From Desulfomonilia bacterium (GTDB lineage: Bacteria; Desulfobacterota; Desulfomonilia; UBA1062): 47,373 nucleotides of DNA. The stretch lies in NCBI GenBank assembly GCA_036567785.1, contig DATCTV010000052.1, positions 1-47,373 on the forward strand, in the 5' to 3' direction. The notes under the pieces are model-generated. The model was not told where the DNA came from, searched no databases, and worked only from the letters and a program-made list of their open reading frames with translations. Made by a program: the position numbers and the translations under genes. Positions 1 through 47,373 of the stretch are shown here, piece after piece (position 1 is the first letter of the stretch; every line of letters begins with the position of its first letter).

Positions 1-1
1 C

Positions 2-154
2 GCATCCTTCATCATGGTGCACATCTACCTCGGCACAATAGGGAACCCGGGAACGGTACAGGCAATGATCACGGGCTGGGTAACCAAGGCCTGGGCCAAC
101 ACCCACTGCCCCCGCTGGCTTGAGGAATACGAAAAGAAATCTGAAGTCAAATAG
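2..154 (+). CDS. Formate dehydrogenase gamma subunit (cytochrome b), C-terminal fragment
   Basis: The last 50 codons of a gene that enters from the left, in the frame starting at base 2 and ending in TAG at 152-154. The peptide contains HIYLGTIGNPGTVQAM, then GWVTKAWANTHCPRWLEEY. This is the conserved C-terminal signature of the membrane cytochrome b subunit of respiratory formate dehydrogenases (FdnI/FdoI family). In that family the subunit passes electrons from the periplasmic catalytic and Fe-S subunits to quinone. The catalytic subunits would lie to the left, outside the window. Many catalytic subunits of this family are selenoproteins, which would fit the Sec peroxiredoxin at 4504-4962, but that cannot be checked here. 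Confidence 0.8.
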   Translation, partial: ASFIMVHIYLGTIGNPGTVQAMITGWVTKAWANTHCPRWLEEYEKKSEVK

Positions 155-180
155 ACTTTATAAATCAACAAATAACAAAA

Positions 181-198
181 GGCCGCCAAATGGCGGCC
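181..198. terminator. GC-rich hairpin after the formate dehydrogenase gene
   Basis: A perfect 7-bp inverted repeat GGCCGCC/GGCGGCC around a 4-nt loop AAAT, 26 bases after the formate dehydrogenase stop codon. No T-run follows on the + strand. On the - strand the stem is followed by a TTTTGTTATTTG tract, so the classical terminator shape is leftward, although no leftward gene reads into it. It probably ends the upstream operon. Confidence 0.45.
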
Positions 199-308
199 TG
201 AAATTCCGTAAAGATACGGGGTTCAAACCCAAACATTTTACAAGGCCCTTCATTGTCCATCTTGTCTTATTGATTGGCAATGGCCGGTTTCCTCAAAATC
301 TAATTGAC

Positions 309-376
309 TTGATGAAGATAATCATCAACTCCCGGTTGCTTATCTTCTCCCGATTGGTTACGAATATCTCAGATAT
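309..376. promoter_or_regulatory. Two AT-rich dyads upstream of panC
   Basis: The 287-base gap before panC holds two short perfect dyads. One is TTGATGA-N6-TCATCAA at 309-328; the other is ATATCT-C-AGATAT at 364-376. Either could be an operator, or they may be fortuitous in AT-rich DNA. I see no convincing -35/-10 pair with good spacing. Confidence 0.2.
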
Positions 377-441
377 GTCCTGACAGGAGATGATGTTTCA
401 ACCTGGGACAAGGCATTAAGGAAAAAAGGGGGGAAATGATT

Positions 442-1287
442 ATGCAGATTCTGAAGACCATTGCTGAAATGAAGGATTATGTTTCAGGAATAAAGGCCTC
501 AGGAGGTAAGATAGGCTTCGTGCCGACCATGGGTTATCTTCACAAAGGCCATCTCGATCTGATGGTCAAGGCCAGGGAATATACACCGCATGTTGTCGTC
601 AGCATATTCGTCAACCCGACTCAGTTCGCGCCTAACGAAGACCTAGACAAATATCCGCGTGATTTCGAGCGCGACGAAGAGCTGTGCAGGGAGACGGGCG
701 TGGAGTGCATTTTCTATCCAACCCCTGCCGTGATGTACCCCGATGGGTATTCGACCTACATTACAGTCGAAGGTCTGAGCAGCGGCCTGTGCGGTGTTTC
801 CAGGCCCACGCATTTCAGGGGGGTCGCAACCGTCGTCGCCAAGCTTTTCAACATCGTGGAGCCCGACTTCTCGGTTTTCGGCGAAAAGGACTATCAGCAG
901 CTGGCCGTTATAAAGCGCATGGTGAGAGACCTCAACATGAAGGTCGAGATTATAGGCTATCCAACGGTCAGGGAAAAGGACGGGCTAGCGATGAGTTCGC
1001 GGAATGCATACCTGAGCCCTGAAGAAAGGGACGTTGCACCTGTCCTGAACCGTTCTCTCAAGCATGCGCTCAGCCTTTTCAGGAATGGTGAAACCAGTGC
1101 AAAGAAGGTAAAAAAAGAGGTCTCGGAAATGTTAGAGGATGCGCCCGGCTGCATCATAGATTATGTGGAGATAGTAGACGGTATTTCGCTTGCCCCGGTT
1201 GAGAGGGTTACCGATGACGCGGTCATGGCCCTTGCCGTTAAGCTGGGGAAGACCAGACTGATCGATAATATCAGGTTTTCATCCTGA
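442..1287 (+). CDS. panC: Pantothenate synthetase
   Basis: Condenses pantoate and beta-alanine with ATP to give pantothenate, the last step of vitamin B5 synthesis in the cytoplasm. The 281-residue protein has normal PanC length. It opens with GFVPTMGYLHKGHLDL, the nucleotidyltransferase HIGH-type motif (His34, His37), and later shows VSIFVNPTQF, VFGEKDYQQL and the KMSKS-like AMSSRN loop, all PanC signatures. I chose the ATG at 442 over the one at 436 because the GGGGGG ribosome binding site ends at 433, leaving 8 bases rather than 2. It stands alone: the left neighbour ends 287 bases upstream, and the convergent metX ends 5 bases after its stop. No panB or panD is nearby. Confidence 0.96.
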   Translation: MQILKTIAEMKDYVSGIKASGGKIGFVPTMGYLHKGHLDLMVKAREYTPHVVVSIFVNPTQFAPNEDLDKYPRDFERDEELCRETGVECIFYPTPAVMYPDGYSTYITVEGLSSGLCGVSRPTHFRGVATVVAKLFNIVEPDFSVFGEKDYQQLAVIKRMVRDLNMKVEIIGYPTVREKDGLAMSSRNAYLSPEERDVAPVLNRSLKHALSLFRNGETSAKKVKKEVSEMLEDAPGCIIDYVEIVDGISLAPVERVTDDAVMALAVKLGKTRLIDNIRFSS

Positions 1288-1292
1288 CGGGT

Positions 1293-2414
1293 TTACAGTC
1301 CGCTCAGGAACCCCTTTATAATCTCGGTCAGATGTCCGGTGTCCGTCAGGAAGGCATCATGCCCGTGGTCGGTTTCGATCTCGGTATATGATACGCGGAC
1401 ATTGAGCGCTGTAAAGAACTTCACGATGTCGCGTCCCTGCGACGGCGGATAAAGCCAGTCCGAGGAGAAGGTAACGACAAGACCTTTTTTCGAGCCGAGA
1501 TCGGCCACCCTTCCTCTTTCCCTGTTTTCTCCGCGTGTACGGTTCGGGCCTGAAAGCGATGTTATAAGGTCGAAGTTGTCTACCGCGTTCGTAATGTAGA
1601 GGTAGCTGTTCGCATCGAAGCGCTTGACGAATGATATGCCCTGATAATCAAGATAGTGCTCTATCTCGAATGACGGTTTAAATACGTTTTTTATGTTAGC
1701 GGTTTTTTTCGAGCGGCCGAACTTTTCCTGCATCATCCGCTCTGAGAGATATGTGATATGGCCGATCATTCTCGCTACAGAAAGCCCGGCCTCAGGTGAC
1801 ACCTCACCGTAATAGTTGCCTTCGTTCCAGCGGGGGTCGGACATGATCGCACGTCTGCCGACCTCGTTGAACGCTATCTGCTGCGCAGAGTGCTTGAGCG
1901 CGGTTGCGATTGCCATGAAGGAATCGGTCATGCCGGTATAATCACCGAAAAGCTGAAGGGCCTGCATGCCGCCCATGGAGCCTCCCACAACACTCACAAG
2001 ATGCTTGATGCCCAGGCGGGAAAGCAGTTCCCTCTGCACCTCCGCCATATCGCGTATCGAGATCACGGGAAAGCTCAGCCCCCAGGCCCTTCCTGTTTCC
2101 GGGTTTATCGAAGAGGGTCCGGTCGTTCCCTTGCAGCCGCCTATAACATTGGAGCAAACGACGAAGTATTTGTCAGTGTCGAATGCCTTGCCCGGGCCGA
2201 TCATCAGGTCCCACCAGCCGGGTTTTTTATCGCCTTCATGGAAAAATGCGGCATGGGCGTCTCCTGAGAGTGCATGCTCGATTAGAATTGCATTATCACC
2301 TGAAGGGTTCAATTTTCCGTAGGTTTCATATGCAATGTCGATTTCAGGCAGGATCGCCCCTGATTCAAGCGCAAAAGGCCTGTTCACCTTTATGATTTTT
2401 GTCTCCACAATCAT
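1293..2414 (-). CDS. metX: Homoserine O-acetyltransferase
   Basis: Transfers an acyl group from acetyl-CoA (some family members use succinyl-CoA) to homoserine, opening the sulfhydrylation route to methionine. It is a 373-residue alpha/beta-hydrolase. The nucleophile elbow VVGGSMGGMQAL places the catalytic serine at Ser146, and the catalytic histidine lies in DHGHDAFL near the C-terminus. Start and stop signatures match the MetX family, with IAYETYGKL and ALSGDAHAA near the N-terminus. The start overlaps the metW stop by four bases (ATGA), so the two are translationally coupled, as metX and metW often are in proteobacteria. Acetyl versus succinyl specificity cannot be settled by eye. Confidence 0.94.
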   Translation of the reverse strand: MIVETKIIKVNRPFALESGAILPEIDIAYETYGKLNPSGDNAILIEHALSGDAHAAFFHEGDKKPGWWDLMIGPGKAFDTDKYFVVCSNVIGGCKGTTGPSSINPETGRAWGLSFPVISIRDMAEVQRELLSRLGIKHLVSVVGGSMGGMQALQLFGDYTGMTDSFMAIATALKHSAQQIAFNEVGRRAIMSDPRWNEGNYYGEVSPEAGLSVARMIGHITYLSERMMQEKFGRSKKTANIKNVFKPSFEIEHYLDYQGISFVKRFDANSYLYITNAVDNFDLITSLSGPNRTRGENRERGRVADLGSKKGLVVTFSSDWLYPPSQGRDIVKFFTALNVRVSYTEIETDHGHDAFLTDTGHLTEIIKGFLSGL

Positions 2415-3010
2415 GTTCGCCTCAGCTTATAAAGCCCGCCTTTTACGATGAGGTCGGGTACAGGCGGTTTTTTGGAGGCTACACGGCCCAGAGGCATAAA
2501 GTATCTTGCTTCTTCAATCATGATTCCCATTTCATTAAGCAGATTCTCGAATTCTGTAACCGTAAAGAACCTGATAACCGGACTGTCATGCCATGACCCT
2601 TCAGAACGTATGTCGGCACTGATCCAGCCCCTTGAAAGTACATGAAGCCTGTTTAAAATATAGCCGAAATTATGTACGGAAATGATTGCGTGAAGCCCGA
2701 CCCTGAGCATCTCATCAATAACCCTGTGAGGTTTGTGGATTTCCTGCAGGGTTTCATTCAGTATCACGTATTCAAAACTCATGTCATCGAGGTTCGAAAT
2801 ACCCTCGTCTATGTCGGCCTGATAAACACAGATGCCCTTCTTGAGGCATTCGATTATCTTGTCCTCGGAGATTTCAACACCCACGGTATAGGCGTTTTTG
2901 GCTGCAGCCAGTTTTTTGAGAAGGCTTCCGTCCCCGCAGCCCAGATCAAGCACCCTTGCCCCGGGTTTGATCCATTGCTCGATGATCTTATGATTAAGCT
3001 CAGTCGTCAT
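2411..3010 (-). CDS. metW: Methionine biosynthesis protein MetW (SAM-dependent methyltransferase fold)
   Basis: A 199-residue class I methyltransferase-fold protein with the SAM-binding motif I VLDLGCGDGSLLKKL near residues 19-33. The later segment YVILNETLQEIHKP is typical of MetW. MetW is genetically linked to MetX in many proteobacteria and is needed for, or enhances, homoserine acylation there. No methylation substrate is established. It is the upstream gene of the metW-metX pair. No good ribosome binding site precedes its ATG; the sequence just upstream is the T-rich tail of a hairpin terminator. Expression therefore depends on the short region between 3011 and 3210. Confidence 0.9.
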   Translation of the reverse strand: MTTELNHKIIEQWIKPGARVLDLGCGDGSLLKKLAAAKNAYTVGVEISEDKIIECLKKGICVYQADIDEGISNLDDMSFEYVILNETLQEIHKPHRVIDEMLRVGLHAIISVHNFGYILNRLHVLSRGWISADIRSEGSWHDSPVIRFFTVTEFENLLNEMGIMIEEARYFMPLGRVASKKPPVPDLIVKGGLYKLRRT

Positions 3011-3021
3011 TTGCTGTAAAA

Positions 3022-3046
3022 CAAAAAAAGACGGTAAATAACCGTC
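3022..3046 (-). terminator. Intrinsic terminator or attenuator just upstream of metW
   Basis: On the - strand a 6-bp stem GACGGT/ACCGTC with a 5-nt loop (3030-3046) is followed by CTTTTTTTG (3029-3021), a textbook intrinsic terminator. It lies 165 bases after the NifU-like gene and only 20 bases before the metW start. It either ends the NifU-like transcript or attenuates readthrough into metW-metX. Confidence 0.7.
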
Positions 3047-3050
3047 CTTT

Positions 3051-3181
3051 CTTTGTCATTGCCTCTTGCCTTTTTGATTTTATACTCTGCTCTTTTTTTA
3101 TACATATCAGTGCAGGGTATTTTTTAAACAGGGCGTAAAAACAAAGCAGACCGAGGAGTGACGAGATGAGGAATGACAAAG
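3051..3181. repeat. 131-bp nested inverted repeat (degenerate MITE/REP-like element)
   Basis: The ends are CTTTGTCATTGCCTC (3051-3065) and GAGGAATGACAAAG (3168-3181), complementary apart from one bulged G. Nested inside, TCTGCTCTTTTTTT (3085-3098) pairs 12 of 14 with AAAAACAAAGCAGA (3137-3150). The whole can fold into one long imperfect hairpin. The ends resemble the dispersed GTCATTGCGAG...CGCAATGAC palindromic repeats that are common in bacterial intergenic regions, a comparison from memory. It fills most of the gap between the NifU-like gene and metW and may carry the metW promoter, but I see no clear promoter. Confidence 0.5.
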
Positions 3182-3210
3182 GTATGCAAAGTTATGACGC
3201 CCTGTATGAA

Positions 3211-3438
3211 CTAAACCGATTCCACCGCCTTAACTCCGGGCACATCCTGCTTAACTATCTTCTCAATCATGTTTTTGAGCGTGAGAGTTGCCATCGGGCA
3301 TCCGCCGCATGCGCCCTGAAGCTTAACCTTTACGGTCCCGTCGTCGGTCACGTCGATAAGCTGTACGTCACCGCCGTCGCCTCTCAGATATGTCCTTGTC
3401 TTATCAAGCGCCTTTTCAACTTCTTCTTTTGTCACCAT
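3211..3438 (-). CDS. NifU C-terminal-domain Fe-S scaffold/carrier protein
   Basis: A 75-residue protein made only of the NifU C-terminal domain, which in the family binds a transient [4Fe-4S] cluster and delivers it to apo-proteins. The conserved RGDGGDVQLIDV segment comes first (residues 19-30), then the ligand motif GACGGCPMATLTLKNMIE with the CxxC pair. A good ribosome binding site (GGGAGGAAAAATT) precedes the ATG. It stands alone between the serine acetyltransferase and the repeat upstream of metW. The free-standing form is common in anaerobes. Confidence 0.92.
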   Translation of the reverse strand: MVTKEEVEKALDKTRTYLRGDGGDVQLIDVTDDGTVKVKLQGACGGCPMATLTLKNMIEKIVKQDVPGVKAVESV

Positions 3439-3520
3439 AATTTTTCCTCCCGTATTTTTCCTTGCTGTATTCAGATGCTTTTTGTCCGCTTATCAGCACC
3501 GGGGTTTGACGGTCAAGTGC

Positions 3521-4453
3521 TTAAATTCCGTCCCCGTCCGCGAAGCTGAATTCTCTCAATCCGTTCTGCATTATCCTGCTGCCCGGCGCTATACTGTGCG
3601 TGAGCCAGACATTACCGCCAATTTCAGAACCTTTTCCTATTGTGACTCTGCCAAGGATTGTAGCGCCCGCGTATATCACCACATCATCCTCTACGACAGG
3701 ATGGCGCGGTATTCCCTTCATCGGATTCCCGTCGGCATCGAGAGGGAAGCTTTTTGCGCCGAGCGTCACGCCCTGATAGATACGGACATTCTTGCCTATC
3801 ACCGTTGTCTCTCCCATGACAACGCCGGTGCCGTGGTCGATAAAGAAATATTCGCCGATCGTTGCCCCGGGGTGGATGTCTATGCCTGTCTCAGAATGGG
3901 CCATTTCAGTGATAATCCGCGGGATCAAAGGCACTTCAAGAAGATGGAGCTCATGTGCGATCCTGTAATTGGTGATGGCCTTGATGCTGGGATAACAGTA
4001 GATAGTTTCACCATGGCTCTTGGCGGCGGGGTCGCCGTCGTAGGCCGCGCATACGTCGGTGGACAGCAAAGCCCTTATATGAGGCAGCTTTTTAAGAAAG
4101 TCCGTTGTCAGGCGGCTCGCCCTCTCAAGACATTTGGTATCGCATACATCCCTGTCGAACTCGCAGGAGAAGCAGAATCCCCTCTTGATCTGTTCGAGAA
4201 GGTTCCTTGCCACAGTGTCGAGCGTCGAACCCACATAATACGACATGGTCTTTATGGAAAATTCCGACTTGCCGAAATAGCCAGGGAAAAGTATCGAGCG
4301 CATGTCTTCGACTATGCTGTGCAGGATTTCCACCGACGGCATGGGTATGTGATGCGAACTCCTGTGCGAGACTACTTCGTATGATTCGGGCGCGCTCAGT
4401 TCGCCTACGACCTGGGTAATAATTTCCTGGATGTCTGCTTTGATTTTTCTCAT
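3521..4453 (-). CDS. cysE: Serine O-acetyltransferase (EpsC-type CysE)
   Basis: Acetylates L-serine with acetyl-CoA to make O-acetylserine, the precursor of cysteine. The 310-residue protein has a helical N-terminal half and a left-handed beta-helix C-terminal half. Active-site segments are GIDIHPGATIG (His194) and FIDHGTGVVMGET (Asp206, His207), followed by hexapeptide repeats such as VVIYAGATILGRVTIG. This is the longer subtype, with an extended N-terminal domain rather than the E. coli form. The N-terminal half carries a cysteine cluster C-x2-C-x6-C-x3-C at Cys94, 97, 104 and 108, which could bind Zn or an Fe-S cluster. It lies 50 bases downstream of the Sec-peroxiredoxin on the same strand and may be co-transcribed with it, which would link cysteine supply and peroxide defence. 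Confidence 0.92.
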   Translation of the reverse strand: MRKIKADIQEIITQVVGELSAPESYEVVSHRSSHHIPMPSVEILHSIVEDMRSILFPGYFGKSEFSIKTMSYYVGSTLDTVARNLLEQIKRGFCFSCEFDRDVCDTKCLERASRLTTDFLKKLPHIRALLSTDVCAAYDGDPAAKSHGETIYCYPSIKAITNYRIAHELHLLEVPLIPRIITEMAHSETGIDIHPGATIGEYFFIDHGTGVVMGETTVIGKNVRIYQGVTLGAKSFPLDADGNPMKGIPRHPVVEDDVVIYAGATILGRVTIGKGSEIGGNVWLTHSIAPGSRIMQNGLREFSFADGDGI

Positions 4454-4503
4454 GGCGTTCTTTTATACCACAATTTACGGCTTAATCACTACCGGATTGC
4501 TAG

Positions 4504-4962
4504 TTATTTATCCAGTGCCTTTAAAGCGAGCGGTACCGTATCTTCAGGCGTGATTTTGTATGATGCACCCAAGATGACGCCTTTTTCGTCGATCATTACA
4601 ACCGAGCGTATAATTCCTGAGACCTCTTTGCCGTACATCATCTTTTTGCCGAATGCACCGTATGCGCTTGCTACGGACTTGTCCGGGTCCGAGAGCAGGG
4701 TGAAATTGAGGCTATATTTTTCGTCGAACTTTTTAAGGGTTTCGGGTTTGTCCGGGCTTATCCCCACAGCTTCTATTCCTCTCTGTTTCAGCTCCTCAAG
4801 AGCGTCCCTGACCGAGACGGCCTGCCTTGTTCAGCCCGATGTGAGCGCCTTGCCGTAGAAATAGACGAGGACTTTTTTACCGGAGAAATCCTTGAGACTG
4901 ACTGTTTTGCCGTTCTGATCTGTCAACTTGAACATAGGGGCCGCATCGCCTTTTTTCAGCAT
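4504..4962 (-). CDS. Selenocysteine-containing peroxiredoxin (Bcp/PrxQ-like), Sec at codon 44
   Basis: Reduces peroxides with thiol donors in the cytoplasm. Reading 152 codons from the ATG at 4962, which has an AGGAGG ribosome binding site 6 bases upstream, gives one continuous peroxiredoxin interrupted by a single in-frame TGA at 4833-4831. Upstream is GKKVLVYFYGKALTSG; downstream is TRQAVSVRDALEEL, then GIEAVGISPDKPETLKKF and TLLSDPDKSVASAYG. The TGA falls exactly where the Bcp family has its peroxidatic cysteine (T-P-G-C-T is T-S-G-U-T here). A SECIS-like hairpin follows directly. The protein has no cysteine, and the Bcp resolving position (U+5) is valine, so it would act as a 1-Sec enzyme needing an external thiol. 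A plain pseudogene is less likely because the rest is intact. Automated callers would start it at the ATG at 4767 and lose the active site. Confidence 0.88.
4799..4823 (-). promoter_or_regulatory. Bacterial SECIS-like hairpin in the peroxiredoxin reading frame
   Basis: Counting from the base after the TGA, GUCUC (13-17) pairs with GGGAC (23-27) around the loop GGUCA (18-22). A C-G pair extends the stem and, past one C/C mismatch, so do G-U, G-C and A-U. Bacterial SECIS elements sit inside the ORF with the apical loop about 16-37 nt after UGA and G residues at the start of the loop; the E. coli fdhF loop also contains GGUC. Both criteria are met. SelB binding is inferred. Confidence 0.75.
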
Positions 4963-5115
4963 AATCAACCTCCTGAAGAGTTTATAATGTCTATTTCGTT
5001 ATTTTGATGAAATAATATTAGCTGATTTTCTTGATTCACCGTTCACCATGAGGCATACTGCTTAACAGCAGCGTTTAATCACGCTCTTTTGAAATATATT
5101 GAGGGGGGTTATTTT

Positions 5116-6561
5116 ATGAAGCGTTTCTTTTTATTGATGGTACCTCTGGTTTTTATCTCAGCTGCATGCGTTCCCGCGGACCTGCCTGATAAGGTTTATT
5201 TCAAGGGCAATGCCGAAAGCATGAACAGCAGGTACTATGCGGCTGTAAGAAACGGCAATATCTGGGTCAGGCCCAATGTCGAGAGGACCGGCGTAAAAGG
5301 AAAATGGCAGATGCTTGATAATCTGCCTGCGGGACTTGCCGGTCAGGTAACCGAAATCGCCATGGACGACGAACATATAGTCGCACTCAACAAAGAGCGC
5401 CAGATCTATACGATGTGGAACGCTCTCGATGAGGTTTCGAAATTCAGGTGGCAGAAGGCCTGGGGCATGCCCTTCTGGAACGGGCCGGGCATGAAGCTCA
5501 GGCGTGATCTTGTTAAGTGGGATTTCTCGGTGGTATCAATTCCCGAAGACGGCTACTGGACTGACCCGGCAGGAAACCTCAAAAAGGTGGGCGCGGCCAA
5601 GTGCTCGCACATCATCATGCTTAATGAGGGCGGGCAGGGCATAACGTTCAACGACCCGTGGCTGCCTCGCGACTACAGCTATGGGGTAGGGACACCATTC
5701 AAGGGCAGGTTCGTATCCGTGAACCTTAGTTCCAGCGGCTCGACCCATTTCATCATCAACAGATACGGCGATATGTTCACGCGGATGTTCGACTTCGACA
5801 TCTCAGGGCTCGATCAGTTTTTTGTCTATTCCTACGAAGACCGCCGCGGCATTCCGGGCAATCCCGATTCCATATTCCAGGTCGTGCAGCTTCCGGCCGA
5901 AGATTGGCTCAAGCAGCCGAAAATCATAACAACAGGCAGGGCGTCGATTACGGACCGCATCAGCATACAGAAAATCGGAAAGAACTGCATACACAGGACA
6001 CTTCGTGTCGAGGGCACGGATGAAAACGGAAATACCGGCTTTTATGAAAAGGACATAAGGGAGGCAGGAAGTGCATCCTGGAGGTTTCATAAGACCGGTG
6101 GAAAACTGAAGGGCAACATCCTGGAAAACAAACCCTATGACAGTTCAGCGGAAACGCTCGGGTCAGGCGATGATCTGGCTTACTCGATGAAGGCTGAAGG
6201 CTTTACTGCCATTATTCCTGATTTCAACTGCTACAATCCGCCTGCGACGCTTAATATAAAACTTTCAGAAGGAGGCAGTATAAGCCTGCCGCTTCACTAC
6301 CGGGAAACCATAAGGCTCAGCCGGCGCGCAGCCGGCATCGACTACGAGCCGAGGCTTTTTCTGGGCGCGATAGAGGCGCCGCAGGCGTTCATAGATTCGC
6401 TTAAAAATGCGCCGGAAGAGGTAAAGGCCTTTGCTGGGAAATATCTCGAAACTGATGGCAGCCGTTTCACCGAGATACGCATTACGGCAACACTCGATTC
6501 ACTTGAAATCAAAGGTTCCGGGATTGACTGGAGTTTTACTGGAAACGAAAGCGTTAATTGA
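5116..6561 (+). CDS. Lipoprotein of unknown function, 481 residues
   Basis: I do not recognise the family. The ATG at 5116 is preferred over an in-frame TTG at 5089 because GAGGGGGG lies 7 bases upstream of it. It yields a lipoprotein signal peptide, MKRFFLLMVPLVFISAAC, with the lipobox cysteine at residue 18. The mature part is rich in Trp, Tyr and Gly and contains blade-like stretches such as YYAAVRNGNIWVRPN and HIVALNKERQIYTMWNAL. These suggest a beta-propeller of the tectonin/sialidase general type for the first ~280 residues, followed by a beta-sandwich-like C-terminal part. No catalytic motif stands out. It converges on the carboxylesterase lipoprotein gene and has no obvious operon partner. 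Confidence 0.75.
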   Translation: MKRFFLLMVPLVFISAACVPADLPDKVYFKGNAESMNSRYYAAVRNGNIWVRPNVERTGVKGKWQMLDNLPAGLAGQVTEIAMDDEHIVALNKERQIYTMWNALDEVSKFRWQKAWGMPFWNGPGMKLRRDLVKWDFSVVSIPEDGYWTDPAGNLKKVGAAKCSHIIMLNEGGQGITFNDPWLPRDYSYGVGTPFKGRFVSVNLSSSGSTHFIINRYGDMFTRMFDFDISGLDQFFVYSYEDRRGIPGNPDSIFQVVQLPAEDWLKQPKIITTGRASITDRISIQKIGKNCIHRTLRVEGTDENGNTGFYEKDIREAGSASWRFHKTGGKLKGNILENKPYDSSAETLGSGDDLAYSMKAEGFTAIIPDFNCYNPPATLNIKLSEGGSISLPLHYRETIRLSRRAAGIDYEPRLFLGAIEAPQAFIDSLKNAPEEVKAFAGKYLETDGSRFTEIRITATLDSLEIKGSGIDWSFTGNESVN

Positions 6562-6624
6562 GTGAGAGAAAAACAAACCAGGAATTTTATTGGTCATAAG
6601 GCTTCTGTCCTACCTTATGATTCA

Positions 6625-6650
6625 CCCGGGCCTCAGTTTGACAGCCCGGG
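6625..6650. terminator. Hairpin between convergent genes
   Basis: A perfect 7-bp stem CCCGGGC/GCCCGGG with a 12-nt loop, in the 123-base gap between the convergent lipoprotein and carboxylesterase genes. There is no T-run on either side, so termination is inferred from position. Confidence 0.4.
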
Positions 6651-6684
6651 CGAAGGTCGTCATATTTCACCACAAATGTTGTTA

Positions 6685-8748
6685 TTAAAAACCCTCCGGC
6701 GGATAACTGCCGCACCCGATTTTCCCGAGGTGCTCATATTCCCAGTCGTCCCATAGACCGGTGCCTGCGAAAAGGCTTACATACATGCGGCAGTGGTCCT
6801 TCTGCGTCGGGAATCCCGTCTCTGCCAGCAGGCGGTACTTAAGGGCCTGCATGGTTACGATGTTGCTCGACATGCCGATGCCTCCTCCGTCCGGAGTGTC
6901 GAACACGATGAACTTATCTGCCATTGGGGAATCCTGGTTCCACGGCTTCCACTCTAATCCGGTGCCGCTTGTGCCTTTTCCGGGTGATCCGTTCCGGGCG
7001 AATTCAACCCAATATGATGACATGCTGCCTGAGAGAGCTGTCCTGCCGGCTTCATTGGATTTGTTGTAGAGAAGGGACGTGAAAAGGGGCGAAATGAACT
7101 CACTGAAGTCGCTGAACACAAACGCGATCTCCATGCTGTGGCAGGCGCCAGCCAGGGAAGCAACGTCGATACCGAGGATTGAGGGCTCTTCGTCCCAGTC
7201 GAACCTGTAGGCCCAGACCTGTCCCGGCTGGGCAATGCTCAGGGCCGAGGCGATTTCGTCCACGCCGACCGCTTTCCACCTGTCGCTCATGTAGCTCGCA
7301 GTAAGATCGTACAGCCTCTGGTTCTTGACATGCAGGGGAAGGCCGAAGATGATGTCGACATAATCTGGGTTCATGATCATGAACAGCTTATACTCGTCAC
7401 GGTTGCTGCCTATGATGACCGGGACGGGATTGTAGGTGGCTGTGTCCTTCAGGAGGTCCAGATAATTGCCCTGCGGCATGACGACACCGTCCTCAAAGAC
7501 CTTGGGCATGGTTATCATGCCGCCGTAACCGGCCTTGTACTGGTTAAGGATGGCATAGTTGTTCCTGCCGCGCAGATATTTCTCGATGGCGTCGTCGCTC
7601 ATGGCATCCTGGTATGCCTTTGCAGCGGTACGGTCAGGGGCTGTGCCGTCGGCTATGAGCAGCCTGTTTATGACTTCTCTTGAGCTGAAATCATCGCCCG
7701 GTACGACATCGTCACTGTAGTTCTCGGCCTGGGCCATAGTGCTCGAGCCGAGCCCGCCGCTTTCCACAACTGCCTTGTGGAACAGGCCTTTCGCCTGGGG
7801 CGAGAGCATCATGGTAAGGACATCCTGGCCGCCGGCGGATTCACCGAATATGGTGACGTTGCCCGGGTCGCCGCCGAAGTTCGATATGTTCTCGCCAATC
7901 CATGAAAGGGCACGGATGATGTCAAGGGTTCCATAGTTGCCCGACCGGTCGAGAGGGGTAGTGCCATCACCGCGAAGCGCCGGATGGGCGAACCAGCCGA
8001 ACGGGCCCAGACGGTAGTTAATGCTGACTACTATCACCCCGTATTTTTCTGCGAGCATCTTCCCGTTGTACTGTCCGCCGTGCCCGATGGTATTGCCGCC
8101 GCCGTGTATCCACATCATGACCGGCAGGCGGTCAGAGCCTTCAGGCAGGTGGGAAGGGTCAAAGGCCGGGGCCCATATATTCATGAAAAGGCAGTCCTCG
8201 CATCCAATCGGTTTGTCGTACATCTCCCGGGGTACATCTGATATAAGGCCGGCAAACTGTGTGCATACGGACCCAAGCTGCAGGGCCAGCCATTTCCCGG
8301 TCCACCCCTCGGCAGGCTGTGGCGCTCGCCAGCGCAGTTCTCCGACAGGGGCTTTCGCATATGGTATACCCAGCCATGCATGGCATCCGTTATCCTCGGT
8401 AAAGCCTATCACCTCTCCGCTTGATGTCTGTCTAAGGCTTGCTGATGAGATGGAAAAATCAACACCTGTAACATCAGCAAAATCGTATTTCTTGGTCACT
8501 GCCTTTGTCACTTCCCTGGTCCAGCCGGCAACCGGCTTCAGGGTGACGGTGTACGCACCTGCCTTGACATTCGAGAACACAAACCGGCCGTCCTCACCGG
8601 TGAGGGCCTCCATATATGCATCACCCTGAAGGACGATGGGGATGCCCTTCAACCCTGCGCCGTCCATGGCAACCTTCCCTGAGACTCTGCAGCCGCAAAG
8701 GATGAGGGCTGCTGCAATTATGAGAAAAAAGGTATTTTTTAGCGTCAT
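6685..8748 (-). CDS. Lipoprotein type-B carboxylesterase with N-terminal carboxypeptidase-regulatory-like domain
   Basis: A predicted ester hydrolase exported and lipid-anchored to the envelope. I start it at 8748, where an AAGGGAGG ribosome binding site is 6 bases upstream; a start at 8820 would bury the signal peptide. Residues 1-20 end in ALILCGC (lipobox). Residues ~21-95 form a beta-sandwich of the CarboxypepD_reg type (ALTGEDGRFVFSNVKAGAYTV). The rest is a carboxylesterase type-B domain with the oxyanion segment WIHGGGNTIGHGG, nucleophile elbow VTIFGESAGGQDV (Ser304), an acid loop IIGSNRDEY and the catalytic-His segment ACHSMEIAFVF. The full Ser-Glu-His triad appears present. The substrate is unknown; the family covers carbohydrate, xenobiotic and lipid esters. 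Confidence 0.9.
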   Translation of the reverse strand: MTLKNTFFLIIAAALILCGCRVSGKVAMDGAGLKGIPIVLQGDAYMEALTGEDGRFVFSNVKAGAYTVTLKPVAGWTREVTKAVTKKYDFADVTGVDFSISSASLRQTSSGEVIGFTEDNGCHAWLGIPYAKAPVGELRWRAPQPAEGWTGKWLALQLGSVCTQFAGLISDVPREMYDKPIGCEDCLFMNIWAPAFDPSHLPEGSDRLPVMMWIHGGGNTIGHGGQYNGKMLAEKYGVIVVSINYRLGPFGWFAHPALRGDGTTPLDRSGNYGTLDIIRALSWIGENISNFGGDPGNVTIFGESAGGQDVLTMMLSPQAKGLFHKAVVESGGLGSSTMAQAENYSDDVVPGDDFSSREVINRLLIADGTAPDRTAAKAYQDAMSDDAIEKYLRGRNNYAILNQYKAGYGGMITMPKVFEDGVVMPQGNYLDLLKDTATYNPVPVIIGSNRDEYKLFMIMNPDYVDIIFGLPLHVKNQRLYDLTASYMSDRWKAVGVDEIASALSIAQPGQVWAYRFDWDEEPSILGIDVASLAGACHSMEIAFVFSDFSEFISPLFTSLLYNKSNEAGRTALSGSMSSYWVEFARNGSPGKGTSGTGLEWKPWNQDSPMADKFIVFDTPDGGGIGMSSNIVTMQALKYRLLAETGFPTQKDHCRMYVSLFAGTGLWDDWEYEHLGKIGCGSYPPEGF

Positions 8749-9280
8749 ATCAACCTCCCTTGAATGAAAGAAATCGTTCAGAGCAGCCGGTATTTCCCCC
8801 GAACAGGGCTCATGGGACATTCATAACGAATCGATCATGATCCAATAAGAATTGCCCGCCGGAAAACAGTGAAGCCACAGCAAAACAAATCATTACGGGG
8901 AAAATGAAACATAATCCCCCCGCTCTTGTGATAGAGTATAATGATGAAATGCCCGTAGTCAACATAGCCTTGGGGGAAATGGGGGCAGAAGGGCAGTGAC
9001 TTTATGGATATCACCGCTTAAGGAAGATATCCGCACCTTGCAAGTCTCAGGCTGATCAGCCCGATTTTCGTGAGCGAGCCTGCCACCAACTTCTGTGGAC
9101 GCCCATGATAATAGGATTTACGCCATCATTCCTTTTTTGAGGGGACAGGAAAGCCGCGCTGTATGCTGGTCGGGGGATAGCGATGAAATGCGGGAAAGGT
9201 CTGTTAAGGATTGACTTTACTGAGGTTTGTCTTTAATTTATATATAATTTTGTGATTTTTTTCCAAGGGGGTTTACTGAA
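8749..9280. other. 532-base noncoding gap between divergent genes
   Basis: Separates the leftward carboxylesterase from the rightward subtilase-like gene. No ORF with a ribosome binding site is visible on either strand. It holds short palindromes (GATCATGATC at 8833-8842, GGCTGATCAGCC at 9049-9060), a GATATC pair flanking 17 bases near 9007-9031, and a likely rightward promoter at its right end. The middle has no recognisable gene or mobile-element remnant. Confidence 0.5.
9211..9237 (+). promoter_or_regulatory. Possible sigma-70 promoter for the subtilase-like gene
   Basis: TTGACT at 9211-9216 and TTTAAT at 9232-9237 with a 15-bp spacer; a one-base shift (TTAATT) gives 16 bp. The region is strongly AT-rich just before the AAGGGGG ribosome binding site at 9265-9271. 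A perfect TATAAT at 9243 has no well-placed -35. Confidence 0.35.
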
Positions 9281-12200
9281 ATGAGGAGATTTCTAATAGC
9301 AATTACCTTTATAGCTGCCGCTTCCGGAATAGCATTCGCATATTTTCCAACAACGGATATCATCCAGGATTTGATCGATGCAAACAAACTGGACGTACTC
9401 ATCGGAAGCCAGTACTGGCTCAGAAGCGATTCTTATGGAAGTTCGCAGAAATACAGAAGCCATTATGTAAAAGATCCTGAAGGCAATGACATGTATGGCA
9501 AACCTGTCCCTGCGGGAGCGTCTGTCGATCTGGCCTGGACACTTGAAACGGGCGATCCCCGGGTTGTGATAGCAATTATTGATACGGGTACTCAGTGGCT
9601 GAAACCCGGACTTATGAACAAATATTATCTGAACAGGGCAGAACTGATGAAATATGCCCCGTACTATGTAAACGATGCACCGGTATTTGATTATAACAAC
9701 GACGGCGTCTTCAATATTAAGGATTATAAAGACGCCCTGAAGGAAAAATATCCGGGCGGGGATAATGATATCGTGCTGGGAAGGCTTGAATCCAGTTATA
9801 ATAATTGGGTCAAAGAGAACTTCAATCATTGGAGGAACAACTATATACGTGATTATGAGCTTAAAAACGGAAAGGGCTCATTCAAGGGAGATGTTCCTCC
9901 GGCTCCGCTTACCCCCCAGCATCTGATCATGGCCTTTTCTGACGGGATTGACGATGATCTGAACGGTTTTGTCGATGATATCTGCGGATGGGATTTCTTT
10001 GAAAATGACAATGATGCTGACGACACTTCGAGTTATACTGATACCGCCATGTATCACGGCACCGGTCAGAATTTCAGCGCGGGCGGCGAATTTTTTGATG
10101 ACGCCGGCCTGATAGAAGAGCTCGGAAGCTGCCCGAACTGTATGATAATGCCCCTTAAGGCGTCGGATTCCTTTGTGCATGATACGAATTACTATGGCCT
10201 TGCGGCAATGTATGCAGCGATAAGCGGGGCGCATGTCATTGAAGGGGCGCTGGGCGGGCTGAATAATTCCGGCATATGCAAAGACGCACTCGAGTTTGCC
10301 TACAAGAAGGGGCTGGTGATTATGATGGCCTCATCGGACATCAACAGCGCAAACCACAACTGGCCGACCTATCTGAACGAACCCATGTATTGTTCCGGCG
10401 TAGTGCCTGATAATTATATCGAGGGCTCAGATCCGAAAAACGTAGGCACATGGTTCAGGAATTCGGGCCTCTGCCAGTTCGGCTCAAAGGCTCAGGTTTG
10501 CAATGAAGTCTCGACGGGCTCGCATTCAACCGGGCTGACTTCCGGCTACGCAGGACTGCTTATTTCACGCGCCCTGCACCTGATAGAAAATGAAAAAATG
10601 AACCGGAATTTCGCCTATCCTAACGGCATGCCCATCCATCCTGACCAGATAAAGCAGATACTGACATTATCCGCAGAAGACGTAGTTCCCGAAGACACTT
10701 ATGGTCTGGGAACGCCTGACCCCTGCAAGGTCGGATGGGACCAGCATTTCGGCTATGGCAGGATGAACGTGTACTGGGCTCTCAAGATGCTCGATGACGG
10801 CAGGATTCCGGCCGTTGCACGAATAACCTCACCGCTTTGGAATCACTATGTAACAATGAGTGAAAAAGGGCTTGAACTCAGGGGAGACGTTCTCTTTGCA
10901 GGCACCGACGCCAGATCGTGGGTTGTTGAAGGCGCATGGGGCATTGAGCCCGAAGAGAATGAACTTAAGAAAAATGTTTTAAAAAGCGGCTCGCAGCAGG
11001 GTGAAAATATTGATTTTGGTGGACCGGTCGATATTGAAAAGATCAAATCGATGAGACCTAAAGGTCTTGACCCCGGCTGGTATTCCAAAGAGCCTGACAC
11101 TGCATACCGTGGCGACGCAAAAATTCAGGCCAACAGGCATATGTTTACCGTCAGACTTAGAGTACTTGATTCAAAGGGTAGAAGAATTGCCGAAGACCGC
11201 AGGACATTTTTCTTATGCGAGGATAAAAACCTTCATGAAGGGTGGCCGAAATTTTTTGGTGTTGGCGGCGAGGCCTCCCCGAGGTTTGAAGACCTGGACG
11301 GCGACAACAAAAAAGAGGTTATCATTGCAACGTCAGACGGAAGGATTCTTGTTTACACCCATGACGGAAAACCTTTCAAATATCTTGGGAAAACCGTTGA
11401 ATTTGAAGCGGATGAGCTCGAATTTGATGGCTTGAATCTGAAACCGGCAAAGGACAGAATGAGGACTGCGCTTGGCCGTTCCGTCAGCCTGAGGCCCTCA
11501 TTTGTCACACCTGCTGTTGCCGATATAGATGGCGACGGTATTAAGGAGATTGTCGGAGCTGCAGGCGATAAAGTTTACTGCTTTTATCTGGATACGAACA
11601 AAGAACCGCTGAGGATGGACATCAGCGCCAATATCAGGAACGACCTTGCGCAGGGGAAAATCCATAACGCGGATCATGACAGAAACAACTTCGCCAACAG
11701 TAACAGCATACAGAACTCGATCGGAAGGGGAATTTTAGCCCCGCCGGTGCTGTTCGATATCAACAATGACGGATTCAAGGAAATCATCGTCGCAGGTCAG
11801 GATCAGAGGATATATGCCTGGGACAAGGACGGAAAGACGTGCCGCGGCTGGCCTGTATATGCAAGGCGATATGAAAAGATGGGCCAGAAGATCATCTATT
11901 CTCCATGCATAGCGGACCTTGACGGCGACAGGAAATATGAGGTCGTGGTGGCCACGAATGAGTGTGTTTCAGCCGATGGGAAAACTCCAGTTGAGATTAG
12001 CGAAGAGAACAAACAGCTGAAATTGAAACTCGGCAAAAAGTTTCTTGCCGCAAAAGAAGAGACGGGCTCCCAGTCAATCCTGCCGGGCGGTCTTATCGCT
12101 TCCGTTCTTGATACCGTGACCGGCCTGGCCGGAAAAGACTGCCTGATCTATGCGATAAAGGGAGAAGGAAACGGTTATGTAAGCGACGGGGGCAGGGACT

Positions 12201-13387
12201 ATGCTTTCAGCCAGCGTTCTTTTGTAAATGGTTGGCCCGTTGCTTTGAAGGCGCTGCTACCCGATATCCTGCCACATCTGGGGCCTTCCACGAAACCCGC
12301 CGCCTTCGATTTTGACAATGACGGAGCCGACGAAATAGTCGCCAGCGCAACTTCTGCGCAAACCGCTGTCATTGACGGAGACGGGACATTGCTTAAGAAG
12401 ATGAAGCAATCTCCCATGGGTGGCAAGGCAAAGTCTTATTTAAGCGATACATCCATGTCTTTGAACCTTTATGACAGCGTCGCCCTGGGAAATCTTGATA
12501 GTGACGACAGCATAGAGATCGCTCAGGGCGGACTGACTCTCTTCGGTGCGCTGAACCTTTTCATATCAGGACAGAACTTCCCGTTCGATCATGTCATGCA
12601 GGTATGGGATTCCAGAACAGGCGGTTTTGAAGACGCATTCCCGAGGCCGGTCGATGACTTTATCCTTTATTCAGAGCCGGCCATTGCAGATGTCGACGGT
12701 GATGGGATCAATGAAGTCATAGGCGGCAACGGGCTCTATCTTGTCCATGCAATAGGAACTGACGGTCTTGACAGGGGGATATTTCCGAAGCTTTCAGCAG
12801 GATGGATAATGACAACGCCTGCGGTGGCCGACATTGACGGAGACGGCAAAAACGAGGTTGCGGTAATAACAAGGGAAGGCGGTGTGTTCATATGGGACAC
12901 GGATGGCAAGTACACTGCAGACAGCAGGGGCAAACAGCAAACATGGCAGACTTTCGGGCATGACAACTGCAATACGTCGAATCTGGGATATGACGCAACC
13001 GCTCCCGGAACAGTTTTGTCTTATACATGGGAGGACGGGGACTTTGTGTTCGACTGCCCCGGAGATGACGGTTTCAATGGAAAGGCCGTAAAAATAAGCA
13101 TTTATGGATATTCTGAGCCGATCAATCAAGGAAATTTTGCAAAAGCAAGTCTGATAAAGAATATAACACCAATTACCGGCGGCAAGACATTATACATAAA
13201 ATTGCCTGATGAATATGAATGTTATGCAGTTGTTGCTACCGATGAGGCCGGGAATTCATCACAACTGCCTTTGACCGGCGGAATAGGCCACAATGGCAAG
13301 CCTGTCTCAGGAGAAGACTCTTCCGGCGAATCTGATAGTGGCGGAGGCTCCGGAATGTGTTTCATTTCATCGGCTTTGAGCAGGTGA
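9281..13387 (+). CDS. Exported diverged subtilase (S8) fused to FG-GAP/VCBS-type repeats, 1368 residues
   Basis: A secreted or surface protein with signal peptide MRRFLIAITFIAAASGIAFA. Residues ~80-500 are a subtilase-like domain: VVIAIIDTGTQ (Asp101), DDLNGFVDDICGWDFFEND (a common S8 segment), YHGTGQNFSAGG (His259) and STGSHSTGLTSGYAGLL (Ser414). The usual oxyanion Asn is replaced by Asp353 in MASSDIN, and the Ser motif lacks its usual proline. An EF-hand-like loop, YNNDGVFNIKDYKDA, is inserted between Asp101 and His259. From ~660 to 1200 about eight FG-GAP-like Ca-binding blades follow (PAVADIDGDGIKEI, PAIADVDGDGINEV and others), forming a probable beta-propeller. After an Ig-like stretch the protein ends in a Gly/Ser linker and CFISSALSR, like the start of the CFIATAAYGS-type C-terminal box of many deltaproteobacterial exported proteins. 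Protease activity is likely but unproven. Confidence 0.85.
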   Translation: MRRFLIAITFIAAASGIAFAYFPTTDIIQDLIDANKLDVLIGSQYWLRSDSYGSSQKYRSHYVKDPEGNDMYGKPVPAGASVDLAWTLETGDPRVVIAIIDTGTQWLKPGLMNKYYLNRAELMKYAPYYVNDAPVFDYNNDGVFNIKDYKDALKEKYPGGDNDIVLGRLESSYNNWVKENFNHWRNNYIRDYELKNGKGSFKGDVPPAPLTPQHLIMAFSDGIDDDLNGFVDDICGWDFFENDNDADDTSSYTDTAMYHGTGQNFSAGGEFFDDAGLIEELGSCPNCMIMPLKASDSFVHDTNYYGLAAMYAAISGAHVIEGALGGLNNSGICKDALEFAYKKGLVIMMASSDINSANHNWPTYLNEPMYCSGVVPDNYIEGSDPKNVGTWFRNSGLCQFGSKAQVCNEVSTGSHSTGLTSGYAGLLISRALHLIENEKMNRNFAYPNGMPIHPDQIKQILTLSAEDVVPEDTYGLGTPDPCKVGWDQHFGYGRMNVYWALKMLDDGRIPAVARITSPLWNHYVTMSEKGLELRGDVLFAGTDARSWVVEGAWGIEPEENELKKNVLKSGSQQGENIDFGGPVDIEKIKSMRPKGLDPGWYSKEPDTAYRGDAKIQANRHMFTVRLRVLDSKGRRIAEDRRTFFLCEDKNLHEGWPKFFGVGGEASPRFEDLDGDNKKEVIIATSDGRILVYTHDGKPFKYLGKTVEFEADELEFDGLNLKPAKDRMRTALGRSVSLRPSFVTPAVADIDGDGIKEIVGAAGDKVYCFYLDTNKEPLRMDISANIRNDLAQGKIHNADHDRNNFANSNSIQNSIGRGILAPPVLFDINNDGFKEIIVAGQDQRIYAWDKDGKTCRGWPVYARRYEKMGQKIIYSPCIADLDGDRKYEVVVATNECVSADGKTPVEISEENKQLKLKLGKKFLAAKEETGSQSILPGGLIASVLDTVTGLAGKDCLIYAIKGEGNGYVSDGGRDYAFSQRSFVNGWPVALKALLPDILPHLGPSTKPAAFDFDNDGADEIVASATSAQTAVIDGDGTLLKKMKQSPMGGKAKSYLSDTSMSLNLYDSVALGNLDSDDSIEIAQGGLTLFGALNLFISGQNFPFDHVMQVWDSRTGGFEDAFPRPVDDFILYSEPAIADVDGDGINEVIGGNGLYLVHAIGTDGLDRGIFPKLSAGWIMTTPAVADIDGDGKNEVAVITREGGVFIWDTDGKYTADSRGKQQTWQTFGHDNCNTSNLGYDATAPGTVLSYTWEDGDFVFDCPGDDGFNGKAVKISIYGYSEPINQGNFAKASLIKNITPITGGKTLYIKLPDEYECYAVVATDEAGNSSQLPLTGGIGHNGKPVSGEDSSGESDSGGGSGMCFISSALSR

Positions 13388-13406
13388 TTTTTTAAGCATT
13401 TGAACA

Positions 13407-13475
13407 TCAGGGGCTGGGTTGCCGTTAACACAACTGGCACCTGCCCCTGAACCAAGGGGATTGCACGCATCCCCT
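13407..13475 (+). terminator. Two tandem hairpins downstream of the subtilase gene
   Basis: The first hairpin has outer arms TCAGGGGC (13407-13414) and GCCCCTGA (13443-13450), with inner pairing GG-TGCC/GGCA-CC. Immediately after it comes AGGGGA/TCCCCT (13455-13475). This is a very stable structure 20 bases after the stop codon, probably ending transcription. The long first stem also resembles a REP-type palindromic repeat. Confidence 0.5.
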
Positions 13476-13613
13476 CTCGATTCTCTTCATAATATACAAC
13501 TCAAATTGTTTTTCTTTTAATCTGTCTGTCTTAAAGCCCTCTTTTTTTCTGTCGAAGCCCCCTTTATTATGTCATTAAGAAGATATTATTAAAAACAGTT
13601 GAGGGGAGAGTTT

Positions 13614-15077
13614 ATGGCAAACAAAGATGTGAACGGTAAACTGAAGCTCAGCACCAAACTCGGCTATGGTATGGGCGACATATTCGGCGGAGGGTCCATA
13701 ACCGTTGTAACCATGTACTACATGATATTTCTCACCGATGTGGCAGGCATCAGCCCGTATCTGATCGCGATAATTTTCCCCGTGAACAAGATATGGAGCG
13801 CCATAGCGGACCCCCTCATAGGCATCATATCCGACCGTACGCGCACACGCATGGGCAGACGCAGACCCTATTTTCTTGCCGGTATTTTCATGATCCTTAT
13901 ATCGTTCTTCATCATGTGGTTCCCTGTCAGGTTGGAGGACGAAACGCTGAAGTTCTTCTACTACCTTTTCACTTTCCTTGTGTATTCGACGACATTTTCC
14001 CTTGTCTGGGTACCTTATACGGCGCTTGCCAGCGAAATGACAGAGGACTACGACGAGCGCACCAAGCTTGCTACATACCGCATGGTCTTTTCAGGCCTGG
14101 CGAGCATTGTCTGCGCAACTCTGCCCATGGTCATCGTCAAGCAGTTCGGTGATATAAGGATAGGCTACATGGTCATGTCAGTTACATTCGCATTGTTTTT
14201 CGCACTGCCATATATAATGACTATAAAGACGACTTTTGAAAGAGAGGATTTCCATAAGGACATATCTCATATAAAATTCGGTGAATTCGTCAAAGCAAAC
14301 TTTCTGGCACCTTTCAGTCTCAAACCGTTCAGGCTTGTTGCGCTCATGTACCTCACCGCCTTTGTAGCAACCGACATCATCATGGTGCTCCTTGCCTATT
14401 TCATGACCTATTACATGAGGAATAAAGGCCTTATGGAACTGCTTACAGCAGTTGTCTTCGGCCTGATGCCGTTCGTCATCCCCCTTGTAGAGATGCTTGC
14501 GCTTAAAATCGGCAAACGTGGAACGTTCATCGTAGCCGCATGTCTGTGGATACTTTCCTTCCTTTATACATTCACGATACATCCGGGTTCATCTACACCA
14601 ATGCTCGTTATATTCGGTGTAATGTTCAGTATAGCGACCGCCGGCATTCATGTGATGGTGTTTGCAATCTTCCCCGACATACCGGATGTTGATGAACTTA
14701 TATCAGGCCAGAGAAGGGAAGGCGTCTTCTCGGGCCTGTTTTCATTTCTGAGAAAGGTGGGCTCTGGAGTCGCATTGTCGATTGTTCCTTTGTGCATAGG
14801 CCTTGCCGGTTATGTCAAACCCGTACAGACTGTGGTGAACGGCCAGACAAAGCTGATAGAGCAGGCCCAGTCCGAAACCGTGATAACGACAATAAGATAT
14901 CTCTTCGGCCTTGTTCCGATAGCTCTGGCCTGTATAGCGCTTCTTATCTGCATCCTTTATCCGGTGACAAGAGAGGCGCATGCAAGACTGCGCACCTATC
15001 TCGATAAAAAGCGTGCAGGCGAAACCGGCCCGGAAATGGATGTCGAAGCCCAGTGGCTCAAGGCCAAGCTGCTTTAG
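13614..15077 (+). CDS. GPH-family sugar:cation symporter, probably glucuronide/glucuronate
   Basis: A 487-residue inner-membrane transporter with about 12 hydrophobic segments. The N-terminus LSTKLGYGMGDIFGGG, the loop WSAIADPLIGIISDRTRTRMGRRRPY and the central VWVPYTALASEMTEDYDERT are signatures of the glycoside-pentoside-hexuronide (GPH) family, which couples sugar uptake to H+ or Na+. The ATG at 13614 follows GAGGGGAGAG by 3-4 bases and is preferred over a TTG at 13599. It is the first gene of a four-gene operon with a GH2 enzyme 18 bases downstream and glucuronate isomerase at the end, which points to a glucuronide or glucuronate as cargo. That substrate is inferred from context. Confidence 0.9.
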   Translation: MANKDVNGKLKLSTKLGYGMGDIFGGGSITVVTMYYMIFLTDVAGISPYLIAIIFPVNKIWSAIADPLIGIISDRTRTRMGRRRPYFLAGIFMILISFFIMWFPVRLEDETLKFFYYLFTFLVYSTTFSLVWVPYTALASEMTEDYDERTKLATYRMVFSGLASIVCATLPMVIVKQFGDIRIGYMVMSVTFALFFALPYIMTIKTTFEREDFHKDISHIKFGEFVKANFLAPFSLKPFRLVALMYLTAFVATDIIMVLLAYFMTYYMRNKGLMELLTAVVFGLMPFVIPLVEMLALKIGKRGTFIVAACLWILSFLYTFTIHPGSSTPMLVIFGVMFSIATAGIHVMVFAIFPDIPDVDELISGQRREGVFSGLFSFLRKVGSGVALSIVPLCIGLAGYVKPVQTVVNGQTKLIEQAQSETVITTIRYLFGLVPIALACIALLICILYPVTREAHARLRTYLDKKRAGETGPEMDVEAQWLKAKLL

Positions 15078-15095
15078 CCTGAAGGTCCCTAACGC

Positions 15096-17132
15096 ATGAA
15101 GCGGCTGCTTTTCTTTGTTGCCGGACTGATTGCGGCGGCGCTGGCCGGCGGTTTTTATTTCCTTTTCAGGGTCTTTCCGAGATTTGATACGAAGGCCTTC
15201 CCGACTGGCGCAGGTGCACAAGGAGAGGACTGGAAGATAAGCACATGCGGTGATGTCCCTTTTCTTATCAAGAACGGCCTTCCTTTTCCTTCAGGATTCG
15301 ATTCATCAAACAGGCCCGTGCAGATGCTGAACGGGTCCTGGCACATGCGGCTCGACCCTGAGGATGCTGGCGAAGGACTTCACTGGGAACGGCTTGAAAA
15401 GGCCGGAAAAGGTTGGAAGCGCATAAACACCCCGTCGACATTCAACGCGGCCCTGAGCAAAATCCCGGACTATCAGGGGCCTGCGTGGTTCTTTCTCAAG
15501 TTTGTCCCTTCTTTCGAGGCCGATGACAAACACTGGCAGAGAATATGCCTGGAAGGCGTTCTGATAAGGAGCAGGGTCTGGCTGAACGGCGAATTGATTT
15601 CCAGACATGAAGGCGGGTGGACTCCGCAATATGCGGACATCTCCGCCTGTGTGAGGCCTGGCGTCCAAAACACGCTTGTCATAAGGGCTGATAACAGGCT
15701 TACCGGTGTGTCGCTGCCGCCGAAACTTCTTAAAAATCATATGCCGGGCTGGCATCCATACGGCGGTGTATACAGGGATGTGTATATCGAGAAGCTTCCC
15801 AAAGACTATATCTTCAAGGCGGATTACGCATGTCTTTTCTATCAGAACCGGGCCCTGCTGAAGATGAATGTGCTCACTCAAAGACCTGAAAAACCGTATG
15901 CCAGAAAAACTTCGAGGGAAAAAGGCCTCTCGTGCACAGTATCCTGCGGAAGCCGGAAGATAAAGGTTAAGGCTTCACCAAAAGCCTCTCAAGGCCCTGT
16001 TGTGAAGTATTCCTTTGATATCGAAATCGAAAATCCCAGACTCTATTCTCCCGATTCACCCGAACTTTATGATGTGACTCTAACCTACGGCAATGACAGG
16101 GTTTCATTCAAGGCGGGCCTTAGGACGATAGAGGTTAAGGGAGAAGAAATATTGCTCAACGGAAGGAAAACATTCTTAAAGGGCATAAGCAAGCATGAAG
16201 ACCATCCGTCGCTCGGGGCAAGCCAGACGCCGGAGCTGATCGAAAACGACCTCAACCTGATAAAAAATATGGGCGCAAATTATATAAGGCTCGCACACTA
16301 TCCGCATCATAGAGGTGAGCTTATCAAGGCCCGCGACATGGGGCTGATGCTTGCCGAAGAGATACCGCTATATCAGGCAGGCACAGGTTTTACTGCATGG
16401 TACGGGGAAAAGAGGCCGCTTTTTGAATTTCCATTGCGGACATTCGGCAACAGGCAGCTTCAGAACAGTGATCTTTTGCTGAACGCCCAGCGTCAGCTCA
16501 CCGAGATGATAGAACGCGACCGACTCAACCCGGCAATCATCATGTGGGGTGTTGCAAACGAAACCTATACGCTGGATAAGGCATCAGCGGCTGTCCACGG
16601 CTGGCTGGCGGATACGGCCAGGATGCTCGATCCCACACGTCCCGTCACAATGGCCGAGTTTACTTACGGCATGCCGGTCCTTGACGACAGGAGACAGACC
16701 GGCAGGTATATGGACGTTATTTCCATCAACATATATTCAGGATGGTATTTCGGAAACATGGAGGATGTTTCGCAGAAGATTGAAAAGGTGCACGGGCGCT
16801 TTCCCGGCAAGCCCGTTATCATTTCGGAGTGCGGGGCGGAGGCTGCGCCGGGCCGCAGGGATGAGGACGGCCTTTGGGTTGCCGAAAGGGTACCGCCCGG
16901 AAAGACATATTCCGAGGACTATCAGGAGAGGCTGCTTGAACACTACGTAACTTATGCGATGAAAACGGGATTTGTTTCAGGCATATCGCCCTGGGTGTTC
17001 GCCGACTTCTTCTGCCCGGAGTTTCCCGGCAATCCCGTGCCGTACTACAACTCGAAAGGTGTGGTGTCCAAAGACCGGGCACCGAAAAAATCCTATCATA
17101 TGCTGAAGAGACTTTATCATGAAGACGTTTGA
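15096..17132 (+). CDS. Membrane-anchored glycoside hydrolase family 2, probable beta-glucuronidase
   Basis: A 678-residue GH2 enzyme hydrolysing terminal beta-glycosides with retention. The order is an uncleaved signal anchor (residues 3-27), sugar-binding jelly roll (~80-220), Ig-like domain (~225-350) and TIM barrel. In the barrel, KGISKHEDHPSLGAS and NYIRLAHYPHH lead to the acid/base in GVANE (Glu489) and the nucleophile in IISECGAEA (Glu578). Their spacing of 89 matches GH2 beta-glucuronidases. Specificity for glucuronides rests on this resemblance and on the downstream glucuronate isomerase; beta-galactosidase cannot be excluded. The anchor suggests that hydrolysis takes place on the periplasmic face, with the released hexuronate imported by the symporter encoded upstream. 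It overlaps the next gene by 14 bases. Confidence 0.88.
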   Translation: MKRLLFFVAGLIAAALAGGFYFLFRVFPRFDTKAFPTGAGAQGEDWKISTCGDVPFLIKNGLPFPSGFDSSNRPVQMLNGSWHMRLDPEDAGEGLHWERLEKAGKGWKRINTPSTFNAALSKIPDYQGPAWFFLKFVPSFEADDKHWQRICLEGVLIRSRVWLNGELISRHEGGWTPQYADISACVRPGVQNTLVIRADNRLTGVSLPPKLLKNHMPGWHPYGGVYRDVYIEKLPKDYIFKADYACLFYQNRALLKMNVLTQRPEKPYARKTSREKGLSCTVSCGSRKIKVKASPKASQGPVVKYSFDIEIENPRLYSPDSPELYDVTLTYGNDRVSFKAGLRTIEVKGEEILLNGRKTFLKGISKHEDHPSLGASQTPELIENDLNLIKNMGANYIRLAHYPHHRGELIKARDMGLMLAEEIPLYQAGTGFTAWYGEKRPLFEFPLRTFGNRQLQNSDLLLNAQRQLTEMIERDRLNPAIIMWGVANETYTLDKASAAVHGWLADTARMLDPTRPVTMAEFTYGMPVLDDRRQTGRYMDVISINIYSGWYFGNMEDVSQKIEKVHGRFPGKPVIISECGAEAAPGRRDEDGLWVAERVPPGKTYSEDYQERLLEHYVTYAMKTGFVSGISPWVFADFFCPEFPGNPVPYYNSKGVVSKDRAPKKSYHMLKRLYHEDV

Positions 17133-18120
17133 CTTCACGCGGTTCGAAGAAGAGATCTATCCCGAATGGGAAGCCCGGTTCAGGATTGGCGGCGGAACCG
17201 GGGAATTCAGCTATGTTCCGAAAGGCAAACCCTGTCCTTACGGTACGCTGGATATAATCTTCTGCCGTGCGATAATGAACAGGCTCATGCTCACGGAAAA
17301 GGAAAAGGACGAATGGGCCTCATATATAAATACATTTCAGCGGAAAGAGTCCGGCTGGTACAAAAAGACCTACACTATCAATCACTTCAAAGAGCACACA
17401 ACGGCATACGCGGTTTCCGGACTTCACCTGATCGACAGAAAACCCGCATGCAATTTTATCTGGCAGGAGCGCCTTCTTTCATCTGAAAAAGAGATGGAGC
17501 GCTGGATAAATAAAATTCCCTGGTCATTAAGCTGGCCAGCCTCGCACATTGTTTCAGGGGTTCCGGCTATCATGGCTATGCTTGGTACCGGGACGGATGA
17601 GTTCTTTAACTGGTACTTCGCATGGCTCGATAAAGAAGCGAATCCGGTAACCGGCTACTGGTCGAGGGGGCTTGGGCACAGGCTGGGCCTCATAAAGAAG
17701 GTATCCAAACACGAAATGGGAGGGGCGTTTCACATGTATTACGTCTATGAATTCAGGAACAGGAAATGGCCCTACCCCGAAAAGATTGTCGATATAACGC
17801 TCAGTCTTCAGCATGAAAACGGCCTTTGGGATAAAGACATTACCTACTGCATAGACCTTGACGGCGTATATTCTATTCTCCGTTCCAGCAGAAATGCTGG
17901 CGGCTACCGGGCGGACGACGTGAAAGCGGCCTGTGTTCGCTATCTTGAGAGGGCGGAGAAGATATTGAACGACAGGGAGTTTATAATTTCCCGCTATACG
18001 AACACACATATGCTCCCGGGCGCTCTGTGCGCGGTTGCGGAATGCGCAAAATTCTATACCGAGCTTGTCAGAACATCCCGCCCATGGTTCGAGACACTGG
18101 ATAAGGCATGCTTTATCTGA
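17119..18120 (+). CDS. Alpha-toroid-like protein of unknown function in the glucuronide operon
   Basis: 333 residues, no signal peptide or membrane segment, so probably cytoplasmic. I do not recognise the family. It is rich in Trp and Tyr with repeating amphipathic helices and contains a QxxxGxW motif (LSLQHENGLWDKD) and a similar FQRKESGWYKK. These QW-type motifs occur in the alpha/alpha-toroid fold of terpene cyclases and prenyltransferases. Several polysaccharide lyases and unsaturated-glucuronyl hydrolases use the related (alpha/alpha)6 barrel. Conserved-looking polar segments include YTINHFKEHTTAYAV and YWSRGLGHRLGL. The start overlaps the GH2 gene by 14 bases, so it is tightly coupled to glucuronide metabolism. 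A role in processing an uronic-acid sugar is inference only. Confidence 0.8.
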   Translation: MKTFDFTRFEEEIYPEWEARFRIGGGTGEFSYVPKGKPCPYGTLDIIFCRAIMNRLMLTEKEKDEWASYINTFQRKESGWYKKTYTINHFKEHTTAYAVSGLHLIDRKPACNFIWQERLLSSEKEMERWINKIPWSLSWPASHIVSGVPAIMAMLGTGTDEFFNWYFAWLDKEANPVTGYWSRGLGHRLGLIKKVSKHEMGGAFHMYYVYEFRNRKWPYPEKIVDITLSLQHENGLWDKDITYCIDLDGVYSILRSSRNAGGYRADDVKAACVRYLERAEKILNDREFIISRYTNTHMLPGALCAVAECAKFYTELVRTSRPWFETLDKACFI

Positions 18121-18140
18121 AAAGGAAAAAGGATATTGCC

Positions 18141-19544
18141 ATGAAAAAATTCATACATGAAGAGTTTCTGCTTGAGACGAAAGAGGCATCGATACTTTAC
18201 CATGACTATGCCGAGGACATGCCCATAATAGATTTTCACAACCATCTGCCGCCTCGTGAGATTGCCGATGACGCCGTGTTCGAAAATATAACGAAGGTCT
18301 GGCTGGGCGGCGATCATTACAAGTGGCGGGCGATGCGTACCCTGGGTATTGACGAGAGGTTAATTACAGGAGATTCACCTGATTGGAATAAATTTGCCGC
18401 GTGGGCCGGGGCCGTGCCGTATTGCCTGAGGAACCCCCTCTATCACTGGACTCACCTGGAGCTTGCCCGCTATTTTGATATATATGACAATCTTGATCCT
18501 GATACCGCCCCTGCTATTTACAGCCGCTGCAACGAGATGCTGAAGACCCCGGAAATGAGCGCGGTCAGTCTCCTCAAACGCATGAATGTGGAATCGCTCT
18601 GCACCACGGATGACCCTGTGGATTCACTCGAACACCATATTGCATATAAAAAAAGCGGCCTGGCGCCTGCGCTCCATCCTGCATGGCGGCCTGACAGGGC
18701 AATGAAGATAGAAAATGCCGAGGCGTTCAATGACTGGGTTGACAGGCTTGAGGCTGCTTCCGGCACAGGCATTTCCGACTTCAGCGATTTTATCGATGCA
18801 ATCGATAAAAGGCATGCCTTTTTCCATGAGCAGGGATGCAGGCTTGCCGACCACGGGGTGGAAACCTTTTATCCGTCCCAGATACATGAAAACGAAATAG
18901 CCAGGATATTCGACGATGTCAGGAGCGGCATACTGATGAGCCCTGAGGAAGTCATGAAATTCAAAGGCTACATGCTTTACCGTCTTAGCCTGATGAACCA
19001 TGAAAGGGGCTGGGTGCAGCAGTATCATTTCGGGGTGCTCAGAAACTTGAACACCCGCATGTTCGAAGGACTCGGGCCCGATACGGGTTATGACGGCATG
19101 GGTGATTTTCCGCATGCTGAGAATCTAGCCGCCCTGCTTGACAGGCTCGATTCCGAAGATGGTCTGGCCAGGACAGTTTTTTTCCCGATAAATCCGGCAG
19201 ACAATGCAATTACTGCAACGATAATCGGCAGCTTCCAGGAAGGACCGGCCAGGGGCAAGCTCCAGCTGGGGAGTGCATGGTGGTTCCTTGACCAGAAAAA
19301 CGGGATGGAAGAGCAGATGAACACCCTCTCAATGATGGGAGTGCTCTCAACGTTCATAGGCATGACCACGGATTCGCGAAGTTTTCTTTCGTTTCCGAGG
19401 CATGAATATTTCCGCCGCATCCTGTGCAACCTTATGGGAAATGACATGGCCAGAGGCCTAACCCCATCCGACTATGAACTTGCGGGCGGCATAATCAGGG
19501 ATATCTGCTACGGCAATGCAAAAAAGTATTTCGGGTTTGAGTGA
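18141..19544 (+). CDS. uxaC: Glucuronate isomerase
   Basis: Isomerises D-glucuronate to D-fructuronate (or galacturonate to tagaturonate), the first intracellular step of hexuronate breakdown. 467 residues, matching the usual UxaC length. Family signatures are PIIDFHNHLPPREIADD near the N-terminus, with the HxH metal ligands of the amidohydrolase-like barrel, then WLGGDHYKWRAMRTLG, and GMTTDSRSFLSFPRHEYFRR near the C-terminus. The ATG at 18141 is preceded by AAAAAGGA; the ORF could open at 18108, but that would overlap the previous gene without a ribosome binding site. The later enzymes (uxuA/uxuB, kdgK, kdgA) are not in this window. Confidence 0.95.
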   Translation: MKKFIHEEFLLETKEASILYHDYAEDMPIIDFHNHLPPREIADDAVFENITKVWLGGDHYKWRAMRTLGIDERLITGDSPDWNKFAAWAGAVPYCLRNPLYHWTHLELARYFDIYDNLDPDTAPAIYSRCNEMLKTPEMSAVSLLKRMNVESLCTTDDPVDSLEHHIAYKKSGLAPALHPAWRPDRAMKIENAEAFNDWVDRLEAASGTGISDFSDFIDAIDKRHAFFHEQGCRLADHGVETFYPSQIHENEIARIFDDVRSGILMSPEEVMKFKGYMLYRLSLMNHERGWVQQYHFGVLRNLNTRMFEGLGPDTGYDGMGDFPHAENLAALLDRLDSEDGLARTVFFPINPADNAITATIIGSFQEGPARGKLQLGSAWWFLDQKNGMEEQMNTLSMMGVLSTFIGMTTDSRSFLSFPRHEYFRRILCNLMGNDMARGLTPSDYELAGGIIRDICYGNAKKYFGFE

Positions 19545-19560
19545 GAAAGAGGAACAAGGT

Positions 19561-19576
19561 CCTGATCCGGTTGACC
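19561..19576 (+). repeat. Copy 1 of a 16-17-base repeat flanking the response regulator gene
   Basis: CCTGATCCGGTTGACC lies between uxaC and the response regulator. A near copy, CCTGATCCGGGCTGACC, sits just after the regulator gene at 20988-21004, between the two enhancer-like dyads. Copy 1 is followed by GCAAT, part of the dyad half-site. Confidence 0.5.
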
Positions 19577-19622
19577 GCAATAATCTTGAATGCTGTCCGG
19601 AAAAGGGATAAGCATTAAACGC

Positions 19623-20966
19623 ATGCAGAAAACCCTGCACAACATTCTCATTATCGATGATGAACAGAACATCCGGAAGACCTTGGGATTGTTCCTTGAA
19701 AGCGAAGGGTACAAAGTCCGTCCGGCAGGCGGTTTCAGGGAAGCGCTTGAAGAATGCAGGAAAAATGTCTTTGATCTGGCGTTTGTCGATTTGAGGCTGG
19801 GTGCGGATTCGGGGCTTGACCTCATACCAGAACTGCTTGCCGCATCCCCCTGGCTAAAAATAGTGGTGATTACGGCATATGCATCCATAGATACCGCGGT
19901 TGAAGCCATAAAGCGCGGGGCCACCGACTATATTCCGAAACCCTTTACCCCTGCGCAGGTCAAACTTACGGTAGATAAAATCGCTAACCTGAGGACCCTC
20001 GAGCAGAATATCGAAAGCCTCAAGAGGGATATAGGCAGGATGGCCCCTGAGTTCGAGCTGTCTTCAAGAAATCCGCAGATGCAAAAAGTAATAGAGATAG
20101 TGAAACAGGTTGCGCCGAGCGATTCGACAGTACTCATTACCGGGGAAAACGGAACAGGAAAGAGCCTTATTGCCAGGGCGATACATTCCCTGAGTTCAAG
20201 AGCTGCCAGGCCTTTTGCCGAGATTTCCTGTCCGGCACTCTCTCAGGAGCTTCTGGAAAGCGAACTTTTCGGTCATGTGAAAGGCGCATTTACAGGCGCA
20301 GTCAAGGATAATCCGGGAAGAATTGCATCCTGTGAGGGAGGTACCCTTTTCCTTGATGAGGTAGGCGACCTTCCCATTCTTATTCAGCCCAAGCTTCTCA
20401 GGTTCATCCAGGAAAAATCCTATGAAAGGCTCGGGGAAAGTATAACCAGAAAGGCCGATATCAGGCTTATCGCGGCCACAAACACCGACCTTGAGCTTGC
20501 GGTTAAGGAGAAAAGGTTCAGAGAAGACCTGTTCTACAGGATAAACGTGATTTCGATAGAGATGCCGCCTTTGAGAAAACGCGCTGAAGACATCATTCCT
20601 CTGGCCGAAAAGCTGCTTTCATTCTTTGCAGCAGGCAATCATCATCCAGGACAGCATTTCTCCGCTGACGCCCTGACCGCTCTTAAAGACTATTCCTGGC
20701 CCGGCAATATCAGGGAATTGAGAAACGCCGTTGAAAGGGCGTCAATCCTGTGCAGGAAGGATGTCGTAGGAATCGATTGCCTGCCGGAAAAGATAACCGG
20801 AGTGAAACAGGCCGTTCAGCCGGGTCAGAAAATTTCACTGGAAAAGATGGAGGAAATGCACATAAGGGGCGTCCTTCAATCGGCGAAATCCCTTCAGGAG
20901 GCATCGGACATCCTGGGCGTCGATAAGGCCACACTCTGGCGAAAACGCAAAAAGTACAACATCTGA
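19623..20966 (+). CDS. NtrC-family sigma-54-dependent response regulator
   Basis: An enhancer-binding activator of sigma-54 RNA polymerase. The N-terminal receiver domain (IIDDEQ acidic pocket, phosphoacceptor Asp56 in FVDLRLG) is followed by the AAA+ domain with Walker A GENGTGKS, the sigma-54-contacting GAFTGA loop in HVKGAFTGAVKD, and Walker B FLDEVGDLP. It ends in a Fis-type helix-turn-helix (ASDILGVDKATLWRKRKKY). I use the ATG at 19623; a start at 19590 lacks a ribosome binding site, while AAGGGA lies 14 bases before 19623, somewhat far. The adjacent -24/-12 promoter and paired dyads at 20971-21083 suggest it activates the kinase-kdpFABC operon directly downstream. It is not the OmpR-type KdpE usually paired with Kdp systems. 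Confidence 0.9.
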   Translation: MQKTLHNILIIDDEQNIRKTLGLFLESEGYKVRPAGGFREALEECRKNVFDLAFVDLRLGADSGLDLIPELLAASPWLKIVVITAYASIDTAVEAIKRGATDYIPKPFTPAQVKLTVDKIANLRTLEQNIESLKRDIGRMAPEFELSSRNPQMQKVIEIVKQVAPSDSTVLITGENGTGKSLIARAIHSLSSRAARPFAEISCPALSQELLESELFGHVKGAFTGAVKDNPGRIASCEGGTLFLDEVGDLPILIQPKLLRFIQEKSYERLGESITRKADIRLIAATNTDLELAVKEKRFREDLFYRINVISIEMPPLRKRAEDIIPLAEKLLSFFAAGNHHPGQHFSADALTALKDYSWPGNIRELRNAVERASILCRKDVVGIDCLPEKITGVKQAVQPGQKISLEKMEEMHIRGVLQSAKSLQEASDILGVDKATLWRKRKKYNI

Positions 20967-20970
20967 AAAA

Positions 20971-21019
20971 CCTTGCATTATGCAATGCCTGATCCGGGCT
21001 GACCTTGCCGATTGCAATG
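20971..21019 (+). promoter_or_regulatory. Paired dyads CCTTGC-N5-GCAATG, putative enhancer (UAS) for the sigma-54 promoter
   Basis: Two copies of CCTTGCNNNNNGCAATG at 20971-20987 and 21003-21019, with identical arms and different spacers. The TTGC/GCAA core is a dyad. Centres are 32 bp apart, about three helical turns, so both lie on the same face. They sit about 90 and 58 bp upstream of the -24 GG, a normal position for NtrC-type enhancers. The adjacent regulator gene is the obvious candidate binder. Confidence 0.65.
20988..21004 (+). repeat. Copy 2 of the 16-17-base repeat flanking the response regulator gene
   Basis: CCTGATCCGGGCTGACC, lying between the two enhancer-like dyads and overlapping the first bases of the second. 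It differs from copy 1 (19561-19576) by one inserted base and one substitution. Confidence 0.5.
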
Positions 21020-21044
21020 TTTTAAACCTCATATAAAATCCAAC

Positions 21045-21062
21045 TATTCGTTTTGACGAATA
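21045..21062 (+). terminator. AT-rich hairpin between the regulator and the kinase genes
   Basis: TATTCGT-TTTG-ACGAATA, a 7-bp stem followed by TTTTATGG. It may end the regulator transcript. It lies between the enhancer-like dyads and the -24 box, so it could instead be a DNA-binding or bending site. Confidence 0.4.
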
Positions 21063-21067
21063 TTTTA

Positions 21068-21083
21068 TGGCAGGCATGATGCT
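21068..21083 (+). promoter_or_regulatory. Sigma-54 (-24/-12) promoter of the kinase-kdpFABC operon
   Basis: TGGCAGGCATGATGCT matches the consensus TGGCACG-N4-TTGCW at 10 of 12 defined positions, with the invariant GG and GC exactly 10 bp apart. Predicted transcription start is near 21094, 22 bases before the kinase ATG. The sigma-54 activator gene lies immediately upstream. Confidence 0.75.
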
Positions 21084-21115
21084 TGCTCTTTAACCCTTTG
21101 AAGGAGACGATCGTT

Positions 21116-22957
21116 ATGCTCGGACTAAGACAGAAAATGCTTATCGGGTTTATGGGATTATTCCTGATCTCCGCAATAATAGGCGCCATCAGCATAATTC
21201 AGATTACCGATCTCGGGGGTGCGATAGGCTCGATAATGAAGGAGAACTACAGGAGCGTCCGGGCATGTCAGGAAATGAAGGAGTCCATAGAAAGGATGGA
21301 CGACGGTATTGTCCTTATTATCCTGGGCGATAAAGCGAGCGGCAGAAAGCTTATAGCTGAAAATCGCGAGGCATTCACAAAGGCACTCGATATAGAGCTC
21401 GGCAACATAACGCTTCAAGGAGAACATGAGTCGGCACTTGGCATTCAGCACCTGTTCGAAAGGTATGCAAAGATGCTTGGCCGACTTACAGACGGGGGAG
21501 CCGGAAAGGATGAAATGATAAAAGCCTATTTGGATGATCTGCTGCCGCTGGCCTCGGCCATCAGGGGTACGGCCGACAGTGTTCTAACGATGAATCAGCG
21601 TAACATGTATGATTCCGGGAAAAACGCCAGGCGTAAGGCCGCACATTCGCGGAGCATGATGATAGGTTTTCTTTTCGCCGGTGCAGGTCTGACATGCGTA
21701 TATATTCTTCTCATCAGGCGCTGGATACTCAAACCCGTTACAGTGCTGAGTGAATCAGTCAATGAAATCAGAAAAGGCAATCTCGACCTTGTAATAAAAT
21801 CCACTGCAAAAGATGAAATTGGGCAGCTGTCCGAAGCATTCAACGAGATGACGGAGAGCCTCAGAGATTTCAGGCGGAGCGACGAGGCGAAAATGATCAG
21901 ACTTAAGCAATCAGTTCAGCAGACATTTGAAAGCCTGCCGTTCATAGTTGCCCTGCTCGATGGCGGCGGGACCGTAGAAATGTCCACAAAACCTGCAAGG
22001 GAAATCTTCGGCCTTACAAAAGGTGTCAATATTAATAAACTTGATCTCGAATGGATGAAGGAAATCATCAAGTCCGCGCCCGATGGAAACGGAAAAAAGG
22101 TTTTTTCGAAAGGCATTAATGTCATTCAGCATTTTGACAAGGCTCGGGAATATTATTTCCAGCCCATGGCCGTTCCCGTACTGGACAATTTCAAACAGCC
22201 CGCAGGGACAATACTCATTGTAAACGACGTGACGGGACGCATAGAGCATGATGAAATGAAGACCGGCCTTATTTCCGCTGTCTCGCATCAATTGAAGACG
22301 CCGTTGACTTCACTCAGGATGGCCCTTTACATCCTCCTTGATGAGAAGACGGGCGCGGTTTCACCAAAACAGGCCGATCTCCTGCTTACTGCAAGGGATG
22401 AAAGCGACAGGCTGAATGACATCATCGAAAACCTTCTGAACATCAGCAGCCTTGAATCTGGAAAGACCGCTCTTAAAATCGAGCGCGTGAGTTCGGGTAA
22501 CCTTATCCTGGATGCAGCCAAGAGATTCAGAAGTGCGGCCAGGGACAAGGGCATCGATCTGGTCACCGACATACCGGCCGATCTTCCCGATGTGCTGGCC
22601 GATGCGGCCCAGATAGACCATGTCTATGCAAACCTGATTTCTAATGCGCTCAAATACACGCCATCTGGAGGAAACATAACGCTTCATGCCGAAGAGCTTT
22701 TTGAACATGTCTGGTTTACCGTATCCGATAGCGGCATAGGTATACCGGAAAAATATGCCGGCAAAGTATTCGAAAGATTTTTCCGGGTGCCTGAGGGACA
22801 GCCGCAGCCGGGAACAGGCCTCGGGCTGGCTATTGTCAAGGAGATAGTCGAGGCCCATGGCGGAGAGGTCCGCCTTGAAAGCATAGAAGGCAAGGGCTGC
22901 GTCTTCTCGTTTTCGCTGCCGATCATCAGGAAGGCGCCTTCGGCAGAAGAGGTGTGA
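21116..22957 (+). CDS. Membrane sensor histidine kinase (4HB-HAMP-PAS-HisKA-HATPase)
   Basis: A 613-residue sensor kinase, the likely partner of the NtrC-type regulator. The order is TM1 (~8-28), a helical periplasmic sensor of the four-helix-bundle type (~30-180), TM2 (~187-207), HAMP (~208-260), a PAS-like domain (~275-380), HisKA with phosphorylated His391 in AVSHQLKTPLTSL, and an ATPase domain with N-box NLISNALKYTPSGG and G-box GTGLGLAIVKEIVEAHGG. The ATG at 21116 follows AAGGAG by 9 bases. It is the first gene after the sigma-54 promoter and ends 2 bases before kdpF. It has none of the KdpD signature domains, so Kdp control here uses a different kinase; those domains are encoded separately at 27420-29087. 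Confidence 0.92.
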   Translation: MLGLRQKMLIGFMGLFLISAIIGAISIIQITDLGGAIGSIMKENYRSVRACQEMKESIERMDDGIVLIILGDKASGRKLIAENREAFTKALDIELGNITLQGEHESALGIQHLFERYAKMLGRLTDGGAGKDEMIKAYLDDLLPLASAIRGTADSVLTMNQRNMYDSGKNARRKAAHSRSMMIGFLFAGAGLTCVYILLIRRWILKPVTVLSESVNEIRKGNLDLVIKSTAKDEIGQLSEAFNEMTESLRDFRRSDEAKMIRLKQSVQQTFESLPFIVALLDGGGTVEMSTKPAREIFGLTKGVNINKLDLEWMKEIIKSAPDGNGKKVFSKGINVIQHFDKAREYYFQPMAVPVLDNFKQPAGTILIVNDVTGRIEHDEMKTGLISAVSHQLKTPLTSLRMALYILLDEKTGAVSPKQADLLLTARDESDRLNDIIENLLNISSLESGKTALKIERVSSGNLILDAAKRFRSAARDKGIDLVTDIPADLPDVLADAAQIDHVYANLISNALKYTPSGGNITLHAEELFEHVWFTVSDSGIGIPEKYAGKVFERFFRVPEGQPQPGTGLGLAIVKEIVEAHGGEVRLESIEGKGCVFSFSLPIIRKAPSAEEV

Positions 22958-22959
22958 GA

Positions 22960-23043
22960 ATGTACGAGATAATTGTTCTGATAATAGCGATAGCGCTTAT
23001 GGCCTACCTTTTCATTTCAGTCATAATGCCTGAGCGGTTCTGA
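22960..23043 (+). CDS. kdpF: KdpF, small subunit of the K+-transporting ATPase
   Basis: A 27-residue single-span membrane peptide (MYEIIVLIIAIALMAYLF, then ISVIMPERF), too short for ordinary gene callers. In E. coli, KdpF stabilises the KdpABC complex. Its length, hydrophobic core, charged C-terminus with the PE[RK]F ending and position immediately before kdpA identify it. GAGG lies about 7 bases before the ATG. Confidence 0.9.
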   Translation: MYEIIVLIIAIALMAYLFISVIMPERF

Positions 23044-23059
23044 CCGGAGGAGAAGAGGC

Positions 23060-24790
23060 GTGTTCAAAGACTTTTACGGATGGATTCAACTTGGAATATT
23101 CATCATTCTGCTGATCTGTCTGACCAAACCCTTTGGCATTTATCTGATGAAGGTTCTCGATCCTTCAGGCAGGACATTACTTGACCCCATTTTAAAGCCA
23201 GTAGAGAAATTCATATATAAGACAACAGGAATAAATCCTGAAAAAACTCAAACATGGAAGGCATATCTTTTTTCTCTGCTGCTGTTCAGTTTAATCGGGT
23301 TCACGATGACATTTGTAATTCTGATTTTTCAGCGCTTCCTTCCACTCAACCCGCAAAAGCTTCCAGGGCTCAGCTGGCATCTGGCATTCAATACGGCGGC
23401 GAGTTTCACCACGAATACCAACTGGCAGAGCTATGCGGGTGAGAAGACGATGTCATATTTTTCACAGATGGTGGCGCTCACCTTCCATAACTTTGCCTCA
23501 GCCGCTTCCGGAATCGCAGCAGCGGCAGCCCTTGTCAGGGGGGTTGCATCAAACGCTTCGAAAACCATCGGAAATTTCTGGTCTGATATCGTAAGGCTTA
23601 ATCTTTATCTGCTGATACCAGCCTCTATAATTTTCGCCGTTTTTCTTGTCTCGGAGGGAGTAGTTGACAACTTCAGGGCATATGATTCTGTTTCTGCCTT
23701 TAATAATGCCTCAGTTCCAGCCCAGATAATAGCACAGGGGCCTGTGGCCTCGCAGGAGGCAGTAAAAATGCTCGGCACGAACGGTGGCGGGTTTATGGGT
23801 GCCAATTCAGCGCATCCATTCGAGAACCCGACACCTCTTACCAACTTTGTCCAGATGCTTTCTATTTTCCTGATCCCTGCCGGGCTGACCTGGTATTACG
23901 GCAGAATGACGGGAAACCAGCGCCACGGATGGACGATATTTTATGTCATGCTTGCACTCTTCCTTGCGTTCATGCTCGTCTGCTGGCATGAGGAGGATTC
24001 GGGAAATCCGGCGTTTGCATCACTCGGTATCGACCTGGCCGCGGGGAATATGGAGGGAAAAGAAGTGCGGTTCGGCATATTCGGGTCATCACTGTTCGCA
24101 GCCGTTACAACAAGCGCATCCTGCGGGGCGGTCAATTCGATGTTCGATTCCTATACCCCGCTGGGCGGCCTTGTCTCATTGCTCAACATCCAGCTGGGTG
24201 AGATCATATTCGGAGGCGTTGGCTCGGGTCTTTACGGCATGATCGTCTTTATTGTCCTTACGGTTTTTCTCTCGGGACTCATGACAGGCCGGACGCCGGA
24301 ATATCTCGGGAAGAAGATCGAGGCCTATGAAGTAAAGGCCGGGGTCCTGTTCATAATGGTTCCCGTGCTTGTCATACTCGGATTCACCTCCGCTGCCGCG
24401 GTCAGCGGATGGGGCCTTGCCGGGCTTAACAATGCTGGGCCGCACGGGCTTACAGAGATGCTTTACGCATTTTCTTCCGCTGCCGGAAACAACGGCAGCG
24501 CCTTTGCCGGACTTAATGCCGACACTCCATGGTATAATGTCATGCTCGGTATTTCGATGATTGCAGGACGGTTCCTTATGATCGCGCCGGAACTGGCCCT
24601 TGCGGGCAGTCTTGCGGCAAAAAAACATACTACGGATGGTTCAGGGTCGTTTCCGGTGACAGGACTCCTTTTTGCATTTCTGCTGGCGTTTGTAATACTT
24701 ATTGTAGGTGCGCTCACTTTCCTGCCGGTGCTTTCACTGGGGCCGATTGTAGAGCATATGCTCATGCTGGAATCAGGCGTCCTGTTTTAG
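23060..24790 (+). CDS. kdpA: Potassium-transporting ATPase subunit A
   Basis: The K+-selective channel-like subunit of the high-affinity Kdp ATPase in the inner membrane. 576 residues with about ten membrane spans. Typical KdpA segments are FNTAASFTTNTNWQSYAGE, LGTNGGGFMGANSAHPFENPTP and VTTSASCGAVNSMFDS, which carry the selectivity-filter loops. It starts at a GTG (23060) preceded by GGAGGAGAAGAGG, 16 bases after kdpF. The family's usual length is about 560. Confidence 0.97.
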   Translation: MFKDFYGWIQLGIFIILLICLTKPFGIYLMKVLDPSGRTLLDPILKPVEKFIYKTTGINPEKTQTWKAYLFSLLLFSLIGFTMTFVILIFQRFLPLNPQKLPGLSWHLAFNTAASFTTNTNWQSYAGEKTMSYFSQMVALTFHNFASAASGIAAAAALVRGVASNASKTIGNFWSDIVRLNLYLLIPASIIFAVFLVSEGVVDNFRAYDSVSAFNNASVPAQIIAQGPVASQEAVKMLGTNGGGFMGANSAHPFENPTPLTNFVQMLSIFLIPAGLTWYYGRMTGNQRHGWTIFYVMLALFLAFMLVCWHEEDSGNPAFASLGIDLAAGNMEGKEVRFGIFGSSLFAAVTTSASCGAVNSMFDSYTPLGGLVSLLNIQLGEIIFGGVGSGLYGMIVFIVLTVFLSGLMTGRTPEYLGKKIEAYEVKAGVLFIMVPVLVILGFTSAAAVSGWGLAGLNNAGPHGLTEMLYAFSSAAGNNGSAFAGLNADTPWYNVMLGISMIAGRFLMIAPELALAGSLAAKKHTTDGSGSFPVTGLLFAFLLAFVILIVGALTFLPVLSLGPIVEHMLMLESGVLF

Positions 24791-24799
24791 GGATTGAAG

Positions 24800-26821
24800 A
24801 TGTCTGCAAAAACACATTCGCTCTTTGATAAAAAAATATTGATACCCGCCATACGGGATTCGTTTGAAAAGCTAAATCCGGGGAACCTTATTAAAAACCC
24901 TGTCATATTCGTTACCGAGGCAGGCGCCGCAATCTCGACAATAGAGCTTTTCATGAACAGAGGCACTCCTTATGCATTTTTCAATCTCCAGATCACCGTG
25001 TGGCTGTGGTTTACCGTGCTGTTCGCAAACTTTGCAGAGGCAATGGCCGAAGGTAGGGGAAAGGCTCAGGCCGATACGCTCAGGAAAACCCGCAAAGAGA
25101 CTTTTGCAAATCGTCTGAAACCGGACGGTTCGGTTGAGAGTGTAGTTTCTGATGATCTTAAGAAGTCGGACATCCTCATGGTCTCGGCGGGTGAAGTGAT
25201 CCCGGCGGACGGAGAGATAATAGAGGGTGTTGCTATGGTTGACGAGTCGGCCATTACGGGCGAATCCGCACCTGTCGTAAGGGAAGCCGGCGGCGACAGG
25301 AGTTCGGTTGTGGGCGGTACTAAGGTGCTGACAGATTTCATCATTATGAGAGTATCCACAAATCCCGGCGAGAGCTTTCTCGATCACATGATATCCCTGA
25401 TCGAAGGGGCAAAAAGGAAAAAGACCCCCAATGAGATTGCGCTAACCATATTGCTGTCAGCGCTTACAATAATATTCCTGGCTGTCATCATATCGCTCAA
25501 GTTTTTCAGCATATATTCAGGCCTCGCATTATCCATAACCGTGCTGGCCGCACTTCTGGTATGCCTTATTCCGACGACGATAGGCGGCCTTCTGAGTGCA
25601 ATCGGCATTGCCGGGATCGACCGTATGGTGCAGAAAAACGTGCTTGCCATGAGCGGCCGCGCGGTTGAAGCGGCGGGTGACGTCGATGTGCTGCTGCTCG
25701 ATAAGACAGGAACGATTACTCTCGGCGACAGGCAGGCCGTTGCATTCATTCCTTCGGCAGGTGTAAGCATCGAGGAGCTTGCGAGCGCCGCACAGCTTTC
25801 CTCTCTCGCGGATGAAACACCTGAAGGAAGGAGCATCGTGGTTCTGGCCAAGGAATACGGGCTTCGCGGCCGCTCGATTGCCGAAATGCCGCATGCCGTG
25901 TTTGTAAATTTCTCGGCACAGACAAGGATGAGCGGTGTCGATATAGACGGCAAAAGCATCAGGAAAGGCTCCACGGATGTTATTACGAAGTTCGCAGGGA
26001 AGCCTCTTCCTGAAGACATCGTAAAATCGGTAGAGTCAATTGCGCAGACAGGAGGCACCCCGCTTATCGTGGCTGAGAACGACAGGATCCTGGGCGCAAT
26101 CCATTTAAAGGACATTGTAAAGGGCGGCCTTAAGGACAGGTTCGAGCGTTTCAGGGCAATGGGCATAAAGACCGTCATGATAACGGGGGACAATTACCTC
26201 ACGGCATCGGCCATTGCGAAAGAGGCAGGTGTGGACGACTTTGTGGCCGAAGCGAGACCGGAAGATAAGCTTGCCATCATCAGAAGGGAGCAGGCCATGG
26301 GTCATATGGTTGCAATGACCGGAGACGGCACAAATGATGCACCCGCGCTTGCCCAGGCCGATGTCGGAGTTGCCATGAATACCGGTACACAGGCTGCAAA
26401 AGAGGCCGGCAACATGATTGACCTCGATTCAAATCCCACAAAGCTGATCGAAGTGGTCGAGACAGGCAAGCAGATGCTTATTACGAGAGGGGCGCTCACC
26501 ACGTTCAGCATTGCTAACGACGTCGCCAAATATTTTGCGATAATTCCTGCAATGCTGGTAAGCGTGTTTCCCGTCATGGCGCCGTTCAATATCATGAGGC
26601 TCAATTCCCCTCAGAGTGCGATACTGAGTGCGGTAATCTTCAATGCCCTTATCATTATAGGGCTGATTCCTCTTGCCCTCAGAGGTGTCAGGTTCAGGCC
26701 GGTAAGTGCTTCATCGATGCTCAGGAGGAACCTTTTCATATACGGCCTCGGTGGCGTTATTGCACCCTTTCCGGGCATCAAGATCATAGACATGATCATT
26801 CATGCTCTTGGTGCCGCATAA
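24800..26821 (+). CDS. kdpB: Potassium-transporting ATPase subunit B
   Basis: The P-type ATPase subunit that hydrolyses ATP to drive K+ uptake. 673 residues. The phosphorylated Asp301 lies in [13 protein letters not shown]. The hinge motif [20 protein letters not shown], actuator motif [19 protein letters not shown] and ion-path segment [18 protein letters not shown] are all present. The ATG at 24800 follows AGGGA by 6 bases; a TTG at 24794 is also in frame. It sits 9 bases after kdpA and abuts kdpC. Confidence 0.97.
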
Positions 26822-26833
26822 ATGGAAATAATC

Positions 26834-27439
26834 ATGAAAAAAATCATTACCGAGATCAGAACGGCCGTTGTCATGACACTTTTGATCGGGATAATCTGCT
26901 GCGGAATATACCCCGCTCTTGTTTGGGGTCTGGCGCAGTGGCTGTTCAATGATAATGCGAACGGTTCATTGATTGTCAAGGATTCGAAAATCGCAGGTTC
27001 AAGGCTCCTGGCAAGAGGATTTACAGGTGATTCCTATTTCCATCCCAGACCTTCCGCAGCCGGTACGGGCTATGATGCGGCAGGATCTGGCGGGAGCAAT
27101 CTGGGGCCGCTTTCAAAAAGGCTCTACGATTCAGTTAAAGAAAGGGCGGAGGCTTACAGGAGGATTAACGGTCTGGCCCCGGATGAGACTGTCCCGGTAG
27201 ACGCCGTGACTGCTTCAGCCAGCGGGCTTGATCCTCATATCAGCCCAGGGAATGCATTGATTCAGGCGAAAAGGGTTGCAAAGGCAAGAGGCATGAGCCA
27301 AGAAACCGTAATAAAGCTGGTGGAGCATAATACGAAGGGCAGGCGGCTGGGCGTGTTCGGCGAGCCACGCGTGAATGTCCTTATGCTGAACATCGATCTT
27401 GACAGGCAGGAAAAAGCGGATGGAAGCAAACAGGGCTGA
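26834..27439 (+). CDS. kdpC: Potassium-transporting ATPase subunit C
   Basis: A single-span subunit that assists ATP binding and assembly of KdpFABC. 201 residues: a membrane segment at ~10-32 and a periplasmic domain with NGSLIVKDSKIAGSRLLAR, YFHPRPSAAGTGYDAAGSGGSNLGP, DAVTASASGLDPHISPGNAL and a C-terminal LGVFGEPRVNVLMLN. These are all KdpC hallmarks. I prefer the ATG at 26834 because GGA lies 7 bases before it and it gives the usual short N-terminus; an ATG at 26822 is also in frame and abuts the kdpB stop. The gene overlaps the next by 20 bases. Confidence 0.95.
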   Translation: MKKIITEIRTAVVMTLLIGIICCGIYPALVWGLAQWLFNDNANGSLIVKDSKIAGSRLLARGFTGDSYFHPRPSAAGTGYDAAGSGGSNLGPLSKRLYDSVKERAEAYRRINGLAPDETVPVDAVTASASGLDPHISPGNALIQAKRVAKARGMSQETVIKLVEHNTKGRRLGVFGEPRVNVLMLNIDLDRQEKADGSKQG

Positions 27440-29087
27440 TTCGTTTCTCAAAATGATCCAGGGCTCAAAACGGGGCCGTCTGAAGGTCTACCTCGGCTAT
27501 GCCGCGGGAGTGGGCAAGACCTATGAAATGCTCCAGGAAGCGCACAGGCTTCAGGCTTCAGGCGTGGACGTGGTGGTGGGACTTGTCGAAACTCACGGAC
27601 GAAAAGAAACAGGGGCGCTGCTTAATGGCCTTGAAATCATCCCCCGCATCCGCCATGAGTACAGGGGAATCACGCTTGAGGAGATGGACACCGATGCGAT
27701 AATTTCCAGAAGGCCTCAGGTGGTTCTTGTCGACGAACTGGCTCATACGAATGTCCCGGGCGGCAGGTATGCCAAACGATACGAGGATGTCCAGAAGATA
27801 CTCTCGGCAGGGATACACGTCATAACGACGCTCAACATACAGCACATTGAAAGCCTTTATAACATCGTGGAAAAAGCATCAGGCGTAAAGGTTCTCGAAA
27901 GGATACCGGATTCTGTTCTTGCAGATGCGGATGAGATCGTAAACGTGGACCTTACCATAGAGGATCTTACCGACAGGCTGAAACAGGGCAAGATATACCC
28001 TCACGAAAGGGTGGAAAAGGCCCTTTCAAACTTCTTCAGGAAGGCCAACCTCGAGCAGCTGAGAGAGCTGGCACTGAGGGAGCTGGCTTCCCAGATCGAT
28101 CTTAAGACAAGAGAGACAAACGGGGAAGAAGCTGCCTCGACCCCTGATCAGATAATGGTGTGCCTGAGCTCCATGGGGCCCAACAGCGAAAAACTTCTAA
28201 GGTATGCCTCAAGGTTTGCAGGCAGGCTCAACAGGAACTGGTATGCGGTATATATACAGACCCCTTCGGAAGACCCTGCGAATGTCGATTCAAAAACCCA
28301 GCGCATTCTCAACGACACACTCACGCTTGCCAAACAGCTTGGCGCCCTTGTCTTCACATATAAGGGGCAAGATATAGCGGCGACGATACTTCAGTTTGCA
28401 AGGGAATACAGGGTGGGACATATCATTCTTGGCAGCCCCGCATTAATGCCATGGTGGAAACGGCTTCTGGGAAAAAAGGACATCGCAGAAAGGCTGATGC
28501 ACGAAAGCAGTGATACGACAATCGTTGTTCTTGATACGAAGAAACCGGCAATAGCGGAGAGTATAGATGAAGAAAAGCCTGCCGAAATTTTAAAATCCCT
28601 TTCACCGTCCTCATCCGCCAACGCGAACCTCTTGAGCAGGTTCATGCCCGAAGAGGGGATTATCATCTACAAGGACAGCATAGGCAAAGATGAGGTATTA
28701 AAAGATCTGTGCAGTCTTGCAGCAGGATTTTCAGGCATGGAGGATCCCGGAATGATTCTTTCAGCTGTACTTGAAAGGGAAAGCCAGGGATCGACGTTTT
28801 ATAACGAGGGCGCTGCCCTGCCGCATGCAAGGATCAGCGGGCTCAGAAAAAGTGTTGTGGTGCTGGGGTTAACTAAAGGCGGCGTGTCAGGGTCCGGTAC
28901 AGACAAACCTGTTCAATGCGTGTTCCTGCTGCTTTCACCGCTTGAGCATCCCGACATGCAGGTGCGTCTGCTGGGACTCATCAGCAGGACATTAATGGAT
29001 AAGGAGCTGACAGAAAAACTGCTCGCTTCCGGGACTTCAAAAGAAGCCTACGATACGCTCGCTAACTGGGAATATAAAAGACAATAG
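27420..29087 (+). CDS. KdpD-like sensor domain fused to Usp and PTS EIIA(Ntr)-like domains, no kinase
   Basis: 555 residues, probably cytoplasmic. Residues ~18-230 are the KdpD N-terminal domain, with Walker A YAAGVGKTYEML (Lys33, Thr34) and VLVDELAHTNVPG. Residues ~245-385 form the KdpD-type universal-stress domain, including GHIILGSPALMPWWKRLLG. Normally membrane spans, HisKA and HATPase domains follow. Instead, residues ~415-550 form a PTS EIIA type-2 domain with the phosphorylatable His469 in GAALPHARISGLRKSVVVLG and VFLLLSPLEHPDMQVRLLG. In E. coli, EIIA(Ntr) (PtsN) binds KdpD and modulates kdp expression, so this fusion joins partners known elsewhere. It overlaps the end of kdpC and is the last gene of the operon. 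A role tuning the kinase at 21116-22957 or the pump is inference. Start chosen at ATG 27420, after AGGAAAAAG. Confidence 0.9.
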   Translation: MEANRADSFLKMIQGSKRGRLKVYLGYAAGVGKTYEMLQEAHRLQASGVDVVVGLVETHGRKETGALLNGLEIIPRIRHEYRGITLEEMDTDAIISRRPQVVLVDELAHTNVPGGRYAKRYEDVQKILSAGIHVITTLNIQHIESLYNIVEKASGVKVLERIPDSVLADADEIVNVDLTIEDLTDRLKQGKIYPHERVEKALSNFFRKANLEQLRELALRELASQIDLKTRETNGEEAASTPDQIMVCLSSMGPNSEKLLRYASRFAGRLNRNWYAVYIQTPSEDPANVDSKTQRILNDTLTLAKQLGALVFTYKGQDIAATILQFAREYRVGHIILGSPALMPWWKRLLGKKDIAERLMHESSDTTIVVLDTKKPAIAESIDEEKPAEILKSLSPSSSANANLLSRFMPEEGIIIYKDSIGKDEVLKDLCSLAAGFSGMEDPGMILSAVLERESQGSTFYNEGAALPHARISGLRKSVVVLGLTKGGVSGSGTDKPVQCVFLLLSPLEHPDMQVRLLGLISRTLMDKELTEKLLASGTSKEAYDTLANWEYKRQ

Positions 29088-29145
29088 AGTGAGCAAACTA
29101 CATGCTCCGGCAAACATAAGCGTATAATATCACATCAAGGCGTTA

Positions 29146-29170
29146 ACCGGCAGTGATTGCAACTGCCGGT
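29146..29170. terminator. Bidirectional hairpin terminator between convergent operons
   Basis: A perfect 9-bp stem ACCGGCAGT/ACTGCCGGT with a 7-nt loop, midway between the end of the kdp operon (29087) and the end of the leftward acyl-CoA synthetase gene (29203). No strong T-run on either side. Confidence 0.6.
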
Positions 29171-29202
29171 CCGCTCCTGAAGGGATAGTTATTATCAATC
29201 CG

Positions 29203-31008
29203 TCAGTCCGAATACATGTTTTCTATCTCTTTCTCATACCTCTTGTTGATGACATTGCGTTTGAGTTTGAGCGTAGGCGTCAGCTCATCCGTTTCCTGGG
29301 ACCATTCTTTATCGAGGAGCGTGAACTTCTTGATTTTCTCGACCCTGCCCAGATGTTCCGTGCTCTTTCTGACCTCATCCTCAAAGAGCGCCTTCACTTC
29401 GGGCATGGCAAGGAGATTCCTCCTCGAATCCGTTTCGATTCCATGCCCGGCGGCCCATTTTTTCAATTCCGGGAATGCCGGTACAATGAGTGCGGTCAGA
29501 TAGTTGCGGTTGTCACCGATGACTGCAGCCTGTTCGATAAAAGAAGACGTCTTCAAGCTGTTTTCTATATTCTGCGGTGAGATGTTTTTGCCTCCGGATG
29601 TGATGATGAGGTCCTTTTTCCTGTCCGTAATGACAAGAAAACCGTCCTCATCCCATTTGCCGACGTCCCCGGTGAGGAACCACCCGTCCCGCATGGAATC
29701 CTCCGTCAGGTCAGGCTTGTTGTGGTAGCCAAGGAAGTTGTTCCCCCGGATAAGGATTTCTCCATCGGGCGCAAGTTCCACTTCGAATCCTGGCATGGCC
29801 TTGCCCACAGTCCCGTAACGGCATTCTTCAAAGGTGGTCATTGTGCCGCCGATTGTCTCGCTGAGACCATAGAACTCTATTACCTGAATTCCGATACTAT
29901 GCACGAACTCACCTATCTCGGCGGATAACGGCGCACCGGCAGAGACTGCGAACTGGAGACGGCCGCCAAGGCCGTTGCGGATTTTTCCGAATACGAGGGA
30001 GTCAGCGGCCTTCCATGCGAGGCCGAGCCACAGGGGAAGCGGCTTGTGTGCATTGAGACGCCTGCTCCGGCTCTTTCCAGTCATGATTGCCATATTGAAG
30101 ATAAGGCGTTTTATTAACGGTCCGTTCGAGGCTGTCCCGACGATCCTGGCATGCATCTTTTCGAAAATCCTGGGCACGGCGCAGAAATATGTCGGCCTTA
30201 CCTCCGCCATATTCTGGGCCAGGGTATCAATGGTCTCGGCCAGGGCCAGCGGTACATTCCGGAAGATATTATAATAGTAGCCGGACACGCGGGGGTAGAA
30301 GTGTGAAAGGGGAAGGACCAGCAGGCACAGACTCTTCCGGTTATCGATCCTTATGAGCCGGTCTATGGAGTTAAGTACATGACTGATGTTCAGGTGGCTC
30401 ATCATGCAGCCCTTGGGCGGGCCGGTAGTCCCCGAGGTGTATACGATTGTGGCCAGGTCGCCCGGCTTCACACGTTTGCGCCTCTCGGCAATGACATCCG
30501 AGACCTCTGCCAGAGAAGAGCGTCCGGTTTCCAGCAGGGCCGCGAATGATATGACATCTCCCTCTGCTTCACCGTCGATAATGATTATCTTCGGTCTTTG
30601 TCTCTGGTCGGGAAACGCGTTTTTGATCTTATCTAGTTGCTCCCTGTTCTCCACGATCACTATACCGGCATCGGAGTCGTTTATGATATAAGCGCACTGT
30701 TCCGGCGTGTTGGTATGGTAGATGGGCACGTTGACCCCGCACGCCGCCATGATGCCGAGGTCTGCTATTATCCATTCCAGCCTGTTATAGGACAGGATAC
30801 ATACCTTATCACCGGGCTCAAGACCTAGTTTCACGAAGCCTGCGGCACAGCATGTCACCAGTTCCTTCAGGTCTTGCCAGCTGAGGTCTTCATAAGCCCC
30901 GCCTTTTTCCCGTTTATACTTGATGATTGCCCTGTGAGGGTCTGAAGCTGCATAGCGATCCATAAGATCCGTAAGGATGAACTCTTCAAATGGTTTTGTC
31001 ATTGTCAT
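29203..31008 (-). CDS. Long-chain acyl-CoA synthetase (AMP-forming)
   Basis: Activates a carboxylic acid to its CoA thioester via an acyl-adenylate. A 601-residue ANL-superfamily enzyme with the AMP-binding P-loop TIVYTSGTTGPPKGCMMSH, motif EFYGLSETIGG, the GWFLTGDVGKWDEDGFLVI hinge region and KDLIITSGGKNISPQNIEN. It most resembles FadD15/long-chain ligases because of the extended LKLKRNVINKRYEKEIE C-terminus. It is the last gene of a leftward five-gene operon, and its ATG overlaps the stop of the dehydratase subunit gene upstream by four bases. The true substrate is unknown. Confidence 0.9.
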   Translation of the reverse strand: MTMTKPFEEFILTDLMDRYAASDPHRAIIKYKREKGGAYEDLSWQDLKELVTCCAAGFVKLGLEPGDKVCILSYNRLEWIIADLGIMAACGVNVPIYHTNTPEQCAYIINDSDAGIVIVENREQLDKIKNAFPDQRQRPKIIIIDGEAEGDVISFAALLETGRSSLAEVSDVIAERRKRVKPGDLATIVYTSGTTGPPKGCMMSHLNISHVLNSIDRLIRIDNRKSLCLLVLPLSHFYPRVSGYYYNIFRNVPLALAETIDTLAQNMAEVRPTYFCAVPRIFEKMHARIVGTASNGPLIKRLIFNMAIMTGKSRSRRLNAHKPLPLWLGLAWKAADSLVFGKIRNGLGGRLQFAVSAGAPLSAEIGEFVHSIGIQVIEFYGLSETIGGTMTTFEECRYGTVGKAMPGFEVELAPDGEILIRGNNFLGYHNKPDLTEDSMRDGWFLTGDVGKWDEDGFLVITDRKKDLIITSGGKNISPQNIENSLKTSSFIEQAAVIGDNRNYLTALIVPAFPELKKWAAGHGIETDSRRNLLAMPEVKALFEDEVRKSTEHLGRVEKIKKFTLLDKEWSQETDELTPTLKLKRNVINKRYEKEIENMYSD

Positions 31009-32255
31009 AGCGAATACCCCTTTCGAGAAAGCAGCATTTCCATAAATGCGTCTGCACGTGTCTGGAACTGTGCGGTGGAGAAGTTCCTGTCGTCCATATG
31101 GTCGGCATCGATGATGAGCGCAGGAATGTCCATCTCTTCAAGCTCCCGTTTGATGTCCATCTGGCCCAGAGTTATCGGCACGCATGACTTGTTCCTGTGG
31201 AGTATTGCCCCGTCGATTGCATACTCTCGGCAGGCCTTCAGGACCATTTCCTTGCGTTTCTTGATTGACACGCAGGATACGAGCGGGTAGGAGGTCAGGG
31301 TCTTACGGGCCAGGGTTTCCATCGGATTGTCCGCATCGAGACGCAGCGACCATGCAGCGGAATATGTCTCTGCCACAACCACCCCTCCCATCTTCTCGAA
31401 GTAGTTGAAGAGTCCCATATTGTACCACAGCGGGATATTGTCCCAGAATAGCCTGACCTTTTCGTTTTCAAGTATACCAACTTTTTGTTCTGCTCTCTCT
31501 TTCAATTCGTCTCTTACACGGGTCAGGTAGTCGACTGCCGTCTGCGTACCCTGCCGTGTCACCATAACGAACATGATGCCTATCTCCGAGGCCGAGATCG
31601 GAGTGGGGATGAAACGCCGGTAGCTCATGATCTCGTCCCAGAGCTCACAGGCCTTGTCCGAAAGCCTCACGACTTCCTTTAGCCTGTCATAGTCGAGTTT
31701 CCGGCCGGTTACTTCTTCGAGGAAATTCACAAGCCGCTTCATTTCGAAAACGGCATAATTCATATGGTGGTCCCTGATGTTCTCGATGGCGACCTGAGGC
31801 ATGTCGGCATAGAAGGTCCGTGCCTGAGGGAATCTCCTCATGAGGGCCTGAAAGATTTTCATGACCGGTGAGCATCCGCCCTGCGGCGGCAGTATTATGT
31901 CCGGCTCTGGCAGGCCGCCAAGGGGGTTGTCCGGCCCTCCCATCATGCCGTGAACATAGCCGATTATGTTCCTGAGATATCCGCACAGGTCACGCGAGTA
32001 GCCCATGCCCTCGCAGACCTCGAAGTTTTTGTGGGTAAGTCCGAATGCGGCGCAGACGGGGGACCAGTTTTCCGGAAAGACGGGCTGCAATCCCATGGCA
32101 TAGAACAGCTCGATACCGCCGTTCATCGGGGGCATCCACCCTACAGGCCTGCCTTCCTTCTTCGCCTCATGACACTCCTGGTAGTATTCAGCAATAATAA
32201 GTGGAAGCTCCTTAGCCGTGTTCAGTCTTTTCTTTGATTTTGAACTCTTCTCCAT
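31005..32255 (-). CDS. 2-hydroxyacyl-CoA dehydratase family subunit (HgdB/BcrB-like), first of a pair
   Basis: A 416-residue member of the 2-hydroxyacyl-CoA dehydratase/benzoyl-CoA reductase fold. In the family each subunit holds a [4Fe-4S] cluster through cysteines and takes part in ketyl-radical chemistry. Cysteines in likely ligand positions occur in WSPVCAAFGLTHKNFEVC, YSRDLCGYLRN and PPQGGCSPVMK. It follows the partner subunit gene by only 3 bases and overlaps the downstream ligase start by 4, so the three are coupled. The ATP-dependent activator (HgdC/FldI type) is not in the window. Dehydration of a 2-hydroxyacyl-CoA versus reduction of an aromatic CoA ester cannot be decided from the sequence. 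Confidence 0.88.
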   Translation of the reverse strand: MEKSSKSKKRLNTAKELPLIIAEYYQECHEAKKEGRPVGWMPPMNGGIELFYAMGLQPVFPENWSPVCAAFGLTHKNFEVCEGMGYSRDLCGYLRNIIGYVHGMMGGPDNPLGGLPEPDIILPPQGGCSPVMKIFQALMRRFPQARTFYADMPQVAIENIRDHHMNYAVFEMKRLVNFLEEVTGRKLDYDRLKEVVRLSDKACELWDEIMSYRRFIPTPISASEIGIMFVMVTRQGTQTAVDYLTRVRDELKERAEQKVGILENEKVRLFWDNIPLWYNMGLFNYFEKMGGVVVAETYSAAWSLRLDADNPMETLARKTLTSYPLVSCVSIKKRKEMVLKACREYAIDGAILHRNKSCVPITLGQMDIKRELEEMDIPALIIDADHMDDRNFSTAQFQTRADAFMEMLLSRKGYSL

Positions 32256-32258
32256 CTT

Positions 32259-33371
32259 TCACCATCCGATCATTTCGAAGAAACTTTCGAGCCTTGTCTT
32301 TAATTGACCTTCCATGATCCCTGTTTCATCCAGTTCCACCATGATGGAGGGAATCCCCTTGTCCTTAAGTGCGTCGTTCAGGAACGGATAATCACTCAGA
32401 TGCGGAGTACAGTATTTCTGGAAGACAAAAACCATCGCGCACGCTTTTGAGTGTTTCATCAGATCGAGCAGCCTGGGGAGCCTGTATTCCGCGCTTGAAC
32501 GGGACGGACAAGGAAAACGGTTCATGAACCGGTCGATAAGCTGATCCATGGGGTCGCTTCCATGCCCGTACGCCGGGACAAAATTCCGCATCCCCGTGCA
32601 GAGATCATCCGCCACAACCCTGCCTCCGGATTCTTCGATAATCCTGAGAACTTTGGTTTCTTCGATAAGGCTGCCGGAAACGAGAATTGGTACGCCTTCA
32701 CCTGGATCGCATGTTTCAGGCAGCGCGTCGATCAGATCATGAAGCATGGAGAGATACCGCTCAGGAGCCGTTATGAACCCCGCCTGTACTATGGTCAGGA
32801 AATCTTCCGCGCTGAGAGGAAGCCTGTGCTCATAGCGGATCTCATAGAGTTCGGACATGAGTGTCCGGATTCTCCCGTATATATCAAGAGAATCAGCGAG
32901 ACGCTCTTGAGAAAAATCACCGCCCGCACGTTTGAGAATCTCTGCAAGATCCTCGAGTCCTGACCTGAGAAATGATCTCGACTCATCCTGGTCCACATAG
33001 GGAAGCGGAAGTATATGGAAAGGATCGGCTCCCATATTTGCCTCCCAGATATTGGCCACCCCGCAGGCTGCGTCGCAGGTATATCCCTGGACGAGGCCAT
33101 CCAGACATTTGTAGGAGCCGTTCAATCCCTTTTCCACAGCCTTTCTCAGATAAGGGCAAATAAAATCCGGTGTAAGCGTATATGCCTTTTCAACGGTTCC
33201 CGCATCACCAAGGATCCTTACAGGAATGAATCCGGAGGCGTGAATTAATTCCACCGGGGTGTAGGTACAGAAATAGCCGATGAGCCTCTTTCCTTCGGAT
33301 GCAAGGGTTTGCAACTCCTGATCCATGTTCCGGACAATCTCATCAAAGGGTCTTGCCAGATCGGATATCAT
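32259..33371 (-). CDS. 2-hydroxyacyl-CoA dehydratase family subunit, second of a pair
   Basis: A 370-residue paralogue of the neighbouring subunit and probably its heterodimer partner. The family N-terminal motif appears as KRLIGYFCTYTPVELIHASGF, followed by FICPYLRKAVEKGL, KCLDGLVQGYTCDAACGVAN and, near the C-terminus, VFVFQKYCTPHLSDYPF. Conserved cysteines are in the positions expected for cluster ligands. An AAGGAGG ribosome binding site precedes the ATG. It lies between the class III CoA-transferase and the other dehydratase subunit, which fits a pathway in which a hydroxy-acid is first converted to its CoA ester and then dehydrated. Confidence 0.88.
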   Translation of the reverse strand: MISDLARPFDEIVRNMDQELQTLASEGKRLIGYFCTYTPVELIHASGFIPVRILGDAGTVEKAYTLTPDFICPYLRKAVEKGLNGSYKCLDGLVQGYTCDAACGVANIWEANMGADPFHILPLPYVDQDESRSFLRSGLEDLAEILKRAGGDFSQERLADSLDIYGRIRTLMSELYEIRYEHRLPLSAEDFLTIVQAGFITAPERYLSMLHDLIDALPETCDPGEGVPILVSGSLIEETKVLRIIEESGGRVVADDLCTGMRNFVPAYGHGSDPMDQLIDRFMNRFPCPSRSSAEYRLPRLLDLMKHSKACAMVFVFQKYCTPHLSDYPFLNDALKDKGIPSIMVELDETGIMEGQLKTRLESFFEMIGW

Positions 33372-33406
33372 GTGTGTCGGTTCCTCCTTCTTTATTGGAT
33401 GGAATA

Positions 33407-34606
33407 TTATACTTTGCCCACTGCATTTATCATCTCGAGGTCCTTTATCTCTTTTTCGGTTAATCCAAGGTGCGTTAGAATTTCGTGGTTATGATACCCG
33501 AGGGTCACTCCGCAGGCCGGGGCATAATAATGGCCTGATTTAAATTTTATTGGATTTCCTATCTGCCTGACTTTGCCGCCTTTGCCGGTTGACACTTCAA
33601 CTACCATGTCCCTTTCGGACAGAGGCGGGTTTGCTATCGCCTCACCAACTGAGTAGACCGGCTCGACGCATGCATCGCATGCCATGAATTTTTCGCGCCA
33701 GTATGCCAGGGGCTTCTCCGCGATGATATTCCGAACGCACTCCTTTGCGTTCCAGTTGAGAATCCCGCTCTCGATTAAGTCGGGACGGCCTATGGTCTCA
33801 CAGAACACCTTGAAGAACTTTTCCTCAATGGGTCCTACGGAAAGATATTTTCCGTCCGATGTGGGATAGAAGTCATACAGGGCGCCTCCGCTAAGGAAGT
33901 CTTCCCGCTGCGGCTCGACGGCACCGGCCAGATGTCCGGCTATGGTGAAGAGCGACATGGAGAAAACGCCGTCCGTGATGGACACGTCGATATAGTCGCC
34001 CTTTCCCGTATTCATGCGGTTGATGCAGGCAGCCAGCACCCCTATGATAACGTTCTTCGATCCGCTGGCGATGTCAGCGATCTGTATACCCGTCAGCACC
34101 GGCCCTGTATCCCTGCGTCCGGATATGGACTCGACGCCTGAGAGTGCCATATAGTTTATGTCATGGCCGGCCCGGCCTGAAAACGATCCGGTCTGGCCGT
34201 ATCCGCTTAGGGAGCAGTAGATGAGAGACGGGTTGATCTTTGAAAGAGCTTCGTAGCCGAGCCCCAGCCTGTCCATGGTACCGGGCCGGAACTGCTCGAT
34301 GACGACATCGTATTCGGATATAAGCTTAAATATTATCTCACGAGCTTCTTTTTTCTTGAGGTTCAGCGAGAGGGATTTTTTTCCGCGGTTGAGGTGAGCG
34401 TATACGGCGCTTATTCCGTCCACATACGGGGGGTAAAGCCGCACTATATCGGGGTTCTCGCTGTTCTCCACCTTTATGATGTCCGCGCCGAGATCGGAAA
34501 GGATCATTGTTCCGTACGGCCCGGGGATCAGGTATGAGAAGTCGAGGATCTTGATATGGGACAAGGGTCCTTGTTTTACCGAAGTTTTAACCTTTTGTTC
34601 AAACAT
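33407..34606 (-). CDS. Class III CoA-transferase (CaiB/BaiF family)
   Basis: Transfers CoA between carboxylic acids via an aspartyl-CoA thioester. 399 residues, the normal family length. Signatures are KILDFSYLIPGPYGTMILSD near the N-terminus, DLGADIIKVE, the NRGKKSLSLNLKKKE segment, and FSGRAGHDINYMALSG, whose Asp is the expected catalytic residue. A ribosome binding site AAAAGGA precedes the ATG. It is the second gene of the operon. Together with the dehydratase subunits it resembles 2-hydroxyacid fermentation modules, where the transferase recycles CoA from the unsaturated product onto the incoming hydroxy-acid. Confidence 0.92.
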   Translation of the reverse strand: MFEQKVKTSVKQGPLSHIKILDFSYLIPGPYGTMILSDLGADIIKVENSENPDIVRLYPPYVDGISAVYAHLNRGKKSLSLNLKKKEAREIIFKLISEYDVVIEQFRPGTMDRLGLGYEALSKINPSLIYCSLSGYGQTGSFSGRAGHDINYMALSGVESISGRRDTGPVLTGIQIADIASGSKNVIIGVLAACINRMNTGKGDYIDVSITDGVFSMSLFTIAGHLAGAVEPQREDFLSGGALYDFYPTSDGKYLSVGPIEEKFFKVFCETIGRPDLIESGILNWNAKECVRNIIAEKPLAYWREKFMACDACVEPVYSVGEAIANPPLSERDMVVEVSTGKGGKVRQIGNPIKFKSGHYYAPACGVTLGYHNHEILTHLGLTEKEIKDLEMINAVGKV

Positions 34607-34666
34607 GTTCTTATCCTTTTGGTGATTAGACGGTGCGAATCAGGTTAATGTACAGGTTTGCGATTT

Positions 34667-36352
34667 TCATCCGCCCAACACCTTTCTGAGGTCTTTCTTC
34701 AGGACCTTGCCCACATTGCTGAGCGGAAGCTGGTCAAAGAACTCTATCTTTTTAGGTATCTTGTATGGCGCAAGCCTCTTCTGCAAATATGATAATATAT
34801 CTGTCTTGAGTTGATCGCTTCCTTTCACACCGGGTTTGAGGACAACGGCGGAGGCCACGATCTCCGAGCCCGGTCTCTTTTCATCGGGCAGCCCGACGGT
34901 GGCCGCCATTGCGATATCCGGATGTTCAACAAGCACTTCGTCCACAACTCGGGTGAATACCTTGAAGCCGGAAACATTTACCATGTCCTTGATCCGGTCC
35001 ACTATGGAGAGATACCCTTGATCATCCATGATTCCTACATCTCCGGTGCGGAACCAGCCGTCTTTGAGCACATTCGCCGTCTCCTCTGGCTGGTTGTGAT
35101 AGCCTGAAAATACCTGAGGACCGGAGACCGTGATCTCGCCTGGTTCGCCCATGGGAACCGGTTCGCCCGTATCGGGGTCGACAATCTTCACTCCGGTGTC
35201 CATGAAAGGGATTCCGACAGAGCCAACCTTTTTCACCCCGTTGAAGGGGGGAGCGGCGATACACGTCGTGGTTTCGGTCAGGCCGTATGTCTCGATCAGC
35301 TTGCCGCCGGTGAGCGTTTCGAACTCCTTTATATTCTCGGCCGGGAAAGGCGCCGAGCCGCTGATAAAATATTTTATCCCCTTAAAATTGGCATTCCTGA
35401 ACTCCGGGAGTTTCATCATTTCAAGGTATATGGTCGGCACTGCGAGAATGGCGGAGGGATTGTAACGCCGGATAGCGCTTACCATGAACTCCATGTCGCG
35501 CGGGTTCGGCACCATGACATACGTGCATCCCAGAGCAATGCTCGTCATGGTAATAAAGCACCCTGCCATATGGAACATGGGGTACGGGCAGATGAGTGTC
35601 TCTCCGCCTTTCCTGAAACCGTACCAGACCTGGTTCTGGATAATGTGCCTGACAAGGTTTTTGTGGGACAGCAGGGCCCCCTTCGGATTGCCGGTAGTGC
35701 CACCGGTGTATACCATTACGCATGGGCTTGACGGATCGGCCTTCCTGTTTACAAAATTCTCCGGTTTCCCCTGAATGGATTTCGTGAAGCGTTCCACACG
35801 AATCCCCGGCATATCAGAAACCGGTGCTGTCGGGATTTTTTTCATCAGCAAACCGGGTATCTTCTTGAAAAGCGGGAGATAATCGGCAATGGAGGTAACC
35901 ACGATTGTTTTGATTGAAGTTTTAACGGCAACGGCTGCAACCCTGGAAAAAAGGAGGTCGAGGGTGACAATGATCTTGGCGCCGGAATCGTTCAGCTGGT
36001 ATTCAAGTTCCTCCGGAGTCAGGAGAGGACTTACACCCTGATATATACACCCGGCTTTCTCGATACCCACGAGTGAGATATAGCAGGCAGGGATGTTGGG
36101 CGTGTGGACGGCAATGAAGTTACCTGGGGCCGAGCCTTCTTCCTCAAGAAAATGAGCGAACCTGTTTGACAGGTTGTCCAACTCCCGATAACTGAACATT
36201 CTCCCCATATAGTGAAGAGCGGCCCTGTCTGGCATCTTATCAAATGCATCCCTTATGAAATCCTGATAGGACACGTCCGGATACTCCAGAGATTCCGGAA
36301 CCTCTTTGTCGTAGGAAGAAATCCATGGTTTTTTCGAGTAAGCGTCATTCAT
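34667..36352 (-). CDS. AMP-forming acyl-CoA ligase, operon leader gene
   Basis: A 561-residue ANL-superfamily ligase that makes an acyl-CoA from a free acid, ATP and CoA. Motifs are MVYTGGTTGNPKGALLSH (P-loop), LIETYGLTETTTC, GWFRTGDVGIMDDQGYL and DRIKDMVNVSGFKVF, with the C-terminal catalytic lysine region LPLSNVGKVLKKDLRK. The ATG at 36352 has an AGGAGG ribosome binding site 5-6 bases upstream; an ORF start at 36397 would lie inside the promoter/operator. It is the first gene of the operon controlled by the palindrome at 36386-36399. The operon thus has two ligases, one at each end. Confidence 0.92.
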   Translation of the reverse strand: MNDAYSKKPWISSYDKEVPESLEYPDVSYQDFIRDAFDKMPDRAALHYMGRMFSYRELDNLSNRFAHFLEEEGSAPGNFIAVHTPNIPACYISLVGIEKAGCIYQGVSPLLTPEELEYQLNDSGAKIIVTLDLLFSRVAAVAVKTSIKTIVVTSIADYLPLFKKIPGLLMKKIPTAPVSDMPGIRVERFTKSIQGKPENFVNRKADPSSPCVMVYTGGTTGNPKGALLSHKNLVRHIIQNQVWYGFRKGGETLICPYPMFHMAGCFITMTSIALGCTYVMVPNPRDMEFMVSAIRRYNPSAILAVPTIYLEMMKLPEFRNANFKGIKYFISGSAPFPAENIKEFETLTGGKLIETYGLTETTTCIAAPPFNGVKKVGSVGIPFMDTGVKIVDPDTGEPVPMGEPGEITVSGPQVFSGYHNQPEETANVLKDGWFRTGDVGIMDDQGYLSIVDRIKDMVNVSGFKVFTRVVDEVLVEHPDIAMAATVGLPDEKRPGSEIVASAVVLKPGVKGSDQLKTDILSYLQKRLAPYKIPKKIEFFDQLPLSNVGKVLKKDLRKVLGG

Positions 36353-36385
36353 GATTACCTCCTGATAAAGCAAATAGACATTGTT

Positions 36386-36399
36386 TATTGTATACAATA
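36386..36399. promoter_or_regulatory. Operator palindrome TATTGTATACAATA for the divergent GntR regulator
   Basis: A perfect 14-bp palindrome. The ATTGTATACAAT core fits the GntR/FadR-type pattern of a GT-N-AC dyad. It covers the -10 box of the leftward acyl-CoA operon promoter and lies 203 bases upstream of the GntR-family gene, which makes repression of the operon the simplest model. Confidence 0.7.
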
Positions 36400-36423
36400 T
36401 TCCATTTATGACACCTTTGTCAA
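36394..36423 (-). promoter_or_regulatory. Sigma-70 promoter of the acyl-CoA operon
   Basis: On the - strand a perfect TTGACA (36423-36418), an 18-bp spacer and TATTGT (36399-36394). The -10 box is the left half of the operator palindrome. The predicted start is about 35 bases before the ligase ATG at 36352. Confidence 0.65.
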
Positions 36424-36504
36424 TATCTATACTTTATCAGTGCTTGCTACTTTACGGCGGTTCCATCACTGTCAATACCCATGGCCCACAGGTCCACTTG
36501 CTCA

Positions 36505-36532
36505 TTGACAAGCAACTTATTGTGCGTATTTA
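36505..36532 (+). promoter_or_regulatory. Sigma-70 promoter of the GntR-family regulator gene
   Basis: TTGACA at 36505-36510, a 16-bp spacer and TATTTA at 36527-36532, about 70 bases before the regulator ATG. It is separate from the operator palindrome, so autoregulation is not obvious. Confidence 0.5.
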
Positions 36533-36601
36533 ATGGCGCCGTTGTAAGGTGTAATCAGAAGATGCAAGTATCTCTAACAAGGAAGGGAAAACACAATATC
36601 T

Positions 36602-37255
36602 ATGAATTTTCGAATATCGGACAGTCTTCCTAATCAAATAACAAGGTATCTGACCGAGCAGATCGTCAGGGGGCATATCAAACCTGGTGAATGGATACGG
36701 GAAGCGCATATTGCAAAGGCCCTGGGTGTAAGCCGTATCCCGATCAGGGAAGCCTTGCAATCCCTTCAGAAAAACAGACTGGTCGAGCTTATTCCCCGCC
36801 AGGGAGCACGGGTCACCCCGCTCTCCAAACAGTACATACGATGGCTCTATGAAATTCTGCAGGTGCTGTACTCCCTTATCCTGCGACAGGTTATACTCAA
36901 TTCCGACGAGGATCGGATCAGAAGGCTTGACGCCGCACTAGAAAAGATAGAAAGCCTGTCACCTGACAGGGACGAAGACGCCTATTACGATATGCGATTT
37001 GAGTATGCAATGATCTGCCTCGAGGTTAACGACAACCAGCTCATTAAGGAAATCATCATGGATCTGGTGCCCAGCATTATGAGGGTGCAGCATATGGCAT
37101 TGAGGCAGAGGGTTATCAATATTGAAGGAACGCTCACGCATCTGCGTAAAATCAACGACTCCATAAAGAAAAGAAATGTTAAGCAGGGAGTTAAGGCTGT
37201 CAGCGAACTGCTGGCAAGCGACATGGAATTTGCCCTTAACATCATACAGGATTAG
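36602..37255 (+). CDS. GntR-family transcriptional regulator (FadR/FCD subfamily)
   Basis: A 217-residue ligand-responsive DNA-binding protein. Residues ~8-72 are the winged helix-turn-helix (IVRGHIKPGEWIREAHIAKA, then LGVSRIPIREALQSL), followed by a helical FCD-type effector domain. In most FCD proteins a metal-binding DxxFH motif opens the domain; here the matching stretch reads DMRFEYAM, so the His is replaced by Glu and metal binding may be altered. It diverges from the acyl-CoA operon with the operator between them, and is the presumed repressor, relieved by an acid or acyl-CoA of that pathway. The AAGGAAGGGA box lies 13 bases from the ATG, rather far. Confidence 0.9.
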   Translation: MNFRISDSLPNQITRYLTEQIVRGHIKPGEWIREAHIAKALGVSRIPIREALQSLQKNRLVELIPRQGARVTPLSKQYIRWLYEILQVLYSLILRQVILNSDEDRIRRLDAALEKIESLSPDRDEDAYYDMRFEYAMICLEVNDNQLIKEIIMDLVPSIMRVQHMALRQRVINIEGTLTHLRKINDSIKKRNVKQGVKAVSELLASDMEFALNIIQD

Positions 37256-37433
37256 AGCAGACGAACTGTCAGTGGACTTAATTCCATCTTGTAGTAGATT
37301 AGAAAGTCCATGAATATATAACATAAACTGGCAAAACAGTGAAAAACAAGAGGCTGGGGACCTTCTGATTAAAGTTTTCATGTTCATAAACATATGCATA
37401 TGCAGAAATTCTGTTAAGCCAGTTATGATTTAA

Positions 37434-38150
37434 TTAGAAATCGACTTTCCCCTTATGGTTCAAATTTGAAGACTGATCAAATTCAAGGAGAAATCTGTTT
37501 AGTCGTTCGGAATCGTCTCCTTTGTTATCAGATATGAGTTTATCAAAGGTAATGGCTTTTTTAAGGGCCATGATTAAATCCAGAACATCTCCTCGATGAT
37601 TTGGGATCATTTCACCAAATATCTCACTGAAAGCCTCCTTATGAAATACATTGCACATTTCTTCCAATGAGTTAAGCAGTTCAAGGTCTTTTCTCTCTGG
37701 AAAGGCTCCTAGAGTGACACCGGAGAGGACGGTCTTCATATCATAGTGAGCAAGAAGTCTCCGCCTGGCGTCAATTATATGCTCGCGAAATGTTTCAATA
37801 GTTTTGTTTAGATCTTTAATCTTCTGAAGGGGTTCTGGTTGCCATTCAATTGACTCGATTAAATTACTGACTGTTAAGTTTTCTCTTATTTCATCTTTTC
37901 CTACGTAGGATGTTGCAGGATCGGTTAGCTTTGCCACCTCAAGTATGAAATATTCTATCAGGATATTCTTGATATCCTCGAAGAATTCTTTGGAGGTTTT
38001 TTTCAGCAGAGGTTGTATGTCATCATCTAGCAGCTGGTTTCCGGTATAGTGTATCCTTTTAAGCCTGAAGACAAGCTCACAGAAAAGCTCTACACGTTTA
38101 CGTGCTGTTTCATCCTGAGGTTGCAGCTTGGATATATCTGCCTGCTTCAT
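37434..38150 (-). CDS. AbiU2/HEPN-like protein coupled to the M16 peptidase genes
   Basis: 238 residues, mostly helical, no signal peptide. The central segment YFILEVAKLTDPATSYVGK, followed by NLTVSNLIESIEWQPEPL and ARRRLLAHYDMK, resembles HEPN domains of the AbiU2 type. RRLLAH gives the R-x4-H motif found in HEPN ribonucleases. AbiU2-type proteins are linked to phage abortive infection, but a defence role here is inference. The ATG at 38150 overlaps the upstream M16 gene by 4 bases (ATGA) and has no ribosome binding site of its own, so it depends on translational coupling. Its DNA is visibly AT-richer than its neighbours, suggesting acquisition. A start at 38195 would overlap further and is less likely. 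Confidence 0.7.
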   Translation of the reverse strand: MKQADISKLQPQDETARKRVELFCELVFRLKRIHYTGNQLLDDDIQPLLKKTSKEFFEDIKNILIEYFILEVAKLTDPATSYVGKDEIRENLTVSNLIESIEWQPEPLQKIKDLNKTIETFREHIIDARRRLLAHYDMKTVLSGVTLGAFPERKDLELLNSLEEMCNVFHKEAFSEIFGEMIPNHRGDVLDLIMALKKAITFDKLISDNKGDDSERLNRFLLEFDQSSNLNHKGKVDF

Positions 38151-39454
38151 TTGTTTTTCGGTGTCTCCGGAGGGTTTATGACCACCTCGACCCAAGGTCC
38201 TTTCACCAATGACGAGGCCGCTTTCCGGACATCGGGCAGGGTGAGACCGGCGATGTCAGCCAGAAATTTTTTGTCGAAATCAGAAGGAATCCCCTGGAAA
38301 ACATAGCCCATGGAATGAGAGATGATGCCGCCCGGCGTGTTGTATTCCGTTGCGGCCCTGTTGATGATTGTGGTCTTCGCCCAGTTCAGGAGTTCGTCCG
38401 TTATGCCCGTTTCCGCCTGTTCGAACGTAAGTGCGACGGCATCCTTCACCTTTTGCAAATCCTTGGACTCGGTGATGACGATGACGCCGAACGCACCCCA
38501 GAGTAACGATGCCTGATAAAAGCTGTTTGCTGAGTAGGCAAGCCCGGCCTTTGTCCGGACCTCCTTCACCAGCATCGAGTTGAAGCCGCCGGAGCCGATT
38601 ATCAAATCGGCAACGACTGAAGAGGCATAGGAAGGATCCTTCATGGCGGGCGCCTTGTGTATCATGAGGAGCACGCACTGTTTCTGGTTGGCTTTGCCAG
38701 TGAATATACCGTAATCGGGGTTGGGCGGGTACGTAAGCGTTGAAACCGAGAAATCCCCGGTGAATGTGCTTTTGAGGAGCGCCGTGTTCTTTTCGTCGAG
38801 GTCGCCGATTATGCCTATGAGAGGCTTTGATCCGAATATTTCCCTGTGAACTCTCAGCATGTCGTCCTTCGTTATGGCGTCCACACTTTTAACCGTGGGC
38901 TCTCCGGCCCTTGGGTCGTCCCTGTAATAGTGCTTTTTGTACAGGGAAAAAGCCTGTTCGATGGCTTCGTCATCCTTGCGGATGATGCCGTCTTTCATTA
39001 TGCCGCGTACGAGCTCCACCCTGGATGTATCCAGCCGGGGCGATTTCAATGCATTGATGAACAGTCCTATCGCCCTGTCCGAAACGTCAGGCAGGAAGGA
39101 GATGCTGGCAACGGTACAGTCCCTCTGCGGCGAGACGGATATGTCGATGGCGAGTGAGTCGAGCAGTTTGTCCATCTCGTCGGGGCTTATGCCTTTGGCA
39201 CCGCCTGTTACAAGCGACGAGCAAAGAAGTGATGCGGTTCCTTCTCGGCCTTTTGCATCCAGAAGTGTACCGCCGGGGAAAAGCAGCATGACGTGAGTAA
39301 CGCCTGTGCCGTCAAGCCTGTATACGCCGTCTGTAAACCTTGGGGAAGCAGGTGTGGCATCGGCCGGTTTTGTCGCAAGAAATCCCGGGTCCGCCGTTGT
39401 TGCGCATCCTGATATAATAAGAACGGCTGAAATAATGAATACGGCCTTTTTCAT
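38147..39454 (-). CDS. M16 peptidase-like lipoprotein without zinc motif (regulatory subunit)
   Basis: 435 residues with a lipoprotein signal (MKKAVFIISAVLIISGC, lipobox Cys17). The fold is M16/insulinase-like: GREGTASLLCSSLVTGGAKG occupies the helix that normally carries HxxEH, and the C-terminal half has the usual IGSGGFNSMLVKEVRTKAGLAY. Because HxxEH is absent, it should be the non-catalytic partner of the M16 enzyme encoded immediately upstream (1-base gap). Such active/inactive pairs form heterodimers in mitochondrial processing peptidase and bacterial homologues. The GGAGGAATGAA ribosome binding site supports the start. Confidence 0.88.
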   Translation of the reverse strand: MKKAVFIISAVLIISGCATTADPGFLATKPADATPASPRFTDGVYRLDGTGVTHVMLLFPGGTLLDAKGREGTASLLCSSLVTGGAKGISPDEMDKLLDSLAIDISVSPQRDCTVASISFLPDVSDRAIGLFINALKSPRLDTSRVELVRGIMKDGIIRKDDEAIEQAFSLYKKHYYRDDPRAGEPTVKSVDAITKDDMLRVHREIFGSKPLIGIIGDLDEKNTALLKSTFTGDFSVSTLTYPPNPDYGIFTGKANQKQCVLLMIHKAPAMKDPSYASSVVADLIIGSGGFNSMLVKEVRTKAGLAYSANSFYQASLLWGAFGVIVITESKDLQKVKDAVALTFEQAETGITDELLNWAKTTIINRAATEYNTPGGIISHSMGYVFQGIPSDFDKKFLADIAGLTLPDVRKAASSLVKGPWVEVVINPPETPKNK

Positions 39455-39455
39455 T

Positions 39456-40928
39456 TCATTCCTCCAGATATGCCGTGGTCGCTTTTTCCCTCACAAGGTA
39501 TTTTGCGCAGCATTGCCTGACCTGCTCGGGGGTAAGCGTTTGAAGGGCGTCGAGGTTTTTGAATATATATTTCCAGTCTCCGGCAAGCATCTCATATGTG
39601 GTCAGTACGGACGCCGCGCCCGCATCGGTTTCTAGCGACGAAAGGACGGATTTTCTCAGGCTCCTTACGGTCTGGTCCAGCTCTTCTTTTGTGATGCCGT
39701 CCTTGTTTAGAAGCTCGATCTCCTTCCATATCACTTCCTCGATCTCCTTGTTCGTGTGCGGGCTCACCGGGTCCACGGATATGATGAACAGGTTGTCAAG
39801 CCTGCTGCCGGGCAGGCCGTTGTATGAGCTGACACCGGATGCAAGACCCTTCTTGACTAGCGCTTTGATAAGCCTTGACGTTTCGCCGCCGGTAAGGACC
39901 TGATTGATTACGTCGAAGCATGTATCTTCAATTGCAGGAAGTTTGGGTTTCTGTACGCCGATGATCATGTTCGGCTGCTCCTTTGAAGAGAGCTTAACCT
40001 TTATTTGAGCCCTGCGTTCGGGTTCATCCTGCACGATTGTTTCGTCTGTTTTTCGATTTTGAATCCCGCTGAAGTACTTTTTCAGAAGCTTTTTTGTTTC
40101 AGCAGGGTCGAAGCCCCCTACAATGGACACCACCATATTCCCTGGGATATAATGCGAGAAATAGTAATCCTCTAGGTCTTTTGTAGTCAGGCCTTCGATG
40201 TCGTTTCTGAAACCGATGATGGGGTTCCTGTACGGCGAAGCCTCGAAAGCATGCAGGAGAAACTTTTCGAAAAGGGCGTTACTGTCGGACAGGTCCGTTC
40301 TCTGTGCGCGCTCTTTCAGAACAACCTCCTTTTCCGTATAGAATTCCCTGAATACGGGGTTGCGCATTCTGTCGCTCTCGATTGCGGCCCAGAACTCGAT
40401 TCTGCCTTTCGGCAGGCTCACGTGATACGAGGTCAGGTCTGCAGAGGTGTACGCATTCAGTCCGACTCCGCCTGCAAGAGAGTACAGCCTGTCGAGCTCA
40501 CCAGGCACCTGCAGGGCAGAGGCCTCATTTATCAGAGAAGCCATCTCCTTCTTTAATAGTGCGTTCTTTTCGGGCGCAGCCGTTTTCATCTTTTCCGCAA
40601 CGATATCCATCTTATCCAGAAGGCTTTTTTCCCTGTGGTAGTCTTTCGTGCCGATGGTCCGGGTCCCCTTGAACATCATATGCTCCAGCATGTGGGAAAG
40701 CCCGGTCTTGCCGGTCTGCTCGTCTATGCTGCCGACCCTGACCTTCACGTCGAAGGAAACCGAGCTGGAATCTCTGGGTACGAGAAGAAAGGTCATGCCG
40801 TTATCAAGGACAAACCTTTCGACATTGGGCATGTCGGCTGCCTGCAAATATCCGTTAACGGAAAAGAGGATCAGGATAATGAGGGTTGCCATGAACCCGT
40901 TCTTTTTTGGATCCATATAAGCTGTCAT
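39456..40928 (-). CDS. Exported M16 zinc peptidase (catalytic subunit)
   Basis: A 490-residue insulinase-family metallopeptidase. After an N-terminal hydrophobic segment (~13-30, signal peptide or anchor ending YLQAADM), the zinc motif HMLEHMMFKGT (HxxEH) appears in GKTGLSHMLEH, with the downstream Glu ligand region about 75 residues later. The C-terminal half carries GGETSRLIKALVKKGLASG. It probably works in the periplasm with the inactive lipoprotein partner encoded next. A GAGAGGAG ribosome binding site precedes the ATG at 40928. Its 5' end overlaps the leader of the divergent AsmA-like gene only if that gene is started too early. Confidence 0.92.
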   Translation of the reverse strand: MTAYMDPKKNGFMATLIILILFSVNGYLQAADMPNVERFVLDNGMTFLLVPRDSSSVSFDVKVRVGSIDEQTGKTGLSHMLEHMMFKGTRTIGTKDYHREKSLLDKMDIVAEKMKTAAPEKNALLKKEMASLINEASALQVPGELDRLYSLAGGVGLNAYTSADLTSYHVSLPKGRIEFWAAIESDRMRNPVFREFYTEKEVVLKERAQRTDLSDSNALFEKFLLHAFEASPYRNPIIGFRNDIEGLTTKDLEDYYFSHYIPGNMVVSIVGGFDPAETKKLLKKYFSGIQNRKTDETIVQDEPERRAQIKVKLSSKEQPNMIIGVQKPKLPAIEDTCFDVINQVLTGGETSRLIKALVKKGLASGVSSYNGLPGSRLDNLFIISVDPVSPHTNKEIEEVIWKEIELLNKDGITKEELDQTVRSLRKSVLSSLETDAGAASVLTTYEMLAGDWKYIFKNLDALQTLTPEQVRQCCAKYLVREKATTAYLEE

Positions 40929-40960
40929 CTGTTTCTCCTCTCATGAAGGCGTATAACCTG

Positions 40961-40990
40961 TTGATAGAGCAGGGTCTTGCTAATTATAGG
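40961..40990 (+). promoter_or_regulatory. Possible promoter of the AsmA-like gene
   Basis: TTGATA at 40961-40966, an 18-bp spacer and TATAGG at 40985-40990, 27 bases before the ATG at 41018. The pair fits sigma-70 spacing, but the -10 box is imperfect. Confidence 0.4.
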
Positions 40991-41017
40991 ATAAATGTAC
41001 TATTTGGAAAAGAGCGC

Positions 41018-44000
41018 ATGAAAAAATTCATCAAAACTATTATTGTTATGCTCCTTGCGGTGATAATAATCATAACGGCGGGTTTTCTGGCTGCCTGGTA
41101 TTACATAACCCCTGAAAGGATGAGGACTATTGCCGAAGACGCCATAAGCGAAAAGCTTGGCAGAAAAATCGTCATCAGAGACATTCACCTGGAACTTTTC
41201 GGCAACCCTTATGTTACCGTTTCAGGGATAGAATTCGGCAGTCCGGATGAAATTTATCTGAAAGCCGATTCGATAACCGCCCGGTTTTCAAAATGGGGTC
41301 TGCTTTTCGGCAGAAACGGCATCAAATCGGTTGACCTTGATAATCCGTACATTATCGTCCATGCGGACAGGATAAAGAAAGAAGAAAAAACACCAGAACT
41401 GCCGCTCTTAAGGACAATGAGGGCTATATGCATTATCTATTATAAGGACAGGTCAGTTAAGATTGATAACATCAGAGGTTCCGTGAGCTCCTATCTGGCC
41501 GACCTGAACGCTGATGTGCTCGGCGGCGATATCAGACTTGCTGCGATCAAATCGGCCGGTTCATGGAAAGGCGAGGCTCAATTGAGAAACCTTGACCTCT
41601 CAGGGTTGGATAAAGGGTTTACAGGATATCTGGGCGGTATGGTTTCATTCATAACAAAGAACGGCGATCTGACGGGCGATGCTTCTCTCGATTTTAACGG
41701 GCTCAATCTTCCCTGGGGCATAAAGGCTGACAATCTGGCTTTTCAGGCCGGGTTCGGCAAAAAAGGCGACAGTTATTTATGCAATTCAAGGATCGATCTA
41801 ACAAGGCTAGACCTGCCCTGGGGGGCGAAAGTCGAACGTCTTGGTGTGATATCCAGTGTATCTACCGATATGAAGGATATTGACGTAAAAGACCTGAAGG
41901 TTAATTCAAATCTTATAAATTTTACCGGAGCGGCAGCGATAAAGGGTATTGATAAGAAAGGAGAGATGATCCTGGATCTGAATATAGTTTCGGATGAATT
42001 CGATTATGAGCCATTTGTGGATTTTCTTCCACTCAAGGAGTTTCCGGACTGGCTGTTCGCGCTTCTGAAGAAACAGGCAAGGAGAGGCAGCGCCACAATC
42101 GGACATGCAGGGTTCAAAGGCAAGGTCAAAGATTTCACTTCGTTCGAATCATGCATACAGGACCTTGATATAGCTCTGGCGGTGAGAGGCCTCACCTTCA
42201 GTTCAAGACCGGGGAATATCATAAGGAACATAAAGGCCGATCTCGAGACGCGAAACGGGGATATCAACGTACTTAACATCACGGGCACGGCAGGCGGCTC
42301 ACCGCTTAAATCCGTGGTATTGAGATTCCCGGCCACTCACAGGGACGACTTCAGAATAGGAGTTGAAGCCGACCTCGACATGAAGGCGGCCGATTTTATT
42401 CAGGCCTGGCGAGCAGCGGTGGTTGCAATGAATGTCAATACATTCCTCGACCCGGTAAAAAATATCAAAGACGGTCGAATTACTGCAAAGGCGCAGGTTT
42501 TCTATGAGGAAAAAACAGGCGGTGCAAGGGTCAGGGGTGACGCCGTCCTTGACGGTGTTGACCTGAACTGGGATGATGCGGTTATCAGGGACCTTTCAGG
42601 GACAGTGAAAGGCCCGGAATATTTCAAACCTCTTATCGCAATGGTTAAAGGCACCTATAATGATAAGCCGATTGACAGCCTGAATCTTAATGTCATGGAC
42701 CCGTTCGGCAGGATCAATTTTACATTTGACCTGCGGGCAAGGGGCATACCCGGCTCGGAGGCCTTCAGTCTTGATAAGGAAACCAGTATAACTGCTTCAG
42801 GCAAAGGGACATGGCCTGACCTTGCCGGGAATGTCTCTATACAGTCAAAAGATTTCACAATATATGGAACGCAGATAAAGCCCGGAACCGGTATGATTAC
42901 AGGGTCGGGAAAATTCTCCGCCAGGATAGGCCGGGATGATTTCATCAATATACCGGAGCTTAACACCGTCCTGGGGGAAACAAACATTAAGACAAGTATT
43001 TATACCTGTGACAAATACTCGTCTTTCAGTCTTGCAGGCAGTATCGATTTTTCAACGTTTGACATTATCAGGAAAGGGGATTTCATACCCAGGACCGGGG
43101 TTGCATCGGGTAACTTTTCCATACAACTTGGCGATGAGACGAACCTTCTCGGCAAGCTGAACCTGAACAACATCCAGCTTGAATATAAGGGGACACCTAC
43201 AAAGATCGACGGCAACCTGATGATGGAGAAGAAAAATCTGGAGCTGAACAACATCAAAGTAGTTCAAACCGGGATAAACGCCACCCTTAACGGGTCATTG
43301 ATTCTGAACGAGATTCCCGAATTCAAAGGGGATGTTGCAATTGCTGATCTCAAGTTGGGCGAGGAGGGGAAGCCGCCCTCAACAAGCGATTCATTTGATA
43401 AAATAAAGGCTGATGCAAAAGTCAAATTTACCAACCTGAATTATTCAGGAATCAGCATCCCTCAAGGTTCCACTGGAGTTCTGCTTGAAAACGGTGTTTT
43501 GAAGCTACTCGGGATGGAATTAAAGTTGCCTTACGGAACAATTACCGGCTCGGCGATGGTCCCACGTTCAGGCAGCATGACATATGACCTCAATATCAAC
43601 ATTGACAACACGCCAATTGCGGAAGCCCTGAAGATGCAATCCAAGGGAAAACCCTGGATAACAGGTGCGATGAGCATGCATGGAAGGCTCTGGAATACGG
43701 GCGATGCGGTAAACGGTGACATCAAGTTCAAGGCTGTAAACGGCATAATAGACAAGTATAATCTTGTTTCAAGGATATTCAGCGTATTGAATCCCTATAA
43801 GATTATCAAGTCGGGTGAGTTCGACCTTACACATGTGGGGTTTCCCTATAATCACATCTCTGCGGATTTTACAGTAAGGGATTCTTATGTGACATTCGAA
43901 AATTTCTATCTGGACAGCAATTCGCTTCAGGTTTCTGCAGTAGGCAAGTACATGCTCAGGACGAATTACATGGATGTCATTATGGGTATTCAGCCTCTTG

Positions 44001-44251
44001 AAACCTTTGACAGGACGGTTGCCATGATACCCATCGTAGGCTGGGTGCTTACAGGGGATAAAGGCACCCTGATCGTCATAAGCCTCAAAGTGAGAGGCCC
44101 GGTTGAAGATCCTTCGGTAAAGTATCTGCCTGCCGTATCGATATCGCACCCTGTCGCACAGTCGTTGCTTCGCGTCCTTAATCTGCCGATAGACCTGCTG
44201 ACAAGACCGGAGGATGTAATACTGCCGAGTATAAACAAGGGCGGCAAGTAG
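41018..44251 (+). CDS. AsmA/YhdP-like inner-membrane protein, 1077 residues
   Basis: A large envelope protein of the AsmA-like/TamB-like repeating beta-groove group, thought to bridge the periplasm and move phospholipids to the outer membrane. It has a single N-terminal membrane anchor (~5-28), then AEDAISEKLGRKIVIRDI, the family's hallmark opening. Long beta-rich repeats follow, and the C-terminal AsmA-type block contains GEFDLTHVGFPYNHISADF and VVAMIPIVGW-like ATVAMIPIV-type residues near 1010 (read here as RTVAMIPIVGWVLTGDKG). I start at ATG 41018, after GGAAAAGAG; ATGs at 40943 and earlier lack a ribosome binding site and would hide the anchor. It diverges from the M16 pair. Specific function is not established. 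Confidence 0.85.
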   Translation: MKKFIKTIIVMLLAVIIIITAGFLAAWYYITPERMRTIAEDAISEKLGRKIVIRDIHLELFGNPYVTVSGIEFGSPDEIYLKADSITARFSKWGLLFGRNGIKSVDLDNPYIIVHADRIKKEEKTPELPLLRTMRAICIIYYKDRSVKIDNIRGSVSSYLADLNADVLGGDIRLAAIKSAGSWKGEAQLRNLDLSGLDKGFTGYLGGMVSFITKNGDLTGDASLDFNGLNLPWGIKADNLAFQAGFGKKGDSYLCNSRIDLTRLDLPWGAKVERLGVISSVSTDMKDIDVKDLKVNSNLINFTGAAAIKGIDKKGEMILDLNIVSDEFDYEPFVDFLPLKEFPDWLFALLKKQARRGSATIGHAGFKGKVKDFTSFESCIQDLDIALAVRGLTFSSRPGNIIRNIKADLETRNGDINVLNITGTAGGSPLKSVVLRFPATHRDDFRIGVEADLDMKAADFIQAWRAAVVAMNVNTFLDPVKNIKDGRITAKAQVFYEEKTGGARVRGDAVLDGVDLNWDDAVIRDLSGTVKGPEYFKPLIAMVKGTYNDKPIDSLNLNVMDPFGRINFTFDLRARGIPGSEAFSLDKETSITASGKGTWPDLAGNVSIQSKDFTIYGTQIKPGTGMITGSGKFSARIGRDDFINIPELNTVLGETNIKTSIYTCDKYSSFSLAGSIDFSTFDIIRKGDFIPRTGVASGNFSIQLGDETNLLGKLNLNNIQLEYKGTPTKIDGNLMMEKKNLELNNIKVVQTGINATLNGSLILNEIPEFKGDVAIADLKLGEEGKPPSTSDSFDKIKADAKVKFTNLNYSGISIPQGSTGVLLENGVLKLLGMELKLPYGTITGSAMVPRSGSMTYDLNINIDNTPIAEALKMQSKGKPWITGAMSMHGRLWNTGDAVNGDIKFKAVNGIIDKYNLVSRIFSVLNPYKIIKSGEFDLTHVGFPYNHISADFTVRDSYVTFENFYLDSNSLQVSAVGKYMLRTNYMDVIMGIQPLETFDRTVAMIPIVGWVLTGDKGTLIVISLKVRGPVEDPSVKYLPAVSISHPVAQSLLRVLNLPIDLLTRPEDVILPSINKGGK

Positions 44252-44272
44252 GCCCGGCAGATAATTTAGAAT

Positions 44273-44304
44273 ATGTTCCTTATGCGCCTGACTTATAAGG
44301 ACAT
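44273..44304 (+). terminator. Hairpin after the AsmA-like gene
   Basis: ATGT-CCTTAT pairs with ATAAGG-ACAT (10 bp with one bulged T) around an 11-nt loop, 22 bases after the stop codon. No T-run follows. Confidence 0.35.
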
Positions 44305-44338
44305 GTTACCGGTATGGTCAGCCCCCCCCATGAAAATT

Positions 44339-44368
44339 TTGATATTTATGGGTGTGCTGCCATATACT
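44339..44368 (+). promoter_or_regulatory. Sigma-70 promoter for the small zinc protein
   Basis: TTGATA at 44339-44344, an 18-bp spacer and TATACT at 44363-44368. It implies a leader of about 130 bases before the ATG at 44505. Confidence 0.5.
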
Positions 44369-44504
44369 CATGACCTTCTTTCGGATTTAACCATAAATAA
44401 ACCAATGATAACAACAAGATATGATGATACCTTCATTTCATGAATGCTGGCACGGTAATCGCAATAATAAATGTAACGTTAGTAAAAACATAAAGGAGGT
44501 AGCC

Positions 44505-44780
44505 ATGAAGGCCGTCAATTTGAAACGTTGTGCGATATGCGGCAAGGCTGAGGCTGTAGATACCTGCGATACCTGCGGCAAAGCGATCTGCAAAAAGTGC
44601 CTGAAGCTTGAAGTCTGGGGTACGGGCGCCGAAGACCTTACATTCAAGCACCTCTGCCCGTCATGCAAGGACAACCCGGAAATTAATCCCTGGGGTGCGG
44701 TACCGGAAGAATTCGGACTTGGCGAGGTCCTTGAGATAATCAATATGACGGATAAAAAAGAACTGCCGCTTGCGGCATAA
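44505..44780 (+). CDS. Small cysteine-rich zinc-binding protein, 91 residues
   Basis: Eight cysteines in four CxxC pairs: Cys9/12, 21/24, 29/32 and 51/54 (RCAICGK, TCDTCGK, ICKKCLK, LCPSCKD). The spacing resembles cross-braced zinc folds of the B-box/FYVE/RING type, binding two zinc ions. After the zinc domain comes an acidic tail, GLGEVLEIINMTDKKE. An AAAGGAGG ribosome binding site precedes the ATG at 44505; an earlier in-frame ATG at 44421 has none. No DNA-binding or catalytic motif is seen, so the role may be protein-protein interaction. It is translated just ahead of the 56-residue ORF. Confidence 0.8.
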   Translation: MKAVNLKRCAICGKAEAVDTCDTCGKAICKKCLKLEVWGTGAEDLTFKHLCPSCKDNPEINPWGAVPEEFGLGEVLEIINMTDKKELPLAA

Positions 44781-44791
44781 TGGAGGACGTC

Positions 44792-44962
44792 ATGGGTGTA
44801 TATCAGGCGGCTGTAAACAGAAACACGATAAATTTCCGCAGGCCTCATGCGTGGTTAAGTCTAAAAGCTGCATGGGAAAAATATACCATTAGCCTCACTT
44901 GGATGAGGGTGGCAGCTGAAGACGGCGTGAAAATAGCGTTTAAGGAATTATCAGGAAATTAA
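44792..44962 (+). CDS. Small protein of unknown function, 56 residues
   Basis: It starts at ATG 44792, 6 bases after GGAGG, and 11 bases after the zinc protein's stop. The protein is basic and Trp-containing (PHAWLSLKAAWEKYTISL, then WMRVAAEDGVKIAF), without signal peptide or cysteines. It is not recognised. A good ribosome binding site, its position within an apparent two-gene transcript and a strong terminator 42 bases downstream support it as a real gene. Confidence 0.6.
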   Translation: MGVYQAAVNRNTINFRRPHAWLSLKAAWEKYTISLTWMRVAAEDGVKIAFKELSGN

Positions 44963-45003
44963 TGTGAATCAACCCTGAGTCGGAAAATCGGGTATCCCTT
45001 CCC

Positions 45004-45028
45004 AGCCCGGTTTTCCGGCTATTTTTTT
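45004..45028 (+). terminator. Intrinsic terminator of the zinc-protein transcript
   Basis: Stem AGCC(C)GG/CCGGCT, six base pairs with one bulged C and a TTTT loop, followed by ATTTTTTT. This is the clearest rightward intrinsic terminator in the window. Confidence 0.8.
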
Positions 45029-45090
45029 CTTGAAATGAACAGAAGAAATTCCTCTTAAAAAATTCATATCATCCGTTCCTGTTGGAGTTT

Positions 45091-45138
45091 TCAACATAAG
45101 ATTTATATGTTGAGAAACAAATACAGGCATGTTATTTT
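45091..45138 (+). promoter_or_regulatory. Promoter with a dyad over the -35 box, upstream of the PKD lipoprotein
   Basis: TTGAGA at 45110-45115, a 17-bp spacer and TATTTT at 45133-45138. A perfect dyad TCAACATA-N7-TATGTTGA (45091-45113) overlaps the -35 box and looks like an operator. No regulator gene is adjacent. Confidence 0.5.
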
Positions 45139-45259
45139 GCAAGCATAACAATCTATCATTTAATTATTTAATTTTTTTATGGAGGATGTGATGTCAGACT
45201 GCTCAAAATTTTGTATTCCCGCCGTAATTGTTAAACTTTCAAATTTCTGTGGAGGTCAA

Positions 45260-46426
45260 ATGAAGTCAATCAAAATTAATTCATTGGTGTGTTTGGGTAT
45301 CATCATCTTTATATCAGGCTGTTCTATGTCTCCGAAGATAACGGCAACCCCGTCTAAGGGGACGGTCCCTTTAAAGGTTGAATTCAGCGCCGAGAAGTCA
45401 AAACAGGGCCTCTCAAAAATTGCACAGTATCAGTGGGATTTTAATTCCGACGGCGTTATAGATGCCGAAGGCATTACAGCTGCCAATACATACGAAAAAG
45501 TCGGTGACTACAAAGCAAAACTTATTCTAACCGATGAAAAAGGTAAAACTGCCTCAAAGACAGCAACGATCAATGTAACATCCAGGACGATAACCGTAAT
45601 GATAACATCCCCTGTGCAGAATGAGAACATCGGCAAATCTGATGTGCTGGTAACCGGCACGGTAAGCAATCCAGATGGGAATAAAACAAAAATTACAGTC
45701 AACAACTCACCTGCTTTGCTTCATGACGGGCATTTTATTGCAAACAAAGTCCCTATTGCAGAAGGGGAAAATACTATTTCAGTCAATGTCACTGATGATG
45801 ACGGAAGTACAGGCACGGCGAGCGTTACCGTACAGGGTAAAGCACAAAAGATGGTATCCATTTCCTGTGATGACATTACAGGGATATCACCGATGGAGGC
45901 TACATTCAGCGTTTCGGTATCAGGTAATTACACGCCGACTGTAACCTGTGATAAAAAACCGGAAAACGGCGATTACGAATGGCTGAGCATCCCTACTGAT
46001 TACAAGGTAAGGCTCACCGGCGAAGGTGTCTATACATTTTCCGCAAAAGTCACTGACAGTCTGAACAATGAATATTCCGATTCAATAAGTATTGCAGTCC
46101 AGAACAGTCAGGCAATCGATTCAACGCTCAGGTCGGAATGGGGCAATATGAAAAACGGCCTTGCCAGCGGCGACATGGAAAAAGCTCTTAAAGATTTCAC
46201 CCCTTCTTCAACAAAAGAGTATGAGCCGATATTTACGGACCTTAAAGACCAGCTCCCGGCAATAGCATCCCGGATGGCGGACATTGAACCTGTGTATATC
46301 AAAGGATCTACAGCAAAATACAGGATCAGACGGGATCAGGTTATTGACGGTCAGATTCAAACAGTAACCTATTATATTTATTTCGTGATGGACCCGTACG
46401 GCAACTGGTGGATTGACAGTTTTTAG
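45260..46426 (+). CDS. PKD-domain lipoprotein, 388 residues
   Basis: An exported lipoprotein (MKSIKINSLVCLGIIIFISGC, lipobox Cys21). Residues ~33-110 are a PKD domain, with GTVPLKVEFSA, YQWDFNSDGVIDAEG and the closing DYKAKLILTDEKG. Residues ~113-200 form a second Ig-like domain of the glucodextranase-B type (GENTISVNVTDDDGS). A further Ig-like stretch and a helical C-terminal domain with SFVMDPYGNWWIDSF-like end residues follow (read as YFVMDPYGNWWIDSF). It is probably a surface adhesion or polysaccharide-binding protein. The ATG at 45260 has GGAGG 5 bases upstream. A second GGAGG-ATG pair at 45181-45193 is in frame, but its longer N-terminus would bury the signal peptide. Confidence 0.82.
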   Translation: MKSIKINSLVCLGIIIFISGCSMSPKITATPSKGTVPLKVEFSAEKSKQGLSKIAQYQWDFNSDGVIDAEGITAANTYEKVGDYKAKLILTDEKGKTASKTATINVTSRTITVMITSPVQNENIGKSDVLVTGTVSNPDGNKTKITVNNSPALLHDGHFIANKVPIAEGENTISVNVTDDDGSTGTASVTVQGKAQKMVSISCDDITGISPMEATFSVSVSGNYTPTVTCDKKPENGDYEWLSIPTDYKVRLTGEGVYTFSAKVTDSLNNEYSDSISIAVQNSQAIDSTLRSEWGNMKNGLASGDMEKALKDFTPSSTKEYEPIFTDLKDQLPAIASRMADIEPVYIKGSTAKYRIRRDQVIDGQIQTVTYYIYFVMDPYGNWWIDSF

Positions 46427-46437
46427 GAGAGCATAGA

Positions 46438-47007
46438 ATGAATGCGAAATATCCGGCCGTCATCTTATTGCTTATATTAATTATGGTTCCTTCGGTTTCC
46501 TTTGCAAAAAAACCTACCGGGACGGTTATAGATGAAGAGACTGGCAAACCGGTTGAGGGAGCGGTCGCGATATGCATATGGAGGAGGGGTGAATTTTCAT
46601 TAAATGGGTTCTTTGAAGGGGGATTTGAAGTCGTCTCCAAAATCGTCGAAACGACCTCGGACAAGGACGGCAACTTCAATATTCCAGGGTACTGGGGTAT
46701 CAATATAATCAGCCAACCCAATCTCAATGTATATAAATTCGGATATGTTCTTTGGGACAGCAATTCGATATTCATGGATGGGGAAAGGTCTGACTTCAAC
46801 AAAGACAACAGAATCGTCAAACTTCAAAAATGGCCGAAGAAATTTTCTTTTGTTGAACATTCGATTTATATTAATGCAGCAACCGGAGGAAATTACTCCG
46901 AAGCAAAAGATAAAATATTTTTTAAGGCTGTAAGGCAAGAACTCCCATTTAAAAGCAGAGAATTAGATGTCAGAGACAATAAAAAGTTGGATGATGGAAT
47001 CAAATAA
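46438..47007 (+). CDS. Exported carboxypeptidase-regulatory-like domain protein, 189 residues
   Basis: Signal peptide MNAKYPAVILLLILIMVPSV ending SFA, then a CarboxypepD_reg/transthyretin-like beta-sandwich recognisable by PTGTVIDEETGKPVEGAVAI and TTSDKDGNFNIPGYW. The C-terminal ~70 residues are charged and unrecognised. GGAGAGCATAG precedes the ATG. It lies 11 bases after the PKD lipoprotein and 12 bases before the next exported protein, so the three probably form one transcript of envelope proteins. Confidence 0.8.
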   Translation: MNAKYPAVILLLILIMVPSVSFAKKPTGTVIDEETGKPVEGAVAICIWRRGEFSLNGFFEGGFEVVSKIVETTSDKDGNFNIPGYWGINIISQPNLNVYKFGYVLWDSNSIFMDGERSDFNKDNRIVKLQKWPKKFSFVEHSIYINAATGGNYSEAKDKIFFKAVRQELPFKSRELDVRDNKKLDDGIK

Positions 47008-47019
47008 GGAGGAATGAAA

Positions 47020-47373
47020 ATGAAATACAGTTTAATTATATTGGCTATTTTGATATCAACATTTATTTGTCCAGTTCAATCTTATTCATATGGGGATAAA
47101 AAAACTCATCCTGCAATAACAGAAAATGCTTTATATAAATCTAAAACAGATACATATTTTAAAAGCTATTTAGGTATGAATAATGGCCTAGACAGCATTA
47201 CTGGTATTAATGGTAAAACAATTATGGATTTGATAAAAACCGGCAGTACCAACGAAGATTTGCTATTCAGAGCCTACAACCATTTTTATGATCCGTTGAA
47301 AGGTTCTCCTTTAGAAAATAATGGAGGCTTGGACGATACGTTCTTAGGAATACCGGTGAAGGGGATACCCAAC
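47020..47373 (+). CDS. Exported protein, possible zinc-dependent phospholipase C/P1-nuclease-like, N-terminal part
   Basis: The first 118 codons of a gene that runs off the right edge. Signal peptide MKYSLIILAILISTFICPVQ is followed by KKTHPAITENALYKS and FRAYNHFYDPLKGSPLE. The paired His segments (THPAITENA, YNHFYDP) resemble exported zinc phospholipase C/S1-P1 nuclease-type proteins, a tentative match. I use the ATG at 47020, 7 bases after AAGGAGG; the ATG at 47014 is only 1 base from it. Its DNA is clearly AT-richer than the rest of the window. Confidence 0.6.
   Translation, partial: MKYSLIILAILISTFICPVQSYSYGDKKTHPAITENALYKSKTDTYFKSYLGMNNGLDSITGINGKTIMDLIKTGSTNEDLLFRAYNHFYDPLKGSPLENNGGLDDTFLGIPVKGIPN

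Follow-up and report, generated by a model that had tools for sequence, protein, structure and literature searches.

We find that the minus-strand gene at positions 4504 to 4962 of the window (the whole 47,373-nucleotide stretch of Desulfomonilia bacterium DNA analyzed here) very probably encodes a Bcp/PrxQ peroxiredoxin in which an in-frame UGA would be read through as selenocysteine (Sec) at residue 44, giving an enzyme with a peroxidatic selenol and an external thiol as its reductant. The gene is a further member of the already known Sec peroxiredoxin family and is not new in kind. The features on which this reading rests are the following:

4504..4962, minus strand: Bcp/PrxQ-type peroxiredoxin, 152 codons, predicted to contain Sec through UGA readthrough at codon 44
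4969..4974, minus strand: AGGAGG, resembling a Shine-Dalgarno sequence, with 6 nt between it and the ATG
4831..4833, minus strand: TGA codon 44 at the peroxidatic Cys position (T41-S-G-U44), a column with Cys or Sec in 19/19 rows of alignment A1
4606..4608, minus strand: codon of Arg119, an invariant column in alignment A1

In the window sequence, the frame from 4962 to 4504 gives 152 residues, ends in a TAA stop, and contains a single in-frame TGA; no second disruption was found in the 152 codons. An earlier note had claimed one TGA at 4833-4831 in an otherwise complete Bcp/PrxQ frame with a ribosome binding site upstream of the ATG, and both points hold, with the coordinates exact and AGGAGG 6 nt away. 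The same note had expected an ordinary gene call to start at 4767. Under table 11, with ORFs of 80 aa or more listed, the sole ORF in the peroxiredoxin frame is indeed 4504-4767, with a GTG start and 87 codons. Since only this ORF is listed in the frame, the active site would be lost to an ordinary gene caller. The code of the window is not globally reassigned, because TGA serves as the ordinary stop in 15 of 28 ORFs picked from the window, mostly by size.

Homology continues on both sides of the TGA, as had been proposed from the sequence. Compared with the Cys-containing relative L011 (genome G008, 64% identical to the window protein), 24 of 43 residues are identical N-terminal of the TGA and 73 of 107 C-terminal of it. 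The corresponding dN/dS values are approximately 0.23 (0.346/1.50) before the TGA and 0.15 (0.263/1.70) after it; against four other relatives, dS is saturated (seven of eight pairs without a value, the eighth at 2.5). The sequence comparison thus indicates that purifying selection acts on both sides of the TGA.

With C substituted for U, the window protein scores 124.8 bits against Pfam AhpC-TSA (cut-off 26) and 162.9 bits against NCBIfam PRK09437, the thioredoxin-dependent thiol peroxidase model (cut-off 140). The 19-row alignment A1 shows no variation at T41, position 44 (Cys or Sec), or R119, and residue 44 is therefore the peroxidatic position. The check suggested in the earlier note, an alignment of the 152-residue translation to Bcp/PrxQ proteins, consequently gives the expected outcome: the PRK09437 cut-off is passed, residue 44 falls on the catalytic column, and the TGA sits on the active-site Cys codon. 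We take Arg119 to be the peroxiredoxin active-site Arg and assume catalytic roles for both Thr41 and Arg119. The AlphaFold2 model of the protein has a mean pLDDT of 96.2, and its best fold matches in the PDB are mostly Bcp/PrxQ proteins.

The window protein shares with the Bcp/PrxQ thiol peroxidases (PRK09437; PDB 3drn, 5enu, Xanthomonas PrxQ) its length, its fold (TMq 0.83-0.93 for the 14 leading PDB matches), and the invariant Thr and Arg, but it would carry Sec in place of the catalytic Cys and has no resolving Cys at +5. Because this resolving Cys is absent, the 2-Cys cycle is impossible for the window protein. The 1-Cys peroxiredoxin AhpE (PDB 1xxu and others) also has a common fold with it (TMq 0.79-0.84), although the similarity is lower than for Bcp/PrxQ and AhpE has Cys, not Sec. 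AhpE has one redox residue and depends on an external reductant, the same logic that would apply to the window protein. Membership in PrxU was considered as well and rejected: NF040737, whose name we take to denote the Sec peroxiredoxin PrxU, belongs to the same peroxiredoxin superfamily, but the window protein scores 37.4 bits where 270 are required and thus lies outside that model.

The window's genome (G000) is 97% complete. A search of it for the Sec machinery, which the earlier note had set beforehand as a refuting test, recovered all components: selA (500 bits), selB (359 bits), selD (378 bits), and a tRNA-Sec with a full-length Rfam match of 66.5 bits (cut-off 47). The anticodon of this tRNA-Sec is TCA according to ARAGORN, i.e., UCA, and its discriminator is G73 before CCA. 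For tRNA-Sec and for selB alike, a single match exceeds the cut-off in this genome.

Two other frames of the same genome contain a TGA. The selD gene (L048, G000:C27) has one in-frame TGA in GAG-U-ACK, presumably the usual Sec site of SelD, and SelD is thus likely a selenoprotein. A second AhpC/TSA-family frame (L161, G000:C4:11400-13000, minus strand) has a TGA in FF-U-PFC and is a candidate UxxC-type Prx-like selenoprotein. Given this second Prx-like TGA frame, the Sec machinery may serve several genes.

Among relatives, both forms of the enzyme occur. The 16 nearest full-length homologues listed (L010-L025), 51-68% identical to the window protein, all have TGC or TGT at codon 44. Cys is also what the top three relatives by score, L010-L012, have at the catalytic codon, a point against the Sec reading. 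Of 395 genomes across the phylum, 63 yield a match at E <= 1e-30; a single TGA occurs in nine of these 63 matches, the window included. This TGA is at the catalytic codon in all nine, and also in L027, which comes from the nearest-homologue listing and is absent from the 63 phylum matches. Our 49-row table contains 10 Sec rows (TGA, from 10 genomes, the window included) and 39 Cys rows (TGC/TGT), a Sec share that is inflated by selection relative to the 9/63 among phylum matches. Specifically, all 30 located phylum matches are in the table, and of the 33 others, eight were fetched (all three with TGA and five without). Outside the table are 25 further phylum matches, all without stops; 11 loci (L028-L038) that are partial or belong to more distant subfamilies; and many weaker homologue matches without loci, several of those listed with one TGA. 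One locus, L154 (G197), matches from residue 33 onward only, and the start assigned to it is not homologous. In a more distant subfamily, the PrxQ-like frame L033 (G015) has a TGA at SRY-U-T.

The maximum-likelihood tree requires six Sec/Cys changes, of which at least five are forced by well-supported branches. Therefore, Sec and Cys have been repeatedly exchanged; in family f71, for example, two Sec rows stand alongside three Cys rows. A tRNA-Sec over the cut-off is present in 9/9 other Sec-form genomes, and selB at E <= 1e-60 in 8/9, the exception being G151, which is 76% complete. Among the Cys-form genomes, selB is found in 20 of 21 (not G018) and tRNA-Sec at E <= 1e-8 in 19 of 21 (not G008 and G017). 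Since most Cys-form genomes have selB and tRNA-Sec, Sec at the peroxiredoxin gene is not predicted by the machinery alone. Altogether, the machinery, the Cys homologues at codon 44, and the nine other TGA relatives support the earlier proposal that Sec stands in place of the peroxidatic Cys.

The window protein also lacks residues that are common in its relatives:

4816..4818, minus strand: codon of Val49, in the position of the resolving Cys of PrxQ, from the 49-row comparison
4852..4854, minus strand: codon of Gly37 at the proline place of the PxxxTxxU/C motif, Pro in 47/49 rows

The protein has zero Cys, with Val49 at the resolving-Cys place (U44+5). The resolving Cys is absent in 10/10 Sec rows compared with 11/39 Cys rows (Fisher p 4e-5), and in 7/80 named-genome loci among the matches listed, which have Cys at the catalytic codon by construction. 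A general rule linking Sec to loss of the resolving Cys was dropped, because in a tree-aware test the loss needs only two changes and the independent-pairs comparison, with few contrasts, is not significant (median p 0.5); we keep the association as an observation. The motif proline is missing only in the window gene (row L009, Gly) and in L011 (Ala) among the 49 rows, Gly occurring in the window gene only. It is present in 80/80 named loci among the matches listed, with a search pattern that allowed P or G, and the proline of PxxxTxxU is described as highly conserved in a review (PMC13188914). The window protein thus has the TxxU motif and departs from the fuller PxxxTxxC/U motif at Gly37, a departure that also counts against the Sec reading.

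A candidate recoding signal lies just downstream of the TGA:

4803..4819, minus strand: candidate bacterial SECIS hairpin CGUCUC-GGUCA-GGGACG, 6 bp, 12-28 nt after the UGA

A bacterial SECIS is a hairpin that closely follows the UGA and has G as the first loop nucleotide. The candidate is uninterrupted and has an energy of -7.2 kcal/mol; the first two loop nucleotides are GG, and the loop starts 18 nt downstream of the UGA. Under a strict hairpin definition, devised after a lenient score had failed, the mean energy is -6.6 kcal/mol in the 10 Sec rows vs -2.4 kcal/mol in the 39 Cys rows (p 2e-4, kinship ignored), and the Sec rows also differ from the 11 Cys rows without resolving Cys (p 0.016, kinship again ignored). 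The separation is not complete: the Sec rows L153 and L155 have weak hairpins (-2.2), and the Cys rows L149 and L142 strong ones (-13.3 and -9.7). By the lenient G-loop hairpin score, Sec rows did not differ from Cys rows (p 0.40), whole-segment folding of the window region was unremarkable (MFE z -0.04), and 8.3% of 5000 synonymous recodings equaled the hairpin energy of the window gene. An Rfam scan of the hairpin region with E up to 10 returned four matches, all below gathering scores. With this mixed evidence, we regard it as plausible that the hairpin acts as a SECIS.

The same 17-nt hairpin is found, identical at 17/17 positions, in L011, which has TGC at the catalytic codon. It lies inside a run of 25 nt identical between L011 and the window gene, starting 5 nt past the codon (codon-permutation p 0.013), in which synonymous choices are the same at 7/8 sites vs 43/87 elsewhere (one-sided Fisher p 0.04); this region was noticed before testing, and the statistics are weak. 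In the tree, the window gene and L011 group with L131, which keeps the proline, with support of 99/94 and an internal order that is not settled. It is conceivable, and we propose it tentatively, that the common ancestor of the window protein and L011 used Sec and was by then without the motif proline and the resolving Cys; the window gene would have kept Sec, and L011 would have reverted from Sec to Cys and retained a fossil SECIS. The hairpin identity may reflect such a Sec ancestor, and it may equally reflect a hairpin older than Sec. For peroxiredoxin, the table of a 2006 survey records five changes from Cys to Sec and none from Sec to Cys (PMC1794560), and a 2026 review describes the Sec-to-Cys direction as rare (PMC13188914). 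We also considered whether the TGC of L011 could be decoded as Sec. This idea is unsupported, as the best tRNA-Sec match of G008, and the only one over the cut-off (48.2 bits, cut-off 47), is a tRNA-Trp according to ARAGORN; selB is present in G008, and with the genome at 86% completeness a tRNA-Sec may have been missed.

The close likeness to L011 also bears on whether the TGA is genuine. A sequencing or assembly error, with TGC as the true codon and an ordinary Cys peroxiredoxin as the product, would need one substitution, and L011, whose DNA near the codon is almost identical, has TGC. Such an error, however, would have to strike the codon at which nine other rows of 49 also have TGA, in a genome with the full Sec machinery, and we consider it very unlikely. 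We give hardly any weight to a pseudogene or regulated truncation, in which translation would stop at codon 44 or start internally at 4767 and give an 87-aa product that misses the active site. The table 11 ORF 4504-4767 that this requires does exist, but the fragment would be without the catalytic residue. In the full gene, the 152 codons are otherwise undisrupted, dN/dS is low N-terminal and C-terminal of the TGA, the upstream ATG has a ribosome binding site, and the predicted fold is complete (mean pLDDT 96.2).

A further alternative keeps the readthrough and changes the amino acid: a selC*-type tRNA-Cys(UCA), with a second SelB, would insert Cys at the UGA. Relatives do have an additional selB that lies near a tRNA-Sec-like gene, but the sole tRNA-Sec over the cut-off in the window's genome has G73, not U73, and a single selB passes the cut-off there; we judge this alternative extremely improbable. 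Readthrough with Sec at position 44 is the reading we retain. As for the relatives themselves, a second selB with an adjoining or near tRNA-Sec-like gene was observed at L162-L165 (G169, G222, G028, and G245) and also in G198, G345, G362, and G038. The four tRNA-Sec-like genes read (L162-L165) all have T73, with the anticodon GCA (Cys) in three and TCA in one. These pairs fit the known selC* tRNA-Cys/selB* pairs, and selC* tRNA-Cys(UCA)/selB* pairs are described in Syntrophobacterales and Desulfobacterales and in some deltaproteobacteria (PMC7609411). Their occurrence in the relatives hints that the window's genome may belong to the former Deltaproteobacteria.

Downstream of the peroxiredoxin gene on the same strand are sulfur-related genes:

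3521..4453, minus strand: serine O-acetyltransferase (EpsC/CysE-like), 50 nt past the peroxiredoxin stop; NCBIfam EPS_EpsC 150.1 bits, cut-off 150
3211..3438, minus strand: NifU-like domain protein, 75 aa, between the serine acetyltransferase and metW
2411-3010, minus strand: MetW; Pfam 168.9 bits (cut-off 21), NCBIfam 179.3, below 189.5
1293-2414, minus strand: MetX; PRK00175 480.1 bits, cut-off 331

The serine O-acetyltransferase reaches 158.2 bits with the cysE model, under its cut-off of 210.65, and the NifU-like gene is absent from the 80-aa ORF list. A conserved adjacency to cysteine/methionine genes was not borne out in the relatives: tblastn at E <= 1e-5, covering flanks of 1-1.5 kb or to the contig end, found no match to the serine acetyltransferase, MetW, MetX, PanC, or the upstream 5089-6561 protein near L010-L038 and L131-L160.

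We propose that SelB would bring Sec-tRNA(UCA) to the hairpin just past the UGA, so that Sec would enter at position 44. The selenolate would then attack the peroxide to give a selenenic acid, which would be reduced by an external thiol, either thioredoxin or a low-molecular-weight thiol. An external thiol would have to reduce the enzyme, because a Cys-free protein cannot form an internal bridge.

The founding report on a Sec peroxiredoxin reportedly concerned Eubacterium acidaminophilum. That Sec peroxiredoxins are already known from anaerobes, as the earlier note had stated, agrees with the literature: the table of a review lists "Peroxiredoxin (Prx), COG1225 (Bcp), TxxU" as a selenoprotein family (PMC9312934), and several anaerobes with Sec peroxiredoxins are named in PMC1794560. 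An example with the TxxU motif is WP_011365628.1. In addition, a table in PMC13188914 gives the family under PF00578, and 43 Sec COG1225 genes are counted in the Sargasso Sea (PMC1088965). With this family, compared here by its table entry, the window protein has in common the COG1225 assignment, the TxxU motif, the predicted peroxidatic Sec, and a Sec-decoding host; it is set apart by Gly37 and by having no Cys at all. We found no report of a Cys-free, proline-less Sec peroxiredoxin in the open-licence literature, by titles and abstract beginnings.

The finding corrects a gene that standard annotation would truncate at the active site, and it provides a further Sec/Cys pair with which the retention of Sec in bacteria can be studied. 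With a TGC relative that has the same hairpin, the direction of Sec/Cys exchange becomes testable. Finally, a Cys-free peroxiredoxin would offer a simple system, in which recycling of the single selenol has to come from a reductant outside the protein.

What the first reader, a model, noticed from the sequence alone, without database searches (positions are those of the whole stretch)
27420..29087. KdpD sensor half fused to a PTS EIIA(Ntr)-like domain, with the kinase missing
The KdpD and Usp domains are intact (Walker A AAGVGKT), but the membrane spans, HisKA and HATPase are replaced by an EIIA type-2 domain keeping the active histidine (ALPHAR, His469). In E. coli, EIIA(Ntr) interacts with KdpD, so this is a natural fusion of interacting partners. 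It suggests direct phosphotransferase input into potassium control.
Basis: partly seen in the sequence, partly recalled or inferred. Interest (0 to 1): 0.75.

Follow-up and report, generated by a model that had tools for sequence, protein, structure and literature searches.

The report
Potassium-regulator kinase fused to PTS domain
A protein that in other bacteria switches off a potassium pump by phosphorylating it carries, here and in about 80 or more other species, a built-in phosphotransferase (PTS) domain, which suggests that a cell's carbon-energy state is wired directly into its potassium uptake.

Summary
The fusion is real. ORF 27420-29087 (555 aa) is KdpD domain (E 5e-94), Usp and PTS_EIIA_2 (res 408-549, E 5e-22). 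It ends a tight operon: sigma-54 response regulator, separate histidine kinase, kdpF-A-B-C, fusion. In 78 fusions the EIIA histidine (His469) is invariant, one of only 3 invariant columns in a fast-changing domain. At least 80 species carry it, mostly Desulfobacterota, Chlorobiota, Hydrogenedentota and Planctomycetota; the KdpD-Usp tree fits one origin.

The reading needs correcting. The membrane and histidine-kinase parts are absent, but the retained KdpD domain is itself a known serine kinase that inhibits KdpB (Silberberg 2024), and its catalytic residues are kept. The sites where EIIANtr binds KdpD in E. coli (HisKA) and Sinorhizobium (GAF) are the missing ones, so this is not a simple fusion of two known contact surfaces.

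New here: the cassette also sits beside KimA-like or Trk potassium transporters. Four such genomes lack kdpA; one carries two cassettes, Kdp-linked and KimA-linked. Ten fusion-bearing Chlorobiaceae have EI but no diadenylate cyclase.

Best reading: a c-di-AMP/PTS-gated serine kinase controlling potassium uptake. Phosphorylation of His469 and gating are inferred, not shown.

The parts
19590..20966 (+). sigma-54-dependent response regulator (receiver, AAA+, Fis-type HTH)
   Evidence: Pfam; conserved at the head of the cassette
21083..22957 (+). separate membrane histidine kinase (weak 4HB, HAMP, HisKA, HATPase)
   Evidence: Pfam; conserved neighbour
22960..23043 (+). kdpF-like 27-aa membrane peptide
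   Evidence: read from sequence
23060..24790 (+). kdpA
   Evidence: PF03814 E 4e-228
24794..26821 (+). kdpB, with TGES motif (the serine that E. coli KdpD phosphorylates, Ser162)
26822..27439 (+). kdpC
   Evidence: PF02669 E 2e-68
27420..29087 (+). KdpD-Usp-EIIA fusion protein, 555 aa
27468..28097 (+). KdpD domain (atypical serine kinase module), residues 17-226
   Evidence: PF02702 E 5e-94; active-site residues mapped to E. coli KdpD
27495..27521 (+). Walker A, G26-X5-GKT (32-34)
   Evidence: 77/78 conserved, one row truncated there; = E. coli G36 K37 T38
27732..27737 (+). Walker B Asp105-Glu106
   Evidence: 78/78 and 77/78; = E. coli D109 E110
28149..28526 (+). Usp domain, residues 244-369
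   Evidence: weak Pfam hit; fold match to 7ji4
28545..28631 (+). variable linker, residues 376-404
   Evidence: low conservation; low pLDDT
28641..29066 (+). PTS EIIA type-2 domain, residues 408-549
   Evidence: PF00359 E 5e-22; 1a6j Z 22.2
28776..28778 (+). Arg453 (active-site arginine of EIIA)
   Evidence: 76/78
28824..28826 (+). His469, predicted phospho-acceptor histidine
   Evidence: 78/78; aligns with the active His of 1a6j
28959..28961 (+). Gln514, at the place of the second active-site histidine of EIIAs
   Evidence: Gln 45 / His 32 of 78

Best explanation
The protein is a soluble short-form KdpD: an atypical serine kinase domain (output on the potassium pump, by phosphorylating the TGES serine of KdpB), a Usp domain (probable nucleotide input), and a built-in EIIA domain that EI and HPr can phosphorylate on His469. 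The EIIA phosphorylation state, which follows PEP/pyruvate and so carbon-energy status, gates the serine kinase. The metabolic state thus sets how strongly the potassium importer is held off, while the histidine kinase and sigma-54 regulator of the same operon set how much importer is made. Shown: domains, conserved catalytic residues, operon, presence of EI and HPr. Inferred from E. coli and Deinococcus work: the serine kinase activity. Inferred only: phosphorylation of His469, gating, and its direction.
For: Walker A, Walker B and R186 match the residues that are essential in E. coli KdpD for phosphorylating KdpB. KdpB with TGES in 59/60 clusters. The fusion follows kdpC directly (gap of 60 bases or less) in 56 of 73 loci with a recognised upstream gene. 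His469 78/78, Arg453 76/78, in a domain whose mean major-residue frequency is only 0.51. EI in 43/44 and HPr in 41/44 fusion genomes. All 10 sampled Chlorobiaceae fusion genomes lack a detectable diadenylate cyclase but keep EI and the histidine, so there c-di-AMP is unlikely to be the input. This genome has a diadenylate cyclase and its only type-2 EIIA domain is the one in the fusion. Published precedent: short KdpD-Usp of Deinococcus is a serine kinase gated by c-di-AMP.
Against: No biochemistry. Trp39 of E. coli is Tyr35 here (Tyr also in D. radiodurans). Some cassettes have no kdpABC but keep the kinase residues, so KdpB cannot be the only target. The second EIIA histidine is Gln in most copies. 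The c-di-AMP motif is only partly kept (positions of Ser246 and Tyr/Phe250 differ). EIIA~P could act on the histidine kinase instead. Three of the 44 genomes lack a detectable EI or HPr or both (MAG gaps possible).
Confidence: 0.5

Rival explanations
1. The fusion acts mainly on transcription: KdpD-Usp-EIIA binds the separate histidine kinase of the operon and passes nucleotide and PTS state to the sigma-54 regulator, a split equivalent of full-length KdpD with EIIANtr. The importer is exchangeable; the RR-HK-fusion trio is the core.
For: Cassettes without kdpABC keep RR, HK and fusion beside a KimA homologue (L113, L117, L121, L122) or TrkA+TrkH (L112); four of these five genomes have no KdpA at all. 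HK is the direct upstream gene in 12 loci. One genome has two cassettes, one with Kdp, one with KimA. Free EIIANtr activates KdpD kinase in E. coli and rhizobia.
Against: Catalytic residues of the serine kinase are conserved nearly everywhere; the fusion most often sits at the end of kdpABC, as published for serine-kinase chains. The known EIIANtr docking sites are absent from the fusion. The kdp-less clusters are few and partly recent losses (L117 and L119 are close).
Confidence: 0.3
2. The EIIA domain is a binding module without phospho-switching, for example docking on transporters as free PtsN does on TrkA and YcgO.
For: EIIANtr is known for regulatory binding; Gln514 replaces the second histidine in most copies; Trk or KimA genes lie beside several fusions.
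Against: His469 and Arg453 conserved while the rest of the domain drifts; EI and HPr nearly always present.
Confidence: 0.13
3. Ordinary full KdpD or annotation artefact: the ORF is a truncated KdpD joined to EIIA by chance.
For: Public annotation would probably call it sensor histidine kinase KdpD (NF007793 is the top hit).
Against: 80 species, one clade, conserved operon.
Confidence: 0.01

Closest known systems
Short KdpD/Usp serine kinase (Deinococcus geothermalis DgKdpD; PMC11018627)
   Same: KdpD domain with Walker A/B, Usp domain, no membrane or histidine-kinase part, gene after kdpC, separate two-component system
   Different: adds a C-terminal EIIA domain; also found with KimA or Trk instead of Kdp
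EIIANtr (PtsN), which regulates KdpD, TrkA and YcgO
   Same: fold (1a6j Z 22.2), active histidine and arginine, link to potassium control
   Different: fused in cis to the serine-kinase half; second histidine mostly Gln; below the PtsN model cut-off; PtsN normally binds the HisKA or GAF region that is absent here
ptsN2 within alpha-proteobacterial kdp operons (PMC13104625)
   Same: an EIIA gene placed in a kdp operon
   Different: a separate gene acting on a full-length KdpD, not a fusion
Full-length E. coli KdpD
   Different: no transmembrane, GAF, DHp or CA domains

Membership tests
KdpD atypical serine kinase (short form) | KdpD domain PF02702 | tested here: met
   E 5e-94
KdpD atypical serine kinase (short form) | Walker A G-X5-GKT, Walker B D-E, adenine-site arginine | tested here: met
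   G32 K33 T34, D105 E106, R186 map to E. coli 36-38, 109-110, 190
KdpD atypical serine kinase (short form) | adenine-site aromatic residue (E. coli W39) | tested here: inconclusive
   Tyr35 here instead of Trp; Tyr also in D. radiodurans short KdpD, Trp in 15/78 fusions; whether Tyr serves is not known
KdpD atypical serine kinase (short form) | phosphorylates KdpB Ser162 | not testable with these tools
   substrate motif TGES is present in the window's KdpB
KdpD_non_kinase (NF038185) | NCBIfam cut-off 550 bits | tested here: not met
   370.7 bits
KdpD sensor histidine kinase | TM, GAF, HisKA and HATPase domains | tested here: not met
   none in the ORF
EIIANtr / PtsN | PTS_EIIA_2 domain and fold | tested here: met
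   E 5e-22; 1a6j Z 22.2
EIIANtr / PtsN | phosphorylatable histidine conserved | tested here: met
   His469 78/78, (sequence only)
EIIANtr / PtsN | NCBIfam PtsN equivalog cut-off | tested here: not met
   TIGR01419 51.3 bits against 138.7; fructose model 51.1
EIIANtr / PtsN | EINtr (PtsP) with N-terminal GAF as donor | tested here: not met
   own EI is 589 aa and starts directly with PEP-utilisers_N
c-di-AMP-binding KdpD-USP | motif (A/G/C)XSXSX2N(Y/F) | tested here: not met
   CLSSMGPNS: first Ser and Asn kept, second Ser and Tyr/Phe not
c-di-AMP-binding KdpD-USP | USP fold of 7ji4 | tested here: met
   Z 17.1, rmsd 2.5 over 125 residues

The most novel reading that the evidence does not exclude
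RR-HK-KdpD/Usp/EIIA is a mobile, PTS-gated potassium-control cassette. It is spread over several phyla, serves exchangeable importers (Kdp, KimA, Trk), and its serine kinase has targets other than KdpB.
Probability: 0.35. Interest if true: 0.82.

Novelty: new variant of a known kind. Interest (0 to 1): 0.62.

Why it matters
How the PTS controls potassium uptake is debated, with discrepant models in E. coli (PMC13104625), and what controls the KdpD serine kinase is stated to be open (PMC11018627). A protein that carries kinase, nucleotide sensor and PTS phospho-acceptor in one soluble chain makes both testable with four purified proteins. If the KimA- and Trk-linked copies act on those importers, the KdpD domain would be a general potassium-transport kinase rather than a Kdp accessory.

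Tried and rejected
Sigma-54 promoters between the histidine kinase and kdpA, and upstream of the regulator: no better than shuffles. Loss of free ptsN as a general trait of fusion genomes: rejected, nearly all related fusion genomes also have a 150-200 aa EIIA; only the window's genome clearly lacks one. HprK: no match in this genome. Literature: four searches found no paper on a KdpD-EIIA fusion; subscription papers and the supplementary tables of PMC11018627 could not be read, so an earlier mention is possible. First structure prediction with 16 rows was poor; 78 rows gave pLDDT 75. In the first tree two short forms were extracted wrongly and were replaced. Plasmids: no place covered 80% of the fusion.

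Full report
Observation. The ORF at 27420-29087 (+) encodes 555 aa with KdpD (17-226), Usp (244-369) and PTS_EIIA_2 (408-549). The start codon overlaps the kdpC stop and has a purine-rich ribosome site. The predicted model (pLDDT 75, EIIA part about 90) matches three solved structures part by part: KdpD N-domain 2r8r, the c-di-AMP-bound KdpD-USP 7ji4 and EIIANtr 1a6j. EIIANtr chains are the top four rows by Z (22.2 to 19.8), above mannitol/fructose types (about 16-17.6).

Survey. In 60 related genomes, 15 besides the window's own carry the fusion end to end, and one more has its C-terminal part on a contig edge. A scan of 84,980 species with the Usp-EIIA part gave 147 confirmed relatives. The best 80 were kept, all matching Usp and EIIA nearly end to end. 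Record titles name Desulfobacterota (Syntrophaceae, Desulfomonile, Desulfobacterales), Chlorobiaceae, Hydrogenedentota, Phycisphaerales, Aminicenantes/Acidobacteria, Latescibacterota, Riflebacteria, Fibrobacteria and Verrucomicrobia. Phyla with a single metagenome bin are less safe than Chlorobiota (11), Hydrogenedentota (6) and Planctomycetota (5). In 247 genomes drawn from the window's phylum, 14 KdpD-domain ORFs are fusion-sized, 13 full length, 9 short and 6 of 660-692 aa. Twelve fusion-sized ones were read and all hold the three domains; the four 660-692 aa ones printed read as membrane spans and a GAF-like part without a kinase part. On the KdpD-Usp tree all fusions fall in one clade (SH-aLRT 100) that holds one non-fusion, so one origin and one loss fit. 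That one short form comes from an N-containing contig and is not a strong case.

Conservation. Over 78 fusions: Walker A Lys and Thr 77 (one row is truncated there), Walker B Asp 78 and Glu 77, Arg186 78, His469 78, Arg453 76. The EIIA part drifts (mean major-residue frequency 0.51 against 0.79 for KdpD and 0.77 for Usp), yet E454, H469 and G488 are invariant. The residue at the second EIIA histidine is Gln in 45 and His in 32.

The kinase is not missing. Silberberg et al. [quoted passage not shown] that KdpD/Usp-only chains lack the histidine kinase and can be stimulated by c-di-AMP; and that such chains follow the pump genes while a separate two-component system controls expression. The window has just this layout: response regulator, histidine kinase, kdpFABC, KdpD-Usp chain. 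Every E. coli residue reported as essential maps onto the same residue here except W39, which is Tyr as in D. radiodurans. The sections of that paper that I read name no EIIA-containing class.

The PTS side. The genome has one HPr, one EI next to it (589 aa, no N-terminal GAF), a mannose-type EIIA gene after rapZ, and no other type-2 EIIA domain. EI is found in 43 and HPr in 41 of 44 fusion genomes. In E. coli free PtsN binds the HisKA part of KdpD, in S. fredii the GAF domain (PMC9239096). Both are absent here, so any cis effect must use another surface.

The c-di-AMP side. This genome and 30 of 44 other fusion genomes have a diadenylate cyclase, but none of the 10 Chlorobiaceae do. The published c-di-AMP motif is only partly kept. 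In Chlorobiaceae the EIIA domain is therefore the only recognised input left.

Exchangeable importers. In L113, L117, L121 and L122 (Chlorobiaceae) a KimA homologue (PDB 6s3k, E 6e-65 for the L117 copy) stands between regulator and histidine kinase with no kdpABC at the locus. In L112 TrkA and TrkH stand there. Whole-genome search finds no KdpA in four of these five genomes. The fifth has a second complete RR-HK-kdpABC-fusion cassette elsewhere. KimA also lies beside kdp clusters in L094, L119, L120 and L126, and beside the fusion in L129. The kinase residues are intact in these copies, except E106D in the Trk-linked one. So either the serine kinase has other substrates, or the chain signals to the histidine kinase. 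These genomes are MAGs, some losses look recent (L117 against L119), and absence of kdpA may be a gap.

Judgement. I favour a PTS- and nucleotide-gated serine kinase with KdpB as its usual target, with signalling to the histidine kinase as a strong, not exclusive, rival. The architecture is a new variant of the short KdpD kind. I found no description in the open library, with the limits named. The finding is worth a bench test because the prediction is sharp and the parts are soluble.

Noticed in passing
window 29203-36397 (- strand): Beside the operon, on the other strand, lies a run of genes that read as acyl-CoA ligases, 2-hydroxyacyl-CoA dehydratase-like proteins and a class III CoA transferase (by sequence impression only).
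   Followed up: no
L035-L046, between HK and kdpF (e.g. L037 about 10103-9931): Many relatives encode a second short membrane peptide of about 28 aa directly before kdpF; it is absent in the window.
   Followed up: no
L121 and L159 (one genome, G063): Two paralogous RR-HK-fusion cassettes in one genome, one with KimA, one with KdpABC.
   Followed up: partly
L101, L103, L116: In Desulfobacterales-type clusters kdpABC is on the opposite strand, between the regulator and the HK-fusion pair.
   Followed up: no
L049 (G046): HK - KdpD/Usp without EIIA (392 aa) - RR, nested inside the fusion clade: possible loss of EIIA; the contig holds Ns.
   Followed up: partly
G000:C27 about 19964-22750 and L161 8199-10646: A mannose-type EIIA, EIIB and EIIC set follows rapZ at one locus, with an EIID-like gene, HPr and EI at another (EIIB, EIIC and EIID by sequence impression); no ptsN or hprK found in the genome.
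   Followed up: partly
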